Part shown: piece by piece, positions 1-41,509 of the stretch
Layout of the letters: every line of letters starts with the position of its first letter
Position numbering within the stretch: position 1 is the first letter of the stretch
Made by a program: the position numbers and the translations under genes
NCBI GenBank assembly: GCA_937944295.1
Contig: CALDZL010000059.1
Span: forward strand, 1 to 41,509
Length of the DNA stretch: 41,509 nucleotides
Direction of reading: 5' to 3'
Origin: an uncultured Sphingorhabdus sp.
Lineage (GTDB): Bacteria; Pseudomonadota; Alphaproteobacteria; Sphingomonadales; Sphingomonadaceae
The notes under the pieces: generated by a model
The model's database searches: none
The model's input: the letters and a program-made list of their open reading frames with translations, nothing else
Told to the model about the DNA's origin: nothing

Positions 1-2406
1 GGCTATACCGCGCGTCATCATACATTTTTTGAAATGCTCGGAAATTTTTCCTTTGGTGATTATTTCAAAGAAGATGCAATTAAACATTCTTGGGAATTGC
101 TGACTAATATATGGGGGATTGATCCCGATAGATTGACCGTCACTGTCTATCACACTGACGACGAAGCGTTCGATTTATGGAAAAAAATTGCCAAGATTCC
201 AGATGAGCGCATTATTCGTATAGCGACTGATGACAATTTCTGGTCGATGGGAGATACGGGACCGTGCGGGCCGTGTAGCGAAATTTTCTATGATCATGGC
301 GATCATATCGAAGGCGGTCCTCCAGGTAGCCCCGATGAAGATGGCGATCGCTATGTCGAGATTTGGAATTTGGTGTTCATGCAATATGACCGCCAAGAGG
401 ATGGCAGCCAGATTGACCTTCCCAAACCCAGTATTGATACGGGCATGGGATTAGAGCGTATTGCCGCCGTGCTACAAGGCGTACATGATAATTATGATAT
501 CGATACTTTCCGTGCTTTAATCGAAGCTTCAGAAAATCTTACCCATACCGAGGCTGCTGGTGAACGAATGGCAAGTCATCGCGTCATTGCCGATCATCTG
601 CGTTCTAGCAGTTTCTTGATTGCTGATGGCGTGCTGCCATCCAATGAAGGACGCGGATATGTACTGCGCCGTATCATGCGCCGCGCTATGCGCCATGCTC
701 ATATCTTGGGAGCAAAAGAACCTTTGATGCACCGTTTGGTCGATAGTTTGATCGCTGAAATGGGTGCAGCATTTCCTGAACTTGTTCGCGCGCAAGCTTT
801 GATTAAAGAAACGTTGCGTCAAGAAGAAACGCGTTTTCGCCAAACGCTGGATAAAGGCATTAAACTTCTGGATGAAGCCACAGAGAATATGGCAAGCGGT
901 GATATTTTGGATGGCAGCGTTGCGTTCAAACTGTATGACACTTATGGATTTCCCTATGATCTGACCGAAGATGCGCTGCGCACTAAGGGCTTTGGTATTG
1001 ATAAGGATGGATTTGATGCAGCCATGCAAGAGCAAAAAGACCGCGCGCGCGCCGCATGGAAAGGCTCTGGTGCTACAGCTTCCGATGATATTTGGTTCGA
1101 TATTGCCGAGCGTACAGGCTCAACCGAATTTACCGGATATACTGCAAATGAAGGCGAAGGGCAGCTTGTTGCTATCGTTAAGGATGGAGCGGAAACTAAT
1201 AGTGCGCAAAGCGGGGATGAGGTGATAATCATCACCAATCAAACGCCTTTTTATGGGGAATCTGGAGGTCAAATGGGCGATACAGGCACATTAAAAACCG
1301 CTGATGGGTTTACTGCAATCGTCAGCAATACCGCCAAACCATTGGGCAAATTACACGCGCATCATGCCAAAATATCGCAAGGTTTGATAGAGATTGGCGA
1401 CGTTGTATCTATGGCGATTGATACGAATAGACGCGATAATTTACGCTCAAACCATAGCGCAACGCATTTGCTGCACGCGGCGCTGCGCAATCATTTGGGA
1501 ACGCATGTTACGCAAAAAGGCAGTATGGTTGCGGCTGATAGATTACGTTTTGATTTCTCGCACAATCAAGCATTGAGTAGTGAAGAAATTGCCGCGCTAG
1601 AGGCTGAAGTGAATGCTCAAATCCGCGGGAATGAAGCTGTAGAAACGCGTCTTATGACTCCCGATGATGCAGTAGAAGCAGGTGCATTGGCATTATTTGG
1701 TGAAAAATATGGCGATGAAGTGCGCGTTCTTTCTATGGGGCATAGTGATGAGAAAGTATATTCGGTTGAATTGTGCGGCGGCACGCATGTGAACGCGCTT
1801 GGTGATATTGCCTTATTCGCGATTATTTCTGAGGGTGCCGTTGCGAGCGGTATCCGCCGTATTGAGGCACTTACGGGCGAGGCAGCACGGCAACATTTAT
1901 CGGGCCGAGAAGGACAATTAAAACAAATCTCTGCGCTGCTGAAAACAGGCATAGAAGATAGCGTGGGCCGTGTTGAATCACTCTTGGCCGATAAAAAGCG
2001 TTTAGAAAAGGAATTGGCTGACACCAAAACCAAATTGGCACTATCAGGCGGGGCAGGACCAAAAGCCGAAGTAGAAGCTATAAATGGTTTAAATTTTTTA
2101 GGGCAAGTCATTGAAGGTGTTGAGCCAAAAGCATTACGTGGTTTGGCTGATGAGCAATTAAAAATGCTCGAGAGCGGCATTATAACGATCATTGCAGCCA
2201 ATGAAGGTGCAAATACGGTAGTGGTAGCCATTACAGCGGATTTGCTAGATACTTTGCAAGCCCCAGATTTTGTCCGAACAGCAACCGAAGCAATGGGCGG
2301 AAAAGGCGGCGGTGGGCGTCCTGAAATGGCGCAAGGCGGCGGTCCTGCTGGACTAGATCAGGCCAATGCTGCGATAGAAGCCATTAAAGCCAAAATCGCA
2401 GCCTGA
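1..2406 (+). CDS. alaS: Alanyl-tRNA synthetase, 5' end outside window
   Basis: Charges tRNA-Ala with alanine in the cytoplasm and edits mischarged Ser/Gly. The reading frame is open from base 1, and the first residues ([20 protein letters not shown]) are the conserved class II motif 2 region, so an internal ATG at base 34 is not the start. Roughly the first 75-80 residues are missing compared with the usual 875-885. Visible landmarks are the [15 protein letters not shown] block, motif 3 ([15 protein letters not shown]), the editing-domain zinc ligands HSATH (near base 1453) and CGGTH (near base 1774), and a C-terminal glycine-rich C-Ala tail ([16 protein letters not shown]). It ends at TGA 2404-2406 and is followed by a hairpin facing the convergent peptidase gene. 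Family assignment is certain. Confidence 0.98.
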
Positions 2407-2450
2407 TATATTTCTTATAATTCTGACTCTAATCAGCGAGAGAAATTTAT

Positions 2451-2480
2451 AAGGACGGGTTTATTTCCCGTCCTTTAATT
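2451..2480 (+). terminator. Intrinsic terminator of alaS
   Basis: A 9-bp perfect stem (AAGGACGGG / CCCGTCCTT) with a 7-base loop is followed by TAATTTTT. It lies between the convergent alaS and peptidase genes and overlaps the last codons of the peptidase. On the minus strand the stem is followed only by a weak T-rich tract, so it mainly serves alaS. Confidence 0.7.
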
Positions 2481-4623
2481 TTTGCATCAGATAGACATGT
2501 TGCAGAGCCAGTCTTTTGGCAGTTTCTTTGAGGTTGGCAGCCGCACTGTGGCCGCCATCAATATTCTCATAATAAAGGAAATCATGCCCTTGGTCCTCAA
2601 AACGCTTTGCTGTTTTACGCGCATGTCCAGGGTGCACACGATCATCTTTGGTTGATGTTACAAAAAATACTTCAGGATATTCGGTCTTGCTATCGATATT
2701 ATGATAGGGCGAGATACTCTCTAAAAAGATGCGTTCTTCTGGGATAGAGGGGCTGCCATATTCACCGACCCAGCTAGCGCCCGCCAGCAATTTATCATAG
2801 CGCAGCATATCGAGCAACGGTACAGCGCAGATGACGGCATTGAACAAATCGGGGCGCTGTGTGAACATGACGCCCATCAATAATCCGCCATTTGATCCGC
2901 CTTCGATGCCCAAATGCTTGGGGGAGGTTAATTTCTTTTCAATTAGATTCTCTGCCACCGATATGAAATCATCATAAATGACTTGGCGGTTGGTTTTTAA
3001 TCCTGCTTGGTGCCATTTCGGACCATATTCACCGCCTCCGCGAATATTCGCCAGTACATAAATACCGCCATTTTCTAACCATAATTTACCGCGTGTGGCG
3101 GAATAGCTAGGGTTTAGTGATACTTCAAATCCGCCATAACCATAGAGCAAGGTTGGGTTTGTTCCATCCATTTCAAGGCCTTTTTTACGCACAACAAAAT
3201 AGGGGACTTTCGTACCGTCTTTTGATGTTGCGAAATATTGATCTGCGCTCATGGCATTGGAATCAAACCAATCGGGCAGGGCCTTGGCTTGTGCTTGTTT
3301 GCCTGTTCCGCTATCATAGGTCCATAATGTGCTAGGCTTTAAGAAAGATTCGCTGTTAATGAAGGCAATATCTTCTTTGTCATTGGTTGCGCCAATAGAC
3401 ACTGTCCCGTTAGCAGGGAAGTCGAGTTGGTTAGACGTCCATTTGCTGCCATCCCAATCAAAGGCATAAGCTGCGCTTTTAACGTCACGCGAAATGCTCA
3501 TCAAGACTTTGGATTTGGTAATACCATAACCGTTTAAGGATGATTTTGCATCAGGTCTGTAAACCAAATGTACATCTCTAATAGCGCGTGTTTCCATAAA
3601 ATCATCGAATGAAAAGCTTACCAAGTCACCGCTTTTATAGCCGCGCCAATCTTCGTTGAGCGATAATAATATTTGCTCCTTAAACTCGTTCCCAAGGTTT
3701 GATTTTGAGGGGATAGGGATTTTGACGGCGTCTTTTAAATTATCGCGCGGAACCCAATACACATCCGATTCATAAAAAGTTCGTGCTCGCGTTACTAAAA
3801 TCTCGCGGCTATTATCTGCTCTGAGCATTGCTCCTGCGAATAAACCCACATCTTTGGGATCACCGCGCATGAATTCTTTTGCTTCGTCAATGTTTTGTCC
3901 GCGCTTCCATAATTTTGCAATCATCGGATAACCCGATTCGGTTAGGCTGCCCTCGCCAAAATCTATACCGATAATTTGCGTATCTTTATCGAGCCAAGAA
4001 GTACCGCCTTTGCTTTCTGGGGTGATGAATCCATCTTTTACCCATGTTTTTGTGCGCGCATTATATTCGCGCTGAACATTAGCATCCTTGCCGCCATCGG
4101 ACAGTGAAACCATACACAATTCATAATCAGGGGCAAGGCAGCCATTACCTTGATAGACCCAATTTTTATTCTCTGCCTTAGCGAGCGCATCAATGTCTAA
4201 TATTGTCTCCCATTGAGTGCTGTTCGATAAATAGCTGTCCAATGCTGTTTTGCGCCAAATCCCGCGTACATGCTCGGCATCTTGCCAAAAATTATGTGCT
4301 TCTCCATTGCGATAAGAAACATAAGCGATTTTATCTTTGGAGTTTAATATTTCCAAAGCATCGGATTCCATTTTTGCATAGCGCGGATCAGAGGTGAGGC
4401 GTTTTAGGGATATATCATTCCAGCCTTGCACTTCGGTTAAAGCTCTCTCTCCCAATACTTCTTCGAGATAAAGATGATCTGCATTGGTTTTACCTGCTTC
4501 ATTATATTCAATCATTATATGCCTTTTTGACGTTGCGTTATTTTGAGCATTGACCAACTGGGTGGATAATAATGCTGCACCTATTGCGCTTCCGATTAAG
4601 ATATTTTGCTTTATCGTTTTCAT
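2461..4623 (-). CDS. Prolyl oligopeptidase (S9A), exported
   Basis: Serine peptidase that cleaves short peptides after proline. The 720-residue protein starts with a Sec signal peptide (basic MKTIKQN, hydrophobic core, VNA-Q cleavage site near residue 26), so it acts in the periplasm or outside. The N-terminal two thirds form the beta-propeller. The C-terminal hydrolase domain has YGYGGFEVSLNPSYS, the nucleophile motif GGSNGG (Ser577), the acid in STKDDRV (Asp660/661) and the histidine in DGGHSAA (His692), so the triad is intact. Length fits the S9A family. A good ribosome site (AAGGGA, minus strand) lies 5 bases before the ATG. It is 26 bases downstream of the antiporter gene and may be read from it. 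A role in peptide scavenging is inferred from the family. Confidence 0.93.
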   Translation of the reverse strand: MKTIKQNILIGSAIGAALLSTQLVNAQNNATSKRHIMIEYNEAGKTNADHLYLEEVLGERALTEVQGWNDISLKRLTSDPRYAKMESDALEILNSKDKIAYVSYRNGEAHNFWQDAEHVRGIWRKTALDSYLSNSTQWETILDIDALAKAENKNWVYQGNGCLAPDYELCMVSLSDGGKDANVQREYNARTKTWVKDGFITPESKGGTSWLDKDTQIIGIDFGEGSLTESGYPMIAKLWKRGQNIDEAKEFMRGDPKDVGLFAGAMLRADNSREILVTRARTFYESDVYWVPRDNLKDAVKIPIPSKSNLGNEFKEQILLSLNEDWRGYKSGDLVSFSFDDFMETRAIRDVHLVYRPDAKSSLNGYGITKSKVLMSISRDVKSAAYAFDWDGSKWTSNQLDFPANGTVSIGATNDKEDIAFINSESFLKPSTLWTYDSGTGKQAQAKALPDWFDSNAMSADQYFATSKDGTKVPYFVVRKKGLEMDGTNPTLLYGYGGFEVSLNPSYSATRGKLWLENGGIYVLANIRGGGEYGPKWHQAGLKTNRQVIYDDFISVAENLIEKKLTSPKHLGIEGGSNGGLLMGVMFTQRPDLFNAVICAVPLLDMLRYDKLLAGASWVGEYGSPSIPEERIFLESISPYHNIDSKTEYPEVFFVTSTKDDRVHPGHARKTAKRFEDQGHDFLYYENIDGGHSAAANLKETAKRLALQHVYLMQKLKDGK

Positions 4624-4649
4624 AAATTTCCCTTATCGTTTAATCAATA

Positions 4650-6410
4650 TTAGCTAGATTTGAGCCTAGGTTCTTCGGTTAGATCGCCACCTTCCATGAT
4701 TCGCCTGCGGAAATAATCACGCTTTTCATGGATAGATGCAATAACTGGTCCAGTTGGAATACCTAAATCTACCAACACGGCTTCTGATAATTGCAAGCTG
4801 CTTTCTAAAGTCTCCGGGACAGCATCACTTGCCCCTGCTTGATAGAGGCGGGCAGCATGATCGCTATCTCTGGCGCGTGCAACAATCTTTATATTGGGCA
4901 ACCATGCGCGCACTCTGCACACGGTCCGCTCGGCCAATATGGGTTGATCCATCGTCAATATGAGCGCCTTAGCATAACCCAATTCTAATTTGTCGAGCGT
5001 TTCAGGGCGCGTTATATCTCCAAATATGACGGGATAGCCATCTCTGCGTGCGGCAGCCACCACATCAATGTCGGATTCCACCGCTATGTAATGTTGGTCA
5101 TGATAGTGCAGCATATCGGCCACCAATTGGCCGACACGTCCAAAACCTATGATGACGGTGCGATCTTTGCTCTCAGTACTATTTTCTTCCAGAGGGTCGC
5201 TGCTATCGCGTAATTCTATACGCCGCGCCATATCATGGCCAATGCGCGCCAATATGGGCGTGATAGTAAGGCCGATTGCTGTTGCCACTTGCCAGAATGC
5301 TGCTGTAGGCTCGTCGATTATTTGCGCTGCACTGGCTGCGGCTAGAACAATCAATGTGGTTTCTGATGGGCTAGACATTAAAACGCCTGCTTCGGTGGCT
5401 GTTCCTGTGCGCGCACCGCTTAATTTTAAAAGGCTTCCCGTGACCAGTGATTTAACGATGATGATACCGATGATTGCGGCCATTAGAGATGCTAAATTAT
5501 CCATCACAAAATATATATTAATCTGCATACCAATACTAATTAAAAATACACCTAAAGCGAGGCCTTTAAACGGTGCGGTCATAACTTCGACTTCGCCATG
5601 ATAATCGGTTTCTGCGATAAGCATCCCCGCGATTATGGCGCCAACAATTGGCGATAACCCGACGGCGCCCGTGATGAGGCTTGCAATAATGATGACCAAT
5701 AGGCTGATAGATAGAAATAATTCAGGGCTTTTGGTGCGCGCGGCTTGGCCAAATAATGGCGGTAATATGATGCGGCCGATAATGAGCATCGCGATGATGA
5801 CAGCGGCACCTTGCCACAAAATTGTGATAAGATTATCCACTGTGTCATTGGTGGCATAAGGAGCAAGAGCGCCCAAAATAAAGATGATGGGGACAATGGC
5901 AATATCTTCGAATAAGAGCATAGCCAGCGCTGATTTACCCACTGCAGATTTGGTACCAGAGATTGGTAACACCAATGCCGTCGATGATAGAGCAAGGGCT
6001 ATACCTAGGCCCATTGCGCCCGCAAGGCTGAGTCCGCCAAAGATGTGCAATGCCATTCCGATGATAAAGCCGCTGCCAATTAGTTCGGCGGCACCAACAC
6101 CAAAAACCAATTTACGCATGGCCCATAAACGCTTAAAGCTAAGCTCTAAACCTATGGTAAAGAGCAATAATATAATGCCATATTCGCCAAAAGGCTTGAT
6201 CGTTTCGGCATCGGAAATAGTGACCCATTCGAGCCACTGATATTGATTGGATAAAGCGCCAAGCCCAAATGGGCCAACCAAAACTCCTACCAATATGAAA
6301 CCAATAATAGGGGTGATACGAAAACGCGCAAATGTTGGTATAATTATGCCAGCAGCACCCAATATAACCAGTGCATTATTAATACCATCTATTTGAATTT
6401 CACCCGCCAT
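4650..6410 (-). CDS. CPA2 cation:proton antiporter with TrkA-N domain (KefB/YbaL-like)
   Basis: Inner-membrane monovalent cation/proton exchanger of the CPA2 family. Residues 1 to about 395 hold 11-13 hydrophobic segments with the conserved start RITPIIGFILVGVLVGP and repeated GLxxGxxxG-type helices. From residue 416 a cytoplasmic Rossmann domain begins with VIIGFGRVGQLVAD (GxGxxG) and continues as a TrkA-N (RCK) nucleotide-binding fold to about residue 530. This arrangement is that of KefB, KefC and YbaL. The C-terminal tail of about 55 residues is short. I see no KefF/KefG ancillary gene nearby, so glutathione gating is not supported and the transported ion (K+ or Na+) cannot be told from sequence. 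No clear ribosome site precedes the ATG. Confidence 0.9.
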   Translation of the reverse strand: MAGEIQIDGINNALVILGAAGIIIPTFARFRITPIIGFILVGVLVGPFGLGALSNQYQWLEWVTISDAETIKPFGEYGIILLLFTIGLELSFKRLWAMRKLVFGVGAAELIGSGFIIGMALHIFGGLSLAGAMGLGIALALSSTALVLPISGTKSAVGKSALAMLLFEDIAIVPIIFILGALAPYATNDTVDNLITILWQGAAVIIAMLIIGRIILPPLFGQAARTKSPELFLSISLLVIIIASLITGAVGLSPIVGAIIAGMLIAETDYHGEVEVMTAPFKGLALGVFLISIGMQINIYFVMDNLASLMAAIIGIIIVKSLVTGSLLKLSGARTGTATEAGVLMSSPSETTLIVLAAASAAQIIDEPTAAFWQVATAIGLTITPILARIGHDMARRIELRDSSDPLEENSTESKDRTVIIGFGRVGQLVADMLHYHDQHYIAVESDIDVVAAARRDGYPVIFGDITRPETLDKLELGYAKALILTMDQPILAERTVCRVRAWLPNIKIVARARDSDHAARLYQAGASDAVPETLESSLQLSEAVLVDLGIPTGPVIASIHEKRDYFRRRIMEGGDLTEEPRLKSS

Positions 6411-6464
6411 ATTATGATATTAATCTGTTTTGACTATCATGCAAAATAATAATGGGGAGATCAT

Positions 6465-6506
6465 AAAAAAAACACCCTCTAGCATTATAATGTCAGAAGG
6501 TGTTTT
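6465..6506 (-). terminator. Intrinsic terminator of icd
   Basis: Read on the minus strand, AAAACACC pairs with GGTGTTTT, with a partly paired inner stem and an AT-rich loop. The stem runs directly into an eight-T tract (6465-6472 complement). It sits 56 bases past the icd stop and before the antiporter gene, so the antiporter and peptidase are probably transcribed separately from icd. Confidence 0.85.
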
Positions 6507-6561
6507 GAATATCCAGTAAGATGTTTGAATATAATGTGCACTTCATGTGCAGCGCATGAGA

Positions 6562-7782
6562 CTATTCCCAGCTGCCCATAGCCGTTTCTAGGTTTGTTAC
6601 AATGGCTTCAAAAAACTGCTCTGTGGTCATCCATGGTTGCTCAGGGCCAATTAAGATTGCTAAATCTTTGGTCATTTGACCATTTTCGACGGTTTCAACG
6701 CATACGCGTTCCAATGTTTCTGCAAAGCGCGTAACATCGGGTGTATCATCAAATTTACCGCGATTTTTAAGGCCGCCTGTCCATGCAAATATTGATGCAA
6801 TGGGGTTGGTAGATGTTGCTTTGCCTTGTTGATGCTGACGATAGTGACGGGTCACAGTTCCGTGAGCAGCCTCTGATTCAACTGTTTTTCCATCGGGGCT
6901 CATGAGAACGGATGTCATGAGGCCGAGCGAACCGAAGCCTTGTGCCACTGTATCAGATTGAACGTCGCCATCATAATTTTTACAAGCCCAGATAAACTTA
7001 CCAGACCATTTTAACGCGCTAGCCACCATATCATCGATCAAACGGTGTTGATATTCAATGCCGAGTTTATCAAATTTTTCTTTAAATTCGGCTTGATAAA
7101 TTTCTTCAAATAAATCTTTGAAACGTCCATCATAGGCTTTCATGATGGTGTTTTTGGTAGATAGATAAACGGGCCATTGACGCGCGATACCATAATTTAA
7201 GGAGGCACGGGCAAAATCACGGATGCTGTCATCCAAATTATACATAGCCATAGCAACGCCGCTACTTGGAAATTGGAAAACTTCTTCGTCAATATTGTTG
7301 CCATCTTCGCCTTCAAAAACGAGGCGTAATTTACCGGGACCTGGAACGCGGAAGTCCGTTGCTCTATACTGATCACCAAAAGCATGGCGGCCAACAACGA
7401 TTGGGTCGGTCCAGCCAGGCACTAAACGCGGTACGTTTTGCATAACAATAGGTTCGCGGAAAACAACGCCGCCCAAAATGTTGCGAATGGTACCATTAGG
7501 CGACTTCCACATTTTTTTCAGACCAAATTCTTCGACGCGGTCCTCATCAGGTGTGATTGTAGCACATTTAACGCCGACACCATGTTCGCGAATTGCATTG
7601 GCAGAATCAACCGTGATTTGGTCATTAGTCTCATCACGTTTTTCGATAGACAAATCATAATATTTCAAGTCAATATCAAGATAAGGTAAAATGAGTCTTT
7701 CTCTGATCCATTGCCAGATAATTCGTGTCATTTCATCGCCATCAAGTTCAACGACGGGGTTTTTGACTATAATTTTCGCCAT
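6562..7782 (-). CDS. icd: NADP-dependent isocitrate dehydrogenase (homodimeric, eukaryote-like type)
   Basis: Oxidative decarboxylation of isocitrate to 2-oxoglutarate with NADPH formation in the TCA cycle. The 406-residue protein begins [17 protein letters not shown] and contains the substrate loop [12 protein letters not shown] and the RLVPGW block, the [11 protein letters not shown] region, YDGDVQSD (metal-binding Asp) and the NADP-binding [15 protein letters not shown] segment. These belong to subfamily II, found in eukaryotes and many alphaproteobacteria, rather than the E. coli-type enzyme. Length is full. Closeness to alaS is a pattern I associate with sphingomonads. It is transcribed alone, between its own candidate promoter and a strong terminator. 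Its product 2-oxoglutarate is the likely substrate of the KorAB enzyme encoded at 24.9-28.1 kb. Confidence 0.97.
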
Positions 7783-7817
7783 AAAAAAACGCTTTCTTTG
7801 AGGAGTATGTTGTAATT

Positions 7818-7846
7818 AATTTATTTTTACAAATGCGCCATAGCAA
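7818..7846 (-). promoter_or_regulatory. Candidate sigma-70-type promoter for icd
   Basis: On the minus strand TTGCTA (7846-7841), a 17-base spacer and TAAATT (7823-7818) lie about 36 bases ahead of the icd start. Each hexamer matches consensus at four of six positions, so the call is weak in AT-rich DNA. Confidence 0.3.
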
Positions 7847-7962
7847 ATTTTTGCCAATGTTCAACTGTTGCAGATGAACTTACATCGTATGAAGCATAAA
7901 TATAATCAAAAATCTTATCATATTAACTTGTGTAGTGTCATTTCACGTTATAGATAAAGCGC

Positions 7963-8703
7963 ATGTCCAGACAAGAATTAACAAATAGAGGCGATGGCCT
8001 CGCCAAATGGTCCTTTCCGCCTGTCCATCCAGAAGGCCGCAAATTTGGCCTTATCGCAGTCGCTGTGACAGCAGGTCTCTTTTTCCTTGGTGGTTTTGCT
8101 AACCTATTGGCTTGGCCTATGGTTGGTGTATCTATATGGACATTTGCTTTTTTTAGAGATCCAAAACGGGCAACGCCCGATGATGACCGCTATATTATCT
8201 CCCCAGCGGACGGATTGGTAACATTGATTCAACAAGTTCAGCCTCCCGCCGAAATATCAGGGCCAGAGGGATTGGGTGATGAATTGGTGACGCGTGTTTC
8301 CGTATTTATGAGTGTATTTGATGTGCATATTAACCGCACTCCTGTTCGCGGAACAATCAAACATGTAGCTTATATTCCAGGTAAATTTGTGAACGCGGAT
8401 TTGGATAAAGCCAGCGAAGACAATGAACGTCAGCATTTCTTGGTAGAGCGACCTGATGGCCTTCGCGTAGGCTTTACCCAGATTGCTGGCTTGGTCGCGC
8501 GCAGAATTATAGCATTTGTTAAACCTGGTGATGTGGTAGGTGTTGGGCAACGTATTGGGCTTATCCGCTTTGGTAGCCGCGTTGATATATATTTACCAAA
8601 AGGGACAGCGTCTAAAGTCATAAAGGGGCAACGCTGCATCGCAGGTGAGACAATTATAGCTGAAATTAATGTGGATGAAGATCTATTGGCGATTTCTCAA
8701 TGA
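7963..8703 (+). CDS. psd: Phosphatidylserine decarboxylase proenzyme (short form)
   Basis: Converts phosphatidylserine to phosphatidylethanolamine at the inner membrane. At 246 residues this is the short Psd type common in alphaproteobacteria. Two N-terminal hydrophobic segments (about 30-65) anchor it. The core has [25 protein letters not shown] and the self-cleavage site [11 protein letters not shown]; cleavage between Gly204 and Ser205 would give the pyruvoyl-carrying small chain. The short type has FGS instead of the LGST of E. coli. The gene is followed 68 bases later by pssA, which makes its substrate, so both steps of phosphatidylethanolamine synthesis are paired. It is divergent from icd. 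Confidence 0.96.
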
Positions 8704-8771
8704 CGCATATTGCCGCAATATTCCTTATTTTTCCTGTATTTTCCATGATAATAAATAAGATACAGGTTTAG

Positions 8772-9521
8772 ATGTCTGGCATTTCTCTTCGATCTTTTTT
8801 ACCCAATGCTGTAACAGCGATGGCGCTTTGCGTTGGTTTCTCAGGTGTGTGGTATGCATTATCAGGAAATTGGCGTGCCGCCGCCGCTGCAATAGTGGTA
8901 GCAGGTATTTTAGATGCTATGGATGGCCGCGTTGCAAGGATGTTAAAAGGCGAGAGTAAATTTGGTGCAGAATTAGATTCTCTGTCTGATGTAATTTGTT
9001 TCGGTGTTACGCCTGCGATATTGGTTTACAGTTGGTCTTTGCAACATATGGAACGATTTGGCTGGACGATATGTTTGTTTTTCACGCTTTGTATGGCCCT
9101 GCGTCTGGCACGATTTAACGCGCAAATAGACAGCGATCCACAACCGCATAAATTGGCAGGTTTTTTGACGGGTGTTCCATCTCCTGCGGCTGCTGGAATG
9201 ATGTTGGTTCCTATATTATATTGGCTTGAAATGGACAATGATTGGATACGCTCACCCATAGTGATTGCGCCTTGGATGATTATCATATCAATATTAGTAG
9301 TTTCTAATGTTGCAACATTTAGTTGGAAATCTATCCTTATAAGACCGAGTTGGCGTTTTATTGCTATTGTGTTGGTCGGTTTATATATATGTGCGATGAT
9401 AGCCGAGCCGTGGTGGACGTTAATTGTAACGGGTTGTGCTTATTTTTTCCTAATACCCATGAGCATGTTTAACTATCATAAGGTAAAACGCAGACGATCT
9501 ATGGAAGATAGTGGATTGTAA
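8772..9521 (+). CDS. pssA: CDP-diacylglycerol-serine O-phosphatidyltransferase
   Basis: Makes phosphatidylserine from CDP-diacylglycerol and serine, the step before Psd. The 249-residue membrane protein carries the CDP-alcohol phosphatidyltransferase signature DGxxARx8GxxxDxxxD, seen as DGRVARMLKGESKFG then AELDSLSD, next to the first transmembrane segment. About six hydrophobic helices follow. The membrane-embedded type II PssA is the form found with short Psd, unlike the peripheral PssA of E. coli. It lies 68 bases after psd on the same strand and is likely co-transcribed. Confidence 0.95.
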   Translation: MSGISLRSFLPNAVTAMALCVGFSGVWYALSGNWRAAAAAIVVAGILDAMDGRVARMLKGESKFGAELDSLSDVICFGVTPAILVYSWSLQHMERFGWTICLFFTLCMALRLARFNAQIDSDPQPHKLAGFLTGVPSPAAAGMMLVPILYWLEMDNDWIRSPIVIAPWMIIISILVVSNVATFSWKSILIRPSWRFIAIVLVGLYICAMIAEPWWTLIVTGCAYFFLIPMSMFNYHKVKRRRSMEDSGL

Positions 9522-9589
9522 ATAATATTTGATGACTTATCTGTCTTGACGTTTTAAACACATACTCTATGTTCCTATTTCGTTCTTAT

Positions 9590-9594
9590 GAGGG
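9590..9594 (+). promoter_or_regulatory. Ribosome binding site deciding the rmuC start
   Basis: GAGGG lies 4 bases before the ATG at 9599. The in-frame ATG 30 bases upstream (9569) has no comparable site, so 9599 is chosen. Confidence 0.6.
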
Positions 9595-9598
9595 AAGT

Positions 9599-10933
9599 AT
9601 GGAAATATATATTATAATCACCATAGTTATTTGTGCATTATTGCTTGGTGTTGGCATCGGTTGGTATATTGGCCAACGCATCGCATCTGCGGGCAAGGAA
9701 ACCGTTTCTCAATTGCGATCAATGCTCGATGCCGTTTCTGAAGAGCGTGACGGTGCGCGTGATCAATTGGCGCGATTAGAGGCCAGTAGCGATGAGCGTC
9801 AGAAATCCTTTGAACAGCAACTATCTTCGCTCAAAGAAGCAAAAGAAGCATTAACACTGCAATTTGAAAATATAGGACAAAAAATGCTAGGGGAGGCGCA
9901 AAATACCTTTTTACAGCGAGCAAATGAGCGTTTTCATCAAGCGGGTGAAAAGAATCAAGAACAGATGAAGCAATTGCTCAACCCTGTTGGTGAGAAGTTA
10001 AGTGAATATAGATTGCAAGTTGAGAAAGTTGAAAAAGAGCGTAATGAAGCCTATGGTGAATTAAAAGGGCTGATTGGTGATATGAAGCTTGGCCAAGACC
10101 GCGTGTCATCGGAAGCGGCTAAATTGGTTAATAGTCTGCGCAATGCACCCAAAGCGAGAGGGCGTTGGGGAGAACAGCAGCTTAAAAATGTATTGGAAAG
10201 CTGCGGTCTATCAGAGCATGTCGATTTTGTAACTGAAGTCAGTGTAGAAGGCGATGAAGGGCAAAGAATGCGCCCTGATGCTGTTTTGCGTGTGCCAGGA
10301 GGTAGCTCTTTGGTGATTGATGCGAAAGTCTCGCTCAATGATTATCAGGATGCCTTTGATAGCAATGATGATGATGCACGAATGACCGCATTATCGCGGC
10401 ATTGTACATCAATGAAAAACCATATCGATGGTCTCTCACGCAAAGCTTATTGGGATCAATTTGATGATACCCCTGATTATGTGATTATGTTTGTACCAGG
10501 CGAGCATTTTTTAGCCGCAGCGTTGGAGCATGATCCGCAGCTTTGGGACTTTGCTTTTGAGAAGAAAATATTGCTCGCTACGCCCACCAATTTGGTGGCG
10601 ATTGCACGTACGGTCGCCAGCGTTTGGCGACAAGAGGGACTAGCACGCGAAGCAAAGCATATTGGAGCGCTGGGTAAAGAAATGTATGACCGTATTGCCG
10701 TTGCTGCGGGGCATTTAAAATTAGTGGGCAATGGGCTAAACTCTGCGGTTAATAATTATAATAAATTTGTCGGTAGTTTTGAGCGCAATGTCATGTCAAC
10801 AGGTCGTAAATTTGCTGAACTCAATGTTGAGACAGGCAAAAAGGAAATTGGTGATATAGCGCCGATTGAGGCTTTACCGCGCTATGCATCGGATACAGAA
10901 CGTGAGCAAATCGAGGATAATAGTAAGGCTTAA
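9599..10933 (+). CDS. rmuC: RmuC family protein
   Basis: Membrane-anchored protein with a restriction-endonuclease-like fold. In E. coli it limits recombination at inverted repeats; its biochemical activity is not settled. From the ATG at 9599 it has 444 residues: one N-terminal transmembrane helix (YIIITIVICALLLGVGIGWY), a long coiled coil to about residue 155, then the RmuC domain with GRWGEQQLKNVLESCGL, MRPDAVLRVPGG and the nuclease-like VIDAKVSLNDY core. The C-terminal tail is charged. It ends convergently with the SpoU methyltransferase gene, the two stop codons overlapping at 10930-10933, so no terminator can lie between them. Confidence 0.93.
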   Translation: MEIYIIITIVICALLLGVGIGWYIGQRIASAGKETVSQLRSMLDAVSEERDGARDQLARLEASSDERQKSFEQQLSSLKEAKEALTLQFENIGQKMLGEAQNTFLQRANERFHQAGEKNQEQMKQLLNPVGEKLSEYRLQVEKVEKERNEAYGELKGLIGDMKLGQDRVSSEAAKLVNSLRNAPKARGRWGEQQLKNVLESCGLSEHVDFVTEVSVEGDEGQRMRPDAVLRVPGGSSLVIDAKVSLNDYQDAFDSNDDDARMTALSRHCTSMKNHIDGLSRKAYWDQFDDTPDYVIMFVPGEHFLAAALEHDPQLWDFAFEKKILLATPTNLVAIARTVASVWRQEGLAREAKHIGALGKEMYDRIAVAAGHLKLVGNGLNSAVNNYNKFVGSFERNVMSTGRKFAELNVETGKKEIGDIAPIEALPRYASDTEREQIEDNSKA

Positions 10934-11736
10934 TAGCGTTTACGGATTTGGTTAAGCACTTCATAGCTCATGACGGCGCTTGATATAGCGGCGTTCAGAC
11001 TGTCGGCTTTGCCCTTCATCGGCATTTTCACCAATATATCGCAGCATTGTTCATAATCGAGCGGTAATCCTTGTGCCTCGTTTCCCGTCAAAACAAAGGC
11101 TGGTGTTTGATAGGATATGGCTTGATAATCATTATCACTCTTGAGGCTCGTGCCAATTAATTGTCCAGGCCCAGATTGCTTCCATGCGATAAATTCATCC
11201 CAAGAGCATTTGACAATCTTTTGCGTAAAAATAGCACCCATTGAGGCGCGAATGGTTTCAACAGAAAAAGGGTCGGTACAATCATCGATTAAAAATAATC
11301 CGCCTCCACCAACGGCATCGCATGTGCGCATCATGGTGCCCAGATTACCAGGATCGCGCATATCTTGAACCGCCATCCAAATATCGGCATCATTACGATT
11401 AATATTGTTTAGTGAAATATCTATGTCCGCGAATATACCAACAGCCATTTGCGCATTATCTTTGCCGGTAATTTTTGCAATTATCTCGCGGTTTGTCTCG
11501 ATAATATCGCCGCCATTACTTTCTACTGTATCGCACAATATCGTGGCGAGGGGATGCTCTTTTTGGTTTTGATCTAAAAAAATCATCTCAGGAATGTAAC
11601 CAGCCTCTCGGGCTTCGGTTAATATACGTAGACCTTCCGCGATAAATTTATATTCTCGTTTACGATGCTTTTTCTCCCGCAAAGATCTGACTCTTTTGAT
11701 GAGCGGATTGGAAAAACCTGTTATCTCTCGGCGCAT
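10930..11736 (-). CDS. TrmH/SpoU-family RNA 2'-O-methyltransferase
   Basis: SAM-dependent RNA ribose methyltransferase with the knotted SPOUT fold; the target (23S rRNA or tRNA) cannot be told from sequence. The N-terminal substrate-binding domain (NPLIKRVRSLREKKHR, FIAEGLRILTEA) precedes the catalytic motifs DPGNLGTMMRTCDAVG, LTGNEAQGLP and SLNAAISSAVMSYE. I chose the ATG at 11736 (MRREITGF, 268 residues) because it follows the ptsH stop by one base (TAATATG), the usual coupling in this operon. An upstream in-frame ATG at 11775 would overlap ptsH by 38 bases and add residues unlike the family. It is the last gene of the chvI-to-ptsH operon. Confidence 0.9.
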   Translation of the reverse strand: MRREITGFSNPLIKRVRSLREKKHRKREYKFIAEGLRILTEAREAGYIPEMIFLDQNQKEHPLATILCDTVESNGGDIIETNREIIAKITGKDNAQMAVGIFADIDISLNNINRNDADIWMAVQDMRDPGNLGTMMRTCDAVGGGGLFLIDDCTDPFSVETIRASMGAIFTQKIVKCSWDEFIAWKQSGPGQLIGTSLKSDNDYQAISYQTPAFVLTGNEAQGLPLDYEQCCDILVKMPMKGKADSLNAAISSAVMSYEVLNQIRKRY

Positions 11737-11737
11737 A

Positions 11738-12061
11738 TTAATCTTCACCAAAGCCATCAAGCAGCAAACCTTCAAGGCGTTTCAATGCATGCTCGGCATG
11801 GTCTTTATCAATGGGATCATACTCTATAATAACATCAATGCTATTGCCTTTGGCAGCACCCAACATCATCAGGCCCATAATGGAATTGCCAACCGCTTTT
11901 TGGTCATTTTTGGTCACAAATATGGAAAGGTCTTTGGGTAGTTTATTAACCAAAGCGACAAATTTGGAACTTGCTCTTGCATGCAGCCCTTTATTGTTCA
12001 CAATCATGATATTTTTGTGAATGCTGAGTTTATTATCAGCATTATTTGGACTGTCGTTCAT
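11738..12061 (-). CDS. ptsH: HPr phosphocarrier protein
   Basis: Small phosphocarrier of the PTS, phosphorylated on His by Enzyme I and on Ser by HprK. The 107-residue protein has an N-terminal extension of about 12-18 residues ahead of the usual start. The active-site His27 lies in NKGLHARASSKFV and the regulatory Ser60 in GNSIMGLMMLGAAKG, both intact. The start overlaps the EIIA stop (ATGA). With EIIA, HprK and RapZ nearby and no sugar permease in the window, it should serve a regulatory chain (PTS-Ntr-like) rather than sugar uptake; this is inference from context. Enzyme I is not in this window. Confidence 0.96.
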   Translation of the reverse strand: MNDSPNNADNKLSIHKNIMIVNNKGLHARASSKFVALVNKLPKDLSIFVTKNDQKAVGNSIMGLMMLGAAKGNSIDVIIEYDPIDKDHAEHALKRLEGLLLDGFGED

Positions 12062-12468
12062 TCGCTCTCCGCTAATAATTCAGAAGCAACATTGATATAT
12101 TTACGCCCAGCATCCTTGGCGACTATAATGGCTTCTGCGATATTCATGGATTTTCGCGCACTTTCTAGGCGGATCAACATAGGAAGATTTACGCCTGCAA
12201 TAACTTCCACTGTACCGCTATTTAGTAGAGAAATAGAAAGATTCGAAGGTGTACCTCCGAAGAGATCGGTTAAAATTATAACGCCCGATCCAGAATCAAC
12301 ATCTTTGATCGCTGTTTTAATATTGACACGCTGTTTCTCCATATCATCGTGCGGACCAATACAGATAGTTGCAATGGATTTTTGTGGACCAACAACATGC
12401 TCCAATGCGATCAAAAATTCTTTCGCTAAACTCCCATGGGTAACGATTACCATTCCTATCATTGTCAA
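12058..12468 (-). CDS. PTS EIIA component, mannose family (EIIA-Man-like)
   Basis: Phosphoryl acceptor of HPr. The 136-residue protein is a lone EIIA domain: MVIVTHGSLAKEFLIALEHV with the phospho-His11, and LTDLFGGTPSNLS in the second half, both hallmarks of the mannose-type IIA fold. EIIB, EIIC and EIID domains are absent, as is usual in alphaproteobacteria where this gene (often called manX) sits beside hprK and ptsH. It overlaps ptsH by four bases, so translation is coupled. It probably works as a phosphorylation-dependent regulator; the partner is unknown. A second in-frame ATG two codons on could also start it. Confidence 0.94.
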   Translation of the reverse strand: MTMIGMVIVTHGSLAKEFLIALEHVVGPQKSIATICIGPHDDMEKQRVNIKTAIKDVDSGSGVIILTDLFGGTPSNLSISLLNSGTVEVIAGVNLPMLIRLESARKSMNIAEAIIVAKDAGRKYINVASELLAESE

Positions 12469-12516
12469 TTTAGGCCACCTTATGCTTCAAAATATGCGAT
12501 AAACACCTTGAATAAA

Positions 12517-13449
12517 TTAAATATTATCGGGAAAACCCTCTAAAGACTCAATTATGCGAGATGATAAATTTCTGTGTAATATATTGGAAGAAAACCCTGA
12601 TTTTTGCAATAGTTTCCCGAATGTTTCCGTTATATGGACCGAGCGATGACGCCCACCAGTACACCCAAATGCAATATTTACATAAGCTTTGCTCTGTTTT
12701 TCATAGAGCGGTAATATGTGCAATAATAAATCAAGTATTTTTTCTAGTGTCGCTTCATATTCACTATCCTGACGTATATAGTCTGCAACATCTTGATTGA
12801 GGCCAGTTTTTGGTCTTAAATTATCGTCCCAATGTGGATTGCGCAGAAAACGCATGTCAAATATTAGATCAACATTATTGGGAACACCTCTCGAAAATCC
12901 AAAACTAGTAAGTGTGATTGCCATTCTAGGAGCACTATCCAGAGCAAATTTTTGCCTGATTTCTTGTTGCAAATCATTAACCGACATTTTGCTCGTATCG
13001 ATTATATTTTCTGCCCAACGGCGATAAGGTTCTAATAATTGCCTTTCTTGAGCTATACCATCATGAGCAGGTCGATCATGGCTTAATGGATGTCTGCGCC
13101 TGGATTCTGTATATCGACGTTCTAATTCATTGCCATTACAGTCGAGGAATAATGTGATAATCTTTAATTTTCTATCTTGCTCTAACTTTTTGATTTGGTT
13201 GATGAACGTATTGGCTTCTATGCCGCGTGTACGACTATCAAACCCCAAGGCTAGAGGGGCATTTGTCTCATGGATTGTTGATGGAGTGTCTATCAAGGCA
13301 CCAATGAGACGAATTGGAAAATTATCAACGGCCTCCCAGCCAATATCTTCTAACGTTTTTAAAGCTGTAGATTTGCCAGCACCTGATAAGCCAGAGACCA
13401 ATAATATGGTTTGAATATTATCTTCATTATTGGAATCGCTCTGTGTCAT
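12517..13449 (-). CDS. rapZ: RNase adapter / nucleotide-binding protein RapZ (YvcJ family)
   Basis: P-loop protein. In E. coli it binds sRNA GlmZ and guides RNase E to control glucosamine-6-phosphate synthase; in alphaproteobacteria the target is not established. The 310-residue protein has Walker A GLSGAGKS at residues 20-27, the following TLEDIGWEAVDNFP block, and the C-terminal domain with AFGCTGGRHRSVHI. It lies 48 bases after hprK and 48 before the EIIA gene on the same strand, fitting the conserved hprK-rapZ-EIIA-ptsH order. Confidence 0.95.
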   Translation of the reverse strand: MTQSDSNNEDNIQTILLVSGLSGAGKSTALKTLEDIGWEAVDNFPIRLIGALIDTPSTIHETNAPLALGFDSRTRGIEANTFINQIKKLEQDRKLKIITLFLDCNGNELERRYTESRRRHPLSHDRPAHDGIAQERQLLEPYRRWAENIIDTSKMSVNDLQQEIRQKFALDSAPRMAITLTSFGFSRGVPNNVDLIFDMRFLRNPHWDDNLRPKTGLNQDVADYIRQDSEYEATLEKILDLLLHILPLYEKQSKAYVNIAFGCTGGRHRSVHITETFGKLLQKSGFSSNILHRNLSSRIIESLEGFPDNI

Positions 13450-13497
13450 AATTAATAATATAGGGATTATCCCGATATATCCTATGAAAAATATATA

Positions 13498-13944
13498 TTA
13501 ATGAGCATTAACACTATTTATTAAGTGCTTAAAATTAATTATAGCTTGTTCTATTTTAATTGGAGCGGATATTTCAAATGGAAATATTTTAATGCATGGG
13601 ATAGTATATGAGTCATAGCTTATTAGGGGCAAAGGGCTAGGATTACGTTCATAATTATCATTTAACTGTACGATAAGCTTGAGCGATATATTATTGACAC
13701 ATTGCATTGGAATTATACCAACGCCCCTAATCTCTATTGCATCAATATGATGCGCAGTTTGCCTCAATATGGGATTATCCTTCTCGCCTGTTATAGTAAT
13801 AAGATCATCCGCAATTAATTGCGCTCCGCGATCGATTAACCGCAATGCTATGTCAGATTTACCCGACCCTGATGCCCCAATTATTAAGACTCCATTATCT
13901 CCAATGGCAACTGCTGTGCCACTAAGAGATTGCGCTTTATTCAT
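13498..13944 (-). CDS. hprK: HPr kinase/phosphorylase, short alphaproteobacterial form
   Basis: Phosphorylates HPr on its regulatory serine using ATP or pyrophosphate and reverses the reaction. At 148 residues it is only the C-terminal catalytic domain; the N-terminal half found in Firmicutes (about 310 residues in all) is absent, as is normal in alphaproteobacteria. Walker A is GASGSGKS (residues 23-30), followed by LIADD, and the HprK signature EIRGVGIIPM is at residues 71-80. The substrate serine is present in the HPr encoded in the same operon. Its start overlaps the end of the chvG-like kinase gene by eight bases. Confidence 0.94.
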   Translation of the reverse strand: MNKAQSLSGTAVAIGDNGVLIIGASGSGKSDIALRLIDRGAQLIADDLITITGEKDNPILRQTAHHIDAIEIRGVGIIPMQCVNNISLKLIVQLNDNYERNPSPLPLISYDSYTIPCIKIFPFEISAPIKIEQAIINFKHLINSVNAH

Positions 13945-15496
13945 GGCTTTCTACTGCTGGTAACTGAATTTCAAAGCATGCGCCTTGAATATTATCAGGG
14001 CGCTTTATTGCTCTTATGACGCCATCATGCGCTTCTATAATGGTGCGTGAGATGGCCAATCCTAAGCCGCTATGTTTACCAAAATCTTTGTCTGGCCGCG
14101 ATGAATAAAAACGTTGAAATATTTTTTCATAATCACTTTCTTTAATGCCAGGACCATTATCACAGACTCTAATGACAATGATATTATCCATTGTTTCTAT
14201 GTCTATTTTAATGGGTTTATTGGCTTTATTAAAGGAAAGTGCATTGTCGATTAGATTTTCAAAAACGCGCTCGACCCGTGTCTTTTCAGCCATAATAGTG
14301 AGCGATAGGCTTTGATCATATTCAAATAATATTTTTTGACCATCATCACGCTGCTTGCGATGTATTATTATGTTGTTGATAAGGTTAATAATATTGATAT
14401 TTTCAAACTGTGCTTTGGCAATTTGAGAGTCCACACGGCCAGCTTCTGCTATATCTGTGATAAGCCTGTCCATACGGCGCACATCGTCTTTGGCAATGTT
14501 CAGCAATTGCACTGTAAGGTTAGGGTCTTTTATGTTTTCAAGACCATCAAGCGCAGAACGCAGCGAGGCGAGTGGGTTTTTAATCTCATGTGCAACATCA
14601 TCGGCAAAGGATTGGGTAAGTTCTATTCGATTACGCAGTGCCATGCTCATATCGGACAAAGCACGAGCTAACATGCCAATTTCATCGCTTCGTTCTGGTA
14701 ATCTTGGAATAGTAACATGCGGCGAACGCCCCATTCTTACTTTGACTGCTGATGTTGCTAAGTGTCTGATAGGCCTTACAATTGTACGTGCTAAAAATAG
14801 AGATAATAGTATAGATATAGTCAAAACAATTAGAAAAAATATGAATATTCTGGCTCTTTCGGCACGTATTTTAATTCGCAAATCATGCGCGTTAATAGTT
14901 TCGATCAGTGTGAAATTACTGTCCATAGTTTTGGCTATAGTAATAATTACAGGTGAGAGATCCCTTGCATTGCGCACTTCTGAATAGGGATTATTGGCAG
15001 AGACCAATTCGATATTATCCCACGAAGATAATATATCATTGTTCGGTTCTTCAAAGGATTGTAATTTTGGGGCTAATACTAAGAAATTGAACACATAATC
15101 TAAATAGCGTGCGACTATTTTCTCTACAGGCTCATTATCAGGATTGCGCAGAATATATGTTGGTTCAGCGATTAAGAAATTATCGATCACCTTAACACCT
15201 TTGTCATTGTATAGACGTAATCTTGAATCATTCTTTTTACCGATTCGCACCAAATATTCGGCTCTTTTGTCAACTGGCGTCTCGGTAATTATTTTGGCGA
15301 TGGCATCCATTTTAATGCGAGACGTTTTCAAGCGTTCCTCAAAAAGGCCTGTACGAAAGCTGTCGAGTGCAAATAGTCCAAATACCATAAGAGCCAGAGC
15401 AAATATATTAACGGCTAATATGCGTGTTGTTAGCGAAAATCGTTTGCTCCAACGTAAAGTAAGGTTGGTATTAATTTTTTGCTCAATAAGTTTCAT
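13937..15496 (-). CDS. chvG: Sensor histidine kinase, ChvG/ExoS-like
   Basis: Inner-membrane kinase of the ChvG-ChvI system, which in rhizobia and Agrobacterium responds to acid and envelope stress. The 519 residues show a transmembrane helix at about 24-46, a periplasmic sensor of about 170 residues, a second helix at about 217-238, a HAMP domain ([15 protein letters not shown] onward), the H box [19 protein letters not shown] with His303, then N, G1 (DNGPGI), F and G2 (HSGLGLAIS) boxes. All catalytic parts are present. It overlaps chvI (ATGA) upstream and hprK downstream. In alphaproteobacteria ChvI can be controlled by HPr/HprK state; the shared operon fits, but no direct evidence is visible here. 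Confidence 0.93.
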
Positions 15497-16200
15497 TCGG
15501 TTGAAAAACGATAGCCTGCACCATATAATGTATCGATAGCAGCAAATTCTGGGTCCCTCTCTTTAAACTTTTTGCGCAATCTTTTAATATGGCTGTCAAT
15601 GGTGCGGTCATCAACATAAATATCATCTTCATAAGCCGCATCCATGAGTTGACTTCGGGTTCTAATGACACCAGGACGTGCAGCCAATAACTCTAATATG
15701 ATAAATTCGGTAACAGTAAGCGTAACGCTTTTTTGTTTCCATTTTACATGGTGCCGGGCTGGATCCATCTCTAAATCACCGCGAACAATGATTTCCATTT
15801 CATCATTATTTAGCGTAACATTATTATCTGCATCATATTGAGATCTTCGCAATATAGCTTTAATGCGGGCTAACAATAGCCGGTTTGAAAATGGTTTTGC
15901 GATGTAATCATCTGCCCCCATAGCAAGACCAAGCGCTTCATCCAACTCATCATCTTTAGATGTTAAAAATATTACAGGAATAGTACTTTTTTCTCGTAAT
16001 CGACGTAATAATTCTATCCCGTCCATTTTGGGCATTTTAATATCGAAAATTGCTAACTCTGGAGGAGAGTTAATCAGCGCATCAAGGGCAACCTCGCTAT
16101 CGGAATATATACGAGTGGTAAATCCTTCTGCTTGCAAAGCGATCGACAAAGATGTCAATATATTGCGGTCATCATCTACTAATGCGATTGTGGCTGTCAT
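15493..16200 (-). CDS. chvI: OmpR-family response regulator, ChvI-like
   Basis: DNA-binding regulator phosphorylated by the adjacent kinase. The receiver domain has the acidic pocket (Asp9-Asp10-Asp11), phospho-acceptor Asp53 in [10 protein letters not shown], Thr80 and Lys102 (AKPF). The C-terminal winged helix runs from about residue 135 ([56 protein letters not shown]). At 235 residues it is full length. It is the first gene of a seven-gene minus-strand operon ending with the SpoU methyltransferase. The 186 bases upstream, shared with the divergent acidic-protein gene, must carry its promoter, but I see no convincing -35/-10 pair. Confidence 0.94.
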
Positions 16201-16386
16201 AAGTTGATCTTAGAACTGTTCGATTGCTGTTACAAGATTGTTTCTAAGCTTGATAAGATTAAGTCATATCATAATTAATTTATAGCCGTATAGTTTATTT
16301 TACATAGTTTCATTGTTCGTCGGCGATTTTTAGTGATATTGATTATATAAAGCCAGTGAATCACAGCAAAATATAGGAGAATAAAT

Positions 16387-16692
16387 ATGGGCATGTTAGA
16401 CGGATTATTAAACAATGTTGATGGTATTGCAGAGAAATTGGGGGTTGATCCTGATCAAGCTAAGGATATTGTTGGTTCGCTTGGTGAAAAATTAAGTGGT
16501 GATGGTGACAAAATGGAAGCCCTAAAAGAAGTTGCTGAAGAAAAAGGCATTTCCCTCGACAGCTTGACAGAAATGGTCAATGGTGATGAAGGTCTTATGG
16601 GCAAATTAGGCGGTATGTTAGACCGCGATGGTGATGGAAACCCACTTAATGATATTGCGGATATGGCAAAAGGTTTTTTCAGCAAAGATTGA
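16387..16692 (+). CDS. Small acidic protein with Ca-loop-like C-terminus (DUF937-like)
   Basis: A 101-residue soluble acidic protein with no signal peptide. Two helical stretches (about 3-35 and 38-68) resemble the DUF937/YidB type of small protein. Near the C-terminus DRDGDGNPLND has the DxDxDG pattern of an EF-hand or dockerin calcium loop, a motif I have seen at the end of DUF937 proteins. It has a strong ribosome site (GGAG, 7-8 bases before ATG) and its own strong terminator, so it is monocistronic and probably well expressed. It lies divergent from chvI. The function is unknown and the DUF937 link is from memory of motif style only. Confidence 0.8.
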   Translation: MGMLDGLLNNVDGIAEKLGVDPDQAKDIVGSLGEKLSGDGDKMEALKEVAEEKGISLDSLTEMVNGDEGLMGKLGGMLDRDGDGNPLNDIADMAKGFFSKD

Positions 16693-16714
16693 TAAAATCA
16701 TGAGAGGAAATTGA

Positions 16715-16742
16715 GAGCCTGTGTTTTACAGGCTCCTTTTTG
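16715..16742 (+). terminator. Intrinsic terminator after the small acidic gene
   Basis: Perfect 8-bp stem GAGCCTGT / ACAGGCTC with a 5-base loop, followed by CTTTTTGT. It begins 22 bases after the stop codon. Confidence 0.85.
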
Positions 16743-16774
16743 TGCTGAATATATAATTTTTATTGAAATAGCGG

Positions 16775-17227
16775 TTAAATCACCTCGATATGAATGATGC
16801 CATCTTTCACATCCACTATTGTTGCGCTTTTACCTTTTTTGATAGAATTCCCGCGTGCTGGCCATTCGCTGTCACCAACTCTTGCGCGCCCCTCATGCGC
16901 ATTAACATCTTGTGTGACAATTACAGATTGACCAATCATTCGGGCCGAGCGATCATTGAGTAGCGGATCTTCAACGCTGGCACCGCGCTCTAAATACCAC
17001 TTACGGCCAAGAAAGACTGCGGCAATGCTTAAGACAGCAAAAATTCCAAATTGCAGAGCAGGCAATAGACCTATTGCAAAAGTAAGGATACCCGTAATTG
17101 CAGCTGCTGCAGCTATCCATATCAAAAATACGCCTGGAATTATAATTTCGCCAATACCTAATATTGCAGCAAAGATGAGCCAAATATAAGCATGCGGCAT
17201 CTCTGCTAATTGATCGAATATATCCAT
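16775..17227 (-). CDS. NfeD-family membrane protein
   Basis: Partner of SPFH/stomatin-type proteins in membrane microdomains. The 150-residue protein has three to four hydrophobic helices in residues 12-75 (YIWLIFAAILGIGEIIIPG, LIWIAAAAAITGILTFAIG and a third) and a C-terminal OB-fold domain (VTQDVNAHEGRARVGDSEWP). It lacks the N-terminal ClpP-like protease of long NfeD proteins. It starts three bases after the stop of the SPFH gene, the typical pairing. Confidence 0.9.
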   Translation of the reverse strand: MDIFDQLAEMPHAYIWLIFAAILGIGEIIIPGVFLIWIAAAAAITGILTFAIGLLPALQFGIFAVLSIAAVFLGRKWYLERGASVEDPLLNDRSARMIGQSVIVTQDVNAHEGRARVGDSEWPARGNSIKKGKSATIVDVKDGIIHIEVI

Positions 17228-17230
17228 GAT

Positions 17231-18187
17231 TTAAGACTTACTCCTTGGAACGCTTGTACGCTGCGTAACATTATCAGGTGCTAATATATCCCTGGTAAGC
17301 TCACCAATACCCCCTAAAGAGCCAATCAAATTGGTTGCTTCAACAGGGAATAATATGGTTTTAGCATTGGGTGATGTTGCAAATTTTTCAATGGCTTCGG
17401 TATATTTTTGCGCAACGAAATAGTTTATCGCTTGCTTGTCACCTTTAGCAATAGCTTCGGAGACAAATGTTGTCGCTTTCGCCTCGGCCTCGGCTTCGCG
17501 CTCACGCGCCTCAGCATCACGATAAGCGGCTTCACGGCGACCTTCAGCATCCAAAATCTGCGATTCTTTCTCGCCTTGCGCTTTAAGGATCGCGGCTTCA
17601 CGGAACCCCTCAGCTTCTAATATGTTGGCGCGTTTTTCCCGTTCCGCTTTCATTTGCCTTGCCATTGCATTAGAAATATCTTGAGGAGGACGAATATCTT
17701 TAATCTCAACGCGCGTAATTTTTACACCCCAAGGCGTAGTAGCATCATCAACCGTAACAAGCAGTCGACCATTGATTTCATCGCGTTTGGACAGTGTTTC
17801 ATCCAAATCCATAGAACCCATAACAGTACGTAAATTAGTTGTCGTCAAATTCATAATCGCCAGATAAAGGTCGTTCACTTCATAGGCGGCTTTGGCAGCA
17901 TCAAGGACTTGGAAGAAAACAACACCATCCGTTGCAATCATTGCATTGTCCTTGGTGATAATTTCTTGACCTGGTATATCTAATACTTGCTCCATCATAT
18001 TGACTTTGCGGCCAACGCGATAAAAAAAGGCAGGGAAAAAGTTAAACCCTGGTTTTGCTGTCATGTGATAGCGGCCAAAATATTCTATGGTGTAATGAAA
18101 ACCTTGTCGTACGATTTTAATACTGGCCATTAAATATATTAAAACCAATATTACTGATAAAAATGTTACGAATAAAAAGCCGCCCAT
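17231..18187 (-). CDS. SPFH/band-7 protein (QmcA/stomatin-like)
   Basis: Membrane scaffold protein of flotillin-like microdomains, proposed to act with NfeD in protein quality control or membrane organisation. From the chosen start it has 318 residues: one N-terminal transmembrane helix (FVTFLSVILVLIYLMASI), the SPFH domain (about 30-190, with PGFNFFPAFFYRVG and MMEQVLDIPGQEIITKDNA), then an alanine/glutamate-rich coiled coil (AEREKRANILEAEGFREAA onward) and a hydrophobic tail. An upstream in-frame ATG at 18280 would add 31 residues, but only 18187 has a strong ribosome site, and 318 residues matches QmcA (about 305). Confidence 0.92.
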   Translation of the reverse strand: MGGFLFVTFLSVILVLIYLMASIKIVRQGFHYTIEYFGRYHMTAKPGFNFFPAFFYRVGRKVNMMEQVLDIPGQEIITKDNAMIATDGVVFFQVLDAAKAAYEVNDLYLAIMNLTTTNLRTVMGSMDLDETLSKRDEINGRLLVTVDDATTPWGVKITRVEIKDIRPPQDISNAMARQMKAEREKRANILEAEGFREAAILKAQGEKESQILDAEGRREAAYRDAEAREREAEAEAKATTFVSEAIAKGDKQAINYFVAQKYTEAIEKFATSPNAKTILFPVEATNLIGSLGGIGELTRDILAPDNVTQRTSVPRSKS

Positions 18188-18196
18188 ATGAATTTT

Positions 18197-18202
18197 CTCC
18201 TC
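18197..18202 (-). promoter_or_regulatory. Ribosome binding site deciding the SPFH start
   Basis: GAGGAG on the minus strand, 9 bases before the ATG at 18187. Nothing similar precedes the upstream in-frame ATG at 18280. Confidence 0.75.
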
Positions 18203-18386
18203 ATTTAACAAATTAGCTTTTAAAAATAAAAAGCCAAGCATAAATATTGTAATAGCAAATTTGGCTATTAATTCTATCACATAGGAATGGAAACCTAGTT
18301 ATTGGTGCGCAATTATCGTATGTTTGTTGATAAGTAGATGGCTTTATAATGAATCATTTTGTAAGCTTTGCTATATTAATAAATTT

Positions 18387-18391
18387 GGGGA
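18387..18391 (+). promoter_or_regulatory. Ribosome binding site supporting a GTG start of the M28 peptidase
   Basis: GGGGA lies 7 bases before GTG at 18399. Starting there puts the signal peptide exactly at the N-terminus; upstream in-frame starts put 25 polar residues ahead of it. Confidence 0.5.
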
Positions 18392-18398
18392 ACATAAA

Positions 18399-19892
18399 GT
18401 GCGTAACAATTTCTACACATTTATCTACAGCTTGTTTTTGATGGCAAGTTCATTTGCTATTCCATCTAAAGCGCAAGAAATTAGTGAAGATGATTTGCGC
18501 ACGCACATTAAGATATTGGCCAGCGATGAATTTGAGGGGAGAGAGCCAGGCACAAAAGGCGGTATCAAAACGGTGCATTATTTGGCCAAACAATGGTTTG
18601 ATGCAGGTTATGTCGGCGGAGCCAAAGATGGTAGCTTTTATCAAAGTGTACCTCTAGTGAAAAGACTACCGCAATCGCATATTGTGACATATAATAAAAA
18701 TAACTTCACGCGAGAAATAGGCAACAGCGAAATAGCATTAATTGGGAAAGACGCGGCCGAGAAATTCTCCAGCTCCACCATATTTGGCGGCTATGGCATA
18801 AAGGATGATGGTAGCGCTATTGACAATGTGAGAGGAAAAGCGGTCTTTATATTGGGCGGTAATCCGCCTTTTATTGAAGGTGAGGCAGCATCGGTAAATG
18901 TACGCAGCGATAAATTAGCGCAAGCAGGTGCGGCGGCTGTCATAATCATATTAAGCGAAGATAGTGATTGGAGGCGCTTTAGTAGGTTTTTAACTGCACG
19001 TCCTGTATCTTTACAATCTAGTGATAGTGGCATTAGAATTAATGGATTGGCAAGTTTCGATTATGGCAAGTCTCTTACAAAAGTGGCTAATATGAGTTGG
19101 AAAAAAATGCTTAAATCTGCCGAGAATGGTAAATTTAATGGCATAGATTTGGCGCTAATATCCAATTGGAATGTCCAGACCTCTATACGCAAATATGATA
19201 GCTATAATGTGATAGCTAAATTACCCGGATCGAAACCAGATGCAGGTTCTGTTTTTTTTACGGGGCATTGGGATCATTTCGGCTATTGCCGTCCTAAAGG
19301 CGAAAAAGATCGTATTTGTAATGGTGCGATCGATAATGCGAGTGGTATGTCCGTATTGATTGAGGTTGCTAAACATTTGGGCAAGAAGAAATTTGATAGA
19401 GATATATATTTTGTAGGCACAACCGCTGAGGAAGATGGACTATTGGGCGCTTATCATATGGTAGACAATCCGCCCGTAAATATAAAAAAAATAGCCATTG
19501 CCCTAAATGTCGATACAATTGCTATTGCTCCTAAAGGTGCAAAAGTAGCAATTATTGGGCGAGGGACAACAGACTTAGACCCTATAATTGAAAAAATAGC
19601 GAAAGGTCTAGGACGCGATATTGAAAGCAGTACTGATGCAAATGCTTTCATTCGCCGTCAAGATGGCTGGGCATTAGCTTCAAAAGGGGTTCCAGCTTTG
19701 ATGGTAGGTGGTTCATTTTCTGATTTAGATTTATTGTCAAAATTTTTGAGCAGTGATTACCATGGCGTTAGCGATGATTATAGTGAAGACACAGAATTGG
19801 GCGGGGCTGCCGAAGATGCTGTACTACATTTGAGGCTTGCAGAACATTTTGCAAATTTAAATACATATAGTGGAATCAAAGGTAGCGAATAA
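18399..19892 (+). CDS. M28-family zinc peptidase, exported
   Basis: Periplasmic or secreted di-zinc aminopeptidase. With the GTG start at 18399 it has 497 residues and a Sec signal peptide (RNNFYTFIYSLFLMASSFA, then IPSKAQ cleavage). The first third resembles M28 proteins with a PA-domain insert (around AAAVIIILSEDSDW). The zinc site is complete: His290 (GHWDHFG), Asp312 (GAIDNASG), Glu344-Glu345 (TAEEDG), Asp372 (LNVDT) and His455 (DYHGVSDDY). The natural substrate is unknown. It is followed by guaB 56 bases later on the same strand. Confidence 0.92.
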   Translation: MRNNFYTFIYSLFLMASSFAIPSKAQEISEDDLRTHIKILASDEFEGREPGTKGGIKTVHYLAKQWFDAGYVGGAKDGSFYQSVPLVKRLPQSHIVTYNKNNFTREIGNSEIALIGKDAAEKFSSSTIFGGYGIKDDGSAIDNVRGKAVFILGGNPPFIEGEAASVNVRSDKLAQAGAAAVIIILSEDSDWRRFSRFLTARPVSLQSSDSGIRINGLASFDYGKSLTKVANMSWKKMLKSAENGKFNGIDLALISNWNVQTSIRKYDSYNVIAKLPGSKPDAGSVFFTGHWDHFGYCRPKGEKDRICNGAIDNASGMSVLIEVAKHLGKKKFDRDIYFVGTTAEEDGLLGAYHMVDNPPVNIKKIAIALNVDTIAIAPKGAKVAIIGRGTTDLDPIIEKIAKGLGRDIESSTDANAFIRRQDGWALASKGVPALMVGGSFSDLDLLSKFLSSDYHGVSDDYSEDTELGGAAEDAVLHLRLAEHFANLNTYSGIKGSE

Positions 19893-19912
19893 TTTCTTTT
19901 CTGTTTACATGA

Positions 19913-21406
<1,494 letters not shown>

Positions 21407-21439
21407 TCAAATTCATGCCCCTTATTGTGTAAATTTCAT

Positions 21440-22645
21440 ATGAGGCCGGCAGCCCGCGTAGAGGCGGCCATTCAGCTCTTGGACGAAATTATTATCGCAG
21501 CTCGTGATAATGGCAGTGCCGCGGATAATTTGGCGAGCGCATTCTTCAAAGCCCGCCGTTATGCAGGCTCTAAAGATAGGCGCGCTATTCGCGAATTAGT
21601 GTGGAATGCTATCCGGCGTTTTGGTGAACGGCCCGAAACAGGACGCTGCGCGATGGTCGCTATGGCGGATGGCGATGATGAGTTGGCCGCTTGTTTCGAT
21701 GGTTCGCAATATGGTCCAGCAATTATAACGCCCGATGAGCCGCGCGCGAAAGAAGGTTTCATTCCCCAGTGGATTGATAATAAATTGCCTAAGTTTATCA
21801 ACCAAGAGGAAAAACAAGCTTTACTAAACAGAGCACCGCTTGATCTACGCGTCAATATATCACGAACAAATAAAGCAGATGTGCTTGCATTCTTGGACAA
21901 TGCTGAGTCTGTTGGCGATCATGCTATAAGATTGCCGACGAACAGTGCGATTACGCAACTGCCTCTCTATCGGGATGGAATGATAGAAATCCAAGATTTT
22001 GGCAGCCAATTGATTATTGATGCATGCGGCGATGTTGAAGGTAAAAAGATTTTAGACTTATGCGCTGGAGCAGGCGGTAAAACATTAGCATTATTTGATA
22101 AGATATTGATAGCGCAGGCAGGAGAGATAGTTGCATCCGATGTTAACCGCGCTCGTTTATCTAAAATAGCAGAACGGCAAGCGCGCTTAATGCAAGTAGC
22201 ACCACATGATAAGAGTTTGGATACCATTCGCAAAATATTGCTTAATCCAGGTAAAGAAGTCGATATGCTCTCTGAATTTAGCAATAGTTTTGACATTGTT
22301 CTGGTCGATGCGCCTTGCTCTGGATCAGGGACTTGGCGGCGTAACCCTGAAACGCGCTGGAGGCTGAATCCAGAAAGGCTTGAGCAAGTCAAACGTCAGC
22401 AAGCGCGCGTTCTGGATATAGCGGCGCAGATGACGAAAAAGGGTGGTTTTATACTATATGCAGTTTGTTCTATCTTAGAAGAAGAAGGCTTAGAGCAAGT
22501 CAAAAAATTTATTTCATGCAATGGTAATTGGAAAGTTGACAATATTGATGTTGATTTTGGACGTAATATTGGTGATGGTAAAATTTTAACACCATATCAT
22601 GATAGTTGTGATGGCTTTTTCTATGCGAGATTGGAAAAATTGTGA
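21440..22645 (+). CDS. RsmB/NOP2-family rRNA (cytosine-5) methyltransferase
   Basis: Methylates cytosine C5 in rRNA; by family most likely 16S rRNA (RsmB type). The 401-residue protein (from ATG 21440) has an N-terminal NusB-like helical region (about 1-75), a SAM-binding Rossmann core with KILDLCAGAGGKTLAL, the motif IV Cys293 in DAPCSGSGTWRRNP, and the catalytic Cys343 in YAVCSILEEEG. Starts further upstream are only TTG without a ribosome site. It is 33 bases after guaB and probably co-transcribed with the TPR gene that follows. The exact target base is not determinable here. Confidence 0.92.
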   Translation: MRPAARVEAAIQLLDEIIIAARDNGSAADNLASAFFKARRYAGSKDRRAIRELVWNAIRRFGERPETGRCAMVAMADGDDELAACFDGSQYGPAIITPDEPRAKEGFIPQWIDNKLPKFINQEEKQALLNRAPLDLRVNISRTNKADVLAFLDNAESVGDHAIRLPTNSAITQLPLYRDGMIEIQDFGSQLIIDACGDVEGKKILDLCAGAGGKTLALFDKILIAQAGEIVASDVNRARLSKIAERQARLMQVAPHDKSLDTIRKILLNPGKEVDMLSEFSNSFDIVLVDAPCSGSGTWRRNPETRWRLNPERLEQVKRQQARVLDIAAQMTKKGGFILYAVCSILEEEGLEQVKKFISCNGNWKVDNIDVDFGRNIGDGKILTPYHDSCDGFFYARLEKL

Positions 22646-22704
22646 TTGAGAGCAAGAGTGATATAGATATTGCTGCTCGAAGGTTAGATTATTGGAATTT
22701 ATTT

Positions 22705-23217
22705 ATGCGTTTTTCACCCTTATTTGTGTCACTATCTCTATTTTTAACGACTGTATCAAGCGTTGGTTATTCGCAAAACCAAGACGATCAGGTCAGTGCG
22801 CAGGCGCAAACTTTTATGGACCAAGGTGCTGCTGCTATATTAGCAGGTAATCTTGATGAGGCGATCAGCTTTTATGAAACTTCATTGGCTTTGCACCCAC
22901 GCAATCGTAAAGCTTATATTGCTCTGGCAGAAATAGCAGAACAGCAAAAATTACTAGGTAAAGCTATCACCCTTTATAAAGAAGTATTGGAGATTAATCC
23001 AAATGATGAAATGGCGCTTATCCAACAAGGACGAGTTTTTGCACAAAAGGGAGCAATTGATCGGGCCGAGAAAAATTTAGCAAGATTTAATCTATTGTGT
23101 GGCATTAATTGTACGGCCAACGAAACTCTAAAAATAGCGATCACCGATGCATCCAACAAAGGCAAAATTTTAGCTAGCGAAATTAGCGTTACACCTGAGT
23201 CAGAATCCCAAAACTAA
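22705..23217 (+). CDS. Exported TPR-repeat protein
   Basis: A 170-residue periplasmic protein with a signal peptide (MRFSPLFVSLSLFLTTVSSV, cleavage near GYSQ-N) and about three tetratricopeptide repeats in residues 35-135 (AAAILAGNLDEAISFYETSL, AYIALAEIAEQQKLLGKAIT, ALIQQGRVFAQKGAIDRAEK). Two cysteines (LLCGINC) follow and could form a disulfide. A GTG at 22642 overlapping the rsmB stop would add 21 residues before the signal peptide, so ATG 22705 is preferred although its ribosome site is poor. TPR repeats suggest protein binding; partners are unknown. It is convergent with the DUF481 gene. Confidence 0.8.
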   Translation: MRFSPLFVSLSLFLTTVSSVGYSQNQDDQVSAQAQTFMDQGAAAILAGNLDEAISFYETSLALHPRNRKAYIALAEIAEQQKLLGKAITLYKEVLEINPNDEMALIQQGRVFAQKGAIDRAEKNLARFNLLCGINCTANETLKIAITDASNKGKILASEISVTPESESQN

Positions 23218-23231
23218 TATTTCAATATTAG
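23214..23231. terminator. Palindrome between convergent TPR and DUF481 genes
   Basis: A perfect 8-bp AT-rich inverted repeat (CTAATATT TC AATATTAG) includes both stop codons. There is no T tract on either side, so termination is only suggested by position. Confidence 0.3.
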
Positions 23232-24157
23232 AAACCATAAACCAATGTAATACGAGACAATGTGTCTGTGTTTACAGAACCGAGTGGCGGATTGCTCTCA
23301 TATTCAACCAAATAGGAAATACGCGCTGATAATGCGCTCGACAATTTTGCTTCTAAGGCTGTTTCCGAGGATAATGTTGTATTGGCCGATTCGATATAGG
23401 CAGTCGCATTTTCTGTAATACGCAAATTTTTTGAAAGTTGGTGGGAGAAATCCAGCCCCGCTAGAGCAGCAAGCGAGGATTGTGAACCGCCAGCAATGAA
23501 ATTTGTCTGACGAAAAGCCGGGCCAGCCTTGATCGCCAATTGTGTTTTTTCTTTATCAATAACTTGATAGCCTATGCCTCCGGAGGCAGTTAGACGGGAC
23601 GAAAACCCTTGAAAGCGATCACGCTCATATTGGCCTAATGCAAAAGCATAAAGGCGATCATTAATTTTATAATTAGGCTCGATAGCGGCCAAATATTGTT
23701 CTTTGGTTGTTACCCCATTGGTACGCTGGAAATCAGCAATTGCGCGAAAATTATAGCGCCATTTTTCACCTTCTTTGGTTAATTTTGCACCTACGGTTAA
23801 GCCTGTATTACTGCTATTCCCAGAAGAACGAAATGCTCCCAATTCGCCTTGCCCTGTCCAATTATCAAAAAAACCAGCTTGTGCTAATTCCACTTGTTTG
23901 GCTTTTTCGGCTTCGGCTAATTTAATTTTTTGTTGCGCATTATAATCATTTTCTATGGCTTCAATCTCTGCTAAATCACCAGGGTTAGTAGCTTTTGCTA
24001 ATTTAAGTGCGATTTTAACCTCATCGTCATTTCCGCCCGCAATAGCTGCATCAATGATCGACTTTACGGGTGCGGGAAGAGCCGCCAGTGCTGGCGTGGT
24101 GAATAAGATTGCGTATCCTAAGACGGGCAATGATTTGAGGGTAATATTTTTTATCAT
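23228..24157 (-). CDS. DUF481 outer-membrane beta-barrel protein (YdiY-like)
   Basis: Predicted outer-membrane barrel of 309 residues. A signal peptide (MIKNITLKSLPVLGYAILFT, cleavage near ALA-ALP) is followed by a charged helical segment (about 55-95, rich in AEAEKAKQVELAQAG), then the DUF481 domain with alternating beta strands (WTGQGELGAFRSSGNSSNTG, KWRYNFRAIADFQRTNG) and a C-terminal aromatic residue (TLVYGF), the usual barrel-insertion signal. DUF481 proteins were once called salt-induced outer-membrane proteins; the function is unknown. It is monocistronic and convergent with the TPR gene. Confidence 0.88.
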   Translation of the reverse strand: MIKNITLKSLPVLGYAILFTTPALAALPAPVKSIIDAAIAGGNDDEVKIALKLAKATNPGDLAEIEAIENDYNAQQKIKLAEAEKAKQVELAQAGFFDNWTGQGELGAFRSSGNSSNTGLTVGAKLTKEGEKWRYNFRAIADFQRTNGVTTKEQYLAAIEPNYKINDRLYAFALGQYERDRFQGFSSRLTASGGIGYQVIDKEKTQLAIKAGPAFRQTNFIAGGSQSSLAALAGLDFSHQLSKNLRITENATAYIESANTTLSSETALEAKLSSALSARISYLVEYESNPPLGSVNTDTLSRITLVYGF

Positions 24158-24231
24158 CCTTAAATACTATTGTGTAAATCATTGTTTCGCAACTGTGCAA
24201 AACTATGTTTTGCAAGATTTTAAAACTTGAA

Positions 24232-24741
24232 TTATTTATTCTCTATTTTCAGTATAGTAGAAAATTCTTGCGCTAGATTTGCATATATATCGCGTTTAAA
24301 GGGTACAATATTATCGGATAAATCTTCTATTTTGCTCCATTTCCATTCACTAAATTCGGGGATTTCCGTATCAATATTAATAGCATTATCCTCTCCCAAA
24401 TAGCGCATGAGAAACCAATATTGTCTCTGTCCGCGCCATTTCCCTTTCCACAATTTACCCAATAATTCCTCTGGCAGATCATAAAAATGCTCATTATTAC
24501 TTTGCGCTATCAATTTCACAGCATTGGCGCGAATCCCTGTTTCTTCTTCTAATTCACGAAAGGCTGCGTCCTGTGCTTCTTCGCCTTCATCAATACCGCC
24601 TTGCGGCATTTGCCATGCATCTTTCCATTTGCTGGTGCGATTATCATTGCGCTTGGCCACGAAAACCCGATTTTCAGTATTGACCAGCATAATTCCAACG
24701 CAGGGTCGATAGGGAAGCTGTGCATATTTTTCATCATTCAT
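24232..24741 (-). CDS. rppH: RNA pyrophosphohydrolase (Nudix)
   Basis: Removes pyrophosphate from 5'-triphosphate RNA, starting mRNA decay; the family also includes alphaproteobacterial IalA. The 169-residue protein begins with YRPCVGIMLVNTENRVFVAK, has WQMPQGGIDEGE and the complete Nudix box GIDEGEEAQDAAFRE then LEEETGI, followed by KLWKGKWRGQRQYWFLMRY, a segment typical of RppH. Length matches (about 160-175). It is divergent from korA with a 149-base gap. Confidence 0.95.
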   Translation of the reverse strand: MNDEKYAQLPYRPCVGIMLVNTENRVFVAKRNDNRTSKWKDAWQMPQGGIDEGEEAQDAAFRELEEETGIRANAVKLIAQSNNEHFYDLPEELLGKLWKGKWRGQRQYWFLMRYLGEDNAINIDTEIPEFSEWKWSKIEDLSDNIVPFKRDIYANLAQEFSTILKIENK

Positions 24742-24890
24742 TGTTTTTGCTCTATATTTCTGTGGTTAATCGCGATAGCGTGCCTATAGAATAAATATTG
24801 ATATTGCTAGGGAACAGATTTTCTAAATTGCATAATGATAGTTGCTTTAATAGTAAGAATAGCAAAAGATTTAATGGGTAGGAATAATAT

Positions 24891-26747
24891 ATGGCAAGTG
24901 CTGCACAAGTTTCGGATGAGCAAGCAGTAGACTCAGTTGTAGTACGTTTTGCAGGGGATAGCGGCGATGGTATGCAGCTCACAGGTGGGCAATTCACCCT
25001 TTCAACAGCCTTAGCGGGTAATGATCTGGCGACCTTTCCTGATTTCCCAGCAGAAATTAGAGCGCCGCAAGGTACATTATTTGGTGTTTCTGCTTTTCAG
25101 ATTAATTTCGGTTCGCGCGCTATTCATACCGCTGGTGATCAGCCAGATGTGCTGGTTGCAATGAATCCAGCGGCCTTAAAGGTCAATGTCGATAGCCTAA
25201 AACCCGGCGGCTTGATAATTGCGGATAGCGGCGAATTTGGCAAAAGAAACCTCGACAAAGCCAAATATGAAACCAATCCACTCGAAGATGGCTCTTTGGC
25301 GAAATGGCAGCTCTTAGCTTTTGATATTTCAGCGCTCACATTAGAAGCCGTTAAGCCCTTTGGCCTTGGCAATAAAGAAGCCTTGAGGTCCAAAAATATG
25401 TGGACGCTGGGTCTTGCGCTGTGGATGTTTGACCGCGACCGCCAGCCCATTGTAGATTGGCTCAATACAAAATTTGCCAAGAAACCCGAAATTGCGGAGG
25501 CTAATATAGCGGCTCTCAATGCGGGACATGCCTATGGTGAAACGGCCGAGCTTTCTGGCCCTGTCAAGCAAGCTACTCTCCCTGCGGCACCTGCTGATCC
25601 CGGTCTATATCGCACCGTGAATGGTGCGGAAGCTCTATCATTGGGCTTAGTTGCTGGTGCGCAAATGGCCGATTTGCCAATGTTTTTTGGCGGTTATCCG
25701 ATAACGCCCGCATCGGCAATTTTGCACCATCTCTCGCGCCTTAAAGAATATGGCGTCACCACATTCCAAGCCGAAGACGAAATCGCGGCCATCGCATCGG
25801 CCATTGGCGCTAGCTATGCTGGAACATTGGGCGTAACATCATCATCTGGCCCCGGTATTGCCCTCAAGGGTGAAGCGATGGGCCTCGCGATTATGACCGA
25901 ATTACCGTTGGTTATCGTCAATTCACAACGTGGCGGCCCTTCTACGGGACTGCCGACAAAAACCGAACAATCCGATCTGTATCAAGCCGTTTATGGCCGC
26001 AATGGTGATGCGCCGATGCCCGTGATTTCAGCCCGTTCGCCATCCGATGCGTTTGAATGCGCGATAGAGGCTGTGCGCATTGCAACGCAATATATGACGC
26101 CCGTAATGCTGCTCACCGATGGTTATATTGCCAATGCAGCTGAGCCTTGGCTCGTTCCTGACATGAGCGATTACACAGAGTTTGCTGTAGAGCATATGAC
26201 GCAAGCGCAAGAAGGCGGGTTCAAACCCTATGGCCGCGATGAAAAATTAGCGCGCCCTTGGATCAAACCTGGAACGCCCGAATTGATGCACCGTATTGGC
26301 GGCATCGAAAAAGGTGTGGATACAGGGCATATTGATTATGGCAGCGAAAACCATCAGGAAATGACCAATATTCGCCGCGATAAAGTGCTTGGCGTTGCGG
26401 ATAGCATTGGCGATCAACAGGTGGAGCTTGGTGAGGCTGGCGGTAAATTGGCGCTGATTGGTTGGGGATCTACTTATGGCCCTATCCACCAAGCGGTAAG
26501 CCGTTGCCGCGAAAAAGGCATGGATGTTAGCCATATTCACTTGCGTTATATTTGGCCTATGCCCAAAAATCTGGGCGAACTGCTGAAAAGTTATGAGCAT
26601 GTGATTGTTCCTGAAATGAATACAGGACAGCTTAAAACCGTGTTGCGCGATCAATATTTGGTTGATGCGAAGCCTTTGAACAAGGTTTCGGGGCAACCCT
26701 TCACTATCGCAGAAATTGAAACAGCCATAGCGGAGGCGCTAGGTTGA
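24891..26747 (+). CDS. korA: 2-oxoglutarate (2-oxoacid):ferredoxin oxidoreductase, fused gamma-alpha subunit
   Basis: With KorB, converts a 2-oxoacid, CoA and oxidised ferredoxin to acyl-CoA, CO2 and reduced ferredoxin. The 618-residue protein is a fusion: a gamma domain at about 12-190 (FAGDSGDGMQLTGGQF, TFPDFPAEIRAPQGT) and an alpha domain from about 215 (FGGYPITPASAILHHLSRL, QAEDEIAAIASAIGASYAG, TSSSGPGIALKGEAMG, LPLVIVNSQRGGPSTG). This domain order is that of two-subunit KorAB; 2-oxoglutarate is the likely substrate but pyruvate or other 2-oxoacids cannot be excluded. The start has a TAGGA ribosome site. GC is about 53% in a sampled line, higher than many neighbours. It is the first of seven genes with no spacing. 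Confidence 0.94.
   Translation: MASAAQVSDEQAVDSVVVRFAGDSGDGMQLTGGQFTLSTALAGNDLATFPDFPAEIRAPQGTLFGVSAFQINFGSRAIHTAGDQPDVLVAMNPAALKVNVDSLKPGGLIIADSGEFGKRNLDKAKYETNPLEDGSLAKWQLLAFDISALTLEAVKPFGLGNKEALRSKNMWTLGLALWMFDRDRQPIVDWLNTKFAKKPEIAEANIAALNAGHAYGETAELSGPVKQATLPAAPADPGLYRTVNGAEALSLGLVAGAQMADLPMFFGGYPITPASAILHHLSRLKEYGVTTFQAEDEIAAIASAIGASYAGTLGVTSSSGPGIALKGEAMGLAIMTELPLVIVNSQRGGPSTGLPTKTEQSDLYQAVYGRNGDAPMPVISARSPSDAFECAIEAVRIATQYMTPVMLLTDGYIANAAEPWLVPDMSDYTEFAVEHMTQAQEGGFKPYGRDEKLARPWIKPGTPELMHRIGGIEKGVDTGHIDYGSENHQEMTNIRRDKVLGVADSIGDQQVELGEAGGKLALIGWGSTYGPIHQAVSRCREKGMDVSHIHLRYIWPMPKNLGELLKSYEHVIVPEMNTGQLKTVLRDQYLVDAKPLNKVSGQPFTIAEIETAIAEALG
26732..26736 (+). promoter_or_regulatory. Ribosome binding site for a TTG start inside korA
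   Basis: GGAGG lies 7 bases before TTG at 26744, within the last codons of korA. It makes the overlapping TTGA start of the next gene credible. Confidence 0.6.
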
Positions 26748-27115
26748 GCGCTAACCGCTATCTATTCTACTTGATTCTCCATACAGGAGCGATGTTTGCA
26801 GTTGCATATTTAATTGCTTACAGTGCCGAACAATTAGGACTTAAATGCTTGGCATTATTATTAGGGTTTATCTTAGGTATTATCTGTGATTACTATCTTG
26901 AGATAATAAAATTAGATATGCCTGATTATCTAAAAATTCACCATAGAGGCTATAAGGATATGATAGTGCTTCTAATTGTAATGCCATTGCTTGTTGCTGC
27001 TATAATATATTATTTCACAGAAATAAGTTATTTAAATGCTGCAATTTTTGGCTACATTGTTGGAAATCATACAACAAACTTAGTGAGAGAATTTAAGACA
27101 TTAAAAGGTCAATGA
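26744..27115 (+). CDS. Unrecognised small membrane protein between korA and korB
   Basis: I do not recognise this 123-residue protein. It has about four hydrophobic segments (roughly 6-27, 33-55, 72-93 and 96-112) separated by a polar loop (KLDMPDYLKIHHRGYKD), no signal peptide and no cofactor motif, and ends in a basic tail. It begins at a TTG overlapping the korA stop (TTGA) with a GGAGG site, and its own stop overlaps the korB start (ATGA), so it is coupled on both sides. Two sampled lines are about 23% and 40% GC against about 52% in korA and korB. It could anchor or regulate the KorAB complex, or be a passenger. The position between two subunits of one enzyme is unusual. The reading frame is well supported; the function is not. 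Confidence 0.75.
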   Translation: MSANRYLFYLILHTGAMFAVAYLIAYSAEQLGLKCLALLLGFILGIICDYYLEIIKLDMPDYLKIHHRGYKDMIVLLIVMPLLVAAIIYYFTEISYLNAAIFGYIVGNHTTNLVREFKTLKGQ

Positions 27116-28149
27116 ATATGAATGAGATTACGAAAATCGAAACGACCCTAAAAGATTGGGAAACGGACCAAGAAGTAAGGTGGTGTCCTGGGTGCGGTGA
27201 TTATGCGATCTTAAAAGCCGTGCAGCGCACTATGCCGATGATTGGCGGCAGTCCTGCTAATACGGTATTTGTCTCGGGCATTGGCTGTTCGAGCCGCTTT
27301 CCCTATTATATGGAGACTTATGGTTTTCATACCATTCATGGCCGCGCACCCGCCGTCGCAACGGGGGTAAAGCTTGCCAATCCGGAATTGGACGTTTGGA
27401 TTATCACGGGTGATGGCGATGCGCTTTCGATTGGCGGTAATCATACAATGCACGTGCTGCGCCGTAACTTAAATTGCCAAATCATGCTGTTTAACAATGA
27501 GATTTACGGCCTAACCAAAGGGCAATATTCGCCAACATCGCGCGAAGGCACTAACAGCCCATCTACCCCTTATGGTAGCGTCGATCATCCTGCTAGCCCC
27601 TGTGCTTTTGCGCTGGGATCGGGTGCACGTTTTGTTGCACGCGGCATTGATATTAATAAGAATTTACCCGATGTTTTGATGGCCGCGCATGCCCATCAAG
27701 GCGCAGCATTTATTGAGATTTTTCAAAATTGTATTGTTTATAATAAAGATGTTTTCGAGGATTTTGCAGCCAAAAAAACCGCCGCCGCAACGCAGCTTTG
27801 GCTCGCCAATGGGGAACCTATGTTGTTTGACAAAGGCGTAAAGGGCATCGCATTAGACCAAGATGCAATGGCGTTAAAAGTCGTTGATGTTGTGGATGGC
27901 GATTGGGAAGCTGCTGGCGTGTTGCGTCATGACGTCACAAACCGCAGCGTCGCGCATATGTTGGTGGAATTACAATTTGGCGTATTTCCTATGCCGCTCG
28001 GCGTTATCTATGATGACCCAAAACCAACATTTGAAAGCGCCGTAGTCGCGCAAAATGAAGCCATTGCCGCAAATAAGAAACCTGATTTGCAGGCTTTGGT
28101 GAGCAAAGGCCAAACTTGGACAGTATCCGAGGATGGCCCTGATCTCTAA
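27112..28149 (+). CDS. korB: 2-oxoglutarate (2-oxoacid):ferredoxin oxidoreductase, beta subunit
   Basis: Thiamine diphosphate and [4Fe-4S]-binding subunit partnering KorA. The 345-residue protein has VRWCPGCGDYAILKAVQR (first two cluster cysteines), SGIGCSSRFPYYMETYGFHT (third), RAPAVATGVKLANPELDVW, the ThDP/Mg motif GDGDALSIGGNH and FQNCIVYNKDVFE (fourth cysteine). All are in their usual places, so the enzyme should be active. It lacks an added ferredoxin domain. The start overlaps the small membrane protein gene (ATGA); a second ATG two codons on is also possible. The next gene begins at the base after its stop. Confidence 0.95.
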   Translation: MNMNEITKIETTLKDWETDQEVRWCPGCGDYAILKAVQRTMPMIGGSPANTVFVSGIGCSSRFPYYMETYGFHTIHGRAPAVATGVKLANPELDVWIITGDGDALSIGGNHTMHVLRRNLNCQIMLFNNEIYGLTKGQYSPTSREGTNSPSTPYGSVDHPASPCAFALGSGARFVARGIDINKNLPDVLMAAHAHQGAAFIEIFQNCIVYNKDVFEDFAAKKTAAATQLWLANGEPMLFDKGVKGIALDQDAMALKVVDVVDGDWEAAGVLRHDVTNRSVAHMLVELQFGVFPMPLGVIYDDPKPTFESAVVAQNEAIAANKKPDLQALVSKGQTWTVSEDGPDL

Positions 28150-28656
28150 ATGAGAAGTTTGTGGATATTATCACCGCTACTGATAAGCACTATATTGTTC
28201 GGTTGTGCAGGAGGTGAGATTACAATTTCTCCATCGGACCCGTCTTTTCGGTCTAACTTTAAGATTATGAATAGCTCACAACCAACTGTTATCCGAGGAA
28301 AAGTAGTAAAAATAAAATCTCTGGGAAGTGATCCATGTCCTGATGGTCAAATATGTTTACATGGTTACTACAAGATAGATATTAGTGACATTACTAGAAT
28401 TTTAGGTGATGAAATAAATAAGGACATATCTGCTTTGATTGGCTGTGATTGTAGTTTTGACAAAAACGAAAGATTATTCATTGTCCAACAATCGATAAAT
28501 GAAAATTGGATATTGCTGAGTTGGAGTAATGTTGATGAAGAAATTTGTGTAAATGAAGAATATAGACCCAATGCTTCTTACAATTTGCAACGTGTTGGTT
28601 TTGAAAGAAGAGAAGATCAATGGTGTTACACTCTTGGTAAAATAGACAATGGATAA
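28150..28656 (+). CDS. Cysteine-rich lipoprotein, unrecognised (paralogue 1)
   Basis: A 168-residue protein with a lipoprotein signal (basic start, hydrophobic stretch, lipobox LFGC with Cys19), so it should be lipid-anchored in the periplasm. After the lipobox it has Cys63 and Cys69 in CPDGQICLHGYYKIDI, Cys99 and Cys101 (GCDC), Cys133 (EEICVNEEY) and Cys159 (QWCYTL). The CPDxxICxxGxY motif and the last two single cysteines recur in the product of the gene at 29641, so the two are paralogues. A sampled line is about 27% GC. It starts directly after the korB stop and ends inside the start of the hydrolase gene (8-base overlap). The function is unknown; paired cysteines suggest disulfides. Confidence 0.8.
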   Translation: MRSLWILSPLLISTILFGCAGGEITISPSDPSFRSNFKIMNSSQPTVIRGKVVKIKSLGSDPCPDGQICLHGYYKIDISDITRILGDEINKDISALIGCDCSFDKNERLFIVQQSINENWILLSWSNVDEEICVNEEYRPNASYNLQRVGFERREDQWCYTLGKIDNG

Positions 28657-29644
28657 TTTAACGCATAGTCTAGCAGGTGCTGTCTTGGGGCAAATGGGCC
28701 TGAAGAAGAAAACTGGCCTTGCCATGCCCGCTCTTATTATTGGCGCTAACCTTCCCGATATTGATGCGGCTTGCTTTTTTTGGCTCGATGGAACCCAGCA
28801 TTTGGGGTTTCGGCGCGGCATTACGCATGGCCCGATTGCAATGGTTATTTTGCCTATCATATTATGCGGTATTTTGATTGCCTATGATGCTTGGCAGTCA
28901 AAGCGCGGTAAACGACCTGAAAACCGCTTGCCCATTCATAGAGGATGGCTTTTTGCCTTGGCCTTTATTGGAACATTAAGCCACCCCGCACTTGATTGGC
29001 TCAATAATTATGGCGTGCGCTTTTTAGAGCCTTTTTCTTCACAATGGTTTTACGGCGATACAATGTTCATCATTGATTTGTGGATATGGCTTGCTTTGGG
29101 ATTGGGTCTGTTTATATCGTTGTGGCGTGAGAAAAAACAGCATATTCGCTGGTATCGGCCTGCGCTCATTTCTGGCGTGGCCGTGCTAAGCTATATCAGC
29201 GTTAATATGATGATTACAGCTGATGCTGTGTCCCGCACCGAAAATGAAATTAGCCAATCGGTTGATAGAAATCAGATTAAGCAGATAGTTGCAAGTCCTG
29301 TGCCCTTCATATTTTGGCATAGAGAGATTTTATTGGGTGATCCGAATAATTATTACCAAGCCAGCTATTCGCTATTTGATAAAGGCCGCGTGCTGGATGA
29401 TAGCACTCCTATTGAGGTTTCAAAACATGCGCCGCCTGTTCTCGACCTAGAGGAATTGCGCAAAAATAATCCCGATTTAGATGCCTTTCTCTTTTGGTCG
29501 CGTATGCCCTATCATGGCATAGTCCGCGAGGGTGAAGATACATATGCCGTGGTAAGCGATGCGCGCTTTACCCATCCATTGGTAGGAGATCGTTTTCGCG
29601 TGAAGATTAAGCTCGAAAAAGAGGTTCAATTTGTTGTGAAATGA
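28649..29644 (+). CDS. Membrane-bound metal-dependent hydrolase (YdjM/YbcI-type)
   Basis: Inner-membrane protein of the family annotated as metal-dependent hydrolases; the true reaction is not established. The 331 residues begin with the family signature MDNLTHSLAGAVLGQMGLKK, then ANLPDIDA and FRRGITHGPIAMVI, holding the conserved His and Asp residues. There are about four transmembrane helices (about 65-80, 97-115, 135-155, 172-190) and then a soluble C-terminal domain of about 135 residues. GC is about 47% in a sampled line, unlike its AT-rich neighbours. It overlaps the preceding lipoprotein gene by eight bases and the next by four (ATGA). Confidence 0.88.
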   Translation: MDNLTHSLAGAVLGQMGLKKKTGLAMPALIIGANLPDIDAACFFWLDGTQHLGFRRGITHGPIAMVILPIILCGILIAYDAWQSKRGKRPENRLPIHRGWLFALAFIGTLSHPALDWLNNYGVRFLEPFSSQWFYGDTMFIIDLWIWLALGLGLFISLWREKKQHIRWYRPALISGVAVLSYISVNMMITADAVSRTENEISQSVDRNQIKQIVASPVPFIFWHREILLGDPNNYYQASYSLFDKGRVLDDSTPIEVSKHAPPVLDLEELRKNNPDLDAFLFWSRMPYHGIVREGEDTYAVVSDARFTHPLVGDRFRVKIKLEKEVQFVVK

Positions 29645-30129
29645 AAAGATTATTAATTCTTCTTTTGATGTTTCTTGGTGGTTGTAAAACACCAACACCT
29701 AATATTGTGTTTGAAGAAAGAAATTTTACTTCATCTGTAAAATACACCGTTCTTCAAGCAGAGCTTGCCTCTCAGAAATATGTTGGCCTCCCTCATTGCC
29801 CTGATGATTATATATGCATAAATGGGGTGTATCTTATTGAACTAAAAAAGATAAACTATATTTCTGGTCAGGAATTTGGTAAAAAACCTATAGAAATATT
29901 ATTAGCAAAACATGGTAGAATTCCTGATATCAGAACTATTTTTTTGATTGCGATGGCTGATAATGGAGAGTTATGGGTAAGAAGTTATGATATTCCAGAT
30001 GATGAAGGTCTATTTTGTTTTAATAGTTTTTTTGATGGAAAGTATGAATTGACGCACTTAAAAAAAGTAAAGACACCCAGCGAATATACAAATCCAGAAC
30101 GATATTCTTGTTATGTAAACCATGAGTAA
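29641..30129 (+). CDS. Cysteine-rich lipoprotein, unrecognised (paralogue 2)
   Basis: A 162-residue predicted lipoprotein (MKRLLILLLMFLGGC, lipobox LGGC, Cys15). It repeats the pattern of the gene at 28150: Cys53 and Cys59 in CPDDYICINGVYLIEL, a central hydrophobic strand (TIFLIAMADNGELWV), then single Cys126 (GLFCFNSFF) and Cys157 (RYSCYV). The GCDC pair of paralogue 1 is missing. A sampled line is about 25% GC. It overlaps the hydrolase gene (ATGA) and the photolyase gene (8 bases). No function is known to me. Confidence 0.8.
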   Translation: MKRLLILLLMFLGGCKTPTPNIVFEERNFTSSVKYTVLQAELASQKYVGLPHCPDDYICINGVYLIELKKINYISGQEFGKKPIEILLAKHGRIPDIRTIFLIAMADNGELWVRSYDIPDDEGLFCFNSFFDGKYELTHLKKVKTPSEYTNPERYSCYVNHE

Positions 30130-31504
30130 ACCCATCATCCTCTGGTTTCGGCGGGACTTGCGCTTATCCGATCATGCGGCCTTAAACGCCGCTGTGCAGA
30201 CGGGCAGGCCCATAATCGCGCTCTATATTTTGGATGATGTGACGCCAAAGCACCGCAAAATGGGCGCAGCATCGCGCTGGTGGTTGCACCATAGCTTGAT
30301 GTCTTTGGATGAATCGCTGCAAAAATTGGGATCAAAGCTGATATTGCGGCGCGGTGAAAGCGCAAGAATATTAGAGCAAATCACGCAAGAAACGGGTGCA
30401 GATGCTGTTTATGCAATGCATCATTATGAGCCATGGTGGCGCAATGCTGAAAAAGCGGTGCGGGAGAAAATGACGCTGCATTTATTCGATGGTAATTATC
30501 TACTGCCGCCGGCCACATTGAAAACGGGTAGCGGCGGTTCTTATAAAATCTATACACCCTTTTGGAAGGCGCTGCGCGAGCATATGCCGCCGCCGCCGCC
30601 TTTGTCAGCACCCGATGCCATCATAACGCCATCATTACCGCAGAGCGATATTCTTGAGGATTGGGAGTTGCTACCCAAAAAACCGAATTGGGCAGGGGGA
30701 ATGGCCAGTAAATGGCAACCAGGAGAGCAGGGCGCAGCGCATTGCTCGCGCTTATTTGTTGATAAAGCGGCTTATTATGATGAGCAGCGTAATATTCCCT
30801 CTATTACTGGGACATCTGAACTGTCTGCACATTTGCATTTTGGTGAGGTTTCTCCAGCGACATTATGGCATATATTTGCGGGTGCTGGCGGCAGTGTAGA
30901 GGTGTTTCTTAAAGAGATTGTCTGGCGCGATTATGCGCAAAATGTCATCACCCAATACCCCAAATATGGCAGCGAAAATGCGCGCGATAGATTTGATGCA
31001 TTGCCTTGGCGTGATATGAATGATGAAACTGTAAAGGCTGATTTTACGGCTTGGACACAGGGGCGCACGGGTTATCCCATTGTCGATGCAGGTATGCGCG
31101 AATTATGGGCTACGGGAATTATGCACAACCGCGTGCGTATGATCGCGGGGAGCTTTCTCATCAAACATTTGTTGATTGATTGGCGGCATGGCGAGAGGTG
31201 GTTTTGGGATACTTTGGTTGATGCCGATTATGCTAGCAATGCCGTGAATTGGCAGTGGGTTGCGGGCACGGGGATAGACAGCAATATGTTTGTGCGGATC
31301 ATGGCACCGCTCTCGCAGTCCGAGAAATTTGATGCGGGCGATTATATCCGCAAATGGGTGCCAGAATTGGCGGGACTGGATGATCCTTATATTCATGATC
31401 CAGAAGAATATGGGATGACGCCCAAATCCTATGTGCGCAAAATTATTGGGCATAGAGATGCGAGGATGCGCGCTTTGGAAGCCTATCAGATTGTCAAATC
31501 ATAA
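30122..31504 (+). CDS. phr: Deoxyribodipyrimidine photolyase (cryptochrome/photolyase family)
   Basis: FAD enzyme that repairs UV-induced cyclobutane pyrimidine dimers with blue light. The 460-residue protein has the N-terminal antenna domain (ILWFRRDLRLSDHAALNAAV) and the FAD domain: TSELSAHLHFGEVSPATLW, FLKEIVWRDYAQNV, GRTGYPIVDAGMRELWATG, MHNRVRMIAGSFLIKHLL and NWQWVAGTGID. The trailing APLSQSEKFDAGDYIRKWVP is standard for class I CPD photolyases. All expected blocks are present. Its start lies eight bases inside the preceding lipoprotein gene. It is the last gene of the korA operon and converges on the gene at 31513 with only eight bases between stops. Confidence 0.95.
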   Translation: MSKPIILWFRRDLRLSDHAALNAAVQTGRPIIALYILDDVTPKHRKMGAASRWWLHHSLMSLDESLQKLGSKLILRRGESARILEQITQETGADAVYAMHHYEPWWRNAEKAVREKMTLHLFDGNYLLPPATLKTGSGGSYKIYTPFWKALREHMPPPPPLSAPDAIITPSLPQSDILEDWELLPKKPNWAGGMASKWQPGEQGAAHCSRLFVDKAAYYDEQRNIPSITGTSELSAHLHFGEVSPATLWHIFAGAGGSVEVFLKEIVWRDYAQNVITQYPKYGSENARDRFDALPWRDMNDETVKADFTAWTQGRTGYPIVDAGMRELWATGIMHNRVRMIAGSFLIKHLLIDWRHGERWFWDTLVDADYASNAVNWQWVAGTGIDSNMFVRIMAPLSQSEKFDAGDYIRKWVPELAGLDDPYIHDPEEYGMTPKSYVRKIIGHRDARMRALEAYQIVKS

Positions 31505-31512
31505 GGTTTAAT

Positions 31513-32061
31513 TTAAATAGTCTCTCTGGTGACATAGATTTGACCGATTTCCACGCTTTGTTTTTTGGCACCAAGCTGAATAGTCAGAGCTGCTTTTCCA
31601 CCTTTTAAATTCCTATTTGCTATGGCTTCATAAGATATGAGCTTCCACTCATTACTAATGGGTAGCTTATAATCCGCAAAACCATCATATGGGGAAAAGT
31701 TCTGTTGCAAGCGCGTGGTTATATCGGTTTCATTATCGGAACGCGCCCATAAATAGATACGCACCTTTTCACCAGCCATAATATCCTTAATGATTGGAAT
31801 ATTCACCCCTGCATCCCAGCGGTTGGGAGCCGCTTTTTTAATTTCTACTTTAATGCTGATGCCGCCTGGGATTGCTGGTGTTTCTATCTGTTTTGCTCTC
31901 AGTCTTGGCCCCCAAGTTTCCCATTGGAAAGATAGAGGATCATTGGCCAGATCACCTGGTAAAGCATCGTTAATTTGCTGCCTAGCCTCATCAAGGGTGA
32001 TGGCTTGCGTTGCAAATGCCGAGAATGACATCAAAATGGGAATGAAAATTTGATTCAGCAT
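31513..32061 (-). CDS. Exported protein with a carbohydrate-binding-module-like fold
   Basis: A 182-residue secreted protein: short signal peptide (LNQIFIPILMSFSAFATQA), then a single domain. The pattern AGVNIPIIKDIMAGEKVRIY with LWARSDNE, followed by EWKLISYEAIANRNLKGGKA and a final VEIGQIYVTRE, resembles jelly-roll CBM4/9-type domains, where these strands frame the ligand face. No catalytic domain accompanies it and it has no cysteines. It is probably monocistronic, 92 bases after the SDR gene. The ligand is unknown, and the fold assignment is by pattern only. Confidence 0.7.
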   Translation of the reverse strand: MLNQIFIPILMSFSAFATQAITLDEARQQINDALPGDLANDPLSFQWETWGPRLRAKQIETPAIPGGISIKVEIKKAAPNRWDAGVNIPIIKDIMAGEKVRIYLWARSDNETDITTRLQQNFSPYDGFADYKLPISNEWKLISYEAIANRNLKGGKAALTIQLGAKKQSVEIGQIYVTRETI

Positions 32062-32153
32062 ATCTATATCTCCTAATTGCTATTAGAATATAAAATATGA
32101 CAAGCTTGTCAATTATAGCGATGTAAAAGTTAGAGTGATATGCAGAATATAAA

Positions 32154-32861
32154 TTATTTCCCTAAAGCTAAATAATGCCCTGTTGCAAAATCGTTAGAAA
32201 GCAAGTTTAAGATTGATTCTGCAACAATGATAGGCTCTTTCACACTATTGGGATCTTCGCCTGGATAGGCTTTGGCGCGCATCTCTGTTCTGGTGCGGCC
32301 TGGGTCAACAATCGCAACTTTTATTTTTGATAAATTGGCGACTTCCTCGGCATAGCTTAATAATAAATTTTCAAACGCTGCCTTTGATGCGCCATAACCA
32401 CCCCAAAAGGCGCGCGCATTTCTGCCAACGCTAGACGATAATCCAATGAGTTTGGCATCCATAGACTTACGCAATAATGGATCAAAATTAGCAATTAAGG
32501 CTTGCTGCGATAAAAGGTTAAGCGTCAGGATTTGATTAAATTCTTTTGGGTCCATCTGCGAAACAGGCCCCAAATTGCCTAGCATTGCAGCATTTAATAT
32601 CATCACATCTAATTTATTCCATCGCTGCTCAATTGCATGAGCAAGACGGGTGATGCTATCGCCTTCGGTCAAATCGAGTGGTGCAATGGTTGCGCTGCCG
32701 CCAGCCGCAAATATCTCTTCTTCAACGCTTTCAAGATTCTTGCTGTTACGCGCACACATGATGACATGATAGCCATGATCAGCCAGAACTTTCGCAGTAG
32801 CAGCCCCAATGCCTTGGCTTGCTCCTGTTACTAGTGCTAATTTTTCTTCATTATCCGCCAT
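32154..32861 (-). CDS. Short-chain dehydrogenase/reductase
   Basis: Classical SDR oxidoreductase of 235 residues. It has the cofactor motif TGASQGIG (about residues 14-21), an Arg after the second strand (MCARNSK) that favours NADP(H), the NAA motif (ILNAAMLGN) and the active-site Ser plus YGASKAAFENLLLSYAEE (YxxxK). The PGRTRTEMRAKAYPGEDP loop is typical. The substrate cannot be predicted. It starts 18 bases after the purF stop on the same strand, a neighbour arrangement I have seen in sphingomonads. Confidence 0.9.
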   Translation of the reverse strand: MADNEEKLALVTGASQGIGAATAKVLADHGYHVIMCARNSKNLESVEEEIFAAGGSATIAPLDLTEGDSITRLAHAIEQRWNKLDVMILNAAMLGNLGPVSQMDPKEFNQILTLNLLSQQALIANFDPLLRKSMDAKLIGLSSSVGRNARAFWGGYGASKAAFENLLLSYAEEVANLSKIKVAIVDPGRTRTEMRAKAYPGEDPNSVKEPIIVAESILNLLSNDFATGHYLALGK

Positions 32862-32879
32862 TATTCATCCGTTATGATG

Positions 32880-34337
32880 CTAGCCCACTTTTTCGTTGAG
32901 CAATATTAATTGATCGGGCTGGGCCATTTCATCTTGATCGGTTAGGCTGGTCGGATAATTGCCCGTGAAACAAGCATCGCAATATTGCGGTGTATTGGTT
33001 TCACGCTTATGATAGCCTAGAGCGCGATAAAGCCCGTCTATACTGATGAAGGCAAGGCTATCAGCCTGTATGAATTCTCTCATTTCTTCCAAGTCCATAC
33101 GGCTTGCTAATAATTTTGAGCGCTCTGGCGTATCAACACCGTAGAAACAGCTATGCGATGTTGGCGGGCTGGCAATGCGCATATGCACTTCTGCGGCCCC
33201 CGCTTCGCGCATCATTTGTACGATTTTTAGACTGGTTGTTCCGCGCACAATGCTGTCATCGACCAAGATGATTTTTTTGCCTTCTACTAATATACGGTTG
33301 GCATTATGTTTGAGTTTAACCCCAAGGTGGCGAACGCCATCCCCTGGTTGGATAAAGGTTCGTCCGACATAATGCGAACGAATAATACCCAATTCAAAAG
33401 ATATTTTAGCCTCTTCGGCATAGCCCAGTGCAGCCGGAGTGCCGCTGTCTGGCACGGGAATGACATAGTCTGCATCAACGGGAATTTCTTTGGCCAACTC
33501 TGCGCCAATAGCTTTACGAACGCTATATACACTATTGCCATCGACGATTGAATCAGGGCGCGAGAAATAGACATGTTCAAATATGCAAGGTCGCGCTTTT
33601 TGCGGTGCAAATGGTTTATGTGATTGTAATTCGGCACCGCGCACGATGACAATTTCACCAGGTTCAACTGAGCGTACATATTCTGCACCTACAACGTCTA
33701 GGGCAACGGTTTCTGATGCAAATATATAACTATCACCCAATTTCCCAATAACAAGAGGTCTAACGCCTAGAGGATCACGGCATGCAATCATGCCTTCCGA
33801 TGTTAAACATAATAATGAATAAGCGCCTTCGACCTGTTTTAAGGCGTCGATAAGACGATCGATTAAGGTGCGATAGCCCGATGTTGCCACCAAATGAATG
33901 ATAACTTCGGTATCGGATGTTGATTGGAATATAGAGCCGCGGCGTACCAATTCTTTTTTTAATTTTTCTGCGTTAGAAATATTACCATTATGGGCCACAG
34001 CAAAGCCGCCTGATACCAAATCAGCGAATAGGGGCTGAACATTGCGCAAAGATGTTTCACCGCTGGTGGAGTAGCGCACATGTCCAACTGCAAATTTACC
34101 CGCTAGAGGCGCCATGGTATCTTCGCTGTCAAAATTTCCTGCGACATGGCCCATAGCCCTATGCGTTTGAAATTCTGATCCGTTAAATGCAGTAATTCCA
34201 GCAGCTTCTTGGCCTCTATGCTGTAAAGCATGCAGACCCAGTGCCGTCATCGCAGCAGCATCTTCGGCATTACATGCTCCAAAGATACCGCATTCTTCGC
34301 GCAATTTATCATCATCAAAAGGGTGCGTGGTCAGCAT
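32880..34337 (-). CDS. purF: Amidophosphoribosyltransferase, iron-sulfur type
   Basis: First committed enzyme of purine synthesis: PRPP plus glutamine to phosphoribosylamine. The 485 residues begin with a 15-residue propeptide; cleavage would expose Cys16 (ECGIFG) as the N-terminal nucleophile of the glutaminase domain. The PRPP loop is ILVDDSIVRGTT. Four cysteines in the places used for a [4Fe-4S] cluster in the Bacillus subtilis enzyme are visible: PCIFEHVYFSRP, HSCFYGVD and the pair in YCDACFTG. It therefore belongs to the propeptide-plus-cluster class, not the E. coli class. It is divergent from hisI. Confidence 0.97.
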   Translation of the reverse strand: MLTTHPFDDDKLREECGIFGACNAEDAAAMTALGLHALQHRGQEAAGITAFNGSEFQTHRAMGHVAGNFDSEDTMAPLAGKFAVGHVRYSTSGETSLRNVQPLFADLVSGGFAVAHNGNISNAEKLKKELVRRGSIFQSTSDTEVIIHLVATSGYRTLIDRLIDALKQVEGAYSLLCLTSEGMIACRDPLGVRPLVIGKLGDSYIFASETVALDVVGAEYVRSVEPGEIVIVRGAELQSHKPFAPQKARPCIFEHVYFSRPDSIVDGNSVYSVRKAIGAELAKEIPVDADYVIPVPDSGTPAALGYAEEAKISFELGIIRSHYVGRTFIQPGDGVRHLGVKLKHNANRILVEGKKIILVDDSIVRGTTSLKIVQMMREAGAAEVHMRIASPPTSHSCFYGVDTPERSKLLASRMDLEEMREFIQADSLAFISIDGLYRALGYHKRETNTPQYCDACFTGNYPTSLTDQDEMAQPDQLILLNEKVG

Positions 34338-34340
34338 GGT

Positions 34341-34426
34341 AAAGCGAATCCTATATGACTATTATGTGCAACCTATAGGACAGCAAAATCGATTTGTCTT
34401 TAATTTGTCATAATAACATTCGCTTT
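34341..34426. repeat. Nested inverted repeats in the purF-hisI intergenic region
   Basis: AAAGCGAAT (34341-34349) pairs with ATTCGCTTT (34418-34426). Just inside the left arm, TCCTATA (34349-34355) pairs with TATAGGA (34374-34380). The repeats lie just ahead of purF and could be operator sites for purine control, but chance in AT-rich DNA is possible. Confidence 0.35.
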
Positions 34427-34488
34427 ATCGAATATGCTGTTATAAAATGAGCTGGTTTAGCATATTTTAATTAGAAAGTCCTCCTAAA

Positions 34489-34869
34489 ATGAGCCTATAT
34501 GATAGTGAGAAGGGATTGATATTTAAACCTAAATTTGATTCCAATGGTCTGTTGAGTGCCATCATAACAGACGTAAAGGATGGTCAACTGTTAATGGTCG
34601 GTTTTATGAATCAACAAGCCATTGATAAAACGCTTGATAGCAATATTGTACATTTTTATTCGCGTAGTCGTCAAAAATTATGGATGAAAGGTGAAGCAAG
34701 CGGGCATATATTGAATGTTATAGATATTCGCATAGATTGTGACCAAGATGCTCTTTGGATAATTGCCAATCCTGAAGGACCAACTTGTCATACGGGAGTG
34801 AAAAGCTGTTTTTACAGACGGGTAAAAAATGGAGTTGCAAAAATGAATAGTTTGGAGATGATAGAGTGA
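34489..34869 (+). CDS. hisI: Phosphoribosyl-AMP cyclohydrolase
   Basis: Third step of histidine synthesis: opens the adenine ring of PR-AMP. The 126-residue protein is a lone HisI domain without the HisE part seen in enterobacteria. Motifs: MVGFMNQQAIDKTL, VHFYSRSRQKLWMKGEASGH, DIRIDCDQDALW (metal Asp residues and one Zn cysteine) and GPTCHTGVKSCFYRR (the other two Zn cysteines). Length is standard. It overlaps the following lipoprotein gene by four bases (GTGA). No good Shine-Dalgarno precedes the ATG; the TCCTCCT upstream is anti-sense to one. Confidence 0.96.
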   Translation: MSLYDSEKGLIFKPKFDSNGLLSAIITDVKDGQLLMVGFMNQQAIDKTLDSNIVHFYSRSRQKLWMKGEASGHILNVIDIRIDCDQDALWIIANPEGPTCHTGVKSCFYRRVKNGVAKMNSLEMIE

Positions 34870-35402
34870 AACTCATAATTATAATGACTATATTTTCATT
34901 CCTAGCGGCTTGCGACATTCCTGTAGAAAATAATCGTAGCGAAGCCCAACCGAGTGAAAATTTGGACAAAGCCGCCATTAGCGCAGGCATATTAAACGAT
35001 CCTGATAATATTCAATTAGAAGGACGTTTTGAATCGCGTAATGATATTGGGACAGACAAACTTTGCGCTATTAAAAAGGAAGATGGAGTTTATAATATTG
35101 GTATCTTAGCTATATTTGGTGAAGATAGTTTTTGTGAAGGACAGGGTATTGCTAGCCTAGATGGTGAAAATGTAATCATCTCATTAAATAAAAATGTCAG
35201 TAACAATAGAGAAATATGCGAATTTATGGTTTCTTTCGACGGTTTATCGATAATATTTCCCGGAGAAGTTCCTCAATCTTGTGCACAATATTGTAATAAT
35301 AGAGCAAGTTTGTCAGGGACTCGATATTTTCAAATTGAGACTGGTAATAATATTGCAAAACTATCTAATGGAAGAAATTTTAAACCGCTCTGTAAAGATT
35401 AA
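34866..35402 (+). CDS. Six-cysteine lipoprotein coupled to hisI, unrecognised
   Basis: A 178-residue predicted lipoprotein: signal stretch KLIIIMTIFSFLAAC with lipobox LAAC (Cys16). The mature part has six cysteines (67, 90, 118, 139, 143, 176), in TDKLCAI, DSFCEGQG, REICEFMV, SCAQYC and KPLCKD, enough for three disulfides. The middle (IQLEGRFESRNDIGTDKLCA, VYNIGILAIFGEDSFCEGQG) looks like a beta-rich domain. It uses a GTG start overlapping the hisI stop. It is not related to the CPDxxIC lipoproteins at 28-30 kb as far as I can align by eye. I recall similar proteins beside hisI in sphingomonads but know no function. Confidence 0.78.
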   Translation: MKLIIIMTIFSFLAACDIPVENNRSEAQPSENLDKAAISAGILNDPDNIQLEGRFESRNDIGTDKLCAIKKEDGVYNIGILAIFGEDSFCEGQGIASLDGENVIISLNKNVSNNREICEFMVSFDGLSIIFPGEVPQSCAQYCNNRASLSGTRYFQIETGNNIAKLSNGRNFKPLCKD

Positions 35403-35429
35403 GAAAGTCATCATAAATCTCGTTACAAT

Positions 35430-35464
35430 GGCTTATTAATAATTTAAGCTGTTATTATTTTTTT
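35430..35464 (+). terminator. Weak possible terminator after the hisI lipoprotein gene
   Basis: GCTTA (35431-35435) pairs with TAAGC (35445-35449), followed by a T-rich stretch ending in seven Ts that runs into the end of the convergent SPOR gene. The stem is short, so confidence is low. Confidence 0.35.
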
Positions 35465-36495
35465 AGAGAGAAACAGCCTTGGCCTGCAGCTTTAATTTTT
35501 GCACACATTATATTAGCTTGTGATCGGGTTGCGAAAGGACCAGCCTGTAGGCGGGTTACATTGCTCATTGTTACCAAATAAGGCTGAATAGATTGTAGAT
35601 CATCTACACGTCTTTCCAGATTATTCCACAGTGATTTAGCCGTATTTTGTTCCGCAAAAGCGCCCAATTGAATACGATAGTCTCCATTGGTCGTTGGTCT
35701 GGATGCTGGCACAACTGCTGGACGTACTGGGGTTGCGGCCACAGGTGGAGCAGGATTATCCAAAAATGGTGCCCCAGGTGCACTAGTAGCTTGCGTTGGA
35801 GCAGCTATTTGTGATGGAGGCAAGGTTACAGGTCTAGCGACAGGAGAAGCAGGAGATGTATCCAAATCAAAACCAGCCAATTGCTGCGCTTTAATATTAC
35901 GTTCTGATTGCTCAAGATTACCAGCCAATGCAATGCCTTGTTGGCGTTGGCTGAGCGGAATAAAGCGATCCATCTGTGCAAGGCTGCGTGATGCAGGCCC
36001 AAGACCAGATGAAGAAGATCGCGTCATTAAAGCATAGGCGCGGACCCAATCTTTGCTAACATGATTACCATTGAATAATTCAGTTGCAAATAAATATTGT
36101 GACCGAGGTTCTCCGCGTGCCGATGATCTTTCAAGATAAGGAATAGCATCGCTCACTCTGCCTTGATAATGTAGTAAGTGACCATAGCTATCACCCGCTT
36201 GCAAATGGCCTTGATCGGCTGCTCTTTTATACCAATCAAGCGCTGTGTTTAAATTGGCTTCTACCCCGCGCCCTAATTTATATGCTTGCCCTAAGTTAAA
36301 TTGGGCATCTGCATTACCATTAAGAGCTTCAGGGCGCCATTCACGTACTGCAACATCATATTCACCACGTGACCACGCATCTACACCGTCCTTTACATCT
36401 GCTAATACTGGAGAAGATGTAAATGTCACAATAGATAATAAGCTTAGAAAAAGACTTTTTTTAAGCAATTTAGATTTGATGATTTGATTTTGCAT
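35455..36495 (-). CDS. Exported Sel1-repeat and SPOR-domain protein
   Basis: Periplasmic protein of 346 residues predicted to bind denuded glycan strands of peptidoglycan through SPOR, as division-site proteins do. A signal peptide (about 1-32, ending SSPVLA-D) is followed by Sel1/TPR-like repeats at about 36-150 (NADAQFNLGQAYKLGRGVEA, ALDWYKRAADQGHLQAGDSY), a Pro/Ala-rich linker (about 210-265), and a C-terminal SPOR domain (DYRIQLGAFAEQNTAKSLW to the end). The SPOR domain has two cysteines (IMCAKIKAAGQGC) that may form a disulfide. The start has a good AGGAG site seven bases ahead. It diverges from the parA-like gene and probably uses the CtrA box at 36552. Confidence 0.88.
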   Translation of the reverse strand: MQNQIIKSKLLKKSLFLSLLSIVTFTSSPVLADVKDGVDAWSRGEYDVAVREWRPEALNGNADAQFNLGQAYKLGRGVEANLNTALDWYKRAADQGHLQAGDSYGHLLHYQGRVSDAIPYLERSSARGEPRSQYLFATELFNGNHVSKDWVRAYALMTRSSSSGLGPASRSLAQMDRFIPLSQRQQGIALAGNLEQSERNIKAQQLAGFDLDTSPASPVARPVTLPPSQIAAPTQATSAPGAPFLDNPAPPVAATPVRPAVVPASRPTTNGDYRIQLGAFAEQNTAKSLWNNLERRVDDLQSIQPYLVTMSNVTRLQAGPFATRSQANIMCAKIKAAGQGCFSLKK

Positions 36496-36864
36496 ATATA
36501 TGCTCCTGCTGTCACGCGAGTTTATCTTTGTACATTATTAATGATAAATAATTAACATTGTTTTAACCATAATGACTTTTTTATAAATTTTAATAAATTT
36601 ATCAAATAATTCACATAATTTCGTCTTTTAGCATTTCATTACAGGAGGTTGTAAAATATTATGTGTTAATTTATTTTGTAAGGTAGTAGGGTGATATAAT
36701 ATTTATTCTATAATAAACAATAACTTATCTTTGCAGAAGATATGAGCAATCAGAAACTAAAATATTGTATTTACAACTATAATAATAATATTTGTCAATG
36801 TTAACCAGTTAATAACCCTGATCTGGCACATAGTGTATCACAACATTTAACAAAGGGGAATGAC
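36496..36864. other. AT-rich divergent regulatory region (369 bases)
   Basis: No gene is visible. The stretch is very AT-rich and should hold the promoters of the SPOR gene (minus) and the parA-like gene (plus). It contains a perfect CtrA box (36552-36567), several TATAAT hexamers (36695, 36709, 36778) without matching -35 boxes, a GGAGG at about 36654 followed by an ATG that meets a stop after two codons, and a 12-base palindrome GCATATATATGC at 36492-36503 over the SPOR start codon. I found no DnaA boxes and no repeated iterons, so an origin or obvious parS is not supported. Confidence 0.6.
36552..36567. promoter_or_regulatory. CtrA box
   Basis: TTAA-N7-TTAAC, read on the plus strand, is a full match to the alphaproteobacterial CtrA binding consensus. 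It lies 57 bases ahead of the Sel1/SPOR gene start and about 300 bases ahead of the parA-like gene. A degenerate second site (TTAA-N7-ATAAC) is seen near 36801. Confidence 0.5.
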
Positions 36865-37584
36865 GTGCGGGTTCTCGCATTGGCATCACAAAAAGGCGGC
36901 TCCGGAAAAACTACTTTATCTGGACATCTCGCTGTACAAGCACAATTAAACGGTGCTGGTCCAGTTGTCCTTATAGATATTGATCCACAAGGTTCATTAG
37001 CTGAATGGTGGAATGAGCGAGAAGCCGATTTACCTGCTTTCGCGCAAACAACGGTTGCGCGCTTAGCAACCGATTTGGCTGTATTACGACAGCAAGGCTT
37101 TAAATTGGCTGTTATAGATACACCACCAGCTATTACTATGGCAATACAAAGCGTAATATCAGTTGCAGAACTTATTGTTGTGCCAACACGTCCCAGCCCG
37201 CATGACTTACGCGCAGTGGGTGCAACAGTTGATCTTTGTGATCGTGCTGGAAAGCCTCTAATATTTGTCGTAAATGGAGCAACACCTAAGGCCAAGATTA
37301 CTTCGGAAGCGACAGTTGCTCTATCGCAACATGGTACCGTTGCTCCGATAATTCTGCATCACCGCACTGATTTTGCTGCATCAATGATTGATGGGCGTAC
37401 CGTCATGGAGGTTGATCCAGAAGGCCGCTCTGCCAAAGAAGTGATTGACCTTTGGTCTTATGTTTCTGATCGTCTTGAAAAGAATTTTCGCCGCACTGTC
37501 TTTAGTGCTCCAGCATCAGCAAATTCACATGCGTCCAATTCCCGTCCTATGGGTAATTTTGGTCGCCGTGTGTTTGGGTCGTAA
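36865..37584 (+). CDS. ParA-family ATPase (type Ib-like, chromosomal)
   Basis: Deviant Walker ATPase of the ParA/MinD group that positions cargo by ATP-dependent binding to DNA or membrane. The 239-residue protein begins almost at its P-loop: SQKGGSGKTT with the signature Lys10 and Lys15, then LIDIDPQGSLAEWW (switch I region) and LAVIDTPPAIT (Walker B). It has no N-terminal DNA-binding domain, so it is like the small type Ib ParAs (ParF, Soj) and not P1 ParA. GTG is the start, six bases after AAGGGG. It is followed 16 bases later by a ribbon-helix-helix protein, the partner class of type Ib systems. The main chromosomal parAB normally sits near the origin with gidB; none of those genes is here, so this is probably a second, dedicated ParA. 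Confidence 0.9.
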   Translation: MRVLALASQKGGSGKTTLSGHLAVQAQLNGAGPVVLIDIDPQGSLAEWWNEREADLPAFAQTTVARLATDLAVLRQQGFKLAVIDTPPAITMAIQSVISVAELIVVPTRPSPHDLRAVGATVDLCDRAGKPLIFVVNGATPKAKITSEATVALSQHGTVAPIILHHRTDFAASMIDGRTVMEVDPEGRSAKEVIDLWSYVSDRLEKNFRRTVFSAPASANSHASNSRPMGNFGRRVFGS

Positions 37585-37600
37585 TTTAGGATAGTGAATC

Positions 37601-38266
37601 ATGAGCGAGGCTAAATCATTTGCTTCATTGTCATCAGGATTACTGGCTCGTAAAGGAGCTGCAAAACCCGCTATGCGTCGTCCAAATACTGGATTTAATC
37701 CAGACAATACTGGAGATAGTAGGCAAGATGATTTGGGCTGGAATGACATGGGATATGATGTTGATCCAGATATTTCATGCGAAGTACCTTCAGAAAAACC
37801 AGCAAACCCTCTGGCAAAGGCTATAGAAGTACCAAAACCAGAAGTTAAGCAACAACAAGAGCTGATTGCAGCCCAACTTCAGTCTATTAGTGAAATCGAT
37901 GAAGAGATATTAACAAAGGTCGATAATCCTCAATCAACGCAAGGCACTGCGGAAAAGCATAATATTGATAAGCAAGCGATAATACAAAATATAGGGGATA
38001 GAGATGATACAATAGCTGTATCACCAGCAAAGCCAGTAACAAGAAAGCCTATTGTCTCAAAAAGGGCTATAATTTCTAAAAAAGGAACCGTTAAGCGTAA
38101 AGCTGCTTTCACTCTAAGACTTGATCCTGAAAGACACCTAAAATTGCGTTTAGCATGTGCGATTAACAATATATCGGCCCAAAAATTTGTAACCGAAGCT
38201 CTGGATAACAAATTAAAAAATATGGATCAAATAGATCATTTAAGTGATCAGATAATTGAGAAATAA
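37601..38266 (+). CDS. Ribbon-helix-helix protein with long disordered N-terminus, candidate ParA partner
   Basis: A 221-residue protein in two parts. Residues 1 to about 160 are low-complexity and charged, predicted disordered. Residues 165-207 (AAFTLRLDPERHLKLRLACA, then INNISAQKFVTEALDNKL) have the strand-helix-helix pattern of RHH DNA-binding proteins such as ParG. The extreme N-terminus has a basic stretch (GLLARKGAAKPAMRR, about residues 13-27), similar in kind to the ParA-ATPase-activating peptides of ParB, ParG and other cargo adaptors. It lies directly after the parA-like gene. I infer that it links the ATPase to DNA or another cargo; neither the DNA site nor the cargo is visible. 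Confidence 0.78.
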   Translation: MSEAKSFASLSSGLLARKGAAKPAMRRPNTGFNPDNTGDSRQDDLGWNDMGYDVDPDISCEVPSEKPANPLAKAIEVPKPEVKQQQELIAAQLQSISEIDEEILTKVDNPQSTQGTAEKHNIDKQAIIQNIGDRDDTIAVSPAKPVTRKPIVSKRAIISKKGTVKRKAAFTLRLDPERHLKLRLACAINNISAQKFVTEALDNKLKNMDQIDHLSDQIIEK

Positions 38267-38310
38267 AATGGTAATAAAATCAGTAATTAGTAATAAGAAA
38301 TCAGTTAGCA

Positions 38311-38317
38311 AAGGTGA
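38311..38317 (+). promoter_or_regulatory. Ribosome binding site deciding the TPR/SPOR lipoprotein start
   Basis: AAGGTGA ends 4 bases before the ATG at 38322. Starting there puts the basic/hydrophobic signal at the N-terminus; the upstream TTG and ATG at 38256 and 38268 lack such a site. Confidence 0.6.
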
Positions 38318-38321
38318 CGCA

Positions 38322-39662
38322 ATGAAAAGCAAGACCATAATTAAATTAACATTAGCGGCAGCTATTGTAGCATTGCCTACAACTGGTTGTGCGGGTATCC
38401 TAAAAAAACAGTCTAATATATCTAGCACAGCGGATGCAGGAGATAAGAAAGCTGCTAAATGGGCTGCGAAGGCTGATAAATATCTGGCTGATGGTGATAT
38501 AGATAAGGCAGTAATCAATGCAGAACGCGCTGTAGATGCTGATTTTCATAACAGTGCTTATCGCTCAACATTGGCACGTGGTTATCTTGCTCAAGGCCGT
38601 TTCAATTCTGCTGAACGGACATTACAAGATGTAATAGATTTGGGACAAAAAGACCCTAGAACTATTATCAGCCTAGCACTATTACGCACCTCACAGGGGA
38701 GAACAGCATCAGCCATTAGCATGCTTAATAGTTATCGTGATATATTACCAGAAGGTGATTATGGCCTAGCTCTTGCTGTTGCTGGTGATAGAAAAAATTC
38801 TATTGAAGCTCTAGAATCAGGCGTAAGAAATTCTAATACGGCACAATTACGCCAAAACTTGGCTCTGGCATATGCGCTTAATGGGCAATGGCGCGAAGCT
38901 CGTGCTATGGCTTCACAAGATCTCACAGGATCACAAGTGAATGAAAATATTTCTAAATGGGCACAATATGCACGTCCAAATGCTTATCAGGAGCGTGTTG
39001 CTGGTCTATTGGGCATCAACCCACGTGAAGATGATGGCCAGCCTGCTCGCTTAGCATTAGAGAGCCGCAGCAATCCTAATATAGATTTTGCTACAAACTC
39101 TAGCAATGGAGAATTAGCAGCAACAGGCCCAGCGCCAACATCGTTGGTTGATAATGTTTTCTCTGCAAAAGAGAGCAATGTAAAGGTCAGTACGACATCT
39201 CAACCTGCACAAGACTTTAGAACACAAACAAGCTCAACTCAATCTACCAATGCACCATCTGCGCCTTCCAAATTTATAGTAGAAGATGAAAATGGAACGT
39301 TTAAGGGTAGTGTACCTAAGCAAAATATATCGAATTCAACAGCGAGTAAACCTGCAAAGCCTGTTTTGGCTAAAACAGTATCTAACAATGATTATATGAT
39401 CCAATTGGGTGCTTTTTCTTCTTCTAAAAATGCTCAGGCCGCTTGGAGTAAATTAACTAATGAGCATAGTGTATTGAAACCCTATCGATCAGCAAATAAT
39501 GTTGTAAACTCTAAAGGCCGTAAATTATATCGTCTGACAGCCATGGGTTTTAAAACCCAAGCAACAGCTAATTCTGTTTGTATCAGAATTAAAGCTAAAG
39601 GCGGAAGCTGTCTAGTTCGTAAAAATGAGGGTTCTACGGCTGTTAGATTGGCACGTAAGTAA
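38322..39662 (+). CDS. TPR and SPOR-domain lipoprotein
   Basis: A 446-residue predicted lipoprotein (MKSKTIIKLTLAAAIVALPT then TGC, Cys25 region). Tetratricopeptide repeats occupy about 45-200 (AAKWAAKADKYLADGDIDKA, YRSTLARGYLAQGRFNSAER, RTIISLALLRTSQGRTASAI, AQLRQNLALAYALNGQWREA), then a long Ser/Thr/Ala linker (about 235-360) and a C-terminal SPOR domain (DYMIQLGAFSSSKNAQAAWS onward) ending in VCIRIKAKGGSCLVRK. The SPOR domain is clearly similar to the one encoded at 35455 and keeps the same two cysteines. The lipobox is not ideal (Thr at -3). It is third in the parA-like cluster and likely co-transcribed. A role at the division site or a pole is inferred from SPOR. Confidence 0.86.
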   Translation: MKSKTIIKLTLAAAIVALPTTGCAGILKKQSNISSTADAGDKKAAKWAAKADKYLADGDIDKAVINAERAVDADFHNSAYRSTLARGYLAQGRFNSAERTLQDVIDLGQKDPRTIISLALLRTSQGRTASAISMLNSYRDILPEGDYGLALAVAGDRKNSIEALESGVRNSNTAQLRQNLALAYALNGQWREARAMASQDLTGSQVNENISKWAQYARPNAYQERVAGLLGINPREDDGQPARLALESRSNPNIDFATNSSNGELAATGPAPTSLVDNVFSAKESNVKVSTTSQPAQDFRTQTSSTQSTNAPSAPSKFIVEDENGTFKGSVPKQNISNSTASKPAKPVLAKTVSNNDYMIQLGAFSSSKNAQAAWSKLTNEHSVLKPYRSANNVVNSKGRKLYRLTAMGFKTQATANSVCIRIKAKGGSCLVRKNEGSTAVRLARK

Positions 39663-39699
39663 TAATATCTAAAACATATCTATAGACTAAAATAGATGT

Positions 39700-39734
39700 A
39701 AGGCGGCGGATTAATATATAATCTTGCCGCCCTT
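39700..39734. terminator. Bidirectional hairpin between the TPR/SPOR gene and pyrC-like gene
   Basis: GGCGGC (39702-39707) pairs with GCCGCC (39726-39731), and inside it GATTA pairs with TAATC around a 5-base loop. The hairpin covers the 3' end of the pyrC-like gene. It is the strongest GC stem in the area, but no T run follows on either strand. Confidence 0.5.
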
Positions 39735-40916
39735 CATCATATGGCGAACGCGTCCTTGAACAGGCAATCTATCAAATGGTGTATTACCTGCTTTGCCTTG
39801 CATAGCATTGCCATCGACTTGCCAAGGGGTCTCGATGTCGATTAAAATAATATCGGCTTCTAATCCAACCTTTATATCACCTGCATTGATTCCCAATATT
39901 TTGGCAGGATTACGGCTTAATAGATCAAATAATCGATCTATTGTAATTATACCATCGCGCACCAAATTGAGCGAGAGCGATAATAATGTCTCAGCTCCTG
40001 CCATACCAGGTGTGGCCTCTGAAAAAGGCAGGCGTTTTTCTTCGGGCGCTCTTGGATCATGTCCTGATGCTATCACATCGATGGTACCATCGCGCACTGC
40101 TTCTATGCAGGCGAGGCGGTCATCTTCGCTGCGAAGAGGAGGAGACAAACGCGTAAAAGTGCGAAACCCTGTCATTGCAGTGTCGGATAAAAATAGATGC
40201 GCTGGAGTGATCCCGCAACTTACTTTTAGACCGCGCGATTTGGCATCTCTTATCAGGTCTAAACCGCGTTTAGTGGTGACCTGGCGATAATGAATATGCA
40301 CATCGGCTTCTTCGGCCAAATACATATCACTAGAAATTGACATCACTTCGGATAGAGCAGGGGCATTGGAGAGACCGAGCATTGTAGCCGTTTCTCCAGA
40401 TGTTGCAACGCTATCGCGGGTTAATCCAATATCTTCGCTATGCACAAAAAGTGGTAGATTAAGCGTCGAGCAATATTCCATGACGCGCAGCATAGTCTCG
40501 CTTGCGATAATATTATTATGCCCTGTTGCAACGCCCATTGCGCCCGCTTCTTTCATTAGTGCTATCTCTGCTAAGTGCGTGCCTTCGAGATTTTTCGTGG
40601 CCGCCGCCAGAGGATGTACCCAAAAATCAGGCTTTCCTTTTAAGGCTGCATAACGAATGGTCGCTGGATCATCATGACATGGATTTTGATCGGGCATCAA
40701 TGCGGCGCGCGTAATACCGCCAAAACGAAAGGCTGGTTTATCTGTGCTAAAGACACCCAAATCGATTATGCCAGGTGCCAATAATAATCCCTTAGCGTCG
40801 AATATTTGTGCATCATTGTCGGCCTTTTGTCCGATATTTGTGATAAGACCATTTTCGCAGCTAATCATATCAGTAGTTTCGCTATTAAGTGCCTTGAAAT
40901 TTTGAATATGTATCAT
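39711..40916 (-). CDS. Dihydroorotase-like protein, probably inactive (PyrC' type)
   Basis: A 401-residue amidohydrolase-fold protein aligned with type I dihydroorotase. The metal ligands are lost: the HxH that follows IID in active enzymes reads DLGVF; the histidine before VST is replaced by Gln (YRQVTTKRG); and the catalytic TDHAPH reads SGHDPR. The HSED histidine and TPAHLFL remain. The overall fold features ([47 protein letters not shown]) are kept. Its start overlaps the pyrB stop by four bases (ATGA). In Pseudomonas a similar inactive PyrC' is a structural partner of aspartate transcarbamoylase; I infer the same here. A true pyrC should exist elsewhere in the genome. Confidence 0.9.
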
Positions 40917-41509
40917 GTCCAGCCCTCGGTATTACGGGCTTTTCGGGTCAAAATGTCGAGACATGCCATACGCACTGCCACGCCCATTTCCACTTGCTCG
41001 GTTATGGCCGATAATTTCGCATTATCGGCAACGCTGCTTTCGATTTCAACGCCTCTGTTCATTGGTCCAGGATGCATGACAAGTACATCATCTTTCGCCA
41101 GCGAGAGACGCTGCTCATTCAACCCATAGAGAAAATTATACTCGCGAGCGGATGGAATGAAGTCTCCTTGCATACGCTCATTTTGTAGTCTGAGCATCAT
41201 AATGACATCGCATCCCTCTATCGCTTGTTCAAAATTGGTATAGCGTTTGACACCAAAGGCTTCCAAAGTTTTCGGTACAAGGGAGGGTGGACCAACCACA
41301 TGCACATCCGCACCCAATAATTTGAGGCAATATATATTCGATCGGGCTACGCGGCTGTGTAATATATCACCGCATATTGTAACAATCTGCCCTTCAACAT
41401 TGCCTTTACGCCGCTTGATTGTCAGCGCATCCAATAAGGCCTGCGTTGGATGTTCATTGGTTCCATCGCCAGCATTTATAACAGGGCAATCCACCTTATC
41501 CGATATAAG
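40913..41509 (-). CDS. pyrB: Aspartate carbamoyltransferase catalytic chain, 5' end outside window
   Basis: Condenses carbamoyl phosphate and aspartate in the first specific step of pyrimidine synthesis. The frame stays open to the last base of the window; a GTG at 41494 is internal, since the conserved sequence continues upstream of it. About 198 C-terminal residues are seen: [20 protein letters not shown], the aspartate-domain RLQNERMQ and [14 protein letters not shown]. The N-terminal carbamoyl-phosphate domain with STRTR lies outside (roughly 110-125 residues missing). The stop overlaps the start of the inactive dihydroorotase, the arrangement of dodecameric PyrB-PyrC' enzymes. Confidence 0.96.

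What the first reader, a model, noticed from the sequence alone, without database searches (positions are those of the whole stretch)
24891..31504. Seven-gene operon with no spacing in which GC-rich enzymes alternate with AT-rich unknown genes
Seen directly: korA, small membrane protein, korB, lipoprotein, hydrolase, lipoprotein, phr follow each other with junctions of -4, -4, 0, -8, -4 and -8 bases. Sampled 60-base lines give about 53, 23-40, 52, 27, 47, 25 and 47% GC in that order. So each of the three unrecognised small genes is AT-rich and wedged, translationally coupled, between two recognisable GC-richer genes. One explanation is repeated insertion of small accessory genes into an older operon; another is weak codon selection on fast-evolving small proteins in a genome drifting to AT. 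Either way a ferredoxin-reducing enzyme, a membrane hydrolase, two exported cysteine proteins and a light-driven repair enzyme are locked into one transcript.
Basis: partly seen in the sequence, partly recalled or inferred. Interest (0 to 1): 0.72.

Follow-up and report, generated by a model that had tools for sequence, protein, structure and literature searches.

The report
Small genes wedged into operon junctions
A conserved four-gene operon of a sphingomonad bacterium has a small, fast-changing gene for a membrane or exported protein fitted into each of its three tight gene junctions, while close relatives have those junctions empty or filled with other or strongly diverged small genes.

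Summary
The insertion idea is largely right. The old operon is korA-korB-hyd(YdjM)-phr. Three sister species keep it with KorA/KorB 94.5-98.5% identical; none has lip1 or lip2 there; one has a 31%-identical mem homologue in the same slot, another a different small membrane ORF at korB/hyd. Interrupted tight junctions: this window 3 of 3 in the operon, 0 of 16 elsewhere; sisters 2 of 9 against 9 of 580. Inserts use host signals: starts overlap or abut the upstream stop; stops of lip1 and lip2 lie inside the next gene's start. Core genes show mosaic similarity that suggests recombination between species. Composition has two causes: GC3 tracks conservation (rho 0.585, n=31), and the four core genes are unusually GC-rich. 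lip1/lip2 belong to a rare cysteine family, placed so far only in this operon or behind infC, so lip1 may be an old member kept patchily. Function and expression of the small genes are unknown.

The parts
24891..26747 (+). korA, alpha subunit of a 2-oxoacid:acceptor oxidoreductase; old core gene
   Evidence: PF01855 and PF01558 above cut-off; sisters 94.5-97.7% identical
26728..26747 (+). 3' end of korA: GGAGG, 7 bases, TTGA. The ribosome-binding-like sequence that precedes korB's ATG at the same spacing in uninterrupted sisters now precedes the TTG of mem
   Evidence: junction letters of four species
26744..27115 (+). mem, 123-aa membrane protein (3 hydrophobic segments by a crude scan), insert in the korA/korB slot
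   Evidence: no match above chance in Pfam, NCBIfam, PHROGs, PADLOC; G035 and G013 have an empty slot; 31% identical homologue in the same slot of G011
27112..28149 (+). korB, beta subunit; old core gene
   Evidence: PF02775 above cut-off; 97.1-98.5% identical in sisters
28150..28656 (+). lip1, 168-aa protein with hydrophobic N-terminus and four conserved cysteines, in the korB/hyd slot; its stop codon lies inside the start of hyd
   Evidence: no family; alignments; relatives in the same slot in other genera
28649..29644 (+). hyd, YdjM-type membrane protein; old core gene; first 720 bases 94-97% identical to G035, then 73-79%
   Evidence: PF04307 111.7 bits, cut-off 29; sliding identity
29641..30129 (+). 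lip2, 162-aa protein of the lip1 family, in the hyd/phr slot; stop codon inside the start of phr
   Evidence: lip1-lip2 about 28% identity, tblastn E about 1e-7; only copy besides lip1 found in this 86%-complete genome
30122..31504 (+). phr, DNA photolyase; old core gene; nearest to G011 (fourfold sites .78)
   Evidence: PF03441, PF00875 above cut-off

Best explanation
The window carries an old, tightly coupled operon korA-korB-hyd-phr whose three internal junctions act as slots that gain, lose and swap small, fast-evolving genes for membrane or exported proteins. In this genome all three slots are filled. Shown: empty junctions in sister species, other or strongly diverged genes in the same slots, no repeats of 12 or more bases at the joins, starts that overlap or abut the upstream stop, stops of lip1 and lip2 lying inside the downstream gene's start, and the sequence that serves as ribosome-binding site of korB in sisters now standing before mem. 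Inferred: the small genes are carried between species by homologous recombination in the conserved flanking genes, and translational coupling keeps the downstream enzymes translated, so that such insertions are tolerated. The GC alternation is a by-product: fast-evolving small genes take the AT bias of the genome, while the four core genes are unusually GC-rich. That the small proteins serve an envelope function under changing demand is a guess.
For: Sisters with KorA/KorB 94.5-98.5% identical have mixed slot states: G013 0 of 3 filled, G035 1 (98-aa membrane ORF at korB/hyd), G011 1 (mem homologue), this genome 3. In the genus korA/korB is interrupted in 4 of 30 assessable genomes and hyd/phr in 1 of 39 places. 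In 424-456 kb of three sisters 2 of 9 kor junctions against 9 of 580 other conserved tight junctions are interrupted (one-sided Fisher p 0.011). mem of this genome and of G011 are homologous (score 75; shuffles about 34; reached in 1 of 1000) although their flanks are 98% identical. Fourfold-site identity of core genes exceeds the window background (hyd-G035 .79, phr-G011 .78; background medians .47 and .35, maxima .57 and .65), and the nearest sister changes inside the operon. Junction letters. No repeats.
Against: The operon was picked because it looked odd, so 3 of 3 here is no independent test; without it the enrichment rests on 2 of 9, and junctions shared by three sisters are not independent. 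lip-family genes sit behind korB in several other genera, so lip1 may be old with losses elsewhere. No donor carrying lip1 or lip2 beside a matching tract was found: G035 and G011, nearest over the tracts, lack them. The korA/korB excess similarity may partly be codon constraint (korB-G013 .62 also exceeds background). Nothing shows that the small proteins are made. No intermediate or first insertion mechanism was seen.
Confidence: 0.66

Rival explanations
1. lip1 (and perhaps lip2) is an old member of the operon, kept patchily: it stood behind korB in the common ancestor of these genera and was lost in most species; lip2 is an ancient second copy.
For: The family is rare and was placed only behind korB, at hyd/phr (lip2) or behind infC. 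In the sample, 10 of 396 genomes match at E<=0.01 (one marginal); 6 have it in this operon and 3 behind infC; L096, L119 and G152 also have it in the operon. G435, of another genus, has a gene of the same subfamily in the korB/hyd slot with the same end (AATGGATAA inside hyd) as lip1.
Against: Six members behind korB in other genera form a second subfamily (split 100/99); lip1 and lip2 go with the infC-linked genes and G435. No genus mate shown (5; 7) has the family, nor do the genus loci held. Congeners G434/G574 and G435 hold different subfamilies in the same slot, which fits swapping better than plain inheritance. But lip1 with the other korB-linked members is not rejected (p-AU 0.13).
Confidence: 0.25
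2. Composition only: the small genes are ordinary fast-evolving operon members, AT-rich because codon selection is weak in a genome drifting to AT; nothing was inserted.
For: GC3 follows conservation in the window (Spearman 0.585, p 5e-4, n=31) and conserved genes such as 34866-35402 are as AT-rich; stretches of this clade have GC .42-.45 in a genus of mostly .53-.62.
Against: The genes are missing from the same junctions in sisters with 94.5-98.5% identical KorA/KorB; fast evolution does not make an empty junction. The high GC3 of the core genes (z +1.6 to +3.4) is not explained.
Confidence: 0.08
3. De novo birth: spacer DNA that grew at operon junctions of a T-rich genome became open and yielded membrane proteins.
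For: mem, the G011 and G035 inserts and the two rimM/trmD inserts are hydrophobic orphans of low GC (.27-.32). Thymine-rich sequence as a source of new membrane proteins: title and start of abstract of PMC7005711 seen in the listing, on yeast.
Against: lip1/lip2 have homologues with conserved cysteines in other genera; mem has a homologue of similar length and the same TTGA start in G011; the unfilled slots of the three sisters have gaps of -4 to 14 bases, no grown spacers.
Confidence: 0.12

Closest known systems
Insertion of accessory or ORFan genes into existing operons (operon life-cycle literature; recalled, the 2006 paper is not held)
   Same: lineage-specific, AT-rich, small genes added to an older operon
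   Different: here all three junctions of one short operon are filled, the joins keep 0-8 base overlaps on both sides, and slots hold other or strongly diverged genes in sister species
Overlapping stop/start translational coupling (PMC6728339; abstract and two passages seen)
   Same: ATGA-type overlaps between co-directional genes
   Different: here the overlap is found on both sides of newly arrived genes; TTGA, GTGA and CTGA variants occur
Mobile cassettes (integron cassettes, insertion sequences; recalled)
   Same: single small genes added as units at a defined place
   Different: no repeats of 12 or more bases at the joins; no recombinase recognised by eye among the ORFs of 20000-36000, no family search run for that
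GxxExxY-type genes (name recalled, not tested) at korB/hyd of other species
   Same: same junction used as landing site
   Different: ORF GC .46-.59, repeat-like borders by eye, another family

Membership tests
2-oxoacid:acceptor oxidoreductase (korA/korB) | POR_N, POR and TPP-binding domains in two neighbouring genes | tested here: met
   PF01855 175.6, PF01558 97.2, PF02775 99.1 bits, all above cut-off
2-oxoacid:acceptor oxidoreductase (korA/korB) | ferredoxin as acceptor and the actual 2-oxoacid substrate | not testable with these tools
   needs an assay
YdjM-type membrane protein (hyd) | PF04307 above cut-off | tested here: met
   111.7 bits, cut-off 29; hydrolase activity not testable
DNA photolyase (phr) | photolyase and FAD-binding domains | tested here: met
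   PF00875 163.4, PF03441 244.8 bits; repair activity not testable
Bacterial lipoproteins (lip1, lip2) | signal peptide with canonical lipobox before Cys | tested here: inconclusive
   N-termini end LFGC / LGGC, imperfect at -2 (motif recalled; read by eye)
lip1/lip2 cysteine family (defined here) | shared cysteines around a CP...IC core | tested here: met
   alignments of 6, 11 and 6 members; profile hits
OB-fold or netrin-like proteins (considered for lip1) | significant fold match | tested here: not met
   model pLDDT 65.2, pTM 0.62; no PDB match at E<=0.001; hits of highest probability are OB-fold proteins at E 0.49 or worse
Integron cassette or insertion sequence | terminal repeats | tested here: not met
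   no direct or inverted repeats of 12 or more bases around the three inserts
Integron cassette or insertion sequence | recombinase gene nearby | tested here: inconclusive
   none recognised by eye in ORFs of 20000-36000; no family search of all window genes
Known anti-phage defence or phage protein (mem, lip1, lip2) | PADLOC or PHROG family match | tested here: not met
   PADLOC none at E<=0.1; PHROGs only E>=0.2 for these three (the relative in L126 had E 0.0046 to a virion protein family)

The most novel reading that the evidence does not exclude
Translationally coupled junctions of core operons are scarless exchange slots: homologous recombination in the conserved genes on either side swaps small, fast-turning-over envelope-protein genes between species, and the slot's own ribosome-binding sequence, stop and start codons supply the expression signals, so that no mobile element is needed. 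In this clade the kor operon and rimM/trmD would be two such slots.
Probability: 0.3. Interest if true: 0.7.

Novelty: new variant of a known kind. Interest (0 to 1): 0.46.

Why it matters
It gives a clean comparative case of how orphan genes come to stand in core operons without visible damage: flanking proteins 94-98% identical, slots empty, filled, or filled with another gene, and the letters of both joins visible. If general, operon junctions would be a little-noticed route by which genomes trade small envelope genes without mobile elements, testable in any well-sampled genus. It also warns that alternating GC in an operon need not mean foreign origin: conservation alone predicts low GC3 here.

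Tried and rejected
Composition as proof of insertion: rejected, because GC3 tracks conservation and conserved genes are as AT-rich. Recent lip1-to-lip2 duplication: not supported; lip2 scores higher with L125 (121), L186 (113) and L181 (109) than with lip1 (107), lip1 scores 107 with lip2 and 105 with L186; a joint branch is not rejected (p-AU 0.38). Plasmid or phage origin: lip1 has no plasmid match and lip2 no phage match at E<=0.01 (the other two combinations and mem were not run). Family labels for the small genes: none in Pfam, NCBIfam, PADLOC; PHROGs at chance level for the window's three. Fold search: no significant match. Common origin of the membrane inserts: of five pairs aligned only mem G000-G011 is clear; mem G000 with the G035 korB/hyd ORF scores 49 (reached by 12 of 1000 segment shuffles), G011 with the G012 korA/korB ORF 43 (18 of 1000), mem G000 with the G035 rimM/trmD ORF 39 (49 of 1000), the two rimM/trmD ORFs 32 (617 of 1000); weak kinship of some is not excluded. 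Acquisition of korAB from a Parasphingorhabdus-like source: the KorAB tree (quick, SH-aLRT 96) puts the clade there, the hyd and phr trees do not; left open. A first Fisher figure used approximate counts and is replaced. In one search one row (L170) was given on the wrong strand and means nothing.

Literature: searches listed no paper that I recognised, from titles and abstract starts, as describing this pattern; that says no more than that.
Full report
What is there. The genome (G000, 2.29 Mb, 171 contigs, completeness 86%) belongs to Sphingomonadaceae. Within the genus this genome, G011, G035 and G013 have low GC (.42-.45 over the stretches held) against mostly .53-.62 in the others; G005 has .465. 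Gene names other than korA, korB, hyd and phr (rimM, trmD, infC, hisI and the like) were recognised by eye.

The old operon. In G011, G035 and G013 the order korA-korB-hyd-phr is kept behind a divergent nudix gene, with KorB 97.1-98.5% and KorA 94.5-97.7% identical. Their junctions: korA/korB is an ATGA overlap in G013 and G035; hyd/phr is an ATGA overlap in all three; korB/hyd is a 14-base gap in G013 and G011. mem, lip1 and lip2 have no tblastn match at E<=1e-3 in the syntenic stretches. Among 41, 38, 38 and 37 crude gene calls in the four stretches of about 40 kb, the genes with matches in fewer than two of the other three are this genome's three, a 127-aa membrane ORF of G011 at korA/korB, a 98-aa membrane ORF of G035 at korB/hyd, and one call at the window's edge (40913-41494), which matches further genomes and is an edge effect. 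Genome-wide absence of the lip family was tested for G011 and G035, not for G013.

In the genus (45 genomes) korB is found in 31 and hyd in 42. Of 30 genomes with korA and korB held together, korA/korB is interrupted by 150 bases or more in 4 (G000, G011, G036, G012). korB/hyd is clearly interrupted in 5 of 28 (G000, G035, G014, G250, G036); G001, whose korB is split, and a second fragment of G012 are unclear. hyd/phr is interrupted in 1 of 39 places, this genome. In 80 named Sphingomonadales loci, partly the same species, gaps of 150 or more occur at korA/korB in 6 of 79, korB/hyd in 25 of 51, hyd/phr in 5 of 36, and korB/phr in 6 of 15 loci where no hyd was detected. So korB/hyd is a common landing place in the wider group, often for a GxxExxY-type gene (name recalled) or a gene on the other strand (whose output was cut in the middle; the cut loci were seen only as gap sizes and in part). 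hyd/phr is less often broken.

A control. In 424-456 kb of G013, G035 and G011 I counted co-directional orthologous neighbours at most 60 bases apart in at least one of the other genomes. Outside the operon 0 of 196, 5 of 195 and 4 of 189 such junctions are interrupted; inside it 0, 1 and 1 of 3. Together 2 of 9 against 9 of 580 (one-sided Fisher p 0.011; the same junction in several sisters is not independent). In this window it is 3 of 3 against 0 of 16, but the operon was chosen because it looked odd. The 11 inserted ORFs of G035 and G011 and this genome's three have no blastp match at E<=1e-5 in the other stretches. Of these 14, 12 lie in the direction of the flanking genes and 12 are 98-168 aa long. 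Six of 14 have three or more hydrophobic segments by a crude scan, against 9 of 94, 10 of 95 and 11 of 95 conserved genes of 90-200 aa. GC3 lies under the 5th percentile of conserved genes in 5 of 6 (G035) and 3 of 5 (G011). At rimM/trmD G035 has a 112-aa membrane ORF and G011 a 104-aa one, without detectable similarity to each other (score 32, shuffles 34). Of 30 genus loci fetched there 26 could be assessed: 20 tight, 6 interrupted. So the process is seen elsewhere in the clade, at about 2% of tight junctions, and the kor operon looks enriched.

How the joins look. In G013 and G035 korA ends GCGGAGGCGCTATCATGA, the ATG being korB's. In this genome and G011 it ends GCGGAGGCGCTAGGTTGA, the TTG being the start of mem, so mem stands at the ribosome-binding-like sequence that serves korB in the others. 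In G011 TATCATGAATGAG, the letters of the uninterrupted junction, is still present at the far end, and the inserted frame runs through it to a TGA eight bases into korB. lip1 ends AATGGATAA, letters of hyd's start ATGGATAAT; lip2 ends CATGAGTAA inside phr's start. No direct or inverted repeats of 12 or more bases lie around the three inserts. mem of this genome and of G011 are homologous: 31% identity, local score 75 against about 34 in shuffles, reached once in 1000 segment-preserving shuffles, with flanking proteins 98% identical; so the small gene evolves very fast or was replaced by a distant allele. Similarity of mem to the G035 korB/hyd ORF is weak (score 49, reached by 12 of 1000) and undecided.

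Recombination. Fourfold-site identity of this genome to the sisters over 31-32 background window genes has medians .35 (G011).47 (G035).47 (G013) and maxima .65.57.57. The core genes have korA .70/.64/.55, korB .70/.78/.62, hyd .47/.79/.47, phr .78/.57/.55. Within hyd the first 720 bases are 94-97% identical to G035, then .73-.79. phr is .89-.93 identical to G011 over its first 840 bases.84 in the next 120 and .90-.93 in the following three windows. Excess similarity to G011 goes on into the two genes downstream (32154.65; 32880.55). So stretches of different nearest sister meet inside this operon, which suggests exchange between species. It does not show that the small genes rode on these tracts: G035 and G011 lack lip1 and lip2. 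The KorAB tree groups the clade with Parasphingorhabdus-like sequences rather than most of its genus (SH-aLRT 96, quick tree); the hyd and phr trees do not.

Composition. GC3 rises with conservation among 31 background genes (Spearman .585, p 5e-4). The line, extrapolated below the data (lowest background gene about 59% identity), gives GC3 of .15-.22 at 30-50% identity; the small genes have .20-.27. The core genes lie above it: korA +1.6, korB +1.6, hyd +2.8, phr +3.4 residual standard deviations, and 11 values printed for the sisters are .41-.485 (G035 phr was not printed). The AT-rich half of the alternation therefore needs no foreign origin.

The lip family. lip1 and lip2 share about 28% identity and cysteines around a CP...IC core. 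Searches found no third copy in this genome. Profile searches of evenly drawn samples find the family in 3 of 298 Sphingomonadaceae, 10 of 396 Sphingomonadales (one marginal at E 0.0014) and 2 of 385 Alphaproteobacteria (the second marginal with stops inside). Thirteen members were placed. Ten are in this operon: lip1, lip2, L096, L119, L126, L180, L182, L183, L184, L186; L096 and L119 came from loci fetched by KorB and are not unbiased. Three stand behind infC in one genus (L125, L181, L185). The tree of 12 (L180 left out) splits 100/99 into a subfamily of six found behind korB in other genera and one holding the infC-linked genes, lip1, lip2 and the G435 gene. The G435 gene sits at korB/hyd with a CTGA start overlap and the same AATGGATAA end as lip1. 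Species of one genus (G434 and G574 against G435) hold different subfamilies in the same slot. So the family is tied to this slot, and lip1 may be an old member lost elsewhere or one of several arrivals; the tree does not decide (p-AU .13 for lip1 with the other korB-linked ones). AlphaFold2 gave a mostly-beta model of modest confidence from 4 sequences (pLDDT 65, pTM .62); PDB matches are not significant, the more probable being OB-fold proteins.

Verdict. The function of the small genes, the way they first entered and their expression remain open.

Noticed in passing
window 34866-35402: AT-rich gene with hydrophobic N-terminus overlapping a hisI-like gene by 4 bases, conserved in all three sisters at 54-63% identity: fast-evolving but retained, a useful control.
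   Followed up: partly
korB/hyd junction: L043, L044, L046, L048 (8078-8467), L045 (4291-4680), L055 and L058 (8091-8492), L170 (10051-10452, reversed locus), also G014 and G036: GxxExxY-type genes (name recalled) with repeat-like borders in the same junction; G008, G015, G023, G027 and G356 have 126-139 base gaps there, some beginning with similar repeat-like sequence.
   Followed up: no
L269, L271, L273, L276 (rimM/trmD): Gaps of 757-1242 bases between rimM and trmD, each beginning TATATAC right after rimM's TAG; content not examined.
   Followed up: no
L041 (G036) and L118, korA/korB junction: Isochorismatase-like gene (by eye) of 177 and 182 aa in the korA/korB junction of two species.
   Followed up: no
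L146 and L175 (G012): korB matches on two contigs of one genome, one beside a 100-aa membrane ORF at korA/korB (GC .416 in a .538 locus); two copies or a mixed assembly.
   Followed up: no
L125 1450-1989, L181 1486-2007, L185 1483-2013: lip-family genes directly behind infC in one genus, spacing -4, 14 and 11 bases.
   Followed up: partly
L238 4129-4587, strand -: Orphan cysteine-containing protein with hydrophobic N-terminus at another tight junction of G035, beside a gene resembling LprI-type proteins (recalled).
   Followed up: no
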